A stretch of DNA of 54,614 nucleotides from a virus: IMG/VR virus record IMGVR_UViG_3300047199_000011, positions 1 to 54,614 of that record; one strand, given 5' to 3'. A program made the position numbers and the translations under genes. Numbering within the stretch: the stretch's first letter is position 1; every line of letters starts with the position of its first letter. The notes under the pieces were generated by a model. That model ran no database searches. It was not told the DNA's origin and saw only the letters and a list, made by a program, of their open reading frames with translations. Below are positions 1 through 54,614 of this stretch, one piece after another.

Positions 1-2
1 CC

Positions 3-92
3 GCATGGGAGGACATTGAAACCAGGTACCCCCACCCTCCGTTGGCGAAGGAACTGTGCGCCGCTCTAATGAGCGGCTTACAGTTTAGATAA
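3..92 (+). CDS. C-terminal end of a truncated unknown protein
   Basis: An open frame enters from the left edge of the window and ends at TAA 90-92, giving about 29 residues ending MSGLQFR. It reads like normal protein and no other frame here is open. The start lies outside the window. If the two window ends were joined, the frame would run back only seven codons to a TGA without a usual start codon, so simple circular closure does not complete it. Function unknown. Confidence 0.45.
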   Translation, partial: AWEDIETRYPHPPLAKELCAALMSGLQFR

Positions 93-105
93 GCCAATTA
101 GCTAA

Positions 106-126
106 GTGCTTGGGCTTGACAAGCAC
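106..126 (+). promoter_or_regulatory. Inverted repeat before the first complete gene
   Basis: GTGCTTG (106-112) and CAAGCAC (120-126) form a perfect 7-bp inverted repeat with a 7-base spacer. It lies just upstream of the AGGGAGG ribosome site of the gene at 147. It could be an operator or a leader hairpin. A TTGACA-like string overlaps it, but there is no -10 box at the right distance, so I do not call a promoter. Confidence 0.4.
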
Positions 127-146
127 AGTATACAGGGAGGTGCAAC

Positions 147-374
147 ATGGAAGGTGTAGCAGCAGTAGCAGAGAACAGGGCTCGTGAGAGCGTATATCGT
201 TTCACTATCAACAGGGCTGACTTGCAGTTGTTAGCGAGTGCAGCGCAGCAAGCTGGGCATGATAAGGTTACATTTGAAATCAAGGCTCAGGGCTTTGTTG
301 CAGGTGAGAAAAGCAAGAGAGCTGGAGATACATTCCACAGCTGGGTTGCGAGGCATTGGGCACCTAAGGCCTAA
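147..374 (+). CDS. Small unknown phage protein (75 aa)
   Basis: The gene starts after a clear AGGGAGG site. The product is a soluble, basic 75-residue protein with no family I recognise. It has an alternating polar/hydrophobic middle (roughly residues 17-50) and ends in a Trp/His-rich stretch. It is the first complete gene of the + strand operon, where host-directed or regulatory small proteins are common. That position is the only hint to its role. Confidence 0.65.
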   Translation: MEGVAAVAENRARESVYRFTINRADLQLLASAAQQAGHDKVTFEIKAQGFVAGEKSKRAGDTFHSWVARHWAPKA

Positions 375-451
375 GGCGTACAGTCCTGAGCATGACTATA
401 AACTGCTCATATTTAATTACTAAATTGCTTACAACAGAGGAGAATAGGACA

Positions 452-775
452 ATGAAGATGAATAGACCACCCACAACTGAGGATAAGCACAATAGATTTA
501 ATGAGAGGTTTGCCAATGATGAGAATACTGGAGTCAATAAGCTTACTTCAACGGGCTGTATGAATAGGTTTAACATACACCGTAGTGAGATGATGCTGAC
601 TGATAATGAGAATCGCCAACGCAACTTTGAATATGCCAATAATGCAGAGAGAGAAGAACGCAGGATGCAGATGACCTTATGGAAGTGCTTTAACAAGCTT
701 GGGTATAAGCTATTGGATAATGAGTCAGCCGATGAGCTGATAGAAAGGGCTAAGCAAGATGGAAACTTGGATTAA
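452..775 (+). CDS. Small charged unknown protein (107 aa)
   Basis: The start at 452 is chosen because AGAGGAG sits eight bases upstream. An in-frame ATG at 392 has no ribosome site. The product is highly charged and rich in Asn, Arg and Glu, with a central arginine- and glutamate-rich helix (NAEREERRMQM) and no membrane segment. No family is recognised. Its 3' end overlaps the next gene by 17 bases. Confidence 0.7.
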   Translation: MKMNRPPTTEDKHNRFNERFANDENTGVNKLTSTGCMNRFNIHRSEMMLTDNENRQRNFEYANNAEREERRMQMTLWKCFNKLGYKLLDNESADELIERAKQDGNLD

Positions 776-851
776 GGCTATACTATTCTTGTTATGGGTA
801 GTAATGATGACTATATTTGCTATCCATACGATAAATGATCATAATCCATGA
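759..851 (+). CDS. 30-aa single-span membrane peptide
   Basis: A 30-residue frame starts inside the end of the previous gene. The product is a short N-terminus, a hydrophobic segment (about residues 6-23) and a polar tail ending DHNP. The upstream site is weak (AAAGGG). The clean membrane-span profile and operon position support it. It resembles other minute membrane peptides in this genome. Function unknown. Confidence 0.5.
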   Translation: METWIKAILFLLWVVMMTIFAIHTINDHNP

Positions 852-857
852 GGCGTC

Positions 858-883
858 GCCGCTTTTATGAGCGGCTCCGCCGC
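858..883. other. Alternative GC-rich hairpins in a gene gap
   Basis: GCCGCT (858-863) can pair with AGCGGC (870-875). The same GCGGC (871-875) can instead pair with GCCGC (879-883) across a 3-base loop, so the two hairpins exclude each other. The element lies about 30 bases before the ribosome site of the next gene. The word ATGAGCGGC in it also occurs near 69 and 2424. Confidence 0.4.
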
Positions 884-912
884 ATAGGTATGTACTATAA
901 AAGGAGGATATA

Positions 913-1170
913 ATGAGCTATATGAAGATGCTGGATGAGGTAATTGTGGATAAGGTGCAGTATGACCATGATACAAGAGAGAATGAGCACGCATATCTGC
1001 AATTAAGGGATGAGGTTAACGAATGTAAGCTGGTGAGCGCACATGGACAGCTCGAGATTGAACAGCTCTCACCAATAGCTCAAGAGTGTGTACGTGAATG
1101 GGAGAGCTTAATTGAGGCTAAGGCCCATCATGATTTTATTAACTATGCTGAACAACCGGAGGACTACTAA
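913..1170 (+). CDS. Unknown acidic helical protein (85 aa)
   Basis: A perfect AAAGGAGG site precedes the start. The product is 85 residues, acidic, probably all-helical and soluble, with several Glu/His/Tyr residues and no known motif. Its TAA shares the final A with the start of the next gene, which implies translational coupling. Function unknown. Confidence 0.75.
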   Translation: MSYMKMLDEVIVDKVQYDHDTRENEHAYLQLRDEVNECKLVSAHGQLEIEQLSPIAQECVREWESLIEAKAHHDFINYAEQPEDY

Positions 1171-1355
1171 TGGAAGAACTAAAGACATTCGTTAACTCAC
1201 TAGCCAAAGTGATTGATGTTATTGGTGAGAGGCTTGTAGCTAATCATGAGGCAATTATCACATTAACGAAGGTAATTGAGCAACAAGACAAGGTTATCTT
1301 GGGTATGTGGGATAGGATCCGTGAGCTTGAAAGGAAGGCGAACAATGAAATGTGA
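1170..1355 (+). CDS. Coiled-coil protein (61 aa)
   Basis: It starts on the last base of the previous stop codon. The 61 residues show a heptad-like pattern of Leu, Ile and Val across almost the whole length, ending in a charged helix (RIRELERKANNEM). This suggests a small coiled-coil oligomer. Small coiled-coil proteins are common in phage early operons. Function unknown. Confidence 0.7.
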   Translation: MEELKTFVNSLAKVIDVIGERLVANHEAIITLTKVIEQQDKVILGMWDRIRELERKANNEM

Positions 1356-1548
1356 ACTCTGTGGCCGTGAAACCACTAAATTGTACCAAGTACCATTAGC
1401 AGATGATATAGAGCAGGATGAAGATGGGTGTATTTACCCACAATATGCAACTTATAACGTGTGTTCAGCCTGTGTGCCAGAGGAGTGTGTTGAGTTTATA
1501 GACGATGGACAGCAGATACTCCATAATTTGCTCACAAGGCTGCCATGA
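1345..1548 (+). CDS. Small zinc-ribbon-like protein (67 aa)
   Basis: The start at 1345 follows AAGGAAGG and gives a product beginning MKCELCGRET. Two Cys pairs, CxxC near residues 3-6 and CxxC near residues 42-45, with a further Cys nearby, fit a structural zinc site. The middle is acidic. It overlaps the coiled-coil gene by 11 bases. DNA/RNA binding or protein-protein contact are both possible. Confidence 0.75.
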   Translation: MKCELCGRETTKLYQVPLADDIEQDEDGCIYPQYATYNVCSACVPEECVEFIDDGQQILHNLLTRLP

Positions 1549-1622
1549 AGTTTCCATATAATAACCATATTAACTCGGATCTAAGTTACCAACGATTTGT
1601 TAACTCGTTGCGGCACAGTTAA
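1545..1622 (+). CDS. Possible 25-aa peptide
   Basis: The frame starts in an ATGA overlap with the stop of the zinc-ribbon gene and runs 25 codons. The layout matches coupled genes elsewhere here. However, the region also holds repeated DNA words (TTAACTCG twice), so it may instead be non-coding. No function can be given. Confidence 0.25.
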   Translation: MKFPYNNHINSDLSYQRFVNSLRHS

Positions 1623-1666
1623 TCAACGGTGATTAGGCAATCTATTCTTATTATATTATACATTAT

Positions 1667-1702
1667 GTTGTAGGCGTTGTAGGCGTTGTAAGTGTTGTAG
1701 GC
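1667..1702 (+). repeat. Four tandem 9-bp repeats, iteron-like
   Basis: GTTGTAGGC is repeated four times head to tail without spacing. The third copy reads GTTGTAAGT. The array follows an AT-rich stretch (1641-1666) in the intergenic region 1623-1750. Tandem short repeats beside AT-rich DNA are typical of replication-origin iterons or operator arrays. I cannot tell which, and polymerase slippage in a neutral spacer is also possible. Possible -10-like strings (TATGAT near 1719) follow but are unconvincing. Confidence 0.6.
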
Positions 1703-1750
1703 ACAGTAGTATCCTATTTATGATTTTATTATTTAGAATACGGAGTGAAT

Positions 1751-2005
1751 ATGCTCTTTAAAGAAGGAGATTTAGTTAGAAGCGTATCTGAACACGGGAT
1801 AATCAGGGTAGTAGTTATACCAAACAAGCACCTTAATTGCGAGAGCCATGAGAGCATTGGCGTAGCTGAGTGCGATGTATATGCCGGGAGAGCAGTAAAT
1901 ATAAGACAAGTATTTGTTTGGACGCTGCCTGCTTATTGGGAGTTGTTAACCGAAGATGCAATCATTAACAGAATCATTGAGGAAGAAGTAAAGAGGTGGA
2001 AATGA
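1751..2005 (+). CDS. Unknown protein (84 aa)
   Basis: ATG 1751 is preferred because GGAG lies five bases upstream; a GTG at 1745 is in frame. The product begins with a beta-rich segment around residues 3-50 containing EGDLVRSVSEHG, which looks like a small SH3/KOW-like barrel, and ends in a charged helix. That fold guess is weak. Its stop forms an ATGA overlap with the next gene. Confidence 0.7.
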   Translation: MLFKEGDLVRSVSEHGIIRVVVIPNKHLNCESHESIGVAECDVYAGRAVNIRQVFVWTLPAYWELLTEDAIINRIIEEEVKRWK

Positions 2006-2157
2006 TGTACCGTAAGCGGAAGAAGAAAGGGTTCTTTGGTGCTGTGTATCCCAAGAATCAAAGACTATATGAAGATGGAGAAAGCGATTTAAGCCGTTTA
2101 TTAGAAAGGAGAAAACATGACAAAGGCAGAACAGATGTGCCGGTCAAACATAGCTAA
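2002..2157 (+). CDS. Very basic small protein (51 aa)
   Basis: It starts in an ATGA overlap with the previous stop. The N-terminus is a run of Lys/Arg (YRKRKKKG), followed by aromatic residues and a polar tail, so nucleic-acid binding is plausible. It overlaps the next gene by 41 bases in another frame. No family recognised. Confidence 0.55.
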   Translation: MMYRKRKKKGFFGAVYPKNQRLYEDGESDLSRLLERRKHDKGRTDVPVKHS

Positions 2158-2251
2158 AGGCCGGTGGACTCCTGCATTGTGCATTGCGTGTAGAATCAAG
2201 GATACTATGGATTGCAGAACACGCAAGGCTATGATGAAGGAGAAGAAATGA
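2117..2251 (+). CDS. Small Cys-containing protein (44 aa)
   Basis: A clear AAAGGAG site precedes the start, inside the end of the previous gene. The 44 residues carry four Cys (one near residue 8, LCIAC near 22-25, one near 33) and a Lys-rich C-terminus, which could bind one metal ion. It ends in an ATGA overlap with the next gene. Function unknown. Confidence 0.6.
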   Translation: MTKAEQMCRSNIAKGRWTPALCIACRIKDTMDCRTRKAMMKEKK

Positions 2252-2427
2252 ACATGATTAAATGGGATAAGCCCATGCTCCAACGATTCAAGAAGAAATA
2301 TAACCAAGAGTGCTTCACCTTTGATGGAGATGAGCACGTATTTACATTTGAAGGCAATGAGTTTGTTGTAGGATACGCCAAGTATCTTATTCAACATCTT
2401 GAGGCCGCATTTAAAACAGTAAAATGA
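2248..2427 (+). CDS. Unknown protein (59 aa)
   Basis: The start at 2248 is set by the ATGA overlap and by AAGGAG upstream. The product is 59 residues: a basic N-terminal helix, a beta-hairpin-like middle (FTFDGDEHVFTFEG) and a C-terminal helix. It looks soluble and compact. Function unknown. Confidence 0.65.
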   Translation: MNMIKWDKPMLQRFKKKYNQECFTFDGDEHVFTFEGNEFVVGYAKYLIQHLEAAFKTVK

Positions 2428-2495
2428 GCGGCAATTCGCAATTGATCGCGAATAACGAGCGAGCGTGAACAATGACCGCGAGCGAGTGGTGCCGC
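2428..2495 (+). ncRNA. Structured leader element
   Basis: GCGGCA (2428-2433) can pair with TGCCGC (2490-2495). Inside, ATTCGC (2434-2439) pairs with GCGAAT (2448-2453). The rest holds two GCGAGCG copies (2459-2465 and 2478-2484) around GAACAATGA (2467-2475). The element fills the gap exactly, starting after the upstream stop and ending before AAGGAGG of the next gene. It is richer in GC than its neighbours. A similar layout is seen at 9061-9179. It may act as a translational leader; expression is not shown. Confidence 0.45.
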
Positions 2496-2506
2496 AAGGA
2501 GGAATG

Positions 2507-2659
2507 ATGGCTAAGGCCATGCGTAGATTAACTTACAGAGGCAAGAAGCAAGAGTATATCAAGAAGGATGCCATGGCCAATATCTTGGCTAAGATGGCTA
2601 GGTGGAATATCACACTCAAGGATTTACACAACGCAATACTCAGGATAGGAGGTGAATGA
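2507..2659 (+). CDS. Basic helical protein (50 aa)
   Basis: AAGGAGG lies just upstream, making ATG 2504 or 2507 the start. A GTG at 2465 is in frame but lies within the structured leader and is rejected. The product is basic and helical with a possible small helix-turn-helix (residues 22-45). DNA binding is a guess only. Confidence 0.65.
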   Translation: MAKAMRRLTYRGKKQEYIKKDAMANILAKMARWNITLKDLHNAILRIGGE

Positions 2660-2910
2660 TGGCTACGTTATTCAGATTAAAGAAACCAGGCGACAAACGA
2701 GCGCATACGTGTGATGCTCGTTGCTACAATGCAAAGGGTACAGTATGCAAGTGTTTCTGTGGTGGTACTAATCATGGCGAAGGATTGGATTTTGCAATCG
2801 GTAACTGCAAAGCCAATATGCAGAAATTCATGAGCATGGGCTGCCAGATAGGAAAAGGATTAGCAGCAGCAATCAAACAAGCAGTAGCAGAAATAACAGG
2901 AGGTGTATGA
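2656..2910 (+). CDS. Cys-rich small protein (84 aa)
   Basis: The start is 2656 or 2659, after AGGAGGTG, overlapping the previous gene. The N-terminal half has a Cys/His cluster (HTCDARCYN and CKCFCGGTNHG, about residues 17-40) that could bind zinc. The C-terminal half is a Gly/Ala-rich helix. I know similar Cys-rich small proteins from phages but no assigned role. Confidence 0.7.
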   Translation: MMATLFRLKKPGDKRAHTCDARCYNAKGTVCKCFCGGTNHGEGLDFAIGNCKANMQKFMSMGCQIGKGLAAAIKQAVAEITGGV

Positions 2911-3149
2911 TGGACACAGGTGATTTAATTGGTGAGATAAAGAAGACCAACGTGGTTGTGACCAAGGTGCGCTTGACTGAGTTCAAAGGCCGCAAGTTCC
3001 TTGATATCAGGGATTTCTTCAAGCCCAAGAACTCTATTGAGTTCGCGCCTACCAAGAAAGGGATTGCTCTTGATGTGAGCAGGGTGACTGAGATTCTTTC
3101 CTTGATTGAGCAAGCAGAAGCAAAGATATTAGTTGACAAGAAGCAATAA
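2907..3149 (+). CDS. PC4-like ssDNA-binding protein (80 aa)
   Basis: The product matches the PC4/p15 transcriptional-coactivator fold as I know it: a beta-strand with basic residues (KVRLTEFKGRKFLDIRDFF, about 21-39), a Pro/Thr-Lys-Lys-Gly-Ile turn (PTKKGIALD) and a C-terminal helix. Family members dimerise and bind single-stranded or melted DNA. In phages they are linked to recombination or replication. Its position just upstream of the DNA ligase fits a DNA-maintenance role. The assignment rests on motif resemblance only. Confidence 0.75.
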   Translation: MMDTGDLIGEIKKTNVVVTKVRLTEFKGRKFLDIRDFFKPKNSIEFAPTKKGIALDVSRVTEILSLIEQAEAKILVDKKQ

Positions 3150-3182
3150 CTTGCTACAATGTGTAGCATGAGAACGAGGTGC

Positions 3183-3362
3183 ATGATGCCGACGAAACAA
3201 GAATATGAGTGCTACTCCTGCGGCAAAGAAACAACGCAGGGACAAATGAGGGACTTGCCTTATGATGAATACATCGGGCAGGTCTTTCTTTGTTTAGAGT
3301 GCTGTAAGGCGGAAGACCGCTTAATGGAGGAGAAAGATGATGTGCCCATTTTGCGGGAGTAA
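3183..3362 (+). CDS. Zinc-ribbon-like protein (59 aa)
   Basis: The start at 3183 (ATGATG) follows GAGGTG. CYSCGKET (about residues 9-16) and CLECC (about 36-40) supply a CxxC...CxxC pair for zinc, followed by an acidic tail. It overlaps the next zinc-ribbon gene by 26 bases in another frame. No specific role is known. Confidence 0.65.
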   Translation: MMPTKQEYECYSCGKETTQGQMRDLPYDEYIGQVFLCLECCKAEDRLMEEKDDVPILRE

Positions 3363-3498
3363 CACCGTGTGTGATAAGTTCGGTGAGGAGTGGATCACAT
3401 GGTGTCCGTATTGCAACAAGGAGGTTATATTCGATGAAGATGACGAAGGGGACACCAGCAACATTCCCGGAGTTGAGGGGAAACCTAGCAGGGCTTAG
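3337..3498 (+). CDS. Short zinc-ribbon protein (53 aa)
   Basis: A near-perfect site (GGAGGAGAAAG) precedes ATG 3337. The product starts MMCPFCGSN and has a second pair in WCPYCNKEV, giving CxxC...CxxC in under 30 residues, then an acidic tail ending KPSRA. It overlaps the ligase gene by 65 bases in a different frame, which forces the ligase start to 3434. Function unknown; a zinc-ribbon adaptor for DNA enzymes is possible. Confidence 0.7.
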   Translation: MMCPFCGSNTVCDKFGEEWITWCPYCNKEVIFDEDDEGDTSNIPGVEGKPSRA

Positions 3499-4294
3499 AT
3501 GGCCTTGCTTCGCTGAGGTCAAGTATGATGGTGAAGCGTGCTTGATAGGCTATCACAATTCTGCACCAATACCAATCTTCACCAGTAATAAGTATGGAAC
3601 CATGCGGCATGAGTGGGGGAAGCTGGATAGTATTCAGTCTATCCTTGAAGACAATGATGTTGAGCAGGCAGTGTTTCTAGCTGAGTTATTCTATGGTGAA
3701 GGAAAGAAGGGTGACTTGTACAAACTGCTGAGTCATAAGGATGATGATACCCTTAATCTGATTATTTATGATGTAGGGCATATCACATTCAAGAACAGCA
3801 AGATGGCAGGCGAAGTAACACCATTGATAACGCGCAAAGAAATACTGAGTGAGCTGTTTCCTTCTGGAGCAGGATTCACTAGTTGGAGTATCAAACCTCA
3901 CATCGTTGAAGGCAGGCTTGAAGCAGAATCATACTTTGGTGATGTTACTGATGATGGGTATGAGGGAATCGTGCTTAAGCCTTTGGATGGATTCCTCACT
4001 CATGGGCCATGTGCTTGGGTAAAGATGAAGTTCAAGGACAGAAGCGAGTATAAAGTAATAGCCGTATCGAATACACAAGAACGAATCGAGATTGCAGTAC
4101 CAGTTCCACCAGCGCCAGGAACGCTTCAGTTGATTGCGAAGTATATCCCATGTGGCGTTAAAGTAACCAACAAACACAAAGCGAGCCTTCGACCGGGTGA
4201 TACTGTTGAGATTGAACATCAAGGAGTTCTTGATTCAGGCTCATTAAGGCATCCGGTGTTTATACGCAAGGTAGAAGGAGAAAGGAATGGCTAA
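3434..4294 (+). CDS. ATP-dependent DNA ligase (286 aa)
   Basis: It seals nicks in DNA through a lysine-AMP intermediate. Visible ligase motifs are KYDGE (motif I, AMP-accepting Lys30), a central EGIVLK motif (motif IV, near residue 178) and WVKMKFK (motif V). These are followed by a C-terminal OB-like domain of about 85 residues (TVEIEHQGVLDSGSLRHPVF), as in small phage and LigD-type ligases. Start 3434 is chosen because AAGGAGG lies nine bases upstream and MKMTKG follows; an in-frame ATG at 3371 lacks a site. Its end overlaps the AAA+ gene by eight bases. ATP rather than NAD use is inferred from the family. Confidence 0.9.
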   Translation: MKMTKGTPATFPELRGNLAGLRWPCFAEVKYDGEACLIGYHNSAPIPIFTSNKYGTMRHEWGKLDSIQSILEDNDVEQAVFLAELFYGEGKKGDLYKLLSHKDDDTLNLIIYDVGHITFKNSKMAGEVTPLITRKEILSELFPSGAGFTSWSIKPHIVEGRLEAESYFGDVTDDGYEGIVLKPLDGFLTHGPCAWVKMKFKDRSEYKVIAVSNTQERIEIAVPVPPAPGTLQLIAKYIPCGVKVTNKHKASLRPGDTVEIEHQGVLDSGSLRHPVFIRKVEGERNG

Positions 4295-5453
4295 TACCGT
4301 GCCACCTATTGATAGAATACCCGACGAAGAATTAAAGAAGATACGAGATCAGTTAATGGGAACTAGTACCAAGGTACGTGCTTGGCAAATCAAAGATGTG
4401 CTTAAATCCAAGAACATTGAGATGGACGAAAGCACAATCCGCGGGCGGTTCATTGAGATGGGACAGCCGTTGAGCGGTAATGTAGGAGAACCTGTGGCCG
4501 CCACTGTAGCAGAAACGCCAAAGGTTATGACTACTAAGAGGCAATATCCCGTGACTGCTGAGATGGCTCAATATGTCCCGCATGATGAAGACTTCACCAA
4601 TTATATCACAAGGGATATTGATAAGCGATTAGCAGCGCATCTGGATGCAAGCAGGCCTGGACATTGGAAATATCCTTTGTGCCAAGGCAAGCAAGGAACT
4701 GGAAAGACATTCTCAATCCAGTATTATGCGTGGATGAACAAGATTCCGTTCTTTCTGTATTCAATGTATGAGGATTTCAAATTGCCAAAGCTGTTTGGTG
4801 ATAAGACAATCCAGAACGGCAGCATCATGTTCCAAGAAAGTACGTTCGTTAAGGCAATTCAAGGGCCGTGTCTGATTTGCTTTGATGAGATAAACGCTCT
4901 GAGTAATGCAGGCACATTTGATTTCCATGCGTTTATGTGGAATAGAGAGCTGTTTATTAAGGATGCAGACAACGGACAAGGTAAAGTGTTCAAGTTGCAT
5001 GATGATTGCAAGATGGCATTTGCCCAGAATCCAAAGAGTGCAAAGTATATCGGTGGCAATATCAAGGCAAGCAATTTCCTTGGACGATGTACGTATCTAA
5101 CTTATCCAGAGTTCAGCAAGAAGGAAATAAGGTTAGCGTTGTTCAAGAAGTTCCCTACACTAGGCAAGGATGACTTGGATAAGTTCACCAAGTTCTATTT
5201 TGCGTGCCTTGAAACCATTGAGAAGGCAAACATCCCGGTTGATATCTCAATCAGGCAGTTGAATAACTGCATTGACTTGTGGATGCACGGGATGCCGTTG
5301 CAGTATGCAATCGAAGATGGTATCACCAGTATCATGGAAGCAATCAGCCAACCTAAGGCCAAAGAAGCGTTCTTTAGAATAGCGCAGGCTATTTGGAAGG
5401 AGCTTATGAGCCAGAGCGACAAAGAAAAGGTCGAGAAAGAGAAAGATGAATGA
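4287..5453 (+). CDS. MoxR/CobS-type AAA+ ATPase (388 aa)
   Basis: An AAA+ ATPase of the MoxR/CbbQ/CobS type. Walker A is GKQGTGKT (residues 134-141). Walker B is LICFDEI with D200 and E201. A sensor-like MAFAQNP follows near 245 and basic residues near FLGRCTYL. The first 60 residues resemble a winged helix (a basic helix, then RGRFIEMGQ), and the C-terminus is a charged Lys/Glu tail. Family members partner VWA proteins to remodel or insert metals into target proteins. A VWA/HEAGH gene lies 0.7 kb downstream, so the two probably work together. It ends in an ATGA overlap with a 33-residue membrane peptide. The phage target is unknown. Confidence 0.9.
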   Translation: MANTVPPIDRIPDEELKKIRDQLMGTSTKVRAWQIKDVLKSKNIEMDESTIRGRFIEMGQPLSGNVGEPVAATVAETPKVMTTKRQYPVTAEMAQYVPHDEDFTNYITRDIDKRLAAHLDASRPGHWKYPLCQGKQGTGKTFSIQYYAWMNKIPFFLYSMYEDFKLPKLFGDKTIQNGSIMFQESTFVKAIQGPCLICFDEINALSNAGTFDFHAFMWNRELFIKDADNGQGKVFKLHDDCKMAFAQNPKSAKYIGGNIKASNFLGRCTYLTYPEFSKKEIRLALFKKFPTLGKDDLDKFTKFYFACLETIEKANIPVDISIRQLNNCIDLWMHGMPLQYAIEDGITSIMEAISQPKAKEAFFRIAQAIWKELMSQSDKEKVEKEKDE

Positions 5454-5551
5454 AGAACGTAAGGATCAACTGGCTCACCTTTATTATGGGTGCCCTTATC
5501 GTGTTTGTTGTAAGCGGCGTAAGAAGATTGTTGATGCGCAAATCAGATTAG
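5450..5551 (+). CDS. 33-aa single-span membrane peptide
   Basis: ATG 5450 forms ATGA with the stop of the AAA+ gene, so it is probably coupled. The peptide has a short basic N-terminus, a hydrophobic span (about residues 8-24, FIMGALIVFVVSG) and a basic tail. This frame is preferred over a longer overlapping frame from 5446, whose C-terminal half reads through structured DNA and gives unlikely protein. It may anchor or signal for the AAA+/VWA pair. Confidence 0.6.
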   Translation: MKNVRINWLTFIMGALIVFVVSGVRRLLMRKSD

Positions 5552-5564
5552 AGGAAAGGAGTAA

Positions 5565-5719
5565 GCAACACCGAAGCGAAACGGAGCCGGTAGCGGAGTG
5601 TGCACGCGGTTCTATTGCGAACGAGCGCGAACAGGCAACCCAGCGCGGAGCGGCAACCCGCGGTGAGCAATAGAGTGCGTGCTGCGTAGCGTACGGCGTA
5701 GTGGAGCGTAAAGTGTTGC
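5565..5719 (+). ncRNA. Nested-stem structured element in a gene gap
   Basis: Three nested pairings are visible: GCAACAC (5565-5571) with GTGTTGC (5713-5719), GCACGC (5602-5607) with GCGTGC (5677-5682), and CTATTG (5612-5617) with CAATAG (5668-5673). The core carries the direct repeat GGCAACCC (5634-5641 and 5652-5659) and is very GC-rich. It lies between two coding regions and lacks good coding character. A structured leader or small RNA is plausible. A degraded mobile repeat is an alternative. Confidence 0.45.
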
Positions 5720-5727
5720 AAGACGAT

Positions 5728-5970
5728 ATGAAAATGAGAGCGTTTAGAGGAAGAATGGTGCCAATCAAAGGAGGCACAAACATCCAGCTATGTGCAAGAG
5801 AGATACATCAGCTTAGAGATTTGCTATCAGACAAGATGGCTGAACTCGAGCCTAAGGCAAAGAACAATAAGCTGTACTCTCTTGATTTAACCTATTTCCG
5901 TAGGATATACTCGAAGTTAACTAAACAATGGCGCTGTGTCCATTGTGGAGAGTGGGTGAATCATGGATGA
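5728..5970 (+). CDS. Unknown basic protein with C-terminal CxxC (80 aa)
   Basis: ATG 5728 is chosen because it is the first ATG beyond the structured element; a GTG at 5701 lies inside it. No strong ribosome site is seen. The product is basic, with a helical middle (IHQLRDLLSDKMAELE) and a C-terminal CVHCGEW motif that may bind metal. It overlaps the next gene by eight bases. Function unknown. Confidence 0.6.
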   Translation: MKMRAFRGRMVPIKGGTNIQLCAREIHQLRDLLSDKMAELEPKAKNNKLYSLDLTYFRRIYSKLTKQWRCVHCGEWVNHG

Positions 5971-6160
5971 ATTACTTGAAGCATTAGAGGATATGGTGAA
6001 TCAGCATTGTACTGTAAACGGCAAAGAGTGCCCAGCTTATCTTGATTCAATGGCTCTTTCTGCAAATGCTTATGCTATGCGTGTATTAGCCAAACATAAG
6101 CGTATTGTTATCAAGAAAGAATACGGAAGAAGAATCATTGCAGATTGGAGTAACTCATGA
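5963..6160 (+). CDS. Small helical protein before the VWA gene (65 aa)
   Basis: It begins after GGAGAGTGG inside the previous gene and ends in an ATGA overlap with the VWA gene. The product is 65 residues, helical, with an acidic N-terminus and a basic C-terminus, and two Cys separated by six residues (CTVNGKEC). Tight coupling suggests a partner of the VWA protein. No family recognised. Confidence 0.7.
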   Translation: MDELLEALEDMVNQHCTVNGKECPAYLDSMALSANAYAMRVLAKHKRIVIKKEYGRRIIADWSNS

Positions 6161-7560
6161 ATAGAGTAACCTTTGAAATGCTCGCCAAGTGGTGCGCCGG
6201 TAAGCATAAGGCGAAGGTTGTCTTTGATGCACAGGCAACGGGAGCAAGTTCCAGTCCTCAGAAGAATGAGATTTATATGCCCTGTGATCTTAAGGAGCAT
6301 AACATTCTTGGAGCGTTGGCGTTGCTGATGCACGAAGCCGGCCACTTGAAGCACAGTGGGAAGATACCAAAGGATGTAGCTGATGGCCGTGTAATCAGCC
6401 ACAATATCCTTAATGCGTTTGAGGATATCAGAATAGACAACAAGAACTTTCAGATCCTGGATAATATCCGTGGCTTCTACCAGAAGCTAGTTGACCAGCA
6501 CGTATATCCACGCAAAGAGGAGATGATGAAAGAGCATCTGATGACCAGGTGCTTAATCAACGGCATCCTGCGGAATGAAAGGTTCAACGAAGTCTATGAA
6601 GATGACGAAGCTATCAAGTTCAATCGAAAGCACAATATCCCTAAACTTATGTATCAAGCACAGTGGGATATCGAACAAGGTAACTGGCAGGCCGTTAAGG
6701 ATGCGATTAAGAAGGTAAAGACACTGTTTAAGATAAAGGAGGAGGATGATGTCCAGCAAACAGAACCTTCTGATGTGGGCAACACTGACAAGTTTCTTCG
6801 ACCCGGAGCTGCGTGGGATAAAGGACAAGGCATCAAGGGCCCGAGCAAAGATATTATTGGAGAAGCTGCGTTCCAGGATATTACCAAAGATTCCTTCAAA
6901 GAGCTCCTCACAATTAAGGAAAAGCGGACAGTATTTGAAGGAGCTAAGCTCAATACAGATGCCATCACGTCCTTCTTCACAGGAGATATTGACGATCTGT
7001 TCCACGAACAAGACATCCAAAAGACAAAGAAAAGCAAAATAGCGTTCTGTCTGGATGCTTCAGGCTCAATGCAATCCAGGATGATTGATGGAAGCGACAG
7101 GCAACAGCTATTAGTCAAGACAACCCGCAGCATAATCAATATCCTCAAGGAAATACAGGAGCAGGAAGGATTGAACATCAGCTATGATGTGTGGGCGTTC
7201 GATTATAATGCAGAGAAATTAAACCCAGAAGATTGGGAGCGACAGTATAGCGCGAGAAGAGGTGGCACAAATCTATATCAAGCGTTCCAAGATGTACAGA
7301 ATGACATCCTAGCTAATCAGGAGATCGATGGGAATAAGCTGGTTATCCTGATGACTGATGGTGAGGTAGGATGTGATGAGATCGAGAACCTAAGGAAGCA
7401 AATAATCACTCATGGCGCTGAAGTTAGGTGCATGGTGGTCGGGATAGGCGCTACATTAGGAGGCGCTTTCGTTGAAACAATCGCCGGTGAGAGTAATATA
7501 CTTGGCGAGGAGCACGCTGATAGTGTCATTATGGACACGATAAAGGCGATGCTGGAATGA
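6157..7560 (+). CDS. HEAGH metallopeptidase-like/VWA protein (467 aa)
   Basis: A CobT/DUF2201-type protein. The N-terminal part has HEAGH (H59, E60, H63), a zincin-like zinc site. The C-terminal part is a von Willebrand A domain with an intact metal-ion adhesion site: DASGS (D300, S302, S304), T371 in GGTNLY and D401 in MTDGE. A charged linker (about 185-215) joins them. In this family VWA proteins work with MoxR/CobS AAA+ ATPases, and the AAA+ gene is just upstream. Whether the HEAGH part cleaves peptides is not known. The stop is followed by a GC-rich gap. Confidence 0.9.
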   Translation: MNRVTFEMLAKWCAGKHKAKVVFDAQATGASSSPQKNEIYMPCDLKEHNILGALALLMHEAGHLKHSGKIPKDVADGRVISHNILNAFEDIRIDNKNFQILDNIRGFYQKLVDQHVYPRKEEMMKEHLMTRCLINGILRNERFNEVYEDDEAIKFNRKHNIPKLMYQAQWDIEQGNWQAVKDAIKKVKTLFKIKEEDDVQQTEPSDVGNTDKFLRPGAAWDKGQGIKGPSKDIIGEAAFQDITKDSFKELLTIKEKRTVFEGAKLNTDAITSFFTGDIDDLFHEQDIQKTKKSKIAFCLDASGSMQSRMIDGSDRQQLLVKTTRSIINILKEIQEQEGLNISYDVWAFDYNAEKLNPEDWERQYSARRGGTNLYQAFQDVQNDILANQEIDGNKLVILMTDGEVGCDEIENLRKQIITHGAEVRCMVVGIGATLGGAFVETIAGESNILGEEHADSVIMDTIKAMLE

Positions 7561-7584
7561 CGAGCGAGAAGCCGGATGGCGTGA

Positions 7585-7655
7585 GTGCTGGCGGCGAAAT
7601 AAGAGGTATCGAACAATGACAAAGCGAAGCGGGATAAATAGGACAAGGCCAGCAC
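7585..7655 (+). other. GC-rich gap with inverted repeat
   Basis: GTGCTGGC (7585-7592) pairs with GCCAGCAC (7648-7655). GAACAATGA (7611-7619) lies between them, followed by GCGAAGCG, the same words seen in the elements at 2428 and 9061. A 25-codon frame starting at that ATG can be read but has no ribosome site. The whole gap 7561-7695 has no convincing gene. Confidence 0.35.
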
Positions 7656-7695
7656 GGTCGCCAGAAGACTCGAGCGAAGTCAAAGAAAGGTGAAT

Positions 7696-8256
7696 ATGAA
7701 GAACGAAGTACCAGAAGCTACAAGTATGGTATCACAATACTGCCTTGATGTGCTTCCTGCAACGAAGTTTATTGAATCGTTGCCAAGGGGGATTGAAGTC
7801 AAGGCCATGAAGTTCTGCGGATATTACCGTGGATTAAGGAAGAAGTTAGCTATACCTGAATATCTCAAGCAAATGGGAGTTCATACAGCAAGAACAACTC
7901 CCGAACATTCTGAGATAAACGGGCACTTCAATAGCGGGCTTTCATCCACAAAGATGATTACTAATCTAAAGAGGATAGCTAAATCTTACGCTATCCCAGA
8001 GGCAAGGTTCCATATCTTGACCATCACTCTTGGATGTAAGAACGCAGCAGCTTCATTCAGAAGGCAGTACAAGCAGATCAGGCTTCCGAATGACAAGAGA
8101 AGGAAGAAACTCGTGCTTGGTATGTCAGGCATGGGAGTAGGGAATCATATCGCTTTGCTTGCTAAGTTATCGGCAAAGAAGATTACCTGCACACTCGCTA
8201 AAGTGGAAAAGACAATCGTGATGTGCTCAGAGGAAATGGTAATGAAAGGAAGGTAA
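7696..8256 (+). CDS. Unknown basic protein (186 aa)
   Basis: ATG 7696 follows AAAGG; a GTG at 7690 is also in frame. The product is a basic soluble protein of 186 residues. It has a conserved-looking stretch around GSGLSSTKMITNLKRIA-like residues 75-95 and a C-terminal Lys-rich region. Several Lys/Arg clusters suggest nucleic-acid contact. I recognise no family. It precedes a ribbon-helix-helix gene by one base. Confidence 0.7.
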   Translation: MKNEVPEATSMVSQYCLDVLPATKFIESLPRGIEVKAMKFCGYYRGLRKKLAIPEYLKQMGVHTARTTPEHSEINGHFNSGLSSTKMITNLKRIAKSYAIPEARFHILTITLGCKNAAASFRRQYKQIRLPNDKRRKKLVLGMSGMGVGNHIALLAKLSAKKITCTLAKVEKTIVMCSEEMVMKGR

Positions 8257-8257
8257 C

Positions 8258-8404
8258 ATGGCCAAGAAGCAACAGTGGACTGGCGTAAGGATAGGGCCTG
8301 GCATGTACAAGGAGTTGAAAGTCTTGTCCAAGATACAGGATGTCCCTATGTCCAGCATATTGAGGAAGCTGTGGAATAAGTACAAGAAGGAGGTGTTAAA
8401 ATGA
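8258..8404 (+). CDS. Ribbon-helix-helix-like DNA-binding protein (48 aa)
   Basis: The start follows GAAAGGAAGG. The product has a short strand (WTGVRIGPGMY) followed by two helices (ELKVLSKIQD, then VPMSSILRKLWNKY), the plan of Arc/MetJ/CopG repressors. Such proteins dimerise and bind operators through the N-terminal strand. It ends in an ATGA overlap with the next gene, so it may regulate this operon. The assignment comes from pattern only. Confidence 0.65.
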   Translation: MAKKQQWTGVRIGPGMYKELKVLSKIQDVPMSSILRKLWNKYKKEVLK

Positions 8405-9060
8405 GCTATAAGCTAGCAATCCAAGACAACAATCTCGGAGTGAACGCTAATGTTCGCTTTGAGAATCTCTCCAAGCTGGAGCGGCCTGAAGTAGTAGCCA
8501 AGACTCCTACTGGGAAGGTAGCCAAAGAGAAAAGCGTTGTCAACGGTAAGGTTATCCAGCAAGGTGAGATGACGCGCCAGTGGGTAGATGAAGACGGCAC
8601 TGTCTATGGCAAGACTGAACTCACGTTCTGGTATAACAATGAGCAGGTATCCGAGAATCAGCAGACCAAGACATTGGCAATCACCGGATATCAGCCGTTG
8701 GCGAACTATACCGACAACTATGTGATAGCTGCGTACTATGAGATATTCCCGGATGATAACGGGATGAAGAAAGACTTTGATAGGGACAGGGCAAAGGCGA
8801 GTAATCTATTCCAAATGAGGAAGCTCTGGGAGCATCTTGATAGTACCAAGCAGGTAGCCCGCGGTGAGTTCTGTACCAGTTCCCGTGGGTTCATAGCCAG
8901 CGATGGTTATATCAGAGCGGTATCGTTCCAGAATAAGTGGGGATTAGAGATTGGTGTGTTCAAAGAGGAGAAAGTCTTTGAGCATCTCAATGAAGGCCTG
9001 CCTCAAGAAGTCAAAGCGGCTGCACCAGAAGCCGGAAGGAAGAAATTGAAAATGGTATAA
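8401..9060 (+). CDS. Unknown protein, possibly Ku-like (219 aa)
   Basis: A 219-residue soluble protein following GAAGGAGG. The central part (about 60-125) runs from a charged strand pair (RQWVDEDGTVYGKTEL) to KTLAITGYQPL and then VIAAYYEIFPDDN. That order of elements is reminiscent of bacterial Ku, where an acidic lid is followed by an I-x-I-x-x-F strand and a YY-x-x-P motif. Ku binds DNA ends and recruits ligase, and an ATP-dependent ligase lies in the same operon. The resemblance is weak and the N-terminus does not look like Ku, so unknown function is the safer label. Confidence 0.75.
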   Translation: MSYKLAIQDNNLGVNANVRFENLSKLERPEVVAKTPTGKVAKEKSVVNGKVIQQGEMTRQWVDEDGTVYGKTELTFWYNNEQVSENQQTKTLAITGYQPLANYTDNYVIAAYYEIFPDDNGMKKDFDRDRAKASNLFQMRKLWEHLDSTKQVARGEFCTSSRGFIASDGYIRAVSFQNKWGLEIGVFKEEKVFEHLNEGLPQEVKAAAPEAGRKKLKMV

Positions 9061-9179
9061 GCAGTACAGAGGGCTAGGGTCATCCGAAAGCGAACCAGCT
9101 TTGCTGGTGAGTACGAAGCGAGCGAACAATGATTGCGAGCGTTGGTGAACTTTCGGATGTCCCGGGCCCGTTGTACTGC
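9061..9179 (+). ncRNA. Long-stem structured element
   Basis: A 30-base arm (9061-9090) is the reverse complement of 9150-9179 at 25 of 30 positions by my alignment, giving a long imperfect stem. Its loop holds a perfect hairpin (ACCAGC 9094-9099, GCTGGT 9103-9108) and two GCGAGCG words (9118-9124, 9135-9141) flanking GAACAATGA. It begins at the base after the upstream stop codon and ends just before the AAAGGAG of the SWIM gene. It is probably a structured leader RNA or processing signal. I recognise no known riboswitch or ribozyme core. Confidence 0.6.
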
Positions 9180-9194
9180 AAGAAAGGAGATAAT

Positions 9195-9455
9195 ATGGGA
9201 ATGGAAGTGTTAGCAGAATATCCGAGTAGCTCTAATCCAAGCAAGACGTACCATATCATACATGGAAAAGATGGTGTGACTTACTGCGATTGTATGGCAT
9301 GGAAGATGTCTAATCCGCACAGATGTAAGCATCTTGATATTTACTACAAAGATAGAACCGGTGGTAAAATCTATCCCAAGAATAAGACTTTCCCTGCAAC
9401 CTGGAGTGAACTAAGCGCAGCCATAGCAGAAGCAGTGAACACTATCAAGGGATAA
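9195..9455 (+). CDS. SWIM zinc-finger protein (86 aa)
   Basis: Start 9195 follows GAAAGGAG; an in-frame ATG at 9129 lies in the structured element. The product has YCDCMAWKMSNPHRCKHLD (about residues 30-48), a CxCxnCxH SWIM zinc site that in known proteins binds DNA or partners. The rest is a short beta-rich N-terminus and a helical C-terminus. It is the last gene of the + strand operon. Confidence 0.8.
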   Translation: MGMEVLAEYPSSSNPSKTYHIIHGKDGVTYCDCMAWKMSNPHRCKHLDIYYKDRTGGKIYPKNKTFPATWSELSAAIAEAVNTIKG

Positions 9456-9494
9456 AGGGTTGGTGCCCTTAAACGGCGCCGGTTAACCAGCCGT
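9455..9494. terminator. Terminator-like hairpins between converging operons
   Basis: Two hairpins lie between the converging operons: AAGGG (9455-9459) with CCCTT (9466-9470), and ACGGC (9473-9477) with GCCGT (9490-9494), whose loop contains GGTTAACC. On the + strand the second is followed by CCCGTTTT. On the - strand it is followed by TTTAAG. Neither has a strong U run, so bidirectional termination is inferred from position. Confidence 0.4.
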
Positions 9495-9529
9495 CCCGTT
9501 TTACCGACTTGAACGGTCAACCCCCAAAC

Positions 9530-9664
9530 CTATCGCCACCTATCCGCTAACCCACCTATCACAGTAACAAAGAACAAGAATATCAACGCCAACGATCCAA
9601 GCCCAGCACATATCCCTCCGAAGAAACCGTATCCCCAATAGAAACCATCAAGAACTTCTTTCAT
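9530..9664 (-). CDS. 44-aa membrane protein
   Basis: GGAGGGTC precedes ATG 9664. The product has a Gly/aromatic-rich N-terminal half (GFYWGYGFFGG) and a hydrophobic span (about residues 18-40) ending in ADRWR. It is the last gene of the replication operon and overlaps the gene before it by 17 bases. Function unknown. Confidence 0.6.
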   Translation of the reverse strand: MKEVLDGFYWGYGFFGGICAGLGSLALIFLFFVTVIGGLADRWR

Positions 9665-9809
9665 CGACCCTCCTAAAGATACAGAGAGAGCAACGGTACG
9701 CCGTTGTTCTTTCTGTTGACACCGGGCATACTAACGGCTTGACCTCTTTGCATTTCTTACAATAGCATAGAAGCTTATTCCGTACAGCTTTAAAACCTTG
9801 TTTACGCAT
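9648..9809 (-). CDS. Small zinc-ribbon-like protein (53 aa)
   Basis: The product is basic and carries CYCKKC (about residues 15-20) and, after another Cys near 28, CSLC (about 40-43), a CxxC...CxxC metal site. AGAGG lies upstream. It overlaps the genes on both sides in other frames. The Cys spacing makes this frame unlikely to be chance. Confidence 0.6.
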   Translation of the reverse strand: MRKQGFKAVRNKLLCYCKKCKEVKPLVCPVSTERTTAYRCSLCIFRRVDERSS

Positions 9810-9898
9810 GACAGAACCTCTTTAATCTGGCCTATGTTTACTTGCACTATCTTTCCCTCTAACTCCGCTACCTGCTTTGCCAACGTGTTTAAATCCAT
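9731..9898 (-). CDS. Small helical protein (55 aa)
   Basis: AGGAGGAATGAA precedes the start, the strongest site of this cluster. The first 38 residues form a heptad-like helix (LAKQVAELEGKIVQ). The last 17 residues share DNA with the zinc-ribbon gene in another frame and are less protein-like. Function unknown. Confidence 0.5.
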   Translation of the reverse strand: MDLNTLAKQVAELEGKIVQVNIGQIKEVLSCVNKVLKLYGISFYAIVRNAKRSSR

Positions 9899-9899
9899 T

Positions 9900-10130
9900 T
9901 CATTCCTCCTTCATGTTAACGTGCCATCTGTTGTTAATCCTCGATTCACCAAGCTGGTTCAACAGTTTGTACCAATCACCTATCTTCATGGTAACATACT
10001 GTAAGTCATCACCTGTCCGGTACACAGTTATTTCCAGGTGAACTTTCTTGGATTCTTCTTTCTTCTTCGGCGTCTTCCAACCGAAACAACTTCCAATTCT
10101 CTTTGTCCAAGTGCTTAACAGTGAGCGCAT
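9900..10130 (-). CDS. Unknown protein (76 aa)
   Basis: The last 50 residues look like a compact alpha/beta protein (HLEITVYRTGDDLQYVTMKIGDWYKLLNQLG). The first 28 are basic and overlap the Cys-rich gene at 10009 in another frame, so the true start may be later. No ribosome site clearly decides it. Function unknown. Confidence 0.5.
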   Translation of the reverse strand: MRSLLSTWTKRIGSCFGWKTPKKKEESKKVHLEITVYRTGDDLQYVTMKIGDWYKLLNQLGESRINNRWHVNMKEE

Positions 10131-10407
10131 AGCCTAGGCTCTTTCCATCCCCCTCCGGGGATATAGCATCTCCGTGAACATAGCACCAGATATACTTACC
10201 GTACGCAGGCCTGCAATCTATCCTCATATCATCAGAGTAAGCGAGTTTACCATCATCAACGGTAACGTAGCACCGGTCGCAGCTCCACGGCCCATCTCCT
10301 CGACATCCACATTGCCTGATAGCGCTGAGATCCCACCCATCACCAACGCTAGGACGACGCAGTGGATTGCGTATCCCAGCCACATCCCAGTCATGATAGC
10401 GAACCAA
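10009..10407 (-). CDS. Cys-rich protein, start uncertain (132 aa if full)
   Basis: The convincing part runs from CGCRGDGPWSCDRCY onward, with a CxC...CxxC cluster and later GKYIWCYVHGDA, then a charged C-terminus. The first 30 residues share DNA with the end of the membrane-protein gene at 10224 and look like an alternate-frame reading. The real start may therefore lie near 10340 at a non-ATG codon, or arise by frameshift from the membrane gene. A zinc-binding soluble protein is likely. Confidence 0.5.
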   Translation of the reverse strand: MVRYHDWDVAGIRNPLRRPSVGDGWDLSAIRQCGCRGDGPWSCDRCYVTVDDGKLAYSDDMRIDCRPAYGKYIWCYVHGDAISPEGDGKSLGYALTVKHLDKENWKLFRLEDAEEERRIQESSPGNNCVPDR

Positions 10408-10724
10408 AGTTTAACAACGCCAATCATGAATCCATGAAACCAGAAGTTATCGTACCCGAACACTTCATCCCAATACATCGACGTCATTCCCCATAACGCA
10501 CCGAACGTAACGACATAAATATACCAGGCAACGTGCGGGTAGAAGATTGCCATCCAGCCGGTCGTTACCAACGAACAGCCCGCGTCCCGCGTCTTCGAGT
10601 TGAACATCCACATCGGAACCCACGGGTACTTCACAGCTCCTTCCACACATGAGCAACCGCCGAATCTATATAGGTACGCGTTGACGATTGCTGCCAATGC
10701 AGCTCCTGCTAACATCCAAATCAT
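10224..10724 (-). CDS. Integral membrane protein (166 aa)
   Basis: AGGAGGCAAT precedes ATG 10724. The product has an N-terminal span (about residues 3-18) and several later hydrophobic stretches (about 52-72, 90-120), rich in Trp and Tyr, so four spans are likely. The last 55 residues overlap the Cys-rich gene in another frame. No family recognised; a phage inner-membrane protein. Confidence 0.65.
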   Translation of the reverse strand: MIWMLAGAALAAIVNAYLYRFGGCSCVEGAVKYPWVPMWMFNSKTRDAGCSLVTTGWMAIFYPHVAWYIYVVTFGALWGMTSMYWDEVFGYDNFWFHGFMIGVVKLWFAIMTGMWLGYAIHCVVLALVMGGISALSGNVDVEEMGRGAATGATLPLMMVNSLTLMI

Positions 10725-10732
10725 ATTGCCTC

Positions 10733-10822
10733 CTATTCTCTCGCCCACCACGCAGCTGCAATTACCAACGCCAATAAGAACACAACAAATCCCAATACTT
10801 CAACTTCTCTCTCTGACATCAT
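10733..10822 (-). CDS. 29-aa single-span membrane peptide
   Basis: GGAGGAATGGC lies just upstream of ATG 10822. The peptide is SEREVEVLG at the N-terminus, then a hydrophobic span (FVVFLLALVIAAAWW) and a short charged end. It overlaps the preceding gene by 23 bases. Function unknown. Confidence 0.5.
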   Translation of the reverse strand: MMSEREVEVLGFVVFLLALVIAAAWWARE

Positions 10823-10901
10823 GCCATTCCTCCCAGATGCACACGAATATACCAACGAACATTATCAACGGCAACATAAGAAGCACCCAGAATCTAAACA
10901 T
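10800..10901 (-). CDS. 33-aa single-span membrane peptide
   Basis: From ATG 10901 the product is a hydrophobic segment (FWVLLMLPLIMFVGIFVCIW, residues 4-23) plus an acidic/basic tail. No strong ribosome site is visible. A longer upstream extension in the same frame overlaps the 100-residue membrane gene and looks non-coding. Function unknown. Confidence 0.5.
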   Translation of the reverse strand: MFRFWVLLMLPLIMFVGIFVCIWEEWHDVRERS

Positions 10902-10921
10902 GGGTGAACACTGCGAGTGTG

Positions 10922-11224
10922 TCATACCCAACTTAGCAGCCAACCCAACTGTGCCACCGGATGCCAACCCAGATGTACTAGTAACGCTAACCAACCGACC
11001 AACATGGACCCTAAAAGGACCCAGCTTTGCCAACGGTGAGTCTTAGCCCACGTCCAGAAATGCTGGCTGACTGTCTGACCGCTCTTTGCTTTAGCTATCC
11101 ACTCGACAACCCCGAAGCAAGCTCCGAATACCATGAACACGATAAACAACCACCACTGGCCGAAGATGGCGGCCGGCACAAGCAAAGGAAGGAATATCAA
11201 CGCTATCCCTAGAAATTGCATCAT
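10922..11224 (-). CDS. Membrane protein (100 aa)
   Basis: GGAGGAGG precedes the start in an ATGA overlap with the previous gene. Spans are visible at about residues 3-22 and 25-42, with another near 66-95, so three spans are likely. Trp and Leu are abundant. It could be a holin-like or superinfection-exclusion protein, but nothing in sequence decides. Confidence 0.75.
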   Translation of the reverse strand: MMQFLGIALIFLPLLVPAAIFGQWWLFIVFMVFGACFGVVEWIAKAKSGQTVSQHFWTWAKTHRWQSWVLLGSMLVGWLALLVHLGWHPVAQLGWLLSWV

Positions 11225-11412
11225 GTATCCTCCTCCACGCTTTTCAAGCCGCCTTCTTTGACATACGCTATTTGTTCATCAACGGTCATTGGAGTACCTA
11301 TCTTCTCAAGGAAGAATTGCAACATAGCCATACCCTGCCACTCATCTTCCGGAAAATACCCTCTGACTTTATCAAACTCCAAGCACAACGCTTTCAATTC
11401 TCCAGCGGTCAT
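11221..11412 (-). CDS. Small acidic protein (63 aa)
   Basis: AAGGAGG precedes the start. The product is acidic and helical (ELKALCLEFDKVRGYFPEDE) with no membrane span. It overlaps both neighbours by four bases. Function unknown. Confidence 0.7.
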   Translation of the reverse strand: MTAGELKALCLEFDKVRGYFPEDEWQGMAMLQFFLEKIGTPMTVDEQIAYVKEGGLKSVEEDT

Positions 11413-11900
11413 AGGTGAACCTCCTTAGCTACATCGTTGATAACCTTATCTAGGTCCGGATCAGCATCATCTGCAATCGCACGGGTCAGATCCTTGTGTA
11501 TCTGGTCAATCTCCTCGCGGGTAATCTGAAGACTGAATCTAAGGCAGATTTTCTTGGCTACGGTAGGCCCAAAGTTGGCGATAAGATTGGCTACCTGAAG
11601 CATCATCAACTGTTTAAACTGAACTGACTCCGTTGATTCTACAGGTGAGTATGTATTTGGTGAGTATGTATTTGCAGTAGTCGTCCAGGTCATCGGGTTT
11701 GAAGAAGCTGTACCATACGCATTTTGTAACTGCGCATATCCAATCTGTTGCGCCCCGTTTGTCGATGTTGGATATTGCTGCGCCTGATTTGCATACTGTT
11801 GCTGCATCTGCGCCTGCTGTGCTGCCCACTTCTTATCATTCCACAACTTCTCTATAATATCCATGTTACCGCCAATAAACTCACTATCTGTTGTTCCCAT
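11409..11900 (-). CDS. Gln/Thr-rich protein with helical C-terminus (163 aa)
   Basis: Start 11900 follows AAGGAGG; an in-frame upstream ATG at 11954 lies inside the HNH gene. The N-terminal part is Gln/Ala-rich low complexity, including a repeat NTYSPNTYSP encoded by a direct DNA repeat. The C-terminal 65 residues are a charged helical domain (ITREEIDQIHKDLTRAI). Function unknown. Confidence 0.75.
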   Translation of the reverse strand: MGTTDSEFIGGNMDIIEKLWNDKKWAAQQAQMQQQYANQAQQYPTSTNGAQQIGYAQLQNAYGTASSNPMTWTTTANTYSPNTYSPVESTESVQFKQLMMLQVANLIANFGPTVAKKICLRFSLQITREEIDQIHKDLTRAIADDADPDLDKVINDVAKEVHL

Positions 11901-12363
11901 TTTGTCCTCCTTGTTGTTGGTAAACATACTCAAGACTCTGCTTTTTAAGCTCATAGAACTCCTCCGTGAATTTAATGAACGGTCGGTACTTCTCTCGCAT
12001 AGTCTGATAATCTGTACCTAAATTATGCTTCACCCACGCATCCCGGAACGCTATGTACTCATCCACCTCAGACTTCAACCTATCTATATGACAATGAAAG
12101 CATAGCGTCATTCCATTGTCAACATCAAACGCACCGTTGTTACCGCATAACGAACGGGCGACAATGTGGTGGCCGTGGTGTTTAGTGCTGACGTTATGCT
12201 TACCGTCATGAAGACACCATTGGCACACGTAGTCATCGCGTTGGCGAACCACAAAGCTCCAGGCGGCGTGTAACTCTTTCTTGCGCGGGCCAGCCTTGAA
12301 CTTAGAAGTAGAGTTGTGCTTGCTTGCCGACCTTTTCTTCTTTGATTTCGATCTTCGCATCAT
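11884..12363 (-). CDS. HNH homing-type endonuclease (159 aa)
   Basis: The product has a Lys/Arg-rich N-terminus and then an HNH core: CQWC, later HGHHIVARS (catalytic His region), then DNGMTLCFHCH with a second CxxC zinc pair. The core covers about residues 50-110. Such enzymes nick or cut DNA; near replication genes they are often free-standing homing endonucleases or packaging helpers. ATG 12363, ATG 12360 and GTG 12369 are all possible starts, without a clear ribosome site. Confidence 0.85.
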   Translation of the reverse strand: MMRRSKSKKKRSASKHNSTSKFKAGPRKKELHAAWSFVVRQRDDYVCQWCLHDGKHNVSTKHHGHHIVARSLCGNNGAFDVDNGMTLCFHCHIDRLKSEVDEYIAFRDAWVKHNLGTDYQTMREKYRPFIKFTEEFYELKKQSLEYVYQQQGGQNGNNR

Positions 12364-12604
12364 AGTCACGTAATCTTTTGCTCACACACCCCGAATGGTG
12401 CGGCTTCATTTTCCCGGGATCGTCAGCATGACACAAGAAAACCGGCCACTCACTCGGATTACCCGCCAAGGAATCAGTCATCTCCCCACAGTAATAACAC
12501 AGGCCGTCTTCAGCACCAAACCTCATGCACTTGGGGCATACTTGATCGGCGCCTTTACGGTCTTTAGGCATTGGGTTTCCGCATTTCCTACACAAATGGC
12601 TCAC
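12302..12604 (-). CDS. Multi-zinc-ribbon protein (100 aa)
   Basis: Three Cys pairs occur in the first 45 residues (CRKCGNP, CPKCMRF, CYYCGE), followed by Cys/His (CHADD, HHSGC) near 58-73. This predicts two zinc ribbons. It overlaps the HNH gene by 62 bases and the winged-helix gene by four. It may bind nucleic acid next to the helicase, but no family is recognised. Confidence 0.75.
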   Translation of the reverse strand: MSHLCRKCGNPMPKDRKGADQVCPKCMRFGAEDGLCYYCGEMTDSLAGNPSEWPVFLCHADDPGKMKPHHSGCVSKRLRDYDAKIEIKEEKVGKQAQLYF

Positions 12605-12933
12605 TTTATTCCGAATAAATCCGGCTCCTTTTCCTTAACTCCGCATATTCCATATACCCCACAGGTAAAACCGTGCATCCCTTTATGCTTCCCCATAAAC
12701 TTAATCTTTCCGCTTTTACTCAAACGAGTAAATGCCTGTTGCACTAGATTATATTTGCTTTCGTTACCAAGTAAATCCCCATTCTCTTTCAGTTTAGTAT
12801 GTAATTCCCGCGCATCCATGCTTTTCCCTTGCGCCTTCAATAAATTGAACACCTTCTGATCAACTATTTCAAAATAACCAACTCCGTTCAACCTATCATA
12901 AGCTTCTTTCGATTGTGCATATCCGTCCATCAT
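12601..12933 (-). CDS. Winged-helix-like protein (110 aa)
   Basis: The sequence has a helical start, then a typical helix-turn-helix stretch (ARELHTKLKENG...YNLVQQAFTRLSKSGKIKFMG, about 41-80), where the last part resembles the wing of a winged helix. It starts in an ATGA overlap with the helicase gene. It may be a replication accessory or regulator. Confidence 0.75.
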   Translation of the reverse strand: MMDGYAQSKEAYDRLNGVGYFEIVDQKVFNLLKAQGKSMDARELHTKLKENGDLLGNESKYNLVQQAFTRLSKSGKIKFMGKHKGMHGFTCGVYGICGVKEKEPDLFGIK

Positions 12934-13964
12934 TTACTCCTTGGCATATCCCTCTCTGGGTCAATAATCTTAGCTTGGAATAAGTCAATTATGTACTCTA
13001 GCTTCTTATCATCAACGATGTCAACGGTAGCTTCCTCCTTAACTTCGCCGGCGGCCGCAGACTGAGCGTCTTTGGGCATGAAGAACGTTGGCTGGTTAGC
13101 AGGAATTTCTTCAAAGCGGTAGTGCTTGGGAATGTATACCAACGGATGAACACCTGTCCTTCCGTTACGGTTCTTAGCTACGATTAAACTAAATGCGCTG
13201 TCATCACTCCCAGCCTTAGTGGCCTTGTCATATCCATCCCAATACAAAAGCATAACTACATCAGCGCTTTCTTCAAGAAACCCCGACTCTTTTAGCTGAG
13301 CCATTGACGGACAATGGTCTTTGACATTTTCAGCACCTCGGTTTATCTGCGAACATAGGATACCTGCGAAATCATACGCAAGGGCCATGTTACGGAAGTT
13401 CCTTAAGTATTCGTTGATGATCTCCCGGGTATCTCCTCTCGCCATCGAGATGTTCTGAACATAGTCAATGATGATCACATCGGGCTTATTTTCGCCAACG
13501 ATATCCAGCAGCTTGGTAATTTCTTCCCAACTCTTGCCGATGTCACAAGTAATCAGCAACTTGAGGCTGACCGCTTCCTCCCTGAATTTACGCCAACGAT
13601 TGCGTATTTCTTCATCCGTCTTAAACTTTCCTGACATGACCGCATAGTTATCTACGCTCATGGAGTGACAGAACAAGCGCTCTACAAGAGCATCGACTCC
13701 CATTTCCAACGATAAGAACCAAACCGTCTTCCCTTGCTTAGCTAAATCAGCAGCAACCTGTAGCGCAAAAGATGACTTGCCCTGCGAAGTCCTCGCCCCT
13801 ATTACTGTCAACGCCCTGCGCCTTAATCCCCAAAGCTTAGTTGATAAGGTGGGAAGCGTAGTGATCGGGAGTTCTGGTGCATCACCACGTTTCCATAGCT
13901 CTGCTTCCAGATCCTCCACCCACGCCTTTATATGTCTTACTCTGTAAAGTTTCTCGTAGCTCAT
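12930..13964 (-). CDS. DnaB-type replicative helicase (344 aa)
   Basis: RecA-fold helicase that unwinds DNA ahead of replication. Walker A is GARTSQGKSS (residues 56-65), Walker B is VIIIDYVQ (D167), and a conserved glutamate follows the LEMG segment near 87. The DnaB-type arginine-containing C-terminal motifs follow (SQINRGAE, LKESGFLEESADVV). It is shorter than DnaB (about 450-470) because the N-terminal primase-interaction domain is missing, as in some phage helicases. No primase or DNA polymerase is seen in the window, so the host's are probably recruited. Confidence 0.9.
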   Translation of the reverse strand: MSYEKLYRVRHIKAWVEDLEAELWKRGDAPELPITTLPTLSTKLWGLRRRALTVIGARTSQGKSSFALQVAADLAKQGKTVWFLSLEMGVDALVERLFCHSMSVDNYAVMSGKFKTDEEIRNRWRKFREEAVSLKLLITCDIGKSWEEITKLLDIVGENKPDVIIIDYVQNISMARGDTREIINEYLRNFRNMALAYDFAGILCSQINRGAENVKDHCPSMAQLKESGFLEESADVVMLLYWDGYDKATKAGSDDSAFSLIVAKNRNGRTGVHPLVYIPKHYRFEEIPANQPTFFMPKDAQSAAAGEVKEEATVDIVDDKKLEYIIDLFQAKIIDPERDMPRSK

Positions 13965-14223
13965 CCCGCTCCTTCCGCAGTATCTTTAACGAATCCTCGG
14001 CCTGCTTACTTAAAACCTCGTTGGTAAAGAGGTGTTTAACCCTTAACTTCTCCATAGTATCGACTTGAGCATCAAGCTCTGACAGTTCCGCCTGCATATC
14101 ACCCACCATACCCATAATCAAATCTTTATGCGGTGTCTTCTGGATATCCATCAAGCAGTCCCAGGCTTCTACATCTTTAGGGTCGTCCATGTTCAGCTTC
14201 TTGCGCACTTCATCAACGCTCAT
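13882..14223 (-). CDS. Helical protein overlapping helicase start (113 aa)
   Basis: An acidic helical protein with a long coiled-coil stretch (about residues 42-95, ELSELDAQVDTMEKL). It overlaps the helicase gene by 83 bases in another frame, and its last 20 residues (Gly/Ser rich) come from that overlap. It starts in an ATGA overlap with the initiator gene. A helicase-loading or adaptor role is possible. Confidence 0.65.
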   Translation of the reverse strand: MSVDEVRKKLNMDDPKDVEAWDCLMDIQKTPHKDLIMGMVGDMQAELSELDAQVDTMEKLRVKHLFTNEVLSKQAEDSLKILRKERDELRETLQSKTYKGVGGGSGSRAMETW

Positions 14224-14933
14224 AGTTCCCTCCCCTTCGGGCCAACAACCTTAGCCGAACCGGGTTTATAATCAATCCAATCCCGCCAGTTATTGAACCA
14301 AGTCTTAGCGTGTTTAATATACCTCTCCTCAGTAACCTCATCCTTTACATAAAGCAGGTAGTTAGCCAACGCTTTCTTAATAGCATTGACATCTTCATCG
14401 CTTTTAACGGAAGTAGTGAAATGTTTAAGCGCGGTAGTTTTATCAAGCTTCTTTGGATACTGTACCCATAACTCAGTGAATACATCTATGTACTTAGATG
14501 TACCCTTATCCTTATCCTTATCCTGTGGAGTAGGCCTAGTCTTAATTAACTCTTGACTAACTCTAACGAAAGACTTACCGTAGAGTTTAATTACCGTTGG
14601 CAAGAGTTGGTGTTGTCTTAGTCGCCTAATCACACCCAGTGTAAAGTTGCTATCTTCTGTTATACCATCGGGATACTGAAAAGCAAGAAACTTGGGTATA
14701 AACCAGTATTTTCCGGTGCATTTCACCCTGCCGTTGAAAACCTCTACGACCTTTTCCCAGTTGACAGGTGCACCAATGACAAATTCGGCGTATTTGTGGT
14801 TCACCTCCCACATACCGGCGCAGTCACAACTGTCAATCAGGAAAAGCCATAGAAGTTTTAGCTCAAGCGATAGGCCGGAGAACCATGCGTCTTGCCACTT
14901 CCCAGTATCTGTAAATCGCTTGTTTATCGCCAT
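14220..14933 (-). CDS. DnaD/phage replication-initiator-like protein (237 aa)
   Basis: GGAGTAAAT precedes the start. The N-terminal half resembles the winged-helix domain of phage replication proteins (LELKLLWLFLIDSCD...GMWEVN...WFIPKFLAFQYPDG). A Lys/Asp linker (PQDKDKDKG) joins it to a C-terminal helical domain ending in WRDWI, like DnaD-type loaders (YIKHAKTWFNNWRDW). It should melt or mark the origin and help load the DnaB-type helicase encoded just downstream. Assignment by domain pattern. Confidence 0.75.
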   Translation of the reverse strand: MAINKRFTDTGKWQDAWFSGLSLELKLLWLFLIDSCDCAGMWEVNHKYAEFVIGAPVNWEKVVEVFNGRVKCTGKYWFIPKFLAFQYPDGITEDSNFTLGVIRRLRQHQLLPTVIKLYGKSFVRVSQELIKTRPTPQDKDKDKGTSKYIDVFTELWVQYPKKLDKTTALKHFTTSVKSDEDVNAIKKALANYLLYVKDEVTEERYIKHAKTWFNNWRDWIDYKPGSAKVVGPKGREL

Positions 14934-15038
14934 ATTTACTCCTTAAACTATGATGGAGAGGAGGGGGCGGAGTGACGTTTTCTCCTGAACTTTAAAACCA
15001 TACTCTTTCCCCCGAACGCATGGTTAACCCCCTAATGC

Positions 15039-15494
15039 CTATTCCTTCATTAGAAACTCCGGTACATCTTCGCCAACGCCAGTTGCCGGCCCTTGATCCT
15101 CGTCCACTTTGAAATCATCCACCTCGTTGCGCTCGCGCTGTTTGTTATCTAGCGTCACGAGAAGATGCCAATACGTTGTCCGACGGATGCACCTATCCAG
15201 CGCTTTGAAGAACGCGCCACTTCCTACTTCGCAGGCGCCAAGTTCTTTAAGGCTGATACCACATCCTTTAACGAGTCGGGCGACACGCCATAAAGCCTTA
15301 TCTGTAAGTGCAGTATGGACGGTGATTGGCTTTCCCACATAGTCGGTTGGCTCGAGAATACTGGCCTTCCATCTAATTTGCTTCGTACCAGTTGATGCCG
15401 TAGTTTCTTCGTAACCATTGATGACGACTTTGTACGTTCCCGCCGGGTAGACTTGGTATTCATTTCCGCCTTCTTTCTCCCAATCCATTTTCAT
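15039..15494 (-). CDS. DUF669-like ssDNA-binding protein (151 aa)
   Basis: AGGAGGCAGCA precedes the start. The start of the product (EYQVYPAGTYKVVINGYEE) and the middle (IRWKASIL, then KALWRVARLVKGCGI) match the DUF669 family as I know it, small OB-like proteins found next to phage recombinases. The C-terminus is acidic (DVPEFLMKE), as in SSB-type proteins. It lies just after the Sak4-like gene, which supports a role in annealing or ssDNA protection. Confidence 0.75.
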   Translation of the reverse strand: MKMDWEKEGGNEYQVYPAGTYKVVINGYEETTASTGTKQIRWKASILEPTDYVGKPITVHTALTDKALWRVARLVKGCGISLKELGACEVGSGAFFKALDRCIRRTTYWHLLVTLDNKQRERNEVDDFKVDEDQGPATGVGEDVPEFLMKE

Positions 15495-15654
15495 TGCTGC
15501 CTCCTAGTATGTTAAGTGCTTCGTTAATGGCTTCCTCGATAGACCCCTTTGGGTAAGGAATCTTCTTTGGATGCCTCTTATTATGTGCTTCGATCTCACG
15601 TTCTAAAACCTTCCAATCAGCTTTCACCGCCAACAACCTCTTTCGCAACTGCAT
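15460..15654 (-). CDS. Small charged protein (64 aa)
   Basis: Starting at ATG 15654 inside the end of the Sak4-like gene, the product is basic then acidic (AVKADWKVLEREIEAHNKRH... GSIEEAINEALNIL) and runs 35 bases into the DUF669-like gene. No ribosome site stands out. It is probably a helical accessory of the recombination genes. Confidence 0.6.
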   Translation of the reverse strand: MQLRKRLLAVKADWKVLEREIEAHNKRHPKKIPYPKGSIEEAINEALNILGGSNENGLGERRRK

Positions 15655-16360
15655 AACTGTATGAGTAGAGTTTGTCAAGGATAGCCGGCATATCCGCAGG
15701 CTCGCCCGCATCAAGCCCCTTGAACTGCGACTTGGTAATGTACTGGTCACTAGGGCCGAACCTCACCCACCGCTTGCCGGTCTTCTCGTACACCTCCAGA
15801 TGGCCAACGACATCAACGATGCCGCACGCCTGCGGAGCCAGCTTCTTTCCAATCATGGGGAACGTTTGGGTTACAATGGCACCGTCGACATTCTTTATTT
15901 CCAATGGTATTTCCCAAGCGTTGAAGATAACCGTAATGTTCTGGTAGACTAAGTCCCTGAATAAGCGAACCCACTCCTTCATTTTGAACCCAACGTCCCC
16001 GTATTCCCTTAGCTCAGGGGTATCTTTCCCCCTGCGGAGAGTAAGGTTGAGTATCAACTGCTGCTCAAGCTCACTCATGTTGTCGATGATAACGTACTTG
16101 AACCCATGCTTCTCTGTGCGCAGGTGCTTGTAGAGGTCATCAACGACTTCCTCAATCTCGTAGCTCTTGATGGCCGCTGGCAGGTTGAAGACGACGTGCT
16201 TCGTCCCCATTAACGGCCCTATCCCGCCCTCCACATTTATAAAGAGGGTTTCTTCCGGCGGTAAGGTCGCGGCCAGCGTTGTCTTACCGACCCCAGGGTT
16301 GCTATAAATTATCATAGCGATACCCCGGCTTAATGTGTCGCTTATCGTATCAAACTTCAT
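15617..16360 (-). CDS. Sak4-like RecA-fold ATPase (247 aa)
   Basis: RecA-fold ATPase of the Sak4/AAA_24 type, which promotes single-strand annealing or strand exchange with an SSB partner. Walker A is SNPGVGKTT (residues 20-28) and Walker B is YVIIDNMSE (around 100). Length is typical for the family. It is followed by the DUF669-like gene and preceded by the Cas4-like nuclease, the usual phage recombination set. The start follows AGGAGG and overlaps the upstream gene by four bases. Confidence 0.85.
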   Translation of the reverse strand: MKFDTISDTLSRGIAMIIYSNPGVGKTTLAATLPPEETLFINVEGGIGPLMGTKHVVFNLPAAIKSYEIEEVVDDLYKHLRTEKHGFKYVIIDNMSELEQQLILNLTLRRGKDTPELREYGDVGFKMKEWVRLFRDLVYQNITVIFNAWEIPLEIKNVDGAIVTQTFPMIGKKLAPQACGIVDVVGHLEVYEKTGKRWVRFGPSDQYITKSQFKGLDAGEPADMPAILDKLYSYSYAVAKEVVGGES

Positions 16361-16545
16361 GTCACCTCCTCACGGGGCTCCTGTAAAATCATTCTTCCAT
16401 CAAGATTATTAAGTTGAGATTTTATCAGTTCCAGTGCAGATGATATGTCGTTAAGCCTCTGCTCATGTTTCAAAATAATCTGATGAAGTTTATTGAGATG
16501 TTCGCTTAAACTCAAAACTTTCCTGCCTTCCTGAAACGGCTCCAT
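16357..16545 (-). CDS. Coiled-coil protein (62 aa)
   Basis: The 62 residues are mostly one amphipathic helix (SLSEHLNKLHQIILKHEQRLNDISSAL). The gene overlaps the next coiled-coil gene by 34 bases and the Sak4-like gene by four. Function unknown; oligomeric accessory likely. Confidence 0.65.
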   Translation of the reverse strand: MEPFQEGRKVLSLSEHLNKLHQIILKHEQRLNDISSALELIKSQLNNLDGRMILQEPREEVT

Positions 16546-16655
16546 TCATCCTCCAGTTTGCTTATCCTTCCGGCTAAATCCGTAATAGCCGTGGTTAACT
16601 CCTTGACTGCATCGAGTAAATCACTCGGCTGTTTCTCCTGATTCTCGTCTGGCAT
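16512..16655 (-). CDS. Small coiled-coil protein (47 aa)
   Basis: GAAAGGAGG precedes ATG 16655. The product is acidic at the start and then a heptad helix (LLDAVKELTTAITDLAGRISKLEDEW) with a basic end. It overlaps the nuclease gene by 35 bases and the other coiled-coil gene by 34. The two adjacent coiled coils may pair with each other. Confidence 0.65.
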   Translation of the reverse strand: MPDENQEKQPSDLLDAVKELTTAITDLAGRISKLEDEWSRFRKAGKF

Positions 16656-17538
16656 CTTTCTCCTCCTTTCGATTAAAGTATAATTGAACTGTTAAATTGT
16701 CTGGTTTCTCAACGAAGCAAATGCGGGCATAAGGACATTCAGAACCAAAGTTCCAGCATTGGTCTTGATTCCGGTAGAACTTATCGATGTTAAACTTAGA
16801 CATTGTGGCGAGCTTAGCCATAATGTCCTCAGCGAGTAGCTTGGTATCTTCTTCAAAGTGGTAGAGGTCGACTGGTGTGCGGTAGGAGAAGTAACGGTTG
16901 TAATACAATTTGGGGCGAGCTTTATAATCGCCAACGATACGGCGGCCAAAATCATCTGCGGTTTCATTCACTCCCTTGCGGAGTAGAGGCTTCTTGATGT
17001 AATCGTAGAGGATGCCTTTGATGTCATAGCCGAGTTTGGTTTCGGCCCATACGTAGCCTGTACCCTGCGAGGAGGTCTGACAGCGCCCTTCAAACTGTCG
17101 TTGGGGAAGGCCGGTGGTCTTTAACTCACGTACCCACCACTTGTCATTCTGCTTCACCCTGCCGTCTATCCTTCCGACGAAGTTGACATTATCGGTAATA
17201 GGTACGGTGAACTTGTCTTCCGAGGCGATCTCCTGGTACTCACGCTTCTTGTAAGGATAGTAGAGCCACATCCCCATGGCCGTGTACTTGGCAATCAGTA
17301 GGTCTTCCCGATCTGCCGCTTCCTGCTTGGAGAGTTCCTCGTTGAACTTATCAAGGATATAGTCATAGACTTCCCCATCAGAACCACCCTTATAGAACAA
17401 ATCAAACCCCTCATGCAGCACCGCGCCAAGCGTTAGAGAAGGGAGCTTAGTAATAGGCTCAAGCCGCATGACGTACCGCCAGTAAAACTTCTTCTGACAC
17501 CCTCTGAACGTACTGCCGTTGTTGTATGATAGCTCCAT
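16621..17538 (-). CDS. Cas4/RecB-like PD-(D/E)XK nuclease (305 aa)
   Basis: Nuclease of the Cas4/AddB type. The active-site core is GRIDG (D125) followed by VRELKTTG (E138, K140), with an upstream LHEGF (His42). Cys14 plus three C-terminal Cys (CWNFGSECPYARIC) fit a Fe-S cluster as in Cas4. Such enzymes trim DNA ends to single strands for recombination. It stands upstream of the Sak4-like and DUF669-like genes. AGGTAAC-type leader upstream is weak. Confidence 0.85.
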   Translation of the reverse strand: MELSYNNGSTFRGCQKKFYWRYVMRLEPITKLPSLTLGAVLHEGFDLFYKGGSDGEVYDYILDKFNEELSKQEAADREDLLIAKYTAMGMWLYYPYKKREYQEIASEDKFTVPITDNVNFVGRIDGRVKQNDKWWVRELKTTGLPQRQFEGRCQTSSQGTGYVWAETKLGYDIKGILYDYIKKPLLRKGVNETADDFGRRIVGDYKARPKLYYNRYFSYRTPVDLYHFEEDTKLLAEDIMAKLATMSKFNIDKFYRNQDQCWNFGSECPYARICFVEKPDNLTVQLYFNRKEEKDARRESGETAE

Positions 17539-17606
17539 GTTACCTCCAAATTACGACGGGGACTCTTATCCTAGCCACTTCTACAGAGCTTAGCCGGTGA
17601 TACTCA

Positions 17607-17813
17607 TCATATAGTTTGGGTCGCACCGTAGGCGCCATTTAACGACACAGCCGGGGGAGTCCCCGAACTTAAAGTTTCAACTGCGTAATCTATCGCATCC
17701 TGCAATTTATCTTCTGGAGTGCCCTCCCAAATATCCTGAAGTTCCTCCTCGATAATCTCAACTTCTTCCCAAGAAGAACCCGTCCTATATTTCCCAACGT
17801 AAATTGGCCTCAC
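17607..17813 (-). CDS. Unknown acidic protein (68 aa)
   Basis: It starts with GTG in a GTGA overlap with the stop of the previous gene. The product has an acidic helical middle (EVEIIEEELQDIWEG) and a C-terminal tail rich in Ser/Gly/Ala. It shares the ID(Y/K)AVE element with the upstream 33-residue gene, so the two may be related fragments. Function unknown. Confidence 0.55.
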   Translation of the reverse strand: MRPIYVGKYRTGSSWEEVEIIEEELQDIWEGTPEDKLQDAIDYAVETLSSGTPPAVSLNGAYGATQTI

Positions 17814-17911
17814 CTCAACTCCTCAACTGCCTTATCTATTGCGGCCTGCACCGGGTCTACGAGGTTATAGGTGTAAGTACAAGGATCGTAAGCATAATGC
17901 CATTCTGCCAT
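17810..17911 (-). CDS. Short protein, first gene of the replication operon (33 aa)
   Basis: AGGAGCTTAAT precedes ATG 17911. An in-frame ATG at 17962 would add 17 residues but lacks a site. The product contains AYDPCTYTYN and ends IDKAVEEL. It is the first small gene after the leader region. Function unknown. Confidence 0.5.
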   Translation of the reverse strand: MAEWHYAYDPCTYTYNLVDPVQAAIDKAVEELR

Positions 17912-18000
17912 ATTAAGCTCCTGTTTAAAGTGGGTGTATAATTCTTTGGCGGCCTCTATCATGCTTGGGGGAACTAGTATGCGGATCAATCATAAAATGT

Positions 18001-18081
18001 CCCCGCTGGTGGCAACCTAACGAGAGAGGCATCTGTGACGATGAGGACCCCGACGAAAGAATCCCTGCCACCAGAACGGGG
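18001..18081. ncRNA. Branched stem structure in the operon leader
   Basis: CCCCG plus CTGGTGGCA (18001-18014) pairs with TGCCACCAG plus CGGGG (18066-18081), separated only by an AA bulge, a 14-bp stem. Inside are CCT/AGG (18016-18029), CATC/GATG (18030-18043) and GGA/TCC helices, so a branched junction is possible. It can be drawn on either strand. It lies between a terminator and the first replication gene. It matches no riboswitch or tRNA I know. Confidence 0.5.
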
Positions 18082-18136
18082 GAAAATAAAATGAGCGACC
18101 TTGTGAGTCGCTCTTAATTAGTTTGGGCTCGCTCAT
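18017..18136 (-). CDS. Possible 39-aa leader peptide
   Basis: GGAGAG lies ten bases before ATG 18136. The frame reads through the terminator hairpin and into the branched structure, with aromatic and Arg-rich residues (FPPFWWQGFFRRG) and ends at TAG. It starts about 40 bases after the promoter. If translated, ribosomes would disrupt the terminator. It may equally be chance. Confidence 0.3.
   Translation of the reverse strand: MSEPKLIKSDSQGRSFYFPPFWWQGFFRRGPHRHRCLSR
18083..18113 (-). terminator. Intrinsic terminator/attenuator
   Basis: On the - strand GAGCGAC, a 7-base loop and GTCGCTC form a perfect 7-bp stem followed by ATTTTATTTT. It lies downstream of the giant late gene, so it can end the late transcript. 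But it also lies about 65 bases after the promoter at 18183-18211, so it can attenuate the replication operon. Confidence 0.7.
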
Positions 18137-18182
18137 GTGATATGCTCTCCGTCGGTATTAAGTGAATCCTTTTCATGCAGCC

Positions 18183-18211
18183 ATATTATCAAAAGAGCGA
18201 AAGTTTGTCAA
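18183..18211 (-). promoter_or_regulatory. Sigma70 promoter of the replication operon
   Basis: On the - strand TTGACA (18211-18206), a 17-base spacer and TAATAT (18188-18183) give a near-consensus promoter. The -35 box overlaps the stop codon of the giant gene. Expected start is around 18176. The -35 context CTTGACAAA is identical to that of the promoter at 54546-54573. Confidence 0.8.
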
Positions 18212-21200
18212 GGGTTTTTCTTAATGTTCTTAATTTGCAAGCGTTTTGTAGTTCGAGGAGAGAACATTTCTACAGCTCGTCGATTACGACGTTCTAATGT
18301 CCGGAAGGGATAATTTATCCCCTCCATGATAGTGCGTAATTGACCGGGATTCAATTCAAGTTCTTCCGCCACATCCGTGGGATCTTCGTAGTTATCACGT
18401 ATTCGTTCGCGGGCTCGCTTAAGAATATAATCGCGCATTTGGCCAGCCTGTTTGACTTCTCCGAACTCAGAAATTGGAGCGCCTTCTTCTGCTCGCGGCC
18501 CACGGCGCAATGTAATACCTCCTAATTGTGCCCTAGTTAACCACTTATCAGTAGTAAGTTGCGGCTGTTTTTCCACACCAAGCGGAACGGTTAAATTCTG
18601 TACGCCCTTACTTAAATCAATAGCCCAGCCTCCGATAATTTCACCTTGGCTATTTCTCATCAACGGAGGAACTGCCCCGTTCTCACGAAAGTAACTTAGC
18701 GCCCGGATTATTTCGCCAACGCCAATGTTTACTTTATTCTGGATGGTTTCTATCGGACGTTCTGAAAGCCCGTATAAGAGCTGAACCTCTCTAAAGTATT
18801 GCGGCTCAATAAAGTATGTAGCGTTATTAACATCCCTGTTACCTAACCACATGGATAACTTATACCCCTTCGGGTTCTTAAACATATCCTTATCATCGGG
18901 AGAACCACCGCGCAAAGACTGTACTGCGTATTGGATCGTCCAGTTAATCAGAATCTTAGCTGCAAATACCTTAATTAAATGCCATGCGTATTTCTTCCAC
19001 AACGTATCTAATTCGCCGGAACTCTTTTCTCCGTGCATAAGAGGGTTAATAAACTGCGTTGCTTTACCGGTTTTGAAAGCATATGCCTTCTGTATACCCT
19101 TCTCAACTGGAGTTCCTTTTACCCCAGGTAACTTAGTTATACCATACGCCGCTCCAGTCAAAATACGTATAGGAGCTGATACAAGATTTCGAGAGAAGAA
19201 CAAGAGCGACCATAACGGGCCAGTCCTGCCGTAAATCGCTGGATTAGGCATAAGCGAAGCATCGTTGATAAAGTCAACGGCGATTTTGGCAGCTTGCCTC
19301 TTATTCATTCCAGGATTCTTGCTCATAATAGAATCCATTTCCGCCTTAGTAACATCATATACGGATTGAGCAATAAGGTTATTGAATATCGCTGCGTTTA
19401 CTCCTCCGAAAGTCAAGAAGAACTCTTTGATATTCTCTGCTCTATCTTTACTAAAAGCAAACTTGCCCAAGTTCTTTGCATCAAAAGCGGCCCTAAGGGA
19501 CATCTCAAAACGTTGTCCTCCAACCAAGCCAAGTTCAATAAACAACGGAAGCTCATCATTTTCAGGTGACATGGGGGCATCGGCATACTCCCCTTTAAGC
19601 ATCTGTGCTCCCGTGCTGAATAGCTTAGGGCCTGTCTTAATAAGATTCTTCGCAAACGATTTATACACCTTACCATTCAAGCTCAACAACACCGGAGCAA
19701 GGTAGATGAGGTTTGTATCAAACGGGTTGATCGTCTTCCACCTGCGGATGAGGGTTAATACTTCGTTGGTATTACGCAGCATTTCCGTAGTATTAGAAGA
19801 AGCTCCCCTACCGTACATGGTTTCCAATATAGAATACAATGACTGGTGAATATACGGATTTTGAAAAGCTCCGCGATACCAGAGAACGAGTCCGGGAGCA
19901 TCTTTGGCCGCAATATAACCATACTTGGTGAACCATTTGTTCTCGGTTATACCTTCAGCAGCGGCCTTCTTAGACACTTCATGCTCATAAAGAACCAATG
20001 GATACCCGGCAGCAATTTCGATATTCTTGAGATACTTTAATGTTTCTAACTGATCGATAGTGAGCAGGCTATCAGTAACATACTGCTGCATTTGTGCGAC
20101 ATAATCATCTATAGGAACAAGCCCTTGGCCGCCAGCTTGCTGGCTTTCCGCAGGTGCAAGAGGCCCACGCTGTATCATCCACGGGCCAGTAGCCATAAGG
20201 TATTCTTCATATGTCCTATATTTGGCCGACTCTATCGCAGCACTTGATAGCGGCCCACCCATCCTTCTGGAAGCGGACATAGAACCTACTTCCTGCGTAT
20301 CGGCATATCTCCACACCCTGTTGATAAAGCCCTCCAAAATGTTATTAGCCATGTCGGCCTTATCAAGGATACCAAGCTCCATCATCCTATTAAGATGTGG
20401 AGTTTCAACCTCTGCCTTAACCCAGCGCAATAGTTCTTGTAACGTACCATCTTTACAAACGTTAGGATGAGCAAGCATCTTATAGAAGAAGTCCTCCGGA
20501 CGCTCCTGTGCTAGGTAGTCCTCGAGAGGAACACTAGTAGGTACGGAATAAATCTGACGCATCCATACTTCATCAACGCCAAGCCTCTGCATGAAGTATT
20601 TGGCCCTATTTACAAAGGCCACCGCTTCAGCGTTGGTATCATTACGGAATTGCCCTGGTTCGTGTATATGCTTCTCACCTATTTTAGTCCTTGCCCTATT
20701 GACCGAATCACCTTCTTTGCAATAAAACTCTACTCCGGCAGAAGACATAAGTTGTCGGATAAGCTCACTCTTATATTGCTTGTCGCTTTTCTTAAGCTGA
20801 GGATTATCACGCATGATGATATCGATGATAACCTTGTCCACCGGAAACATCTGGTCGTAGGATACCTTTGCCGCTTCATCAACTGACAATTTGCCTTCAT
20901 AAAGACGAGCAACAACATCTTGAGATACAGGTTTAGCTTTTGGTATGCGCCCGAAAAGCTGCTGTGTCTTCTTTGGTGAAACAAGCTTACCAATATGACG
21001 CATTATGGAATCTTTGGTTTTAGTAGCACGCATAAGCTCGAGAAGAACGCGAGCTTTAATCTTACGTTTGTATATCCATGGTTCATTAGGTTTCATGGCC
21101 TTACGCTGACCACGGTTGCTAGTAGCTTTCTGGGAGTTATATGCAGGCCTGGCCGACCAATCTATACCGAACATCACGGGGTTATAATAGGTAAACTCTA

Positions 21201-24200
21201 GCGGAGCTTCTTTGCCCGATTCACGTATCCTATTATTATCAACTAGCATCCGTTTTAACCTATCAGGAGTTATAAGGACATCGCCAATGCGATAAGCTAC
21301 CGCATCAGGGCTAATCCCCCCGCGCACAGTTCCATCTTCCATAACTGACTTCACTTTATAGTCGCCTACAAGGGTAACAGTTATAGCTAAACCGCTTACA
21401 GGATCAGTTCCTGTGATGGTAAATGGCTTCTTCGTTGTTATCCCAACATACTCCCCAGTAGCTTCAGTAGAACCATCAGCAACGCTTTCTCCAAATAGCT
21501 TGTTCTGTTCAGCCTTCAATCCATACTGTTGCTCAGGAGTCATAGACCGGTACATGGCGTCAAGACGGTCTTCATACTGCATCTTAACTATACCCACATT
21601 CGCTCCAGCACTTGTAGCTTCAACCATCGCAGCCTGTAATGCCATATAGTTAGAAATGACAGCCTTGTCTTCATCACTAAGAGTAGAAGGTTCTTCGTCA
21701 AAATCATCATCTTCTTCCCTTGGCTCAGTTACTACCTCAAAGTCATCATAAAGCTCCCTGGCTTCACGCACCATCTGCCCGCGCACCGCCTCAGATACTC
21801 CATAAGTACCACGCTTCTCTAAATCTGCCACAAGCTTCGCCAACGATTTAGCATCCCTGTCACCTATAAGGCCTCTTTCTTCATCGCTCATCCCAGCCTT
21901 AAGATCTTCGAGTAAGCCGTGGTATATCTTATATGTAGCATCGTTGATATCGATGCCCTTACTTGTTTCAGCCGCAATACGTGTGAGCCTGGCTATCTCT
22001 CGATTAAGTGATTCAACCTGTGGATTTAATCTCGAGTATGAATTGGGGTTCTTAGCATCCGTAAGCCAGTTAATCCTGTTCACCGCACTACGTAACCTTT
22101 CTTCATTGGTGGGGCCGTTGGTAACACTGACTTCCTTTGGGTCGCTAGACTTTAACCTACTAATAAGCTCTTTAAGGTAATCTATTTCCTCAGTAGTTTC
22201 CTGCAAGCGTAAAGCAAGGCCTTTAACACCTTTCCTTGTGGGATATAGCTTGCTATATGCCTCATCTATACGCTCTTGGATGCTTAACCTGGTAGCCTTA
22301 GAGGTCATGGCTTCTTCCATATCCTCCATAGTTTGCAGATAATTCTTTACAGCATAAGTGACTACCCCATGGATAGTATTCCCCTGCAAGTCTACCCTTG
22401 CTTCCGGGTCACGATACTTATTTCCCTCTTGCATAGCCTCAGGAATAGCATCCAGCGATCCATAATAAACAAACCCAGAAACTAACCTATTCACATCTTC
22501 TCTGCTGAACTCAATGCCAAGGAATCTCTTGAGCCATGTCCTCAAATCTTCAAGCAAGCTAATATACCAAGACTTCGGAGGTTCTGTATTAAATCTTTCA
22601 GACCAACGCGCAGCTAACTCCATGTAAAGACGAAGTTCTCCTCTCGGATCATCACGATCAAACCCATAATCTGCAACAAGCTGATCAAGAGAAGTGTGGC
22701 CTGTTGTACCTAAAAGCTCTGGAGCCGCTTCCATCAACTGAGCTTTTGCCCCTCGAAAGATATTAAGTAACTCCTGCGTTTGCCCTAAGTCATTAGCTAC
22801 CTGCGCTAAACCACGGTGAGTAATCTCATGCAGCACTTTCTCAATTACATCTTCTTCGTTCACATGATCCAAAGATATCAAAATCTTATCCATTACCGGA
22901 TCATAAGCAGCAAGAATATCCCTGGAAGTAGCAGAATAATATGGGCCAGAACGACCTGCAAGCCTTTCTTCATAACCCGCCATGAACTTATATTTGCGAA
23001 CCATTGCCTCTTTCTCAAGAGTAGGATACCTTCTGATATTCTTGGCCTGTCTTGTCCAATGAGGCTTCCTGCGGGGGACAGAAGGTACATCACGCTCTAT
23101 CCCGTACATCCCTGATTCTATCTTCTCCCTACCTGAATACTCGATCAGTTCTGGATGATCAGCCATCATTCTGAAGAATACAGGAAGGGCATAAGGAAGA
23201 TCTCTGAAATTATTGTTACGGTAGAACTGCGGATCTTTCTGCCGCCTCTTTAAGCTCTCAATATCAGATTTCCTATACTTAATACCTTCTTCCATATTTT
23301 CTCTCTGCCAAGTAGACAAATCTTCTTTCTGTAATTGTCTTTCAAGCCTGGTAATTTCGTCCTGCTTCTTAAGCATCTCCTGGCCATAAGAACGTACTGC
23401 AAAAGCCTTGTCCTTAGCGAGCTGTTGTTCTAATCTAAGGCTAATGTACGCATCATAGATATCCTTAGGCACATTACAAAACTCGGGATCTTCAGCAACT
23501 GAAGCAAAATCTCCTCCAGCATCGAGTATAATCCTACCTAAAGCCATCAGATTCTCGTACTCCTTAAGGAGCTTTTGGTATTGGAAATTACGGTTAGCAT
23601 AAAACTCAGCCCAGAACTCTGCCGGAGTTTGTTCAGCTCCGTAACCTACTGTTTCGGCTATTTTCTTATCCTTGAGTTCACGGCGGCCAAGCAGGTAATC
23701 AACGCTTTGCATTATAAGGCGCTTCCTCGAAGTGTCAAATCTTGCTCCCGTCATCTGGTCAGCAAGCTTTAATTCTGTCAATCCCGCTATCTGCTGGAAT
23801 AAAGCGACATCAGCTTCAGCAGTAAAGTTAGGCGCATCGTCTTCCCATAGCGCGTAATAAGGCGTTTCGTTACTTAAGAAAGGGATGCCTTCTGAGCTCT
23901 TTGGTCTTGGTTGCCACCGCGCACCTTCCAACGCTTCTTTCCAGCGTTCATTCATCCGCTTATTTTCGAGGATAACGTAGTAAGCATTGGAATACTGATT
24001 ACGCCTTTCCTGTATGTTAGTATAGATGGCCGCAGGGATATGCCTGTAAGGGATGTTGTTTTGACGGAGTAGATTATCCATCGCTTCTTGATTTACCGGA
24101 GCCCACATACGAGAATGGACTCTCTTGGTGAAAGTAAAATCATTGAGAGAATAACCAGCAAACAAGTTAGGCATGAGCGTATAGATTGCGCGGGTTAGAC

Positions 24201-27200
24201 TATCCGCACCCAACGCACGAACACCTTCTGCCATCTGCATCTGAGTGGCTATCTCAATTATCGTATCTTCCATCTCCTCCATCTGAGCGTTGATTCTTTC
24301 TTGCTCACGAGATTCTTCATAAGAATTATCAGTGAGGCCGCGGTCTTTAGCCCTTTTGGCCTTACGCAAACTCCTATCCGACCGCCAATCAATAGCTATG
24401 GAACTAAGAAAAGCAGTCACATCATCGTAATCATCAATGGGGCCGATTTCGGAATTAAACTTATTTGTCACTGTCCTGAGTTCATCACCATCTATTTCAA
24501 TGCCGGCAGTAGTTCCGTTCTTCCTGACAAGCACCCATTGATCATAACGAGAGATATAGTTTATGGCTGCCCCACGGCTGGTACACCAAGTCTTAGCAGA
24601 CAATTCCTCAAGCGCAAGAGCATCAGGAGAGTTCTCAGTGACTGCGGGATTCTTGGGAAAGAAATAGAACATCCCTTCTCCGGACTTAGAAAGAGTACCT
24701 TTACGCCCTTCAGTTGCCAACTTGACTACGATAGACTCATATCTCTTTTGTATACCACCCTGATTAGGATTTTGGTCATAATACTTCTTGACCTCATCCA
24801 CAGCTTTCCGGTTGAAAGAACGCATTGTGGGATCGACTGTCTTATCATCCATCAAGTCTTTAGTGACAACATCATACAGGAAATAATCAAACAAGCGGTC
24901 ATGTAGATTATGCCCAGCCCTTCCATCAAGGTAACTATTCCAGGCCATCAATCTATACCCCGCCCAATTCTGCAAGAAACCTGTTTCATCTGCATCATTC
25001 GCTCTCTCATCAATCTTCTCCGCAGCTTCACGCTGTCGTCTTAAAAGAGCGCCCTCCACATAAGACGTAAATTCTTCTTTGTTGGAATACTTCTCAGGAG
25101 AGATTTTCTCTCTCTGAACAAAGAACTGAGCATGACCTTCTGTAATGCCCTTATTTGCCAACTCTCCGGCCAACGCTTGATACAAACCGGGAGAATCCAT
25201 TATCTTATCAACAAATACAACATACCTGCGGGCCGCATCCTTAATGAACTGAGGAAGGTTGCTCTTTTCTATCTTGTCACGGAGCCTGTTTTCCTTATAC
25301 GCCATATTAAGCTTTTCAACAAGCTCATCTGTAGCAATATCACCGCCTGCATCTTTTGATTTAGGAGCAGTAAGATTACCTTGATTGATCACCACTTCAG
25401 AAGCGTTTTGCTTGGCGTCATCATCGATAGCTTCCTCTACCTCTTTATTTACTGCATTGGTTTGAAGCAATGCTTGCTTTTCATATTCAGCAGCAAAAGA
25501 TTTGAACACTGGTTCAGTAAGATTGACACCATCTTTAATCTCTGTCTGCGAAACCTTAACCGTGCTCAATGGTATGTTTTTAGTCACAAGGTAAGTAGCG
25601 ATATTCTTAAGAGATGTCTTAGCCATGAACGGACTAAAGAACGCTTCAGTACCAGTATCTATCCCAGCTTGCGCCTCAAGAGCAGACTTCTTATCAACCC
25701 CTGATATGAAAATGGTAGGCTGATTACGTAATTCATTGATGAACCCTTCGACATTAAAAGAATTACCAGTCCGCTCAGCAACAAGTATCTTCCCAACAAT
25801 GATATTACGCAGAGTCTGGTCAAGATCAGGAAATCCCATCTTCCTCCGGATGTTCCCTTGCTGCTGCACAAGATTTATCTCACCAAGAATACGATTAGCT
25901 CGAGCAGTAGCCCGCATATGCTCATCACCAGTAAACTCTGTCATAGTGTTCTGTTCACGAACAGTCCCTGCCTGAGATGTCGTAGTTATATTGCTTTTAA
26001 GTAAATCAGAGAAAGGAACAACTACATCCTGCGACTCAAGTTTAACCTTCTTCGCACCTAACCATTCTTTACGCTTTTCTTCAAGACCTTGTTGAGCCTT
26101 GGATATAATTTCTCCCATAGCCTTTTCAGCCTGTTCCTTCTTTGCTTCAGACCTATAAGTAAACGGAGCAGTAACAAGACCCGGGACAGAAAACGCAGCG
26201 AGTTCTACCAATAATTGTTCAGAAGAAGGAAGGGCCCATTTCTCTTGCCCAGTTACTGCATATCCTATATCAGCAATACGTTCTTCAAACATTTCTCCCG
26301 CTACACCATGCCATTGAGTAGTTTTGAATAAGTCGTTAATCTTCTTTGTCTTTACGAAAGGATTGACCTTCTTGATCGCGCGAGTGAAAGCATTATTGAT
26401 AACAGAAGCAGGAACATACTTTGATAACTCCTGAATTAAGCCGCCAGAACGTTCAGATACAGTTTCCACCCATCCCATTACCGCAGCGCTTTCAACTGCC
26501 CGCGATGGGGACTTACCAGGAGTAGTCCCAATGCTTCCATCTGACCGTATAGAGATATCTGGAGTACGTTCTTGGGCATACTTCTCAACCATACGAGAGC
26601 TCATAGCTACCGGAGCCTGGATAGTACCGGCCACAAGGCCTCTTGCTACTTTAGAAACAGTACCAGCAACGGTTTTCTTCGCAGCAGTAGGAATAATCTT
26701 ACTAGCGATTTGCGTAAGCCCTGCCCTTCCGGCAACCTCAGCAGCCTTACGAGAAAAGATGTTCTGTACTACCTTCCTAGTTCCTTGTTCAAGTATTGTT
26801 TCGCCAAACTTTGCTACTCCGCCAGTGAGGGCGATCTCTCCTGCGAAAGCGGGTAGATCTTGAACCACATTAGAAATCTTATAAGGGATACTCTCCTTAC
26901 GCTGTAGTTTATTGACTTCGTTCTGGATTAAGGAAGCATCTTCGGGGGTAAGCGGTTTATCTTTTGATAGTTTTGATACTGCTTGCCAGGTTGGAACTTG
27001 TTTGGCAATAGACTCAAGTGTCCCAAGAAACGGAACTTGTCTTAGGGGGCGTGTTTCTTTGAAAGACGTACCTAATGTAGCAGGAGCAGCACTGATCGGT
27101 TTGCCATAAAGCATCTCCTGGTTCTTCTTAACTATGGCTTCAATATCCGCTGTACCATAGACCTTCTTAACTTCCTCAGGAGAAAACTTTCCAAGATACT

Positions 27201-27324
27201 CACGAACAGAATCCCATTCAGAAGGAGCGGTAGCTTTAACGTTTAACTTTACATCAGAAACTGGCTGCCCAACTTGACGGATATTCGTTATAGCTTTACG
27301 TATATTCTCAACCTTGATAGGCAT
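18208..27324 (-). CDS. Giant polyvalent/internal virion-type protein (3038 aa)
   Basis: A single 3038-residue frame starting after GCAGGAGTAAT. It resembles the giant polyvalent proteins of phages, which carry many domains and are thought to enter the cell with the DNA. Visible parts: a Gly/Ala-rich hydrophobic N-terminal region (about 125-250); a WCTSRG-containing domain near 910, which resembles a domain of such polyvalent proteins; HEITHRG (H1499, E1500, H1503), a zincin-like site; an acidic linker near 1870; and a C-terminal region with hydrophobic segments (near 2710 and 2790). It is last in the late operon after tail genes, where T7-type internal virion proteins are encoded. I found no RNA-polymerase or lysozyme motif. 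Confidence 0.9.
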   Translation of the reverse strand: MPIKVENIRKAITNIRQVGQPVSDVKLNVKATAPSEWDSVREYLGKFSPEEVKKVYGTADIEAIVKKNQEMLYGKPISAAPATLGTSFKETRPLRQVPFLGTLESIAKQVPTWQAVSKLSKDKPLTPEDASLIQNEVNKLQRKESIPYKISNVVQDLPAFAGEIALTGGVAKFGETILEQGTRKVVQNIFSRKAAEVAGRAGLTQIASKIIPTAAKKTVAGTVSKVARGLVAGTIQAPVAMSSRMVEKYAQERTPDISIRSDGSIGTTPGKSPSRAVESAAVMGWVETVSERSGGLIQELSKYVPASVINNAFTRAIKKVNPFVKTKKINDLFKTTQWHGVAGEMFEERIADIGYAVTGQEKWALPSSEQLLVELAAFSVPGLVTAPFTYRSEAKKEQAEKAMGEIISKAQQGLEEKRKEWLGAKKVKLESQDVVVPFSDLLKSNITTTSQAGTVREQNTMTEFTGDEHMRATARANRILGEINLVQQQGNIRRKMGFPDLDQTLRNIIVGKILVAERTGNSFNVEGFINELRNQPTIFISGVDKKSALEAQAGIDTGTEAFFSPFMAKTSLKNIATYLVTKNIPLSTVKVSQTEIKDGVNLTEPVFKSFAAEYEKQALLQTNAVNKEVEEAIDDDAKQNASEVVINQGNLTAPKSKDAGGDIATDELVEKLNMAYKENRLRDKIEKSNLPQFIKDAARRYVVFVDKIMDSPGLYQALAGELANKGITEGHAQFFVQREKISPEKYSNKEEFTSYVEGALLRRQREAAEKIDERANDADETGFLQNWAGYRLMAWNSYLDGRAGHNLHDRLFDYFLYDVVTKDLMDDKTVDPTMRSFNRKAVDEVKKYYDQNPNQGGIQKRYESIVVKLATEGRKGTLSKSGEGMFYFFPKNPAVTENSPDALALEELSAKTWCTSRGAAINYISRYDQWVLVRKNGTTAGIEIDGDELRTVTNKFNSEIGPIDDYDDVTAFLSSIAIDWRSDRSLRKAKRAKDRGLTDNSYEESREQERINAQMEEMEDTIIEIATQMQMAEGVRALGADSLTRAIYTLMPNLFAGYSLNDFTFTKRVHSRMWAPVNQEAMDNLLRQNNIPYRHIPAAIYTNIQERRNQYSNAYYVILENKRMNERWKEALEGARWQPRPKSSEGIPFLSNETPYYALWEDDAPNFTAEADVALFQQIAGLTELKLADQMTGARFDTSRKRLIMQSVDYLLGRRELKDKKIAETVGYGAEQTPAEFWAEFYANRNFQYQKLLKEYENLMALGRIILDAGGDFASVAEDPEFCNVPKDIYDAYISLRLEQQLAKDKAFAVRSYGQEMLKKQDEITRLERQLQKEDLSTWQRENMEEGIKYRKSDIESLKRRQKDPQFYRNNNFRDLPYALPVFFRMMADHPELIEYSGREKIESGMYGIERDVPSVPRRKPHWTRQAKNIRRYPTLEKEAMVRKYKFMAGYEERLAGRSGPYYSATSRDILAAYDPVMDKILISLDHVNEEDVIEKVLHEITHRGLAQVANDLGQTQELLNIFRGAKAQLMEAAPELLGTTGHTSLDQLVADYGFDRDDPRGELRLYMELAARWSERFNTEPPKSWYISLLEDLRTWLKRFLGIEFSREDVNRLVSGFVYYGSLDAIPEAMQEGNKYRDPEARVDLQGNTIHGVVTYAVKNYLQTMEDMEEAMTSKATRLSIQERIDEAYSKLYPTRKGVKGLALRLQETTEEIDYLKELISRLKSSDPKEVSVTNGPTNEERLRSAVNRINWLTDAKNPNSYSRLNPQVESLNREIARLTRIAAETSKGIDINDATYKIYHGLLEDLKAGMSDEERGLIGDRDAKSLAKLVADLEKRGTYGVSEAVRGQMVREARELYDDFEVVTEPREEDDDFDEEPSTLSDEDKAVISNYMALQAAMVEATSAGANVGIVKMQYEDRLDAMYRSMTPEQQYGLKAEQNKLFGESVADGSTEATGEYVGITTKKPFTITGTDPVSGLAITVTLVGDYKVKSVMEDGTVRGGISPDAVAYRIGDVLITPDRLKRMLVDNNRIRESGKEAPLEFTYYNPVMFGIDWSARPAYNSQKATSNRGQRKAMKPNEPWIYKRKIKARVLLELMRATKTKDSIMRHIGKLVSPKKTQQLFGRIPKAKPVSQDVVARLYEGKLSVDEAAKVSYDQMFPVDKVIIDIIMRDNPQLKKSDKQYKSELIRQLMSSAGVEFYCKEGDSVNRARTKIGEKHIHEPGQFRNDTNAEAVAFVNRAKYFMQRLGVDEVWMRQIYSVPTSVPLEDYLAQERPEDFFYKMLAHPNVCKDGTLQELLRWVKAEVETPHLNRMMELGILDKADMANNILEGFINRVWRYADTQEVGSMSASRRMGGPLSSAAIESAKYRTYEEYLMATGPWMIQRGPLAPAESQQAGGQGLVPIDDYVAQMQQYVTDSLLTIDQLETLKYLKNIEIAAGYPLVLYEHEVSKKAAAEGITENKWFTKYGYIAAKDAPGLVLWYRGAFQNPYIHQSLYSILETMYGRGASSNTTEMLRNTNEVLTLIRRWKTINPFDTNLIYLAPVLLSLNGKVYKSFAKNLIKTGPKLFSTGAQMLKGEYADAPMSPENDELPLFIELGLVGGQRFEMSLRAAFDAKNLGKFAFSKDRAENIKEFFLTFGGVNAAIFNNLIAQSVYDVTKAEMDSIMSKNPGMNKRQAAKIAVDFINDASLMPNPAIYGRTGPLWSLLFFSRNLVSAPIRILTGAAYGITKLPGVKGTPVEKGIQKAYAFKTGKATQFINPLMHGEKSSGELDTLWKKYAWHLIKVFAAKILINWTIQYAVQSLRGGSPDDKDMFKNPKGYKLSMWLGNRDVNNATYFIEPQYFREVQLLYGLSERPIETIQNKVNIGVGEIIRALSYFRENGAVPPLMRNSQGEIIGGWAIDLSKGVQNLTVPLGVEKQPQLTTDKWLTRAQLGGITLRRGPRAEEGAPISEFGEVKQAGQMRDYILKRARERIRDNYEDPTDVAEELELNPGQLRTIMEGINYPFRTLERRNRRAVEMFSPRTTKRLQIKNIKKNP

Positions 27325-27325
27325 A

Positions 27326-27949
27326 TTACTCCTGCACTAAATTCCCATCAGCATCATACCAGTTGACTTGATCATTAGAGTAAACCTCTTGACCGTTATA
27401 CTCTCCAGAATATACGTGCTTAGTTTTTGTTGCAGGCAATTCGTTACTACCAATCAATGCGCTGTATTCCTGTTGCAGGCCATAAATATCTTTAGCAGCT
27501 TGTTTCTGCCAATCCCCTTGTTTAGGATACCTTTGCCAGAAACCAGGAGCAGTAATAGCAGCTTGAAATGCTGTTCCTGGAGGTATGGAAGGAGGAGCTT
27601 CCCTCTTTCTGATTGTAGACAACGTGTTATAATCAGCTAAACTTCTTATAGGAAAGTTAACCGTTGAACCACCAACATCCATTGGAACATTTAAGCCTCC
27701 GCTTGAACCATCCATCATCCAAGGAACTCCTCCAACTGTAGCATCAGGAGTTTCACCAGCTGTTGCCCTACGAACTCCGTTATTAGCAGCAAGAGTAGGA
27801 AATATAGCTAGCATTTCAGCTCGCTTAGCATCCTCTGTTTCTTTCTTCTTCTTGTAGTACGCCATCGCAGCATCAGCGGCATAGTCCATAAAGCCGCGAG
27901 GAGCCTGCATAGGTAACTCATATCTTACCGATTGAATATCGTTTGGCAT
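27326..27949 (-). CDS. Probable internal/ejection protein (207 aa)
   Basis: Start 27949 follows GGAGGAGCTA and shares one base with the upstream TAA. The product has a helical Ala/Lys-rich stretch (AADAAMAYYKKKKETEDAKRAE) and otherwise low-complexity Gly/Pro/Thr-rich sequence. Position between the nozzle genes and the giant protein suggests a virion-internal role. No family recognised. Confidence 0.75.
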   Translation of the reverse strand: MPNDIQSVRYELPMQAPRGFMDYAADAAMAYYKKKKETEDAKRAEMLAIFPTLAANNGVRRATAGETPDATVGGVPWMMDGSSGGLNVPMDVGGSTVNFPIRSLADYNTLSTIRKREAPPSIPPGTAFQAAITAPGFWQRYPKQGDWQKQAAKDIYGLQQEYSALIGSNELPATKTKHVYSGEYNGQEVYSNDQVNWYDADGNLVQE

Positions 27950-28668
27950 TAGCTCCTCCAATCATACTGCGAATTAACTTGGTTAAATCTGTCTGTCAAC
28001 GGCGTAGTTGAATAGTCGTTGCTCGTGTACGCAGAGTTAGCATAATCATTAACAAAGCTTCCTGAGCCCCCTGTCTTATTGAACATATCTCCTAACTTTC
28101 CCCAGGGGATATCTGCGTTTCCGATAATACTTCCCCACTGACTTTGTTGAGCTTCAGTACCGGGAACAGTATAGGGAGCAATCTGGAACGGACGATACCC
28201 ACCTATAGTTCCAAGATAATTCTGCTCAGCGTTCTGGAAGACACCCACATCTTGTTGACTAAGAAATTCCTCAATCTTACGTGACTCATCCATGTATTTC
28301 TGAGCAAGAGGACGAAGGCTCTTTTGTGTAGCTCCAGCTCCCAGCCCAGTCAAAGCCCCAGACTCCATGCCAGTCTGATAAGCACCGTATCTGTTACCAG
28401 GAGAACCATAATAAGCTTCTTGCTGACCAAGCACCATACCTTTCTTAATCTTAGGCCGCGCTGTCTGCCAATACTGGGGCATTTGACCGGTTGCAAGATT
28501 CTCTAACCCACGTGCAGAATAATCATATGCGGGCGTAGTCTGTGCCTGGATTATATCGTATCCGGTATAACCAGGAGTACCCGTTCCTTGCGTAGCTTGG
28601 CCAACGGCTCCGCCAATGCCGCTTTGAAGCATTGGACCTGCTAATGACATGATTGTACCCCAGTCCAT
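27949..28668 (-). CDS. Probable internal virion protein (239 aa)
   Basis: AAGGAGGATACT precedes the start. The product opens with a Gly-rich hydrophobic segment (IMSLAGPMLQSGIGGAVGQAT) and contains Gly/Tyr/Gln-rich sequence with one central helix (KYMDESRKIEEFLSQQ). Its start resembles small internal proteins that insert in the membrane during ejection. It shares style with the gene at 50078-50617. Confidence 0.75.
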   Translation of the reverse strand: MDWGTIMSLAGPMLQSGIGGAVGQATQGTGTPGYTGYDIIQAQTTPAYDYSARGLENLATGQMPQYWQTARPKIKKGMVLGQQEAYYGSPGNRYGAYQTGMESGALTGLGAGATQKSLRPLAQKYMDESRKIEEFLSQQDVGVFQNAEQNYLGTIGGYRPFQIAPYTVPGTEAQQSQWGSIIGNADIPWGKLGDMFNKTGGSGSFVNDYANSAYTSNDYSTTPLTDRFNQVNSQYDWRS

Positions 28669-28678
28669 AGTATCCTCC

Positions 28679-28915
28679 TTATGTAAGAGTGATGTAACCT
28701 ACAAATCCTCTACCAGTTTTGAAATAAACTCTGCGTATGCAACCATCATCGAAAAGAACCACCTTACCTGAATCGGCTAGGCTCGGCGCCTTAACCATAT
28801 CTTCTGTGTAAATTATCCCCATCGCAGAGTTATGTACATTGTCTAGGATACGTTGCATCGTATTCAAGTCTGTTTCTTTAAGCGAAGGAAGATGAGTGAT
28901 CTGGTCAATAGTCAT
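28679..28915 (-). CDS. Unknown small virion-region protein (78 aa)
   Basis: A 78-residue mixed alpha/beta protein with no membrane span, touching the nozzle gene by one base. The last half (GKVVLFDDGCIRRVYFKTGRG) is beta-rich. Probably a minor tail component. No family recognised. Confidence 0.7.
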   Translation of the reverse strand: MTIDQITHLPSLKETDLNTMQRILDNVHNSAMGIIYTEDMVKAPSLADSGKVVLFDDGCIRRVYFKTGRGFVGYITLT

Positions 28916-31900
28916 TATATTATCAGTGGTTGAGCTGCATAGAATCCCTGCAACTCTTTCAACTTAAATGAGTATAAATCATTCTTGTAGAACTTCAACT
29001 TAATCTCTCTCCCGAACGCATTAGACGGGAAGAAACTATCCCAACGATTAGAATTGCTTAACAAGCTGATGTTGAATGTACCGGAAGCGTTCTCTGTTTC
29101 CCAGTACACTGCAAAAGAACCAAGGCTTCCTTCATGCCTACTGGCTAGCTTCTGGAATATCTTATCAATGGCCGGAGCATCAAAGTGCCTGAAACCCATA
29201 TCATAAACAAACTCTACCGCTGCTTCAGCCATAATAGCTCCCTTAGAATAAGAGAACTTGAGCAAGAATCCGTTAGCAGAATAGAGCTTTGGGTTACTAT
29301 CAGTAATCAACGTTCGGCTGAACTCAACCTTAACCTGCACCCATGACCCTACAGGTATTCCCACTAAGGATTGGGAGTTTGGATTAGTGAACCCGGCTAT
29401 TGGCTGCCAAGCAGCAGCAAGGCATAAGGCCTGAGTAGCTCCTACGCGGATGTATACTAACATATCAGAACCCGCGCCTAAAGCTTCATTCCACCAAAGG
29501 GACTTAAATAGCTCAGGACTAAGCTGTGCCGCAGGAGAAGTCCATGTACCTGCGGTAAGACTTGGTGTTTCCCACTCAGCGTTGTAGTCTTTCATCTTAC
29601 CTAGTTCCTTACGGAACAACCTGAAAGTAATGCTAGGAGGAACAACAGCAGAACCACTAGCACTCGCTGTACTCGCAATAGAGTGAGTATGGTCAACGGC
29701 AGCATGGCCGTCAGGGCTGCCACTCCCTTGATTAGCGCCTGAACTGCCTGTAGCTGATACTGAGAAGGTGTGGGTGTGCGCTGCATTAGAAGCTGCTCCA
29801 ACCGCCGGCGCTCCTGTTCCTATTCTAAGGAACCTACCTTCATAGGTAGCAGACTGATCAACCCATCCATTTCCGGGTGTACCTGCGGTGTAATAGAGGG
29901 CATAGGCGTACTTCGCGGTGCCATCCCACGTACCCTCCTCACCAATGCGGCGGATGAATCTGAATGATACGTAGTCAAGTTCCCACGAATCAAGGTTAGC
30001 CGTATCGGTAGTACCGGAAATGGAGTGCGTATGGCCAATACCTGCAAAGGTAGCCGCTCCTCCATCTGAAGATGTGGGGCCTGTGTTCTCTGCTGAAGTG
30101 TTCCCGCTATAGCTATGAGTATGGTCAGCCGGGTAAGGATAGCCTAAATCAGTTGTCTGCAACTTGATATAGTACCCCTCAGCATCAACCATCTCCCATC
30201 CTTCAGGTACCGCAGTCTGGTCGTACATCACAATCGCGCCAACTGGAAACTCACCCTCTCCTGTGACGGTAGCGTTCTTATAGAACAAGCGATATCTTAA
30301 ATGCTTTGGTTCAGCTATAGTAGAACCGGAAGTTATGGAGAAAGGATGGTAGTGAGAAGGGTTAGATCCTGAAGGCTGGTTATCATCAGGCCGCCCTTCA
30401 CTCCCGGGACCAGTAGAAGTGTTTCCTGCAAGCCCATGTGTATGACCCGTGCCCGCGTGTATCGTACCCTGCGTGGCTGAAATCTTTATGAAGTTGTTCG
30501 GTGAGGAAATCTCCGTCCACCCTACCCCGGGGTTGGTATCCTCTGAATCCCAGAAGATACAAATGTTCTGAGGTATATCTACGGCCGTAGCAATAGTCCC
30601 AATCTCCATGTACGGATTGTTCTCCGTACCTCCAACAAAGACGTTGGAGAGAGTTCCAGTGAGCGCATCAGTCTTAGTGGTAAGACGATAGTTGATATCC
30701 TCATTCACCGCTTGGTACACAAAGCCGTTGTTTGAAGCACCGTAATAGAGCTCTCCTGTTTCCTGATCTCCACGCTTTGAAGCGAAACAGTTAGCGAAGA
30801 TGGTATCATAAGACAAAGTCTTACGCTTGAAGTTATACCTCATAACCCTATCGTGTACCTGCGAACCGTATGAAAGGTCTGTGTAGGCCGCCAAGAACTC
30901 TGAATTGTCCCAGTGCGAAACCACGTCATAATAATTGGCGGGGAGTATCTCCCCTGTATCAAACTCATCAATCACCGGCTGCGCATTAGAACCATCGTAA
31001 AGATACCAATGATCCCAACCAAGGTAAACGATCCCCATAGGAGTCTGGCAGATAGAATACGCCGCAGGCGAACCGGAGAAAGAGAAGGGGTCTTCTGCGT
31101 ACCAATTACCTGTAGGCCCAAGAATAAATACCTTGCGGATAGTGTTCTTCTTAATGCACACTATGTTCCCCATAACTATGGGGATGCCCATGATCTCATC
31201 GTTGTCATCAGGAGATATCTCCAAATACATCAGTTGAGTATCCTTCTGAATATACCAAGGAGTATAGGGATCAGAGTAATAAATCGTGTTCGGAGCCGTA
31301 GGATCGCGGGTGATAAAGAGCCTCTCACGGTATATCTGAAGCTCTGCCCCGCGCGGCATGGAATCAGTAACTCCGGGCATGAGCGTGCCTGCGGAAGCAT
31401 CAGCGGTTGTGTCTGTGTAAGTCGTAGAGGTGTTGTTCGCCAACGTTGCTATAAGACGATATCCTCCACCGGTTTCGCTGGACTTACGGTATATCTTTCG
31501 GTTTACTGTTCCTATGGGCCCAAGAGGAATGTTAGAAAGGCTGATGTTCTGAGCAGTAACAATAGCAATCGTATTTGAAACTGCCCCGGGAACGTACCAA
31601 TCATCGTCCCAAGTGATAGCGTATGAGATTGCTGTACGAGTGATTGAACCTGCCGGACCTATCTTCGCCTTAGCTGAACCAAGCTCCCAAGTAATGTTAT
31701 CAGAAGAACCATCATAAGCGAAGATGTTATCGTAACCGCTTGAACCAATAAGGATGTCCTTATAGGTGACGAACTTGAACCGCTTGCCTGTTGTGGTTAC
31801 GGTCCGTATCAGGGTCCAAGTCCCAGTAGCGTCATCGCCAACGTATATCCCGGTACCGCTGGTAGCTATGAATTTAGTGATTCCTCCAGAAGTATAGTAA

Positions 31901-32112
31901 CGATACAGTGACATGATAGGGTTGCCATCTATGGCCGCCGTGTTGAAATAACAGATAGGTTCACGCTTAACTACCGCTCCTGGCATATTCTCAAAGCGAC
32001 AGTTCTGCGCTACTTCAACATACTGGTCTTGCAGTTCCTCCGGCTCGGACTTGTTGTTCATGCCGGGCAACCGCTTGATATAGAATGGTGTTGGCTGGCT
32101 TGAGAGTGGCAT
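28915..32112 (-). CDS. Tail nozzle/tip protein with GHTH repeats (1065 aa)
   Basis: The first 520 residues are beta-rich with repeated blade-like segments (RYYTSGGITKFIATSGTGIYVG; YLGWDHWYLYDG), as in T7 gp12-type nozzle proteins. The middle has five [GD]HTH-type motifs (near 557, 665, 692, 777, 807), typical of phage tail collar/fibre domains that bind metal or form trimers. The C-terminal 200 residues look like a jelly-roll (VYWETENASGTFNISLLSNSNRWDSF). It directly follows the adaptor gene, with one shared base. Receptor contact or tail-tube role is inferred. Confidence 0.8.
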   Translation of the reverse strand: MPLSSQPTPFYIKRLPGMNNKSEPEELQDQYVEVAQNCRFENMPGAVVKREPICYFNTAAIDGNPIMSLYRYYTSGGITKFIATSGTGIYVGDDATGTWTLIRTVTTTGKRFKFVTYKDILIGSSGYDNIFAYDGSSDNITWELGSAKAKIGPAGSITRTAISYAITWDDDWYVPGAVSNTIAIVTAQNISLSNIPLGPIGTVNRKIYRKSSETGGGYRLIATLANNTSTTYTDTTADASAGTLMPGVTDSMPRGAELQIYRERLFITRDPTAPNTIYYSDPYTPWYIQKDTQLMYLEISPDDNDEIMGIPIVMGNIVCIKKNTIRKVFILGPTGNWYAEDPFSFSGSPAAYSICQTPMGIVYLGWDHWYLYDGSNAQPVIDEFDTGEILPANYYDVVSHWDNSEFLAAYTDLSYGSQVHDRVMRYNFKRKTLSYDTIFANCFASKRGDQETGELYYGASNNGFVYQAVNEDINYRLTTKTDALTGTLSNVFVGGTENNPYMEIGTIATAVDIPQNICIFWDSEDTNPGVGWTEISSPNNFIKISATQGTIHAGTGHTHGLAGNTSTGPGSEGRPDDNQPSGSNPSHYHPFSITSGSTIAEPKHLRYRLFYKNATVTGEGEFPVGAIVMYDQTAVPEGWEMVDAEGYYIKLQTTDLGYPYPADHTHSYSGNTSAENTGPTSSDGGAATFAGIGHTHSISGTTDTANLDSWELDYVSFRFIRRIGEEGTWDGTAKYAYALYYTAGTPGNGWVDQSATYEGRFLRIGTGAPAVGAASNAAHTHTFSVSATGSSGANQGSGSPDGHAAVDHTHSIASTASASGSAVVPPSITFRLFRKELGKMKDYNAEWETPSLTAGTWTSPAAQLSPELFKSLWWNEALGAGSDMLVYIRVGATQALCLAAAWQPIAGFTNPNSQSLVGIPVGSWVQVKVEFSRTLITDSNPKLYSANGFLLKFSYSKGAIMAEAAVEFVYDMGFRHFDAPAIDKIFQKLASRHEGSLGSFAVYWETENASGTFNISLLSNSNRWDSFFPSNAFGREIKLKFYKNDLYSFKLKELQGFYAAQPLII

Positions 32113-32795
32113 TAGTGATTCCCGTAGTAGTAATCGTTTCTATAATTCTTCATCGTGATGTCATCGTCTTCCTTCTCACGATGTCTTTCAACCTGGTAGT
32201 CATGGATCTTGGAGTAGTATTTCTGCCAGGCATCGTTGGCCTTGTCACCGAATCCACGCTGTTCGTAGCCGTTGGCAACGACGTAATCAACGATAGCAGG
32301 CTGAATGTATTCAGGCACTTGCGGAGATTCTGAGTCACCGTTGATATCAACGTGCGCCTTCGTGTAATAGAGTTGGCCATAGTTCGTACCGGCGTTGGTA
32401 ACGTCAGGCTTCTGGAACAGGACGAACGAATCTTCCTCCCTGTCATAGTAATACTCATGAGGGATGCCCGCGTCAACAGACTTCCATGTCGGGTTAGTTA
32501 GATCAAGCTTAGTCCTGGTGGTAGACTCCAGTTTCTGCCAGGTAATCCCTGTCTGCTTATAATAAACCTCATTGACAGATAGCACTGTTACCCCAGGTAT
32601 CAAGGCCGTCATGGTGTATTCACCTACTCCAGAAGACGTAGTGAAGTAACTCACCCCGCGCAGGCACTTCGCCCTGAAGGCCACATCAGTGCAGCCATCG
32701 TTGATCATCGTGTTCATCTCGGCATCTGACCAGAATGACGCGGTCGTTTCTCCGAGCCTCTTACGTATTAGACTTCTGATTTCTGAGCGCGTCAT
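32112..32795 (-). CDS. Head-to-tail adaptor protein (227 aa)
   Basis: The N-terminus (TRSEIRSLIRKRLGETTASFWSDAEMNTMINDG) matches helical adaptor proteins of podovirus tails that bind under the portal. The rest is beta-rich with a basic C-terminus. Its place just before the nozzle gene fits a gp11-like tail adaptor. Assignment by pattern and order. Confidence 0.75.
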   Translation of the reverse strand: MTRSEIRSLIRKRLGETTASFWSDAEMNTMINDGCTDVAFRAKCLRGVSYFTTSSGVGEYTMTALIPGVTVLSVNEVYYKQTGITWQKLESTTRTKLDLTNPTWKSVDAGIPHEYYYDREEDSFVLFQKPDVTNAGTNYGQLYYTKAHVDINGDSESPQVPEYIQPAIVDYVVANGYEQRGFGDKANDAWQKYYSKIHDYQVERHREKEDDDITMKNYRNDYYYGNH

Positions 32796-32804
32796 TGTTC
32801 CTCC

Positions 32805-34598
32805 TTAAAGATTCAATCTCCATAATTCTATGTGTGAACCAATGGCAATTGCGTTAGCGTAATTTACAATACTTATTGAAGTGATATTGTCAGCAGTGTT
32901 ATTCCATGACCATCCCCATGTCGTTATATAACCAACAGCTGTTCCTGATATTCCATAAGTTGAGGAAAGCAACGCCGGTCTTATGAAACCTGATTTAGCA
33001 TAGATCAATAACTCACCCAAGCCAATGTCTGACAACACACTCGAAGAACTTAATAGGTAACCAGTGTAAGTAGTACTCTGAGCGGCTATGACACCAGTTG
33101 AAGTCCCTGTAAGCACTTGATATCCATAGTTACCCACCGTACCACCTATGCTGTCGTAATTAAGACAAACCCTAGCATTGGCTCCCCCATTGTATCCGTT
33201 TACTAATCTGCCTACTAATTTATACACTACATCCCTATTCCCATCGAGTCCTGTGATATCTATTTGAGTTGCCGCGCTGGTAAGGGTATTGTCATAGATT
33301 AACTGCCAATGTCCATAGGAAACACTGGCGCCTAATCCTACTGGGTCTATCTCACCTGTCTTCATGCCTGAAGTGATCTTACGCTTTCTAAGGAGAATAA
33401 TGCGCGTTCCTGCACCAAAGTTATTTCCATAAGTGCCCGCACCACCGCCTGTCCACACAGTAAAGACTATACTTGTTATATTATCAGTAGTGTTATTCCA
33501 CGAATGACCATACTCCTCAACTTCGGTAACGGTTTTACCAACGATCTGATCTGCGCTTTGCATCAAAGAAGTACGCACCTTACCGCTTTTAGCATAGATA
33601 ACGGTATCAGATAAAGCAACATTCCCTAAATACGGAGAAAGGTTTGCACCGCCTATGAACTGATATTGGTCAGTACCCCGAGATGCTCCTGCCACAGCAC
33701 CATAACCGTATATTCTTTGATATCCATAATTTGAACCTGCATCGTTATTGAATCTTATGTATGTATATGACGCTCCATTGAATCCATTGACATAATGGTA
33801 TATCAACCGATACTCCTCATCCGTGTCCCCATCCAACCCATCTATGACGTATTGCGTAAGAGGAGAGTCATAGGACGTGGTAGAAGGAGTAAAGTCGCTG
33901 GTCCAACGAGCAGTACCTTTGGAGATACGAATTTCATCCATATACCCATCAAGAGCAGCAGAAGAAGCAGGTTGATATGTTCCAATATACAACGGACCAT
34001 TAACGTCATCCCAGGTACCGAATGGAGTGACAGTAGTGACTGCTTGCGAAACTCCATCTGCAAACATTAAACAGGTAGAACCGCTACGTACCACTGCAAC
34101 ATGATGCCAAGTTCCAACCGTTAGCCCAGACCAGGCGTTAGTCATTATAAACGAACCGCCTGAAGATGAATCAAGAACAATCTTATTGGTATTCCCTATT
34201 TCTACATACCAACTTGTTCCTGCATACTGAGCTACAAATACGTGTTCAGTGTTTATAGAGTTGAGATTAAACCAGAAGTCTATTGTGAAATTACCTGTTC
34301 CGAAAGCCCAGTCTGCACTGTCTGCCGCAGTAATGTACTGCTTATTTGCTTTGACGAACTTGATACTGCTTACTCTGAACTTATAAGTTGAATTACTATA
34401 AACAGGTGTTCCGGTAGTCCCGGCCGCAGTCAACGTATGTGGAGTAGAAGCGTTATCATAGAACGTAGCCCCATTGTTAGGGCCGCCACCATGTATAAGC
34501 AATGTGGTGTTAGATGCTACCACACCAACCAGCTTATCATGGACAAGCTCCATAGTAGTATCAATGCTATCTGGTTTATCTAAGTCGCCATACTTCAT
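32805..34598 (-). CDS. LamG-domain fibre protein (597 aa)
   Basis: Residues about 50-250 form a concanavalin/LamG-like domain (FNGNFTIDFWF-type strand, then WHHVAVVRSGSTCLMFADG and DGYMDEIRISKGTARWTSDF). These domains bind sugars. The C-terminal part carries two copies of a module with IYAKSG and a WNNTTDNITS motif. The upstream gene carries one copy. Probably a host-receptor protein. It overlaps its neighbour by four bases. Confidence 0.85.
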   Translation of the reverse strand: MKYGDLDKPDSIDTTMELVHDKLVGVVASNTTLLIHGGGPNNGATFYDNASTPHTLTAAGTTGTPVYSNSTYKFRVSSIKFVKANKQYITAADSADWAFGTGNFTIDFWFNLNSINTEHVFVAQYAGTSWYVEIGNTNKIVLDSSSGGSFIMTNAWSGLTVGTWHHVAVVRSGSTCLMFADGVSQAVTTVTPFGTWDDVNGPLYIGTYQPASSAALDGYMDEIRISKGTARWTSDFTPSTTSYDSPLTQYVIDGLDGDTDEEYRLIYHYVNGFNGASYTYIRFNNDAGSNYGYQRIYGYGAVAGASRGTDQYQFIGGANLSPYLGNVALSDTVIYAKSGKVRTSLMQSADQIVGKTVTEVEEYGHSWNNTTDNITSIVFTVWTGGGAGTYGNNFGAGTRIILLRKRKITSGMKTGEIDPVGLGASVSYGHWQLIYDNTLTSAATQIDITGLDGNRDVVYKLVGRLVNGYNGGANARVCLNYDSIGGTVGNYGYQVLTGTSTGVIAAQSTTYTGYLLSSSSVLSDIGLGELLIYAKSGFIRPALLSSTYGISGTAVGYITTWGWSWNNTADNITSISIVNYANAIAIGSHIELWRLNL

Positions 34599-35794
34599 GG
34601 GTAGACCTTCCTGTATAAAATAAACTTAGTGCCAACTCCCAAACCTTCATTCCCATTATAAGAAAATAAAACCAAAGATGAGATAGGAGCTGTCGTATTA
34701 TTCCAAGTTTGCCCCCACTCAGACAGGTCATCAACAGTCGTGGTTGCTCCATTGGTAGCTGATGTCAACGCCGTCCTAAGATAGCCACTCTTGGCATAAA
34801 TAATAGAGCTGGAAGAATAGAAATCTCCAACAACACTGGTAGCAGTCGCACCATACAAAATAAAGAAAGAAGATGTGCTCCTGCTAGCGGAGATTGTAAC
34901 ACCAGCCCCATACACCGTTTGATAACCATAGTTAGCCCCACTGTCATTGTTTAACCGCAATGCTGGATAAGTAGCCGCAGTTGAAATCATCACATTACTT
35001 AATAATTTATACTCCTCGTCAACATCACCATTTACCAGCGCGGTAGTCTTGAGCGGAGGAGTGAAGTCAGATGTCCAGCGGGCGATACCCTTAGAGATAC
35101 GGATGTCGTCAAGCCAGCCGTTAAAGAAATAGCTCTCAACTGTATTCACCACCAAATCACCAATCCTGAATGGAGTAGTTATATTATTAACAATGATGCC
35201 AGTTACATCAAGAGTACCGTCTGCAATTCCATCTATAAATAATCGGAGAGTGTTACCATCTCTTACGAAGGCTATATGATGCCATGCTCCAGCAGTAATC
35301 GTTCCTGTACTCGTAACCGCCCTGCTTCCTGTGGCAGTAATATAAATTCTACCAGTAACGTGGTTAGTATCATTAAACTCAACAAACCAACCCATCTGAG
35401 GACCAGTATTTCCATCCCCGCAACCAATAGGATACTGAAAGGTTCCATCTGCGTTCTTCCTTACCCAGAAATCTATAGTAAAATCTCCAGAGCCAAAATA
35501 CCAATCTGTACTGCTTGCCAGCGAGAGGTAGTCACCTGTGCCATCAAAGAGAACACTTGAAACACCGAACTTCTTCTGCGCCGTATCTATCTGGGCATTA
35601 CCGTTACACGTCACTGTGTGCCCACACTCATCTATGACTGAGGTAGAAGAATCTACACCTTCCCCGCTTATCATCAGCACATTATATGGATTGGTGATAG
35701 GAACAGTGGTAGTAGCAACAGTTATTTCCTTCTCCCAGAGTACCTGCCAGTGGTCTATGACTTTAGCTTGAGGTCTTATCTTTCCGTATTTCAT
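34595..35794 (-). CDS. LamG-domain fibre protein, paralog (399 aa)
   Basis: Start 35794 forms an ATGA overlap with the 27-residue peptide gene; an earlier in-frame GTG/ATG region lies within that peptide gene. The product has a LamG-like domain (FTIDFWVRKNADGT, WHHIAFVRDGNTLRLFIDG, DDIRISKGIARWTSDFTP) and one IYAKSG/WNNTTAP module. It is clearly related to the gene at 32805. Probably part of the receptor-binding fibre. Confidence 0.85.
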   Translation of the reverse strand: MKYGKIRPQAKVIDHWQVLWEKEITVATTTVPITNPYNVLMISGEGVDSSTSVIDECGHTVTCNGNAQIDTAQKKFGVSSVLFDGTGDYLSLASSTDWYFGSGDFTIDFWVRKNADGTFQYPIGCGDGNTGPQMGWFVEFNDTNHVTGRIYITATGSRAVTSTGTITAGAWHHIAFVRDGNTLRLFIDGIADGTLDVTGIIVNNITTPFRIGDLVVNTVESYFFNGWLDDIRISKGIARWTSDFTPPLKTTALVNGDVDEEYKLLSNVMISTAATYPALRLNNDSGANYGYQTVYGAGVTISASRSTSSFFILYGATATSVVGDFYSSSSIIYAKSGYLRTALTSATNGATTTVDDLSEWGQTWNNTTAPISSLVLFSYNGNEGLGVGTKFILYRKVYP

Positions 35795-35874
35795 AGCATC
35801 ATCGTAGCGGTTAAGAATAAATACAACAACCAAATAAATAAGACAGCTTCAAGAACAACTATCAACCATCTCAT
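35791..35874 (-). CDS. 27-aa single-span membrane peptide
   Basis: It begins in an ATGA overlap with the gene before it and ends in an ATGA overlap with the LamG gene after it. The peptide is almost all hydrophobic (LIVVLEAVLFIWLLYLFL). Double overlap is strong evidence of a real coupled gene. A tiny holin-like or membrane-anchoring role is possible. Confidence 0.6.
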   Translation of the reverse strand: MRWLIVVLEAVLFIWLLYLFLTATMML

Positions 35875-36158
35875 ACTTCATCAAACATGATTCGTATTGT
35901 AGTGTTAGCATCGCAGGTTATCTTAACATCTTCATTATCCTCACCCTGCTTGTTGATCCCTACTGCTCCTGTCACTCCCCCGATTCCTTCAATGATCAAC
36001 CCAGAGGTGGGGAATGAAATAGTATACGCTCCTTCTGCTTCAACAATGATGCTCCAGATAAACACATAGTCATTATTTGAAGGAGTTATGATAGAGGTAT
36101 CTACTTGTGCCGTGGTAAATGTTTCGTGTAGTGATGTCGTTTTCTTAACGAGTCCCAT
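35871..36158 (-). CDS. Small beta-rich protein (95 aa)
   Basis: The product is beta-rich with alternating hydrophobic residues (YVFIWSIIVEAEGAYTISFP), like a small jelly-roll or fibre-capping protein. It lies between the fibre genes. No family recognised. Confidence 0.7.
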   Translation of the reverse strand: MGLVKKTTSLHETFTTAQVDTSIITPSNNDYVFIWSIIVEAEGAYTISFPTSGLIIEGIGGVTGAVGINKQGEDNEDVKITCDANTTIRIMFDEV

Positions 36159-36167
36159 AGCTCCTCC

Positions 36168-38204
36168 TTATACAATATAAGCGTAACCCCACGTACCCGC
36201 GATAGAACCCCCGCCTGCGGTTACATAGGAACCTAGGTCAACTGCTACTGTGTTCGTAGCTCCGGTAATGCTGTCAGGTATGATCTGCTGGAAGTTGTTA
36301 TCAAAGATAGTAACCATAGCTGTGTACGGCGCCGCGAGCGCACCGCTGTGAGTAATAGTCAAGACTCCTGCGGTAAGGCTAGCGTTGGTGAAGGTAGCCC
36401 GGGTAAGAGAAGCTCCAGTTACAGGCGTATAGAACTCAAGAGCTGTTTCGCCAACGTTTACCCTTACGGCCTGCAATGAGCCTCCGGTATAAGCGGCCGG
36501 AGTATCGGTAAGCCCCAGGAAGGTAGTCGTACCTGCGGCAGACAGGGTATGGGTAGCTGTGGTATAGGTTAAACCTGTTCCTACGGTCACCCACTGCACA
36601 GAACCATCCGTATCGTCCCATATCATTAACCGGTCAGCGTTCGGATCAGCAAGGCTCTGTATGCCCAAATGGCTAAGGGAAAGGGTGCGGGTGGCAGAAA
36701 TGTCCCCTCCCCCTGTGAGCCCTGTGCCTGTAGAGATGCTTACGGCCGTATGGTCAACGTGCCTGTTGGCATCGTAGTTATTGAGAGAGTTGTGATCAAC
36801 GCCGGCTGGGAGAACTACTGCGGTGATATCTTGTCCCGCCAGGGTGAAGTCGACTGAAGTACTGTCAGTCACAGAAGCCGCAGCGTGCCGCGCGGCCGTA
36901 TTCAACGCTATATCAGCGTGGGTGAAGGCTAAGTTATGGGCCGTAACTGCTGAGCTTCCGAGGTCTGTATTCGTAACCTGTTGTCCCACAACACTGATTC
37001 CAGTCCCTGCCGTGGCGGCCACATGGTTATTCAACACAGCCTGGTACAAGGTTTCACCGTTGATAACCCTATTGGCGGCCATCCCAGCGGTATCAAGCTG
37101 GAGGCTAAAGCCGTCAGAGTTAATAGTCCAGGAATCAAAGGTCGTACCGCCGGCCACAACTGCGCCAACGATAAGGCCTGAAACGTTGATATTGGGAGTG
37201 TAGAGAGTGTCTGTCGCAGGGTTATAGTAGAAGGCCGCTTCTGAAGCTAAGCCACCAGCACCATTGTTGTACTGAAGTTCATTAGCCGCACCAGCTACTG
37301 TGAAATGTTCATTCGCAGCGTAATTTAACAGTTGGTCATGGTCAACTCCTGCCGGGAGAACCGCAGCGGTAAGGTTGATCCCCGCAAGGGTGAGGTCTAC
37401 TGAAGCCGTATCTGAAACAGTGAACCCAGGCGCAGTGGTGATGTCAAAGAAGTTAACCCCGTCATTAGAGAACTGCCAGGTGTTCGTCCCTTCGTTGTAC
37501 TCAATGGTCGGCCGGTTAGGATCGGCATTGTTAGCCTGAAGTTCCCCGCGGAACTCAGAAGCCCTAATTGGAGCAAAGGCGCTATCTGCCGCGTTCCTGA
37601 TATCAACGATAGTGGGAGTGAGATCATCAACCTTGATCTTAGCCGAATTAAGCGGGTTGACATTATTGAGCTGGAAGGTTTCATTATCGCTCCCCGTATC
37701 CGTATTCTGAACGTGCATAAGGATAACCGCGCTCGCAAGATCAGCCTCAGTCTGGGTGTACTGGTCAATGAGGACCTTGTTTGTGTGGTTATGGGTGTCT
37801 ACTGTCAGGGAGTTCAGGGTGGCCGCAGAAATGCCGTTTATTGAATCACAGGTGAGCCCAGCACAACGAAAGTCAGCGTAAGCAGTATCTAGGTTATTCC
37901 GCACTGATACGCCACTATTTCCCTTAAGAAGATAGCCAGAAGACCCATTCAGGTAGAAAGTAGGGCTGGCAGTACCCGCATCAGAGTTCTGTACATGGCC
38001 TCCTGCGCCTAATATGGCAGCCTCTAAACCCTCTAAACGATCCCTTACCGTAGGAAAGGAACCCTTAACGTTCGTACCAAGCTCTGTCTGTATGGCAATG
38101 ATCTCTCCCGCGGCCTCATTATGAATGAGGGTATGCTGACCCAGCAAGAGAGTTTCTGTACCATTACGGGTGGTATATGTGTAAATCGTATCTGGATAAG
38201 CCAT
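36168..38204 (-). CDS. Tail fibre protein (678 aa)
   Basis: Long repetitive beta-rich protein. Internal repeats include VDLTLAGINLTAAVLPAGVDH near 265 and a matching VDFTLAGQDITAVVLPAGVDH near 445, with NHVAATAG and SLSHLGIQSL between. The N-terminus looks globular and the C-terminus is a compact beta domain. This pattern fits a trimeric tail fibre or spike. The start follows AGGAGG. Receptor binding at the tip is inferred. Confidence 0.8.
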   Translation of the reverse strand: MAYPDTIYTYTTRNGTETLLLGQHTLIHNEAAGEIIAIQTELGTNVKGSFPTVRDRLEGLEAAILGAGGHVQNSDAGTASPTFYLNGSSGYLLKGNSGVSVRNNLDTAYADFRCAGLTCDSINGISAATLNSLTVDTHNHTNKVLIDQYTQTEADLASAVILMHVQNTDTGSDNETFQLNNVNPLNSAKIKVDDLTPTIVDIRNAADSAFAPIRASEFRGELQANNADPNRPTIEYNEGTNTWQFSNDGVNFFDITTAPGFTVSDTASVDLTLAGINLTAAVLPAGVDHDQLLNYAANEHFTVAGAANELQYNNGAGGLASEAAFYYNPATDTLYTPNINVSGLIVGAVVAGGTTFDSWTINSDGFSLQLDTAGMAANRVINGETLYQAVLNNHVAATAGTGISVVGQQVTNTDLGSSAVTAHNLAFTHADIALNTAARHAAASVTDSTSVDFTLAGQDITAVVLPAGVDHNSLNNYDANRHVDHTAVSISTGTGLTGGGDISATRTLSLSHLGIQSLADPNADRLMIWDDTDGSVQWVTVGTGLTYTTATHTLSAAGTTTFLGLTDTPAAYTGGSLQAVRVNVGETALEFYTPVTGASLTRATFTNASLTAGVLTITHSGALAAPYTAMVTIFDNNFQQIIPDSITGATNTVAVDLGSYVTAGGGSIAGTWGYAYIV

Positions 38205-38212
38205 GAGTCCTC

Positions 38213-38512
38213 CTATTTATTGTAAAGGTACGTGCCACAGAACTTGCACCCCCCGACATAATGTTCTCTATCTATATAATACCCGTTGAAGTGTACGGTA
38301 GCGCTATCGAATGTCGTGGTGGAGTCATCCATGGATATCTCATCACCATAAGTAAACCCCCAGCCCGCACGCGAGCCATAGGGGAGATGTACTTCCCTGT
38401 CTAAATTATTTATAAAGCCGCAGCGGGCACACCTAACGAACCTATCATCGCGGTATACTCCGAGGTCGGGATTACGCCCGCTGTGAATTGCTTCTGAATG
38501 AATTTCGCTCAT
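38213..38512 (-). CDS. Zinc-binding small virion protein (99 aa)
   Basis: Two Cys pairs, CARCGF near residue 28 and CKFCGTY near 89, frame a beta-rich middle (SRAGWGFTYGDE). This zinc-ribbon arrangement within a late operon suggests a small structural zinc protein. It starts in an ATGA overlap with the 37-residue gene. Confidence 0.7.
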   Translation of the reverse strand: MSEIHSEAIHSGRNPDLGVYRDDRFVRCARCGFINNLDREVHLPYGSRAGWGFTYGDEISMDDSTTTFDSATVHFNGYYIDREHYVGGCKFCGTYLYNK

Positions 38513-38622
38513 GATCCCTCTATCTTCTTTATTATCCAGAAGATTGCTATTACTGCCGCAGAAGCAGCCAGAAAAGCAAGTATTAAACCTAACCCAAAAT
38601 AGAACCCTGTTAATACATTCAT
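38509..38622 (-). CDS. 37-aa single-span membrane peptide
   Basis: It starts in an ATGA overlap with the lipoprotein gene and ends in one with the zinc-binding gene. The peptide has a Gly-rich hydrophobic span (about 5-31) and a basic end (IIKKIEGS). It lies in the lysis/envelope cassette, so a holin or antiholin role is possible. Confidence 0.6.
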   Translation of the reverse strand: MNVLTGFYFGLGLILAFLAASAAVIAIFWIIKKIEGS

Positions 38623-38837
38623 GGATTCACCGTAGTTATTTTCCTGTACAAGCCCTTACTCATAAGGACCCATTCAAATACAGGAATCGGAGGTTGGGTG
38701 TTAGGATTACCGGCAATCACCTTATCCGAGTCGTTGAAGTAAACGGGTTTTAAGCGTACACAACCTAAGGATGTCGAAAGTAACAATAGTAAGAGTATCG
38801 CTGTCATTCGCCGCCAATGCAATATCCCTCTTAACAT
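38619..38837 (-). CDS. Outer-membrane-type lipoprotein, spanin-like (72 aa)
   Basis: GGAGGCAGATT precedes ATG 38837. A basic start (MLRGILHWRR) leads to a hydrophobic stretch and the lipobox LLSTSLGC, so Cys near 26 would be lipidated. The mature part (about 47 residues) is Pro-containing (PNTQPPIPVFEW). The gene begins inside the neighbouring membrane-protein gene in another frame, the layout of Rz/Rz1-type spanins. Spanin function is inferred. Confidence 0.65.
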   Translation of the reverse strand: MLRGILHWRRMTAILLLLLLSTSLGCVRLKPVYFNDSDKVIAGNPNTQPPIPVFEWVLMSKGLYRKITTVNP

Positions 38838-38958
38838 AATCTGCCTCCAAGTCTTTGTAGACTTGATCGATCTGTGCATAAAGCTGACGACGGGGGTTAA
38901 GGAACCACGCAAGCAGAGTAGCAACAATCCCTATCACCCCCGTTATCAGTGTTATCAT
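38722..38958 (-). CDS. Inner-membrane spanin-like protein (78 aa)
   Basis: An N-terminal span (about residues 2-19, LITGVIGIVATLLAWF) is followed by a charged helix (RRQLYAQIDQVYKDLEADYVKRD), as in Rz-type i-spanins, though the periplasmic part is short. The lipoprotein gene starts within it and runs past its end. A membrane-disruption role with that partner is inferred. Confidence 0.6.
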   Translation of the reverse strand: MITLITGVIGIVATLLAWFLNPRRQLYAQIDQVYKDLEADYVKRDIALAANDSDTLTIVTFDILRLCTLKTRLLQRLG

Positions 38959-38993
38959 TTCTTCTTCCTTTTCTTACACGCCATGGCAAACTC

Positions 38994-39296
38994 CTATGCT
39001 GAGTGCTCCATGTTAAGCAGGTCGAGCGCGTGGATCAACTTCTTCTCGATCTTGGCGATCTGTTTCACGGGAAGCTTTGCATTGATGAGTGTTGCGCCGT
39101 TCACTACCAGCAGGCAATCGATGGCATCCGCACCACCCACTCCCGACGGAGCAACCTTGACCAACTTCTCTAACTTCGAATCTTCCAGATAGCCCTTCAA
39201 CTCAACGGCCACATCATCAGGGCAATTCGTAATCTGGAACGTGGTCGTGGTCACTGAATCACCGGTCACTACTAACTTCAAACTAAAATCAGCCAT
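38994..39296 (-). CDS. Unknown small protein (100 aa)
   Basis: Start 39296 follows AGGAGGAAGAC; an upstream in-frame ATG at 39392 is rejected for lack of a site. The product is beta-rich early (FSLKLVVTGDSVTTTTFQITN), then a Val/Gly loop and a helical end. It sits before the lysis-like genes. No family recognised. Confidence 0.7.
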   Translation of the reverse strand: MADFSLKLVVTGDSVTTTTFQITNCPDDVAVELKGYLEDSKLEKLVKVAPSGVGGADAIDCLLVVNGATLINAKLPVKQIAKIEKKLIHALDLLNMEHSA

Positions 39297-39367
39297 GTCT
39301 TCCTCCTGTTTATTTGGGTTTATCCACCCCATACCGTACACTACTCCGTTTACTACTGCTTTTGGTG

Positions 39368-39550
39368 CTACCACCCTTCTTTGACTATCCATGTGTATTT
39401 ATTCTTCTTGCCTTTCTTCAAACCCTGGAATATCATCCGGACACTACCGCAATCCCAGAAATCGTACATAGCTCTGTTCTTCTTACCATCATGCAATAAC
39501 CACTTGCACGTGGGATGCGGAAGCCAGATCATGTAAACCTTGTGCTCCAT
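39368..39550 (-). CDS. Aromatic-rich small protein (60 aa)
   Basis: The start forms a TGATG overlap with the membrane gene. The product is rich in Trp, Tyr, Lys and Cys (LPHPTCKWLLHDGKKN, WDCGSV), apparently a small compact soluble domain. Function unknown. Confidence 0.6.
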   Translation of the reverse strand: MEHKVYMIWLPHPTCKWLLHDGKKNRAMYDFWDCGSVRMIFQGLKKGKKNKYTWIVKEGW

Positions 39551-39732
39551 CACACGTGCAATGTTTGCTGGTGGACTCCAAGATTCTTCCAGATAAGAAG
39601 GCAGCCAACAATGATAATAAGCGCATTGATGACATTCCTGAATAATGGTATGGTGTTGAATTTGTTGTTCACATACCATGCGCCTATCGCAACAGCGATT
39701 ACTACGATCAGACCAATTACGTTAATATCCAT
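39550..39732 (-). CDS. Two-span membrane protein, holin-like (60 aa)
   Basis: AGGAGGATGT precedes the start. Two spans are predicted, about residues 5-20 (VIGLIVVIAVAIGAWY) and 33-50 (VINALIIIVGCLLIW), joined by a polar turn. Length and topology fit small holins. Its place near the lipoprotein and protease genes supports that. Confidence 0.65.
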   Translation of the reverse strand: MDINVIGLIVVIAVAIGAWYVNNKFNTIPLFRNVINALIIIVGCLLIWKNLGVHQQTLHV

Positions 39733-39741
39733 ACATCCTCC

Positions 39742-39975
39742 TTAAAGTGGTACCCAAATTATCCATCCGGGATATGCTTCCCTCAGGAATTTGAATATCG
39801 CGTTTATCACGATTCCTGCTAAGACCATCCACGAAGTAGCTGGATGTCCACTCAACCATGCTACCAATGCCGGGATCTGGGCAACCAGTAGCCTCAGGAG
39901 AAGAAACACTCCCTCGTTTACTGATAACTTCAACCCGATACTAGCCGGTTGCTGTTGAAACGTCATTCTTTCCAT
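39742..39975 (-). CDS. Membrane protein, holin-like (77 aa)
   Basis: The product has hydrophobic segments at about residues 22-43 and 48-62 and a polar start, with no signal. It overlaps the zinc-ribbon gene by 13 bases. A second holin-like candidate. Confidence 0.6.
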   Translation of the reverse strand: MERMTFQQQPASIGLKLSVNEGVFLLLRLLVAQIPALVAWLSGHPATSWMVLAGIVINAIFKFLREAYPGWIIWVPL

Positions 39976-40154
39976 TCAGCTCCCCCCTTTTGTACTATGG
40001 TTATTATCACTTCTTTCTTGGTCGGTATTTTCTTATCTACCTTCCTTCGCGCGGGACTTGTGAAGTCGCAGGCTGTACAATGAATCACATCGTTCTCCCT
40101 GTACACAAACCCCCTACATTCCTTACCATCGATAACATTCGGACACTCTATCAT
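39963..40154 (-). CDS. Zinc-ribbon small protein (63 aa)
   Basis: Two Cys pairs (CPNVIDGKEC near 4-13 and CTAC near 26-29) predict a small zinc ribbon, followed by a basic helix and strand. It overlaps both membrane-related neighbours by a few bases. Function unknown. Confidence 0.65.
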   Translation of the reverse strand: MIECPNVIDGKECRGFVYRENDVIHCTACDFTSPARRKVDKKIPTKKEVIITIVQKGGAEWKE

Positions 40155-40486
40155 TTTCTAAACAGGCTCAGAACTGACAGGAGTAGGCCTAACACCGCCA
40201 ATCCGTAGGATATGTACACGCTAGCCATCGAGGCCTTCCCACGTAACTCAGCCCGCGACTCCCGTAAGTCCTGAATATCCTTCTGTAAGGCAGTGATATC
40301 TGCCTTGGTTATGAACGTTGACGCTTGGTCTTTGAGCGTAGCTCTAAACTCATTCATGCTTTCAAGGCGCTTGTCCATTGATTCTAAAGCCACAACAGTC
40401 GCCTTCTCCACTGAAGCTATCTTCGTTTCGATGTAATCCTTCAATGGGATGAAGTCAGTTTGTCTACGCTCGCCCACCGGGCCCAT
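40151..40486 (-). CDS. Coiled coil with C-terminal membrane anchor (111 aa)
   Basis: A charged coiled coil (about residues 20-85, IASVEKATVVALESMDKRLE) ends in one membrane span (about 88-107, YISYGLAVLGLLLSVLSLF). This C-tail anchor plan is common among phage accessory holins. It overlaps the zinc-ribbon gene by four bases. Confidence 0.7.
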   Translation of the reverse strand: MGPVGERRQTDFIPLKDYIETKIASVEKATVVALESMDKRLESMNEFRATLKDQASTFITKADITALQKDIQDLRESRAELRGKASMASVYISYGLAVLGLLLSVLSLFRK

Positions 40487-40488
40487 CG

Positions 40489-40893
40489 TTATTCACATTC
40501 TCCAGCCGGACCTTGTGGTCCTTTATCACCCTGAGGGCCAGTGGGGCCTTTAGGGCCAACAGGGCCTTGTACGCCTTCTGCACCTAAGGGACCTTGAGTA
40601 GTAGGGCCAATGTCACCAGTTTCACCAACGGGGCCTTGATCGCCCTGAGGGCCAACTAATCCTTGAGCGCCAGTAGGGCCACTCTTACCTTTTGTAACTA
40701 ATCCCACGGGACCCATAGGGCCGGTAGGACCCTTTTCGCCAACGGGGCCAGCGATACCTTCAGCACCCATCGGGCCTTGATCTCCAACAAAGTTCGCACA
40801 AGGCTCATTTGCTCTTAATCCCCCCACAGGAGGACACTTCGCACAACCTGCTACCAATAACACACCCAACAACACCAACCCCAACCTTCTCAT
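40489..40893 (-). CDS. Collagen-like lipoprotein (134 aa)
   Basis: Lipoprotein signal LLVAGC near residue 17, then after a short Cys-containing linker about 30 Gly-X-Y triplets (GPMGAEGIAGPVGEKGPTG and so on) broken once by LVTK, with a Cys-containing end. Such triplet runs form collagen-like triple helices. As a late gene next to a protease and holin-like genes it would be tethered in the host envelope by its lipid. It could also be a virion spike. Confidence 0.85.
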   Translation of the reverse strand: MRRLGLVLLGVLLVAGCAKCPPVGGLRANEPCANFVGDQGPMGAEGIAGPVGEKGPTGPMGPVGLVTKGKSGPTGAQGLVGPQGDQGPVGETGDIGPTTQGPLGAEGVQGPVGPKGPTGPQGDKGPQGPAGECE

Positions 40894-40906
40894 GCTACCT
40901 CCTTTG

Positions 40907-41740
40907 TTATGTTGCTTTCCTTATTGTCCAGAAGTCATCTGCTAACGATGACATATACCTGAAGGGCATAGTAAAGTACCCTTTATTACCCCAGCCAGTT
41001 CCCCAAGAGTTCTTAACAAGGAACCTCTCTGTGGTCTTATCATATCCAACAGCGCATACGGCATGGCCGCCGATAACGCGCTCTGTGTAATCCGGTATTG
41101 GGACTTCTCCGGTTTCAGAAACTGCTTTCGATTCAAAGCTAGTGTATACCGTAAAACCAAATACGAACGGATAGCCTTCAGCCAAGCAGTTTAACATATC
41201 ATCAACGCTGTACAGCCGCAGGTAAGATGATATTTTATGCTTGCTCGCTTCTGCATAAGCGCTCGCGGGCGGTTCGACATTGAAGTTCTTGATGTCGTAT
41301 GACCATGCACTCTCATAGCAATAACCCTGGCTTACGAGTGTCTTTATCCCATCACGAAGAAACGCTCCAGAGTCGAAACATTCGTTCCCTTCGATGAGTC
41401 TTTCATTGTAGTAAATGAACAACCTGCTGACATCTGTGTGGATATTGTCGGGTACATTATCCAGGTACTCAAGATTACCCGCTATCGCAAAAGCCGTACA
41501 AGCACCCAGGTCACCCTGATGTTGGATCTCGGAACACTTGGCGCGCAGGTCAACCTTATCAGGTATAGGTATCGGGACTGCTGTTATCTTCTTCTTGAAA
41601 GGAATATCGCGGACATCCGGTCTATCAGGCATCCAACCGAAACGATGGTTCTTCATCTTAGGCAGAGCATTGTTTGGTAGGTTGCCATACTGCCGCTCAG
41701 GAATCTCGGGACAAACTTTCTTCTTCTTTCCCCAGCACAT
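40907..41740 (-). CDS. Papain-like C1 cysteine protease (277 aa)
   Basis: Peptidase family C1 with the active-site residues in order: Q75 and C81 in HQGDLGACTAFA, H226 in GGHAVCAVGY and N244 in KNSWGTGWG. Residues 1-60 form a Lys/Pro-rich N-terminus and no signal peptide is visible. It is a peptide-bond hydrolase, not a peptidoglycan lytic enzyme by family. It sits beside the collagen-like lipoprotein and holin-like genes, so it may act in the envelope, in lysis, or in virion maturation. Its substrate is unknown. Confidence 0.9.
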   Translation of the reverse strand: MCWGKKKKVCPEIPERQYGNLPNNALPKMKNHRFGWMPDRPDVRDIPFKKKITAVPIPIPDKVDLRAKCSEIQHQGDLGACTAFAIAGNLEYLDNVPDNIHTDVSRLFIYYNERLIEGNECFDSGAFLRDGIKTLVSQGYCYESAWSYDIKNFNVEPPASAYAEASKHKISSYLRLYSVDDMLNCLAEGYPFVFGFTVYTSFESKAVSETGEVPIPDYTERVIGGHAVCAVGYDKTTERFLVKNSWGTGWGNKGYFTMPFRYMSSLADDFWTIRKAT

Positions 41741-41748
41741 AAGCCCTC

Positions 41749-42117
41749 CTATACGTAAGAGTAAACTAAACTAACGCTGACTACTGCGGAAGCTGTTGTA
41801 CAATTTAAGACCAATGCTTTATTCGTTTCCGATTCATAGAGCCAGATACCCGGATACGCGCTGCGCGAGTAATACGAAGGAAATGCCGAACCAGAAAGAG
41901 TCCTGAAGAACGTTTCAGTCAACTGAGTTCCGCCCGCGCCATTACGGATGTAACAGTTCGTTCCTCCGATGCTGATGCTCACGGATAATGAGTAAATCCG
42001 AATCTTCTTGTTTGCTACTGCCGCAAGGATAACCGTAGACTGATCGCCTACGGTAGTGGAAGCATAAGCAACTGTCTTGGTGCCGACTATCCCGACATTG
42101 GTATCTAATGAGCCCAT
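41749..42117 (-). CDS. Small beta-rich virion protein (122 aa)
   Basis: A Thr/Ser/Val-rich beta protein (KTVAYASTTVGDQSTVILAAVANK) without membrane spans, one of several similar small proteins here. It may be a tail or decoration protein. No family recognised. Confidence 0.7.
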   Translation of the reverse strand: MGSLDTNVGIVGTKTVAYASTTVGDQSTVILAAVANKKIRIYSLSVSISIGGTNCYIRNGAGGTQLTETFFRTLSGSAFPSYYSRSAYPGIWLYESETNKALVLNCTTASAVVSVSLVYSYV

Positions 42118-42447
42118 TTAATCTCCTAACGTATAGATTGCTATAGTAACAGTGCCTGATGTAGGCGCTACCACACAAGATGTTTTAATCTGTAAATACG
42201 GAAAATAACAACCACAATCCTGCACCATGTTAGTCGCCGAAGACAAAGGAAACGACGCACGAAGAAATGAATTTGACATATCTGCACTACGAGAACCATA
42301 AATACTCACAGTCACTTCTTGGTTGAGGGAGTTCTCGAATATCATAGTCTTAGTATGCCCCCAACGAATATCAGTGATAGCAGAATCGTGCGAATCCGTA
42401 TCGCGTATCGCTTCGTTATTGAATAAGAGTTTCTCCTCAACGTTCAT
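42118..42447 (-). CDS. Small beta-rich virion protein (109 aa)
   Basis: The 109-residue product has alternating strands (TKTMIFENSLNQEVTVSIYG...SGTVTIAIYTLG), a jelly-roll-like pattern. It abuts the previous gene by one base. Role in the virion inferred from position only. Confidence 0.7.
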   Translation of the reverse strand: MNVEEKLLFNNEAIRDTDSHDSAITDIRWGHTKTMIFENSLNQEVTVSIYGSRSADMSNSFLRASFPLSSATNMVQDCGCYFPYLQIKTSCVVAPTSGTVTIAIYTLGD

Positions 42448-42449
42448 TA

Positions 42450-43016
42450 TTACACCTCATACCAGTCATATAACATTGTATAAGAGTTGCTACCCGAAGT
42501 CGAAGCCATCCGAATAAGATACTTAGTATTCGCCTTGAGTATTAAGTGATGGTCGTAATCACTCATCAATGACAACGCATCAGTTCCGACAGGATGAATA
42601 CTACCGAGTATAAGCGTTCCTGTAGCAGTCACCGTAGGTGTGTGATAAAATAATGTACTTCCTACCGTAGCTGAGTTCCTGTCCCTATTATAAGTTGTCA
42701 GTGCCGTGCCGTTATTAGACAACGTAGCACCTTCGTATATCTCCACCCTGCCTGTAGCAATCCAACGGATAGCAAATATCATATTAGCTTTGATGGTGGC
42801 ATGAGTAACAACAGCTAGGTCATAGTTCACTCCGTTAGCAAGTCCGCTAGCATAACGCCAGCAAAAGAACCTTTGCTGGTCGATTATCTTCTGATGGGAA
42901 CTAGAAGCACTACACACATCAAGACGCTCTTTCGAGTTGTCGGTTGATATGCTGACTGTCTTCGTCCCGTCATCGTTGCGTATCGTTACGTCTTGTGAAC
43001 CGTATAGGTCAGCCAT
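42450..43016 (-). CDS. Beta-rich virion protein (188 aa)
   Basis: A mixed beta protein with regular strands (DLAVVTHATIKANMIFAIRWIATGRVEIYEG). It overlaps its upstream neighbour by eight bases. It resembles other receptor- or head-fibre proteins of this region. No family recognised. Confidence 0.7.
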   Translation of the reverse strand: MADLYGSQDVTIRNDDGTKTVSISTDNSKERLDVCSASSSHQKIIDQQRFFCWRYASGLANGVNYDLAVVTHATIKANMIFAIRWIATGRVEIYEGATLSNNGTALTTYNRDRNSATVGSTLFYHTPTVTATGTLILGSIHPVGTDALSLMSDYDHHLILKANTKYLIRMASTSGSNSYTMLYDWYEV

Positions 43017-43209
43017 TCTTCGCTATCCCAATTAAGTCATCCAGCCGCTTGACCACTTCAACCAAGTTACGGTTGACTTGAGCAAGAAGCTGAATGGTGA
43101 GGATAGGCGTATTGCCTTGGATAATCTCTACCTTGTCAGCGGGTTTCGGTGCTTCCTGAGGAGGTACTGTCCCCCCTTGAGTCTGGTATACTTGTTTACC
43201 CTTAGCCAT
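43009..43209 (-). CDS. Small protein (66 aa)
   Basis: A Gln/Pro-rich start (TQGGTVPPQEAPKP) then a helix (TIQLLAQVNRNLVEVVKRLDDLIG). Possibly a coiled-coil adaptor or head-fibre connector. Function unknown. Confidence 0.65.
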   Translation of the reverse strand: MAKGKQVYQTQGGTVPPQEAPKPADKVEIIQGNTPILTIQLLAQVNRNLVEVVKRLDDLIGIAKNG

Positions 43210-43229
43210 GCGCCTATCCTCCCTTTCAG

Positions 43230-44162
43230 TTACGGTAAGTTGTTACCGATTATTGTTGAGTACACGCTCTGAGCCGCGCCTTCGCGGTTCGTCATTATAA
43301 CGCGTACTGTTCCTGTCGATGCTACTGGAACCTCAATCGGAGGATCGAAGAACAACTGTTCAGTTCCACCCTGATGAGGTATGAACCCTACGGCCTTGGT
43401 CACTAACGTGCCGATAGGCCCTACTTGAACCTCTGCCTTCATGCCGCCAGAAGCTGCGAAGATAACGCTCCTGAGCAGGAAGGTTGTTCCGGTAACGGTG
43501 TAGTCGTTGTTACCAGTATCCACGGTTGTCCCGTAATCATGCACCTCAGTCGAAGAAGCAATGGCGCCTTCAACAACGGAAACATAGATCGGGTTGGTTA
43601 CGCCGTTAGCAGTGGAGTTAGCGCTAACCTTAACTGCGTCATCCGCGAGTGTTAGGTTGCGGATGTCCAGGTCAGAAGCATCAACGGTGATTGAATTTCC
43701 ACCGTCCGCTATTGTAACCGAACCGTCCATCGTTACCCACAGTGCGCCGTTGGCGTTTACGTAGACTTTCGACCAATCACCTTCAGCCGGAGTAATACCT
43801 GCAAGAGCATCATCCCTCTCGGCGAGCAACGTAGGACCCGTTGCTGGGTCGGCTGCCACAGCATCCTCCTCATAAGCCTGAGGAAGGTTACTGATGATTA
43901 ACCTACCATCAGCGTCCACTAACGGGACGTAATCAGTACCTGACCCATCCTTGACGGTGTTAGCGAAGATAAGGACATTGTCCTCACCTGCCGCAGTACC
44001 GGCGCGGAGGTCATCGATTGTTACAGTACCGGTGACATTGATAGCACCACCGGTTATTGTTATAGCACTTGTGCCGTCCGAAAGCTCCACGAATATCGGA
44101 TTTGCTACCGCATTAGCACCAGTGTCTTTTGAAACTAGGGTTGGAAAAGATCCATCAGCCAT
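43230..44162 (-). CDS. Beta-rich virion protein (310 aa)
   Basis: AAGGAGG precedes the start. The product is rich in Val, Thr, Asp and Gly with repeated beta strands (SAITITGGAINVTGTVTIDDL, TVNADGALWVTMDGSV-like) and no membrane span. It looks like a decoration or fibre-type structural protein. Confidence 0.75.
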   Translation of the reverse strand: MADGSFPTLVSKDTGANAVANPIFVELSDGTSAITITGGAINVTGTVTIDDLRAGTAAGEDNVLIFANTVKDGSGTDYVPLVDADGRLIISNLPQAYEEDAVAADPATGPTLLAERDDALAGITPAEGDWSKVYVNANGALWVTMDGSVTIADGGNSITVDASDLDIRNLTLADDAVKVSANSTANGVTNPIYVSVVEGAIASSTEVHDYGTTVDTGNNDYTVTGTTFLLRSVIFAASGGMKAEVQVGPIGTLVTKAVGFIPHQGGTEQLFFDPPIEVPVASTGTVRVIMTNREGAAQSVYSTIIGNNLP

Positions 44163-44172
44163 GTTAGCCTCC

Positions 44173-44415
44173 TTAACGTTCGTTAATCAGCTCGCCCGCT
44201 GAAATCTTGCGAGTCCGTATCTCCTTGAGCTCAAGCTCAAGAAGCATTATCTTTGCTTCCAGTTCAAGAATCCTGCCTTTCTTGAAATCTTCTATGTCCT
44301 GCTTATAGCGAGCGATACGCGATATCCGCTCCTGGATCTGTACCTCAATCCACTTGTCCTCGATCTCTTTAGTGGGTGAAACCAACCACTGTTGTCTTTC
44401 GCCAATGTCTGCCAT
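44173..44415 (-). CDS. Coiled-coil protein (80 aa)
   Basis: Nearly all helical, with heptads from about residue 22 to 72 (KWIEVQIQERISRIARYKQDIEDF). It sits between structural genes and may be a tail or head connector helix. Function unknown. Confidence 0.7.
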   Translation of the reverse strand: MADIGERQQWLVSPTKEIEDKWIEVQIQERISRIARYKQDIEDFKKGRILELEAKIMLLELELKEIRTRKISAGELINER

Positions 44416-44418
44416 AGG

Positions 44419-44823
44419 TTAAGGTACTTCTTGATATCCTATAATGCACGCTTGAAAGTCAGCTGTCGTATCAGGCCCGTGATGGGTTGCCTTAACGTCA
44501 ACTACAGACGCCGCTGCTATCTTCAACGGTGTACTAAAGTCAAAGTCCACCGTCCTATCTGTCGTTCTCTTGGTCATCCTTATTACTGAATCTATGTACA
44601 CATCCCAGCGTGCGTTGACAACGCCGGTGCAAATAATCTTGGTCAGATACTTCTCTCCGTTTGAAGGAGCCGTCACTATGGTCGTTTCTGTATCCTGCGA
44701 TACGGAAGTTACCTCCCCGGTAAATAAGACCGAGTTATTAGTAAGTATCTCGTCGATTGTGATTTTACCACTCACATCTGCGAGTGAAGCAAGTCTTCCT
44801 TCTATGTATTCCGGGATAGGCAT
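44419..44823 (-). CDS. Small beta-rich virion protein (134 aa)
   Basis: The C-terminal half is beta-rich (TETTIVTAPSNGEKYLTKIICTG ...VDVKATHHGPDTTADF). It is related in style to the neighbours at 44824 and 45190. Probably a tail or head decoration component. Confidence 0.7.
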   Translation of the reverse strand: MPIPEYIEGRLASLADVSGKITIDEILTNNSVLFTGEVTSVSQDTETTIVTAPSNGEKYLTKIICTGVVNARWDVYIDSVIRMTKRTTDRTVDFDFSTPLKIAAASVVDVKATHHGPDTTADFQACIIGYQEVP

Positions 44824-45180
44824 TTAGCTTGAACACACCTTGATCAATATCTCGAATGTGTCGTTAGGTATTACATTAAACAAATTCACGGTAAAGTTAT
44901 CTGTAACGGGGGTGGGCGTGACGTCATTTATCACCCCCGTACAGATTAGGAACTGGCGAATCATCACGCCGTTAGCGTCAATTATCTCGAAGTCGAATGT
45001 CGTAGTAGGGCTTGTAGAACGAACAACAATCTGGCGAATAAACTTCTCTCCAGTAATCCCGGTAGTGGTATAAGTCCACGAACCAGGACCCCCCGGCCCC
45101 CCTCCGCCAGTTGTGGTAGGAGTTTCGTGTATGGTTGTTGAATCAACGCAGATTGGCTCAGCCACCGCTCTACTAGGCAT
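44824..45180 (-). CDS. Small beta-rich virion protein (118 aa)
   Basis: A Gly/Pro-rich loop (TTTGGGGPGGPGSW) is followed by strands (FIRQIVVRSTSPTTTFDFEIID). No family recognised. Its stop is adjacent to the next gene's start. Confidence 0.7.
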   Translation of the reverse strand: MPSRAVAEPICVDSTTIHETPTTTGGGGPGGPGSWTYTTTGITGEKFIRQIVVRSTSPTTTFDFEIIDANGVMIRQFLICTGVINDVTPTPVTDNFTVNLFNVIPNDTFEILIKVCSS

Positions 45181-45189
45181 TGTGACTCC

Positions 45190-45480
45190 TTAATAGAGTA
45201 TGACTATAAGCACACCACTCGCATCGCTCAAAGTAACAGATAAGCCGTCAACGGAAGCTCCGTACCAATCAATTTGATTGATATCTCCTGCCGCTCCGGT
45301 ACTCGTAACCGCTATGACAGCTTTACCGTCTTTATCAGTGATAGTACAGGTATCTGCCGCGCCCGCTGCGGTGAAAGTAAAAGCCAACACCTTTAACCGC
45401 ATCGCAGTCACGGGAGTAGCATCCGTGCCGCCTGTTACCCTGAAACCGTATGAATTGCTTGTTACTGTCGCTAACGCCAT
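45190..45480 (-). CDS. Small beta-rich virion protein (96 aa)
   Basis: The product alternates small residues and strands (LKVLAFTFTAAGAADTCTITDKDGKAVIAV). Together with 44419 and 44824 it may form a decoration or head-completion set. No family recognised. Confidence 0.7.
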   Translation of the reverse strand: MALATVTSNSYGFRVTGGTDATPVTAMRLKVLAFTFTAAGAADTCTITDKDGKAVIAVTSTGAAGDINQIDWYGASVDGLSVTLSDASGVLIVILY

Positions 45481-45481
45481 G

Positions 45482-45928
45482 TTATTTCTCCCTTCGTAGA
45501 TTCTCTACGGAACGAGGATCTTCAGGGTTCAAGGCGCGTTGGATGTAACGGTAACGCTCGATTTTCGCAGCGTTTCTTGCAGACCACGCCATGTGCTTAC
45601 GAACCGCACCAGGATTCTTGCCCGGGAAGCGCATCTCATCACGAGTAGGCATACCTTCACGAAGCTCACCTTCAATTTGCTCCGCTTCCTTTACCATACC
45701 GTCTTTCTGCGCCCCGCGCAACCGAGGTGGTTCTCTGTCAGCTATGGCCTGATCTATCCTATCAATCTGCTTCTGGATGACCGCTTGGTCTATCTGAGCA
45801 GCAGGGGTTCCTTTACCGTACTCCACCGCTTCTTTCTGTGTGTCCTGAAGTTCACGCTTCGTGTCAAGCAGGCTTTCTTTCTCTGCCGGACTTAGGATTT
45901 CTTTTATCTTACCGCTTCCTCGTACCAT
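45482..45928 (-). CDS. Charged helical head-region protein (148 aa)
   Basis: Strongly charged, helical and basic/acidic alternating (EKESLLDTKRELQDTQKEAVEYG; AARAAKIERYRYIQRALN-like end). It follows the C1q-like gene after a hairpin. A head-completion or connector role is possible. Confidence 0.7.
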   Translation of the reverse strand: MVRGSGKIKEILSPAEKESLLDTKRELQDTQKEAVEYGKGTPAAQIDQAVIQKQIDRIDQAIADREPPRLRGAQKDGMVKEAEQIEGELREGMPTRDEMRFPGKNPGAVRKHMAWSARNAAKIERYRYIQRALNPEDPRSVENLRREK

Positions 45929-45947
45929 GCCTTCCTCCTTTTAAGTA

Positions 45948-45987
45948 GGCGGGTAAGGGGTGAAAGGTAAGCCGCCCTTCACCCGCC
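45948..45987. terminator. Stem-loop after the C1q-like gene
   Basis: GGCGGGT (45948-45954) pairs with ACCCGCC (45981-45987), with AAGGG and CCCTT able to pair inside. On the - strand no U run follows. It could be a weak terminator or an RNA-processing/stability stem that separates capsid transcripts from downstream ones. Confidence 0.4.
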
Positions 45988-45995
45988 CAACTACG

Positions 45996-46661
45996 TTATG
46001 CTATTTTCAATAGCGAGATTGAACAAACAATCTCTGCTGTGTTCGTGGTACCTGCAAGCTGCAATGTAAGCGCAGCAGGACAGTTATCAGACCTTAAAGA
46101 AACTACCGCACCAGCACCGAGAGTAAGTAACGCTGTACCATTGATGTTCTGCGTACCGGCTCCGGTACCGAAACACGTACCGGCTTGTTTAGCCGCTCCG
46201 ACATACAGCGACATAGCGCCAGCTTCAGCACAGGTAATTTCCCAGTCGATCTTATACACACCAGCGTTAGTTACGGTGATATCGCCAGAATCAGCGACCA
46301 TCGTAAACCCGGCTGTGTTGCTGGCTCCGGGGCCGTGAAACAGCGCCTTGCCGTTATCTGCCGCAATAGTAGCCCCGACATCAGCTACCGTCTGGAAGAA
46401 ATTGGCATACTGCGTTATTCCAGATGTATCGGTATCAGTATCAACAGGAGCTCCAGCAGTATCAATCGTAAGAGCGGTAGGTTTCACCGTTCCATAACGA
46501 AGTGCGCCTGTTGAGCTTCCCCAGTAATAATAGGGAACCCCACCGATGTTCTGAATCAATACACCATCCTCATCAGCTACGAGGACTTCAACGTCGTTAT
46601 GGCCAACATACAGACCATGGACGCCACATACTTTATTGAAATGCGTGATTCCATGACTCAT
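45996..46661 (-). CDS. C1q-like beta-jelly-roll virion protein (221 aa)
   Basis: The N-terminal part (about 1-60) is a head-binding-like domain (CGVHGLYVGHNDVEVLVAD). The C-terminal part from about 75 resembles a C1q/TNF-type jelly roll (FTMVADSGDITVTNAGVYKIDWEITC...GAVVSLRSDNCPAALTL). Such domains trimerise and are found at the ends of fibres. The gene sits just after the capsid gene, so it may decorate the head. Confidence 0.75.
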   Translation of the reverse strand: MSHGITHFNKVCGVHGLYVGHNDVEVLVADEDGVLIQNIGGVPYYYWGSSTGALRYGTVKPTALTIDTAGAPVDTDTDTSGITQYANFFQTVADVGATIAADNGKALFHGPGASNTAGFTMVADSGDITVTNAGVYKIDWEITCAEAGAMSLYVGAAKQAGTCFGTGAGTQNINGTALLTLGAGAVVSLRSDNCPAALTLQLAGTTNTAEIVCSISLLKIA

Positions 46662-46749
46662 GGCACCCTCCTATTTGAGGGCAGGGAGGAGAGGTTCTCG
46701 TTCCCCTCGATTAAGGATGGTATAGACACCCACCTCCCCACCGTTTTGT

Positions 46750-47646
46750 TTACGCTACGTTCATCCCGTAGATCCAAGTCCAGTCGCTAAAGCCGTAGCT
46801 GTAGCGGGTGTAGCAGGACCACTTCGAGATGTAGGTATCGAAATCCTTGTCTTTGTTGAACTCGACAGGGATACGATTGAACCACTTCAAGTACATCTTC
46901 GCCATGCGGCTATCGATAAGGAACCAGTTGTTGCTGTCCGTAAGATAGTCCCACACGATGATTTTGTACTTGCCTTTGCTGTAATTCAGATTGTTATCTG
47001 CGGTATCCAGCTTACCGGGCGTGCTCACTATTTCCCACGCCGTTTCCTCCAAGGCCGGAGGTACGAGGAGAGTATCTCCCCGCGCGGTCAAGAGGTTCCC
47101 GGTTTCATCCGTGAACTGCCTCATCAGTAATCGAGCTGCCTCGATTCCTGTCTGGGACAATGCGGTTGTACCGATATTGCTCACGGTTCCTGCTGTGCCT
47201 ATACGGGTATGAGCCGCATTGCACAATGACAGGCCGTCCCCACCGGTGAAGATGGTGGTGTTGAACGCGTTGTTAAAAGGTGATGCGGCGTGCTTCTCTT
47301 TGGTTCTCCGCGCCACCACTGCCAGCTGAGCCGGCCTCTTGTTGATGATGGAATACAGATCATCATCCACGAGCTTCCTCTCAACCTTCATGCCTTTTAC
47401 CCACTCTTTATGGGTGTAGGAAACCCTGTACTGTTGCTTGAAATCATCGTACGGGATTGTCCCTGTAAACTCCTCCAGATCGCCAATACCACCGATGCTC
47501 AGGTCGTATTCGGTTGCCTTGTTTGACGTTTCCACGCCATACAGAGCATCCAGCTGGCCTTCCGGGAGAGCATACTCATCCATAAATATCTTGCGAAGTC
47601 CTGGGTCGAGTAGATACCCAAAACCTTCACTCGTGACTATACCCAT
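46750..47646 (-). CDS. Major capsid protein, gpT-like (298 aa)
   Basis: The sequence matches Mu gpT-type HK97-fold capsid proteins in length and layout. The N-terminal region (SEGFGYLLDPGLRKIFMDEYALPEG) has the typical linker, and a long E-loop-like region holds the charged helix with KERKLVDDDLYS-type residues. Later strands (KYKIIVWDYLTDSNNWFLIDS) form the P-domain. AAAGGAG precedes the start. Order after terminase, portal and scaffold supports it. Confidence 0.85.
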   Translation of the reverse strand: MGIVTSEGFGYLLDPGLRKIFMDEYALPEGQLDALYGVETSNKATEYDLSIGGIGDLEEFTGTIPYDDFKQQYRVSYTHKEWVKGMKVERKLVDDDLYSIINKRPAQLAVVARRTKEKHAASPFNNAFNTTIFTGGDGLSLCNAAHTRIGTAGTVSNIGTTALSQTGIEAARLLMRQFTDETGNLLTARGDTLLVPPALEETAWEIVSTPGKLDTADNNLNYSKGKYKIIVWDYLTDSNNWFLIDSRMAKMYLKWFNRIPVEFNKDKDFDTYISKWSCYTRYSYGFSDWTWIYGMNVA

Positions 47647-47658
47647 GGTACGCTCCTT

Positions 47659-48462
47659 TTAGTTCTCTTGCACGCCGAAGATGTGGTCTTTCAATAAGAC
47701 CTTGTAATAAATCCTCGGACCGTTTCCACCCTTCGCACCATCGAGGCTATTGTGACCCCTGAACATCGCGGGAGTCATAACCTCAAATCCAGCGTCCCTA
47801 TCGATGAAAGTTTCAACGATACGGATGTTGGTTGCTCCGTTGATGGCTGTACCGTCACCTGACGTGACATACAAACCATCAGCCGTTAAAGGATGGCTAT
47901 ATTTATACGCAGGTGAAATAATCACTGCGGTGTCAGTACCAGCTCCGGTACCAACTAGGGCTGTATCCATCGTCGCTGAACCAGCTGCGGCGGCGGTTAA
48001 CAACCTGAGTGAACCCTTTACTCCAGCTGCCGACAACGGGAAATAAACCCACGAACCATCGATATCATCCGGCAAGTTAGGAATCGTTACCGTAGTACCT
48101 AAGGTTGAGGTTAACGCCACGTCGTTGGCCGCGTCCATCGCCTGCTCCACCATATACACCGCGAACGGGTTGATGATAGCTTTCGCATAGCAGGGGCCGA
48201 TGACTGTTGAATAACCACTGGCCACGCTAATCGGTGAGGATGTAGTCACCGTTTCACACGAGATGCCGAGAGCATCGATTGCTTGATTGGCAGGAGTCGC
48301 ATTATAGGCGCTAATAAAGCTGTTCCCCTCATCCGTACCTGCATCAGGGTCAGCAGTGCCTTTCATGAGAAACTCACCATGAACAATCGTTGTCGCGTCG
48401 TACACCGGAACGTCACGAAGAATAATCTCCGCGCCGGTTAAATCATAGCTCCAATGTGCCAT
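47659..48462 (-). CDS. Structural protein, decoration-like (267 aa)
   Basis: An Ala/Thr/Gly-rich protein of 267 residues between scaffold and capsid genes, with strands around IVHGEFLMKGTADPDAGTDEG and helix-turn segments (VEQAMDAANDVALTSTL). Position suggests a capsid decoration or minor capsid protein. It could instead be a second head protein of capsid fold. Confidence 0.7.
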   Translation of the reverse strand: MAHWSYDLTGAEIILRDVPVYDATTIVHGEFLMKGTADPDAGTDEGNSFISAYNATPANQAIDALGISCETVTTSSPISVASGYSTVIGPCYAKAIINPFAVYMVEQAMDAANDVALTSTLGTTVTIPNLPDDIDGSWVYFPLSAAGVKGSLRLLTAAAAGSATMDTALVGTGAGTDTAVIISPAYKYSHPLTADGLYVTSGDGTAINGATNIRIVETFIDRDAGFEVMTPAMFRGHNSLDGAKGGNGPRIYYKVLLKDHIFGVQEN

Positions 48463-48463
48463 T

Positions 48464-48724
48464 TTAGACTCCTTTTAGTTTGTTCTCCCTATAGGCAGCC
48501 GATTCTACAATCTTCTGCCATTTCGGTTGTTTGAAGGCCGCATACGGATGATTGAGAGAGCCGCTAATGTCATATTGAAAAGGCAACCCACATTTCCGGC
48601 AGCGGTACCGTAGTCTGTAAGGTGTGATATTCTCAACATAACGTATCGCATTGCTCCCACAAACGGGACAATTAAGATTGCCCCTATATGCTCCTGGATT
48701 ATTATCTTTCCTAAAGATCCCCAT
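48464..48724 (-). CDS. Zinc-ribbon small protein (86 aa)
   Basis: CPVCGSN (about 19-25) and CRKCGLP (about 42-48) supply a zinc ribbon; the C-terminal tail is helical. It lies between the scaffold and decoration genes. A role in head assembly is inferred from position only. Confidence 0.65.
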   Translation of the reverse strand: MGIFRKDNNPGAYRGNLNCPVCGSNAIRYVENITPYRLRYRCRKCGLPFQYDISGSLNHPYAAFKQPKWQKIVESAAYRENKLKGV

Positions 48725-48725
48725 A

Positions 48726-49535
48726 TTAAACCTTTTGAATCCACTTGGCGTATTCCGCCTCGGGGACTCTCATGGCCGCTGCTGCGTTCTTCTGATCTTG
48801 AGTGAGCGTTACCGCTCCCTGTTGAACAGGAGGAGTTGAAACAGAACCAGGCGGAAGCATAGAAGCCATCTCGCCAGCTTGAAACTTCCTCATGTACTCA
48901 GATTCCATCTCACGCTGCTTCTGAGCTATAATCCCATCCACCTTCTGCCCGCGAATAAAGTAATAGGCGGCTTCAATGATACCCGGCCTGTTCCTTTGTT
49001 CGATAGGCATCGTGCGAATGTAGTTCATAACCTCAGGACGAATCGAGTTGAAATCAGCGTACTTATTGGAAATCTCAGCCGCTTGACCTTCCACTTCTGC
49101 ATCCACTCTATCACGCCATGACATCGCCGCATAAATCTCCGCCTGCACCGCTTTACGCGGATCAGTTTCCCAGAGCTTCTCTACCTGGGCACTGTAATCA
49201 GGCTGTTGAGGTTGCTGCTGATGCTGTTGCATTACAGGGTTTCCGTTTATATCAAACAGAACGTTGTTAGCCATAACCTTCTTCATGGCATCCAACTGCG
49301 ACTGTAACTCTTGGCGCTTGGTTCTTTCCTCATGCAACGCGGTAATGGGAACCGTTGTGCCCTCTTGCGCCGGGGCGGGCGGAACACCAGTTGGTTTCGC
49401 CACTGGAGGAGGCGTAGCAGGTGGAGTTTGTGCTGCCGGGGCCGGAGGCACCTGAGCTGCCGGAGCCGGGGGTTTTGCAGGTGCGGGTGCCTGCGGTGGA
49501 ACCGCCGCTGGAGGTACTACATTGGGATCTGGCAT
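48726..49535 (-). CDS. Capsid scaffold protein (269 aa)
   Basis: The first 60 residues are a Pro/Ala-rich region (PPAAVPPQAPAPAKPPAP and similar). Then come helices (EERTKRQELQSQLDAMKKVM) and a Gln-rich stretch (QQHQQQPQQPDYSAQ), with a helical C-terminus (EYAKWIQKV). This is the usual plan of phage scaffold proteins, placed just before the capsid gene. Proteolysis or release from the procapsid is expected from the family. Confidence 0.8.
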   Translation of the reverse strand: MPDPNVVPPAAVPPQAPAPAKPPAPAAQVPPAPAAQTPPATPPPVAKPTGVPPAPAQEGTTVPITALHEERTKRQELQSQLDAMKKVMANNVLFDINGNPVMQQHQQQPQQPDYSAQVEKLWETDPRKAVQAEIYAAMSWRDRVDAEVEGQAAEISNKYADFNSIRPEVMNYIRTMPIEQRNRPGIIEAAYYFIRGQKVDGIIAQKQREMESEYMRKFQAGEMASMLPPGSVSTPPVQQGAVTLTQDQKNAAAAMRVPEAEYAKWIQKV

Positions 49536-49549
49536 TATTATCTCCTTTG

Positions 49550-49604
49550 CAGGATGATACGGTCATCCTGAAACCGATACGTCCGTTAAGGCCGACGGCG
49601 CCGT
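49550..49604 (-). promoter_or_regulatory. Hairpins upstream of the scaffold ribosome site
   Basis: CAGGATGA (49550-49557) and TCATCCTG (49563-49570) form a perfect 8-bp stem. ACGGCGCCGT (49595-49604) is a 10-bp palindrome. They fill the gap between the Lys/Ala-rich gene and the scaffold. No U run follows, so a transcript-stabilising or RNase III type stem fits better than a terminator. Confidence 0.45.
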
Positions 49605-49609
49605 ATTAC

Positions 49610-49876
49610 TTATCTGCCCTTCTTGTGAAGCTTATGAACGTGAGTCTTCAGAACCTTAACGTGCTTCTTTGCTTCCTTCACTGCCTTTGCTGCTTCTGCT
49701 GCTGCTTCAGCTGCCTGTTCTGCTGCTTCTAAAGCTGCTTCTTTCTTCCCTATCCTGACGTGCTTCTTTGCTGCCTTTGCTGCCTTCAACACTGCCTGAG
49801 CCGCTTCATCTGCTGCTAACACTGCCGCTTCTGCTCTTGCTGCCACTGCCAATACCACTTCTTTGTCTGCACCCAT
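49610..49876 (-). CDS. Lys/Ala-rich histone-like protein (88 aa)
   Basis: Ala makes up roughly a third of the residues and Lys is dense (AAKAAKKHVRIGKKEA, KHVKVLKTHVHKLHKKG). The pattern resembles histone H1 or bacterial Hc1-type tails, so DNA condensation is possible. AAGGGAGG precedes the start. It lies in the head gene cluster between portal and scaffold. The repeated KKHV element is visible twice. Confidence 0.75.
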   Translation of the reverse strand: MGADKEVVLAVAARAEAAVLAADEAAQAVLKAAKAAKKHVRIGKKEAALEAAEQAAEAAAEAAKAVKEAKKHVKVLKTHVHKLHKKGR

Positions 49877-49877
49877 C

Positions 49878-50078
49878 TTATTCCTCCCTTTCGATTACGT
49901 CCTGCGGTAGACGTTTCACCTTCTCCCAAATCTGTATTTCTAATTGAACTTTCTCCAACTCAGCTGGAGTACAAGTCCGCAGCTTCGATTCGAGAGATTT
50001 TATCCTGACATCTACTTCAGTACATACTTGTTCCCAAAGAACAGATGAATGGATCTCTTTAGCTTTCTCAATATCCAT
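49878..50078 (-). CDS. Small helical protein (66 aa)
   Basis: Start 50078 forms a TAATG overlap with the upstream gene; the longer frame from 50147 lies within it. The product is helical and acidic with a Cys pair (CTEVDVRIKSLESKLRTC). A connector or head-associated role is possible. Confidence 0.65.
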   Translation of the reverse strand: MDIEKAKEIHSSVLWEQVCTEVDVRIKSLESKLRTCTPAELEKVQLEIQIWEKVKRLPQDVIEREE

Positions 50079-50617
50079 TACGCTCTCCTCTGATTCTGCT
50101 TCATAGCAGAAGCAAGACTTAATATGTTCCGCGCGTATTGTTCCCACTGAGGGTTACGCGAAGGTTGCTGGTTATAATAATCAATCCCGGTATTATAGTC
50201 GCTCCCACTTTGAGTAGCATCATAGATATTAAGAAGATTTCCGCCAATACCGCTGGCTGAGTTCTGACCATAAAGTCCACCGGCTAACCCGAGATAGTCA
50301 GCCCAATTTCTCTTGATGCTGTTTCCAGAACTACCATACATCCCGGGATTAGTACCTGAACCCATTGCAGCCTGAACCTGGTTCATTGTAGGTTGCATTG
50401 CGTTAATGCGCGATTGAGATCCACTCAAACCTCTAGCTCTACCTTCCTGATATACATCAGACATTGTGGTCGCACCCGCATCAGCCGCTCCCATGCCGTA
50501 CGCAGCCCACCCAATATAAGGAATGTATTTAAGGATCGGCGCAGCTTTAGCCATCTCATTAGGAAGGGCTTTACCTATCCATTCCGCCATCTTAATATCC
50601 CATGGCATCTTAGCCAT
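50078..50617 (-). CDS. Probable internal head protein (179 aa)
   Basis: The N-terminal part is helical and Ala/Lys-rich with a hydrophobic stretch (IPYIGWAAYGMGAADAG). The rest is Gly/Asn/Tyr/Gln-rich low complexity (MGSGTNPGMYGSSGNS). It resembles in style the internal protein at 27949. It begins eight bases within the portal gene end. Role inferred from position. Confidence 0.7.
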   Translation of the reverse strand: MAKMPWDIKMAEWIGKALPNEMAKAAPILKYIPYIGWAAYGMGAADAGATTMSDVYQEGRARGLSGSQSRINAMQPTMNQVQAAMGSGTNPGMYGSSGNSIKRNWADYLGLAGGLYGQNSASGIGGNLLNIYDATQSGSDYNTGIDYYNQQPSRNPQWEQYARNILSLASAMKQNQRRA

Positions 50618-52400
50618 TGGCCGCTCCCTCTGGCTGCATTTCTTCAGGCCCCGGAGGAGGCCCGAGCATTTCCATCTTGATCTGTTCCGGGCTCGCCCCT
50701 TCAGCTAAACGTTGACGAACCATATCTTGCGCTCTAGGATCTAATCCGCCCGGCTTTACATCCGGAGGAGGAGGTGTAAGTAATTTCTGAATGTCCCGGA
50801 ATCCCATCAATTCAGCAATACGTTTATTTATTTCAACACGATTCACCGTCGGATCGTTCATCGTGAGTTCCTTAAACCTAAGAAGCTGGCCGATCTGCAT
50901 TTCTTTGTTGATTGTTTCAGACACGCCAGTAGGTAAGAACTGAACCTTAGCCTGGATGATCTCGGGCCTAACTTGCACCGGCTTACTCGCACCGTTGTTA
51001 CCAGTAACCTGTATCCACTCAGGAAGAACCATGAACTGTTGGAGCATAGAAAGGAATAGTTGCGCGAGCGAAGCAATGAAGTCGCTCTCCATCTTCCTAA
51101 GTACGGGCTTAAAGCGAGAACCTGCGGCGCCCTGAAGAAGACTGATTCCCATCGCTGTACGATGCTGTCCTTCTTCCGCCGGCATAAGCTGCATTGTTGC
51201 GCCGGTTGATTCGCGGAAATCCTGTTTTGCTATTTCTTCTTCTTTATAGGACGACGTCGTGACATCGGGGATATCCATCCACCTGATTGATGTAACGGTG
51301 TCTGATACTTTGTGCCACTGCCCCGGCTTTGATACTTGGAGTTTCTTGGTGTTGATGAGGGTGTCGTTTCCATTATAGAATCCTTGTTTGTTGAGTACGA
51401 GATCTACGTTATCAAGACGCTGGTTCACAATCTTGTTTAAGCGCTCTTGAGTGGGCTTACCGATTTTACCGATTCCAACGCCAAACCACGACGGGTTTGG
51501 ATCTTCAAACAAAGTGATTTTGCAATACGGAGGCTGTTGATGATTATAAGGATTGGGCATTGAACGGGCAAGAACCGCACGATTCACTACAATGATCCAA
51601 TGAGGAACTGCTTTCTTGATAACCGGCTTGTCATTCTTAAGATAGGTCTGGTCGTAACCTCCCCAGTAAGTAAGCAGCTCATATTTCTCGCGGTCTTTGA
51701 GATCCTGAGCGTGGCCATGCTCATCAAGAATTATGCTGGGGCTTGAAACGACCGATTTTGATTCTAAGGCCGCCGTAAGGTTATCGAACTTAAAACGCGG
51801 ATTTTCTGAAAGTTTCTTAAGATACTCCGCATCGCAGAACTGCCGACGAATGAGCGGAAGGCCATCATCCATGCGCAGCTTAGCCGGGTGAGGGAAAATC
51901 TCGAAGAAAGACACTGTTTTGCAATCCGGCCGGTTGTTAATGAGCGCCATGTAGCGTTCTTGGGTCATGGGATCAATCTGCCAGGCCCTTTCCACCAGCC
52001 AGGGCGCTTCTACGTACCCGGTACCGAACAAAGTGGTCTGAGTCATGCTCCTGAGCGCCTCAACCGACACGTTTGCCTGCCTAAACTTGTGTTCAAGCAT
52101 CCCTTTGATGATAATTCCCTGCTCCTCAGTCGCCGGCTTAAAGGTCAAAACCTCAAAAGGCGCGTCATTAGGAAATAAAGCTGAATGGAGCTTCGGAGTG
52201 ACCGTTTGCTCCGCTTCAACCATCATGGGAACGTGAACAGCGTTCTGCCAATCGAAATAACGCTTGGAAGGCTTGTTGCACCAGTAGTCATAAATGATCT
52301 TAGCCTCGTCAAAACGGTCTTTACAGGCCTTTTCATAGCGCCCGAACTCATCTACAATGAAATCTACAAGCTTCTTCTCGTTATCGATATTGTCCGGCAT
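50610..52400 (-). CDS. Portal protein (596 aa)
   Basis: A 596-residue protein of the podovirus portal type. The N-terminal wing helix (LVDFIVDEFGRYEKACKDRFDEAKIIYDYW) and a MTQTTLFGTGYVE segment around 118-132 are typical. Further landmarks are MPNPYNHQQPPYCKI near 280 and the crown region with HRTAMGISLLQGAAG near 405. The C-terminus is Pro/Gly rich (PPPDVKPGGLDPRAQ). It follows the terminase genes. It forms the ring through which DNA is packaged. Confidence 0.9.
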   Translation of the reverse strand: MPDNIDNEKKLVDFIVDEFGRYEKACKDRFDEAKIIYDYWCNKPSKRYFDWQNAVHVPMMVEAEQTVTPKLHSALFPNDAPFEVLTFKPATEEQGIIIKGMLEHKFRQANVSVEALRSMTQTTLFGTGYVEAPWLVERAWQIDPMTQERYMALINNRPDCKTVSFFEIFPHPAKLRMDDGLPLIRRQFCDAEYLKKLSENPRFKFDNLTAALESKSVVSSPSIILDEHGHAQDLKDREKYELLTYWGGYDQTYLKNDKPVIKKAVPHWIIVVNRAVLARSMPNPYNHQQPPYCKITLFEDPNPSWFGVGIGKIGKPTQERLNKIVNQRLDNVDLVLNKQGFYNGNDTLINTKKLQVSKPGQWHKVSDTVTSIRWMDIPDVTTSSYKEEEIAKQDFRESTGATMQLMPAEEGQHRTAMGISLLQGAAGSRFKPVLRKMESDFIASLAQLFLSMLQQFMVLPEWIQVTGNNGASKPVQVRPEIIQAKVQFLPTGVSETINKEMQIGQLLRFKELTMNDPTVNRVEINKRIAELMGFRDIQKLLTPPPPDVKPGGLDPRAQDMVRQRLAEGASPEQIKMEMLGPPPGPEEMQPEGAANG

Positions 52401-52545
52401 ATTTCACCTTATACGGGAGGTCTTTGTTGATGGGCCTTCCGGTCACCAACGACACTCCGGTCCGTTCTTGGGCCATTTTGGCCGCTTCTTTGGGTGGTTT
52501 ACCCTCTTTTAACAGCTGTCTATAGATATTCTGGGCGTTTTCCAT
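52381..52545 (-). CDS. Small basic protein between portal and terminase (54 aa)
   Basis: The start forms a TGATG overlap with the terminase stop and the end overlaps the portal start by 20 bases. The product is helical and basic (LLKEGKPPKEAAKMAQERTG). Such spacers sometimes encode small packaging accessory proteins. Function unknown. Confidence 0.6.
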   Translation of the reverse strand: MENAQNIYRQLLKEGKPPKEAAKMAQERTGVSLVTGRPINKDLPYKVKYAGQYR

Positions 52546-54077
52546 CAAAATCTCCCTGCTTTCGCATCTCCGCCTTCGACAAGAGATAAATACGAACCCG
52601 CTGTTGCCTGTTTAGTCGGATATTTCGTATATTCTCCGCTATATTTGATATCTTCTTCTTCAACTTCTTGTACAATGTATCTCGGGCCCCAGTTGTAAAT
52701 ATACCTCAAACAATCCATAAAGTGATCTGACTTCTTCTTGACCTGCTCTTTGAGCTCATATTCCTCTTTATTCCGCCTAAAGTTATCCCACACGTAATGC
52801 TGGAACTCGTAAATAGTCTGCGTGCACTCGCGGGATACCCGCAACTGAGGAATTTCGGTCTTTAGGAGGTTAGAGTATCGAGGTTTTAGGGCCGCGCGTA
52901 TCCTCGATTTCCCCAGTTGCGGGTCGCTATTGGCTCTTTCACAGTAAATTCCGTACTTCATGAGCTCTTTTCTGATGTTCATGGAGGCGAAAGTGCCCGG
53001 GTCTTTATCGTTGTGAGGGTCGATTAACCTCACTTTAGCCCTCAATTCGCCTTCCTGAACGTTGATTGCGTGCGCTATTTGCTCAATATCCATGTCTTTA
53101 AGCCATAATTCGTCATAAATCCAGTGATTATCGTTGTTATCAACGGCCATCCATAAAACTGCCGTTGGCATCCTTTCATGTGGATCTATGGCCATGTACC
53201 GGCTCCAGGTCGGTTTTAATATGGGCGGTTCACAAATGTGTATATTCGGGTTAAATTCCTTATATACAAGCCCCGTGAGATGCAGAAACCGCCCATGGAG
53301 TCTAGCTTCCTTTTCTTCTTCAGTAAGGTTTTGCTCAAACTCGCGTATTGCATCTTCACTTAGATGGGGGTTATCGCGGATATCGGTGGTCACTACGCTG
53401 ATCCGCTTGTTGTCTGCGGCCGCGTAAATGTCATCGTATATCCAAGGCTGTGTCAAAGGGGTCAGGGTGAGCCAGGCGCGGCCCTTGTAGTCAACCAAAC
53501 CTCTCAAGGTAGCAATATACTTGTCCCTTGGAGGGGGCTCGTCAAACCAGGCTATGTGCCCTTTCCACCCTTCAAAGCTATCTACGCTCTGTTCGTAAGT
53601 CAAGATGTCAAAGACCGACCCGTTCTTCATGAACCACTTGACGGGGATTGACAGCGCATTACGCTGTTTCTTCGCTATAAGGCTGTTATCCAGCCATTCC
53701 TCCAGGAAAGGGACGATTACTTCGCCAACGCCTTTCCCGTAATCTGTCGCCACGATCCGGCCCTTGATCGGATATGCGTACCTTTGGTCCTTCGGGTACC
53801 AATCCGGGTAGGCGCCGGTGATATGGAACAGGAACTCCATCCCACCACAAGTTGTCTTACCAGACCGGTTTCCACCGAAAATAGCCCTAATCGGGGTTTT
53901 CGACAGGTGGAAGTCCTTCAGTTTCGGGTTTGGCTGGTAAAATAGGATCTTCTGGCTCTTGCGCAGCAGCAACTCTTGGTCGAGGAGATACAGGTATTTC
54001 TCCTGTTCCTCCTTGGGAAGCGCCAGAAACTGCGCCTCGCTGAGATGCAATGCTTGTAAGTCGCTTAAACTCGGCAT
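52545..54077 (-). CDS. Terminase large subunit (510 aa)
   Basis: The DNA-packaging motor ATPase/nuclease. Start 54077 follows AGAGGACATCT; a longer in-frame start at 54161 lies in the small-subunit gene and has no site. Walker A is FGGNRSGKTT (K74), Walker B is HIAWFDEPPP, with the nuclease part later (MAIDPHERMPTAVLWMA; CLRYIYNWG at the end). Length is typical of this family. It overlaps the small subunit by 191 bases. Confidence 0.95.
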   Translation of the reverse strand: MPSLSDLQALHLSEAQFLALPKEEQEKYLYLLDQELLLRKSQKILFYQPNPKLKDFHLSKTPIRAIFGGNRSGKTTCGGMEFLFHITGAYPDWYPKDQRYAYPIKGRIVATDYGKGVGEVIVPFLEEWLDNSLIAKKQRNALSIPVKWFMKNGSVFDILTYEQSVDSFEGWKGHIAWFDEPPPRDKYIATLRGLVDYKGRAWLTLTPLTQPWIYDDIYAAADNKRISVVTTDIRDNPHLSEDAIREFEQNLTEEEKEARLHGRFLHLTGLVYKEFNPNIHICEPPILKPTWSRYMAIDPHERMPTAVLWMAVDNNDNHWIYDELWLKDMDIEQIAHAINVQEGELRAKVRLIDPHNDKDPGTFASMNIRKELMKYGIYCERANSDPQLGKSRIRAALKPRYSNLLKTEIPQLRVSRECTQTIYEFQHYVWDNFRRNKEEYELKEQVKKKSDHFMDCLRYIYNWGPRYIVQEVEEEDIKYSGEYTKYPTKQATAGSYLSLVEGGDAKAGRF

Positions 54078-54489
54078 AGATGTCCTCTGGTGAAAGGCCC
54101 TTCTGATAAACAAAACTCCCAATTTCGACATTGGGAGTGTATTTTGACACAGCGTTGGCAACGCTGACTATCGTTGGCATAAGCTTTCCGGATACTTTCT
54201 TACGCCTAGCTTGGTCAGTAAGCCAGTTGTCTATCAATAAATGTGTGGTTTTCTTGTTCTTCTTGATTAGTTCGCGGATTTCTTTATCGAGGCGTTTGCT
54301 GATTATGGAGAGTTCTGCGGAGAATTTGGCTTGTACCTGCGCGTTATCCTTGGCGTTTCCTTCTATAAGCTCATAGAAAGAGCTTTCGCCAATTCCGCAC
54401 AAGCGGGCGATTTCGCGATATGAATGATTTCCGGCTTCTATAAGTTGGAGAGCTTTACGATATTTCTCTGGTAGGGGCTTTTCTTGCAT
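53887..54489 (-). CDS. Terminase small subunit (200 aa)
   Basis: The N-terminal helix-turn-helix (YRKALQLIEAGNHSYREIARLCGIGESSFYELIEGN) matches small terminase proteins that recognise phage DNA. The middle is a basic coiled coil (LIKKNKKTTHLLIDNWLTDQARR). The C-terminal 60 residues are Pro/Ala/Glu-rich (EIPVSPRPRVAAAQEPED) and share DNA with the large subunit. It is the first gene of the late operon. Confidence 0.85.
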   Translation of the reverse strand: MQEKPLPEKYRKALQLIEAGNHSYREIARLCGIGESSFYELIEGNAKDNAQVQAKFSAELSIISKRLDKEIRELIKKNKKTTHLLIDNWLTDQARRKKVSGKLMPTIVSVANAVSKYTPNVEIGSFVYQKGLSPEDIYAEFKRLTSIASQRGAVSGASQGGTGEIPVSPRPRVAAAQEPEDPILPAKPETEGLPPVENPD

Positions 54490-54540
54490 AAGCGAATATA
54501 ATCCCTTGTGTCGTCGATACTACAGATATGTATTCGCTTA
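54489..54540 (-). promoter_or_regulatory. Inverted repeat in the terminase leader
   Basis: TAAGCGAATA (54489-54498) and TATTCGCTTA (54531-54540) are a perfect 10-bp inverted repeat. On the - strand the first arm lies at the expected transcription start and the second touches the terminase start codon. The transcript could form a hairpin that hides the start region. An operator for a dimeric repressor is the alternative. Confidence 0.55.
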
Positions 54541-54545
54541 AGGTT

Positions 54546-54573
54546 AATATAGCACAAAATGATGATTTGTCAA
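54546..54573 (-). promoter_or_regulatory. Sigma70 promoter of the late operon
   Basis: On the - strand TTGACA (54573-54568), a 16-base spacer and TATATT (54551-54546) form a good promoter. The expected start is about 54539. Its -35 context CTTGACAAA equals that of the replication-operon promoter at 18183-18211. Confidence 0.75.
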
Positions 54574-54614
54574 GACATTTTATGCTCCAAACTGATTTCG
54601 GGGGATTTATCTAG

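Follow-up and report, generated by a model that had tools for sequence, protein, structure and literature searches.

The window analysed here, the whole 54,614-nucleotide stretch of viral record IMGVR_UViG_3300047199_000011, carries on its minus strand a replication and recombination block (12930..17538) encoding a PD-(D/E)XK nuclease, a Sak4-like annealing protein, a DUF669 SSB-like protein, a replication initiation-like protein and a DnaB-type helicase. The first SD-preceded frame past the leader (17810..17911, minus strand; AGGAG, ATG at 17911, with an in-frame TTG upstream at 17989) is the start of this block. Two small adjacent ORFs at 17607-17989 on the same strand have a C-terminal motif in common (AIDKAVEEL / AIDYAVETL), together with a DNA repeat of 82% identity, perhaps the trace of a tandem duplication. 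On the other side of the leader lies a minus-strand ORF of 3038 aa (18208-27324), which takes up one sixth of the genome and shows a weak match to LPD14, a large polyvalent protein; its homologues in related contigs are giant too and located ahead of the replication genes, and a protein search of viral contigs with its C-terminus gave no match. Elsewhere in this phage, the plus strand at 4287-7560 encodes an AAA_5 (MoxR-like) ATPase followed by a VWA-domain protein.

An initial annotation had described, at 17911-18211, a promoter, a leader ORF, a terminator and a branched stem. That observation is confirmed: all of these parts are present, on the minus strand, and their true extent is 18211 to 18001. 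The promoter (18183..18211) consists of a -35 element TTGACA (18211-18206), a 17-nt spacer and a TAATAT -10 element (18188-18183) that is extended, with TG, to TGATAATAT. It had been called strong, in agreement with its promoter score, the third best in the whole window. Its -35 element overlaps the stop codon of the 3038-aa ORF, and in the relatives the promoter likewise lies where the giant gene has its stop codon. Transcription is predicted to start at about 18176 on the minus strand, and the leader has a start codon exactly at this +1, from which a 20-codon, leaderless ORF (18114..18176, minus strand) runs to a stop just before the terminator; an ATG at +1 is also present in the relatives L008, L027, L030 and L014. 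The 39-codon frame with a ribosome site that had been annotated as reading through the terminator lies at 18136-18017 (18017..18136, minus strand), has GGAG upstream, and ends within the branched stem. Another possible leaderless start occurs on the plus strand at 3133-3337, where an ATG at about +2 of a strong promoter opens a small Cys-rich ORF (YECYSCGK...CLECC) ahead of the DNA ligase gene.

The intrinsic terminator, T1 (18083..18113, minus strand), has an 8-bp stem (18113-18106/18100-18093), a 5-nt loop, a predicted energy of -13.0 kcal/mol and a U-rich tail, UUUUAUUUU, that extends to 18083. It begins ~63 nt past the predicted start, where the annotation had placed a terminator about 65 bases past the promoter. 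With strict stem and tail criteria, 3 distinct terminator sites, T1 included, were found on both strands of the 54.6 kb, against ~0.3 sites per strand under a first-order null; a looser scan gave no excess over the null (3 vs 2.7). Between the window and L008 the T1 stem shows a compensatory change, from GAGCGAC/GUCGCUC to GAGCAAC/GUUGCUC. A separate promoter between the terminator and the first gene at 17911, which the annotation had named as the observation that would speak against it, is absent from the window scan at a score of at least 9/12 on the minus strand. Two further elements were considered and rejected. Pairing of AUGAGCGAGCC with GGUCGCUCAU could form an antiterminator of T1 in the window (-11.2 vs -13.0 kcal/mol), but it may be a chance pairing because L008, judged by eye, lacks such a complement. 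The TCGCTC repeats, four copies in ~110 bp, were considered as operators; two of them form T1, and the palindromic operator pattern is absent. Far from the leader, a strong terminator-like hairpin at 54138-54106 (minus strand) lies within a 200-aa ORF (53887-54489) adjoining the terminase.

Directly after T1 comes the branched stem, P1 (18001..18081, minus strand), whose 14-bp closing stem (5+9 bp, 18081-18066 with 18014-18001) encloses three hairpins. This is the 14-bp branched stem annotated ahead of the replication genes, and the region folds more stably than expected, with a z-score of -3.9 and 0/200 shuffles folding equally well. Nothing in the window matched a riboswitch or other Rfam family at the gathering score, and matches to MicX, at E 0.2-0.3 only, were taken as chance. 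The junction also suggested a self-cleaving ribozyme or a tRNA-like element, for which neither Rfam nor ARAGORN gave a match.

With the nuclease and Sak4 proteins as queries, a scan of viral contigs yielded about 24 non-redundant relatives. Those with the same leader order have nucleases 43-68% identical to that of the window, and even diverged relatives preserve the succession of promoter, terminator, branched stem and replication genes. In several of them the giant ORF ends just ahead of the replication genes. A terminator and/or a branched stem follows the giant gene in L008, L027, L030, L026, L028, L033, L034 and L031 and precedes the nuclease in L013 and L032, and the leader of L024 lies at the start of a lytic transglycosylase-like ORF (identified by eye). 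Three leaders have T1 only (L010, L014 and L018), and the branched stem of L027 has a C4-like, two-hairpin form. Four other relatives (L016, L020, L021 and L025) have the same promoter with merely a short leader, without terminator or branched stem, so the attenuator-like leader is dispensable. As a separate observation, L024 carries at 5844-6040 a 10-bp terminator-like stem with U7 within the first 45 codons of the transglycosylase-like ORF, and the loop of this stem is complementary to the ribosome-site region. No close DNA relatives were found among cultured phages; a search of genome contigs gave two weak protein matches only, and the nuclease of one Yersinia phage is 22.8% identical. The layout, kept in distant relatives with different letters, points to what may be a real on/off switch.

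The relatives also bear on the earlier proposal that termination conditionally controls the replication operon. In L008, L013, L031, L032 and L018 the U-tract of the terminator directly abuts the SD and start codon of the first gene, and thus a second promoter cannot fit; the proposal gains from this comparison with relatives, in that five of them leave no room for a promoter. The same evidence weighs on the idea that the interval from promoter to T1 is a small-RNA gene that adjoins a structured 5' UTR of no relation to it, the replication genes being transcribed from upstream or from a weak internal promoter. The unit ended by T1 is compact, as such a gene would be, and atypical promoters can escape consensus scans. 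However, upstream transcription would have to pass T1 too, the interval from T1 to 17911 holds no promoter of at least 9/12, and the two supposedly unrelated parts are complementary to each other and recur together, as set out below. We therefore regard the small-RNA gene as very improbable.

The complementarity in question joins the 5' part of the leader to the interior of the branched stem. In the window, the segment L1 (18124..18157, minus strand) carries the start signals of the 39-codon ORF, its GGAG SD and its AUG, and L2 (18015..18052, minus strand), the interior of P1, can pair with it in a duplex of 27 bp and -31.4 kcal/mol that spans both SD and AUG. The window by itself gives p about 0.02. 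Across 12 leaders, the 5' part (L1, near the start of the leader ORF) is complementary to the branched-stem interior (L2), and permuting the partners among these 12 non-redundant leaders gave p = 2e-5 (0/20000 in another run). The result was the same, p = 2e-5, when the three leaders in which P1 and L1:L2 had been spotted together were omitted, and again p = 2e-5 without the window; T1-type leaders alone gave p = 1.4e-4, and comparison with dinucleotide shuffles gave a Fisher value of 1e-8. Because the stem boundaries in the permutation tests were set by hand, we added an automatic test on segments of fixed length (60/140 nt). It separated the leaders from 55 other promoter-like sites at a Mann-Whitney p of 8e-4, and the controls were flat (p = 0.51); this is a looser test of self-complementarity, since in some leaders the segments may take in P1 or T1 arms. 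Pairing is weak in L008, the closest relative (p about 0.24), and in L032. The letters of L1 and L2 are unrelated between leaders while their pairing is preserved, as can be seen in L027 (GGUGCGGA/UCCGCACC), L030 (GGUGAGGA/UCCUCACC), L026 (AAGGGUGGGAU/AUCCCACCCUU), L034 (CCAUGAGA/UCUCAUGG) and L013 (AGGGCGUAUAAC/GUUAUACGCCCU). This complementarity across the family is a new observation. The position of L2 also speaks against the self-cleaving ribozyme considered above: unlike in HDV-like ribozymes, L2 lies on either side of the hairpins depending on the relative.

The two structures compete in prediction. For the window RNA up to 17974, the P1 fold is predicted at -58.7 kcal/mol and the L1:L2 fold at -56.1 kcal/mol; L1:L2 is the best predicted fold until the 3' arm of P1 has been made, after which P1 is narrowly ahead. 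Because the L1:L2 duplex is nearly isoenergetic with the P1 fold, the leader RNA is predicted to be bistable. In 11 of the 12 leaders L1:L2 is present in the predicted fold of the partial transcript, and the complete RNA is predicted to refold to P1 in some of them, about half. Counting only the pairs in the fold prediction, the excess over shuffles has p = 0.01. Taken together, the stretch is a conserved attenuator-like leader with a predicted two-fold RNA switch; we infer that T1 terminates, that the switch operates and the direction in which it does so.

Of the two routes of control proposed earlier, an RNA fold is thus favoured by the family-wide complementarity, while leader translation, the other route, has the weaker case. 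One form of it is ribosome-coupled attenuation of the pyrBI type, in which a ribosome catching up with the polymerase would prevent the terminator, stalled or absent translation would stop the operon, and L1:L2 would act as a second-line brake on translation of the leader. Of 15 leaders, 12 have an ATG ORF that crosses the terminator, and most leader ORFs have an SD or start at +1. The stop codon of the leader ORF overlaps the start of the first gene as TAATG in L027 and as ATGA in L010 and L018, is adjacent to it in L030, and several more leader ORFs (L028, L031 and L034) make short overlaps with the first gene. In addition, the leader ORFs of L027 (6403-6603) and L030 (5130-5321), which start at the predicted +1 and stop at the nuclease start codon, encode related proteins of 63-66 aa with a C-terminal CGC..KLCSKHxRY, for which no Pfam match was found. 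The ribosome effect on near-start terminators can, moreover, change with pausing, as in pyrBI. Against this, given the open frames of T1, the 39-codon ORF alone would cross it with a chance of 52%, and with the terminator held fixed the family shows 12 crossing ORFs against 6.7 expected of 15 (P = 0.0017), an excess that is real but modest; an earlier value for this read-through, P = 6e-13, came from too generous a null and was discarded. The crossing ORF is absent in L032 and L014. Furthermore, the terminators lie mostly 25-55 nt past the leader start codon, a distance at which translation in Escherichia coli lowers termination by only about 10%, and terminators no more than 100 bp into a coding region are almost fully active there (PMC4824070). 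Ribosome-coupled attenuation would also leave the match of L2 to L1 unexplained, and we consider it unlikely.

A protein could also decide the fate of the transcript. In this reading, a constitutive promoter followed by a near terminator awaits a Q- or N-like phage antiterminator that modifies the polymerase, and the L1:L2 pairing would be incidental or part of the loading site of the antiterminator. Late promoters under Q control are likewise followed by a terminator, and terminators recur past several promoters in these phages. However, no Q- or N-like match was found among the proteins scanned, in which small ORFs were only partly covered, and the L1:L2 complementarity goes unexplained; protein antitermination seems to us quite unlikely.

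The arrangement of an RNA fold that would control its own operon invites comparison with phage immunity and prophage RNAs. C4 antisense RNA is processed by RNase P to a stable RNA of ~77 nt. In P1/P7 c4, hairpin loops within a closing stem are complementary to, and cover, a ribosome-binding site (PMC5320573); P1 of the window likewise has a 14-bp closing stem with three internal hairpins, and L2 pairs with the SD and AUG of a leader ORF in the same operon. The c4 RNA differs in that it is transcribed ahead of its target and cleaved by RNase P, whereas in the window the target comes before the antisense. IsrK of Gifsy-1 exists as a terminated short form and as a read-through mRNA, with about 30 nt of pairing in cis or trans and two folds within 1.5 kcal/mol, and its authors regard it as a structural homolog of P4 SeqA (PMC4825925). 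The window resembles this isrK/orf45-anrP system in its promoter, in a putative short RNA that would end at an intrinsic terminator, in a putative read-through mRNA with a small ORF, in ~30 nt over which the short RNA is complementary to the RNA downstream, in two near-equal alternative folds formed by leader and read-through pairing (here in prediction), and in a putative stable RNA downstream of the terminator. Unlike Gifsy-1, where the regulated ORFs lie downstream and encode a control protein, the complementary start region here is upstream and the operon is that of replication, and neither the sequence nor the Rfam isrK model matches.

The order of the window is the same as that of the P4 immunity leader (SeqA/isrK RF01394 and CI/C4 RF01695), in which a promoter and a terminated RNA of ~78 nt are followed by a branched RNA of ~87 nt, a closing stem with hairpins, which carries antisense to the leader, with the replication operon next; by cmscan, P4 has isrK at 8692-8615 with its terminator and then C4 at 8507-8420, before the replication operon. 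The two differ in that P1 of the window directly follows T1, and in that the strongest P4 target is downstream (seqC, p = 0.002) while in the window family only the upstream target is significant; a downstream target like seqC was not significant in any leader. The C4 model found no match at E <= 10 in the window and 24 relatives (P4 control, 74.9 bits), and the isrK/SeqA model none above its cut-off in the same set (P4 control, 60.8 bits). Attenuators of the pyrBI type also share with the window a leader ORF that runs through an intrinsic terminator toward the first gene, and differ from it in that the window terminator is very near the start codon and is followed by an additional branched stem, which complements the start of the ORF. 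The best reading of these comparisons is that the window leader may work like the P4 and IsrK systems and is not a member of their families; likeness of working, not membership, is claimed because the covariance models are unmatched and the P4 downstream target lacks a counterpart.

We suggest, at somewhat better than even probability, that this stretch controls the replication operon by transcription attenuation, through a single leader RNA for which two folds compete. The polymerase would start near 18176, and in some or most cases it would halt at T1 and release an ~90-nt RNA carrying L1. Polymerases that pass T1 would make P1, whose interior L2 complements L1. Pairing of L1 with L2 would close the ribosome site of the leader ORF, while formation of P1 would leave it open, and the fold or partner that wins would set the amount of replication mRNA made and translated. 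This could happen in cis; in trans, the agent would be the short RNA ended by T1 or an RNA processed from P1. Such a working would be that of the Gifsy-1 IsrK and P4 SeqA/CI RNAs. Lysogenic immunity is an unlikely purpose because no integrase was found among the proteins scanned.

It is tempting to go further and see here a widespread, unrecognised class of phage leader, in which the mRNA holds, on a branched hairpin past the terminator, an antisense to its own start, and terminated and read-through RNAs titrate each other so that RNA alone times the onset of replication, the P4/IsrK principle at work outside immunity and in unrelated sequences. This wider idea is speculative, and we hold it to be rather doubtful. 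If the leader works as suggested above, the principle of SeqA/CI and IsrK, known from P4 and from Salmonella prophages, would also time replication in uncultured phages that yielded no lysogeny genes. Because the pairing persists although the letters are entirely different, covariance-model searches miss such leaders; a search by architecture, for a promoter, a terminator and a stem with an anti-start interior, could reveal many more, and the leaders so found would allow simple reporter tests of RNA-timed replication.
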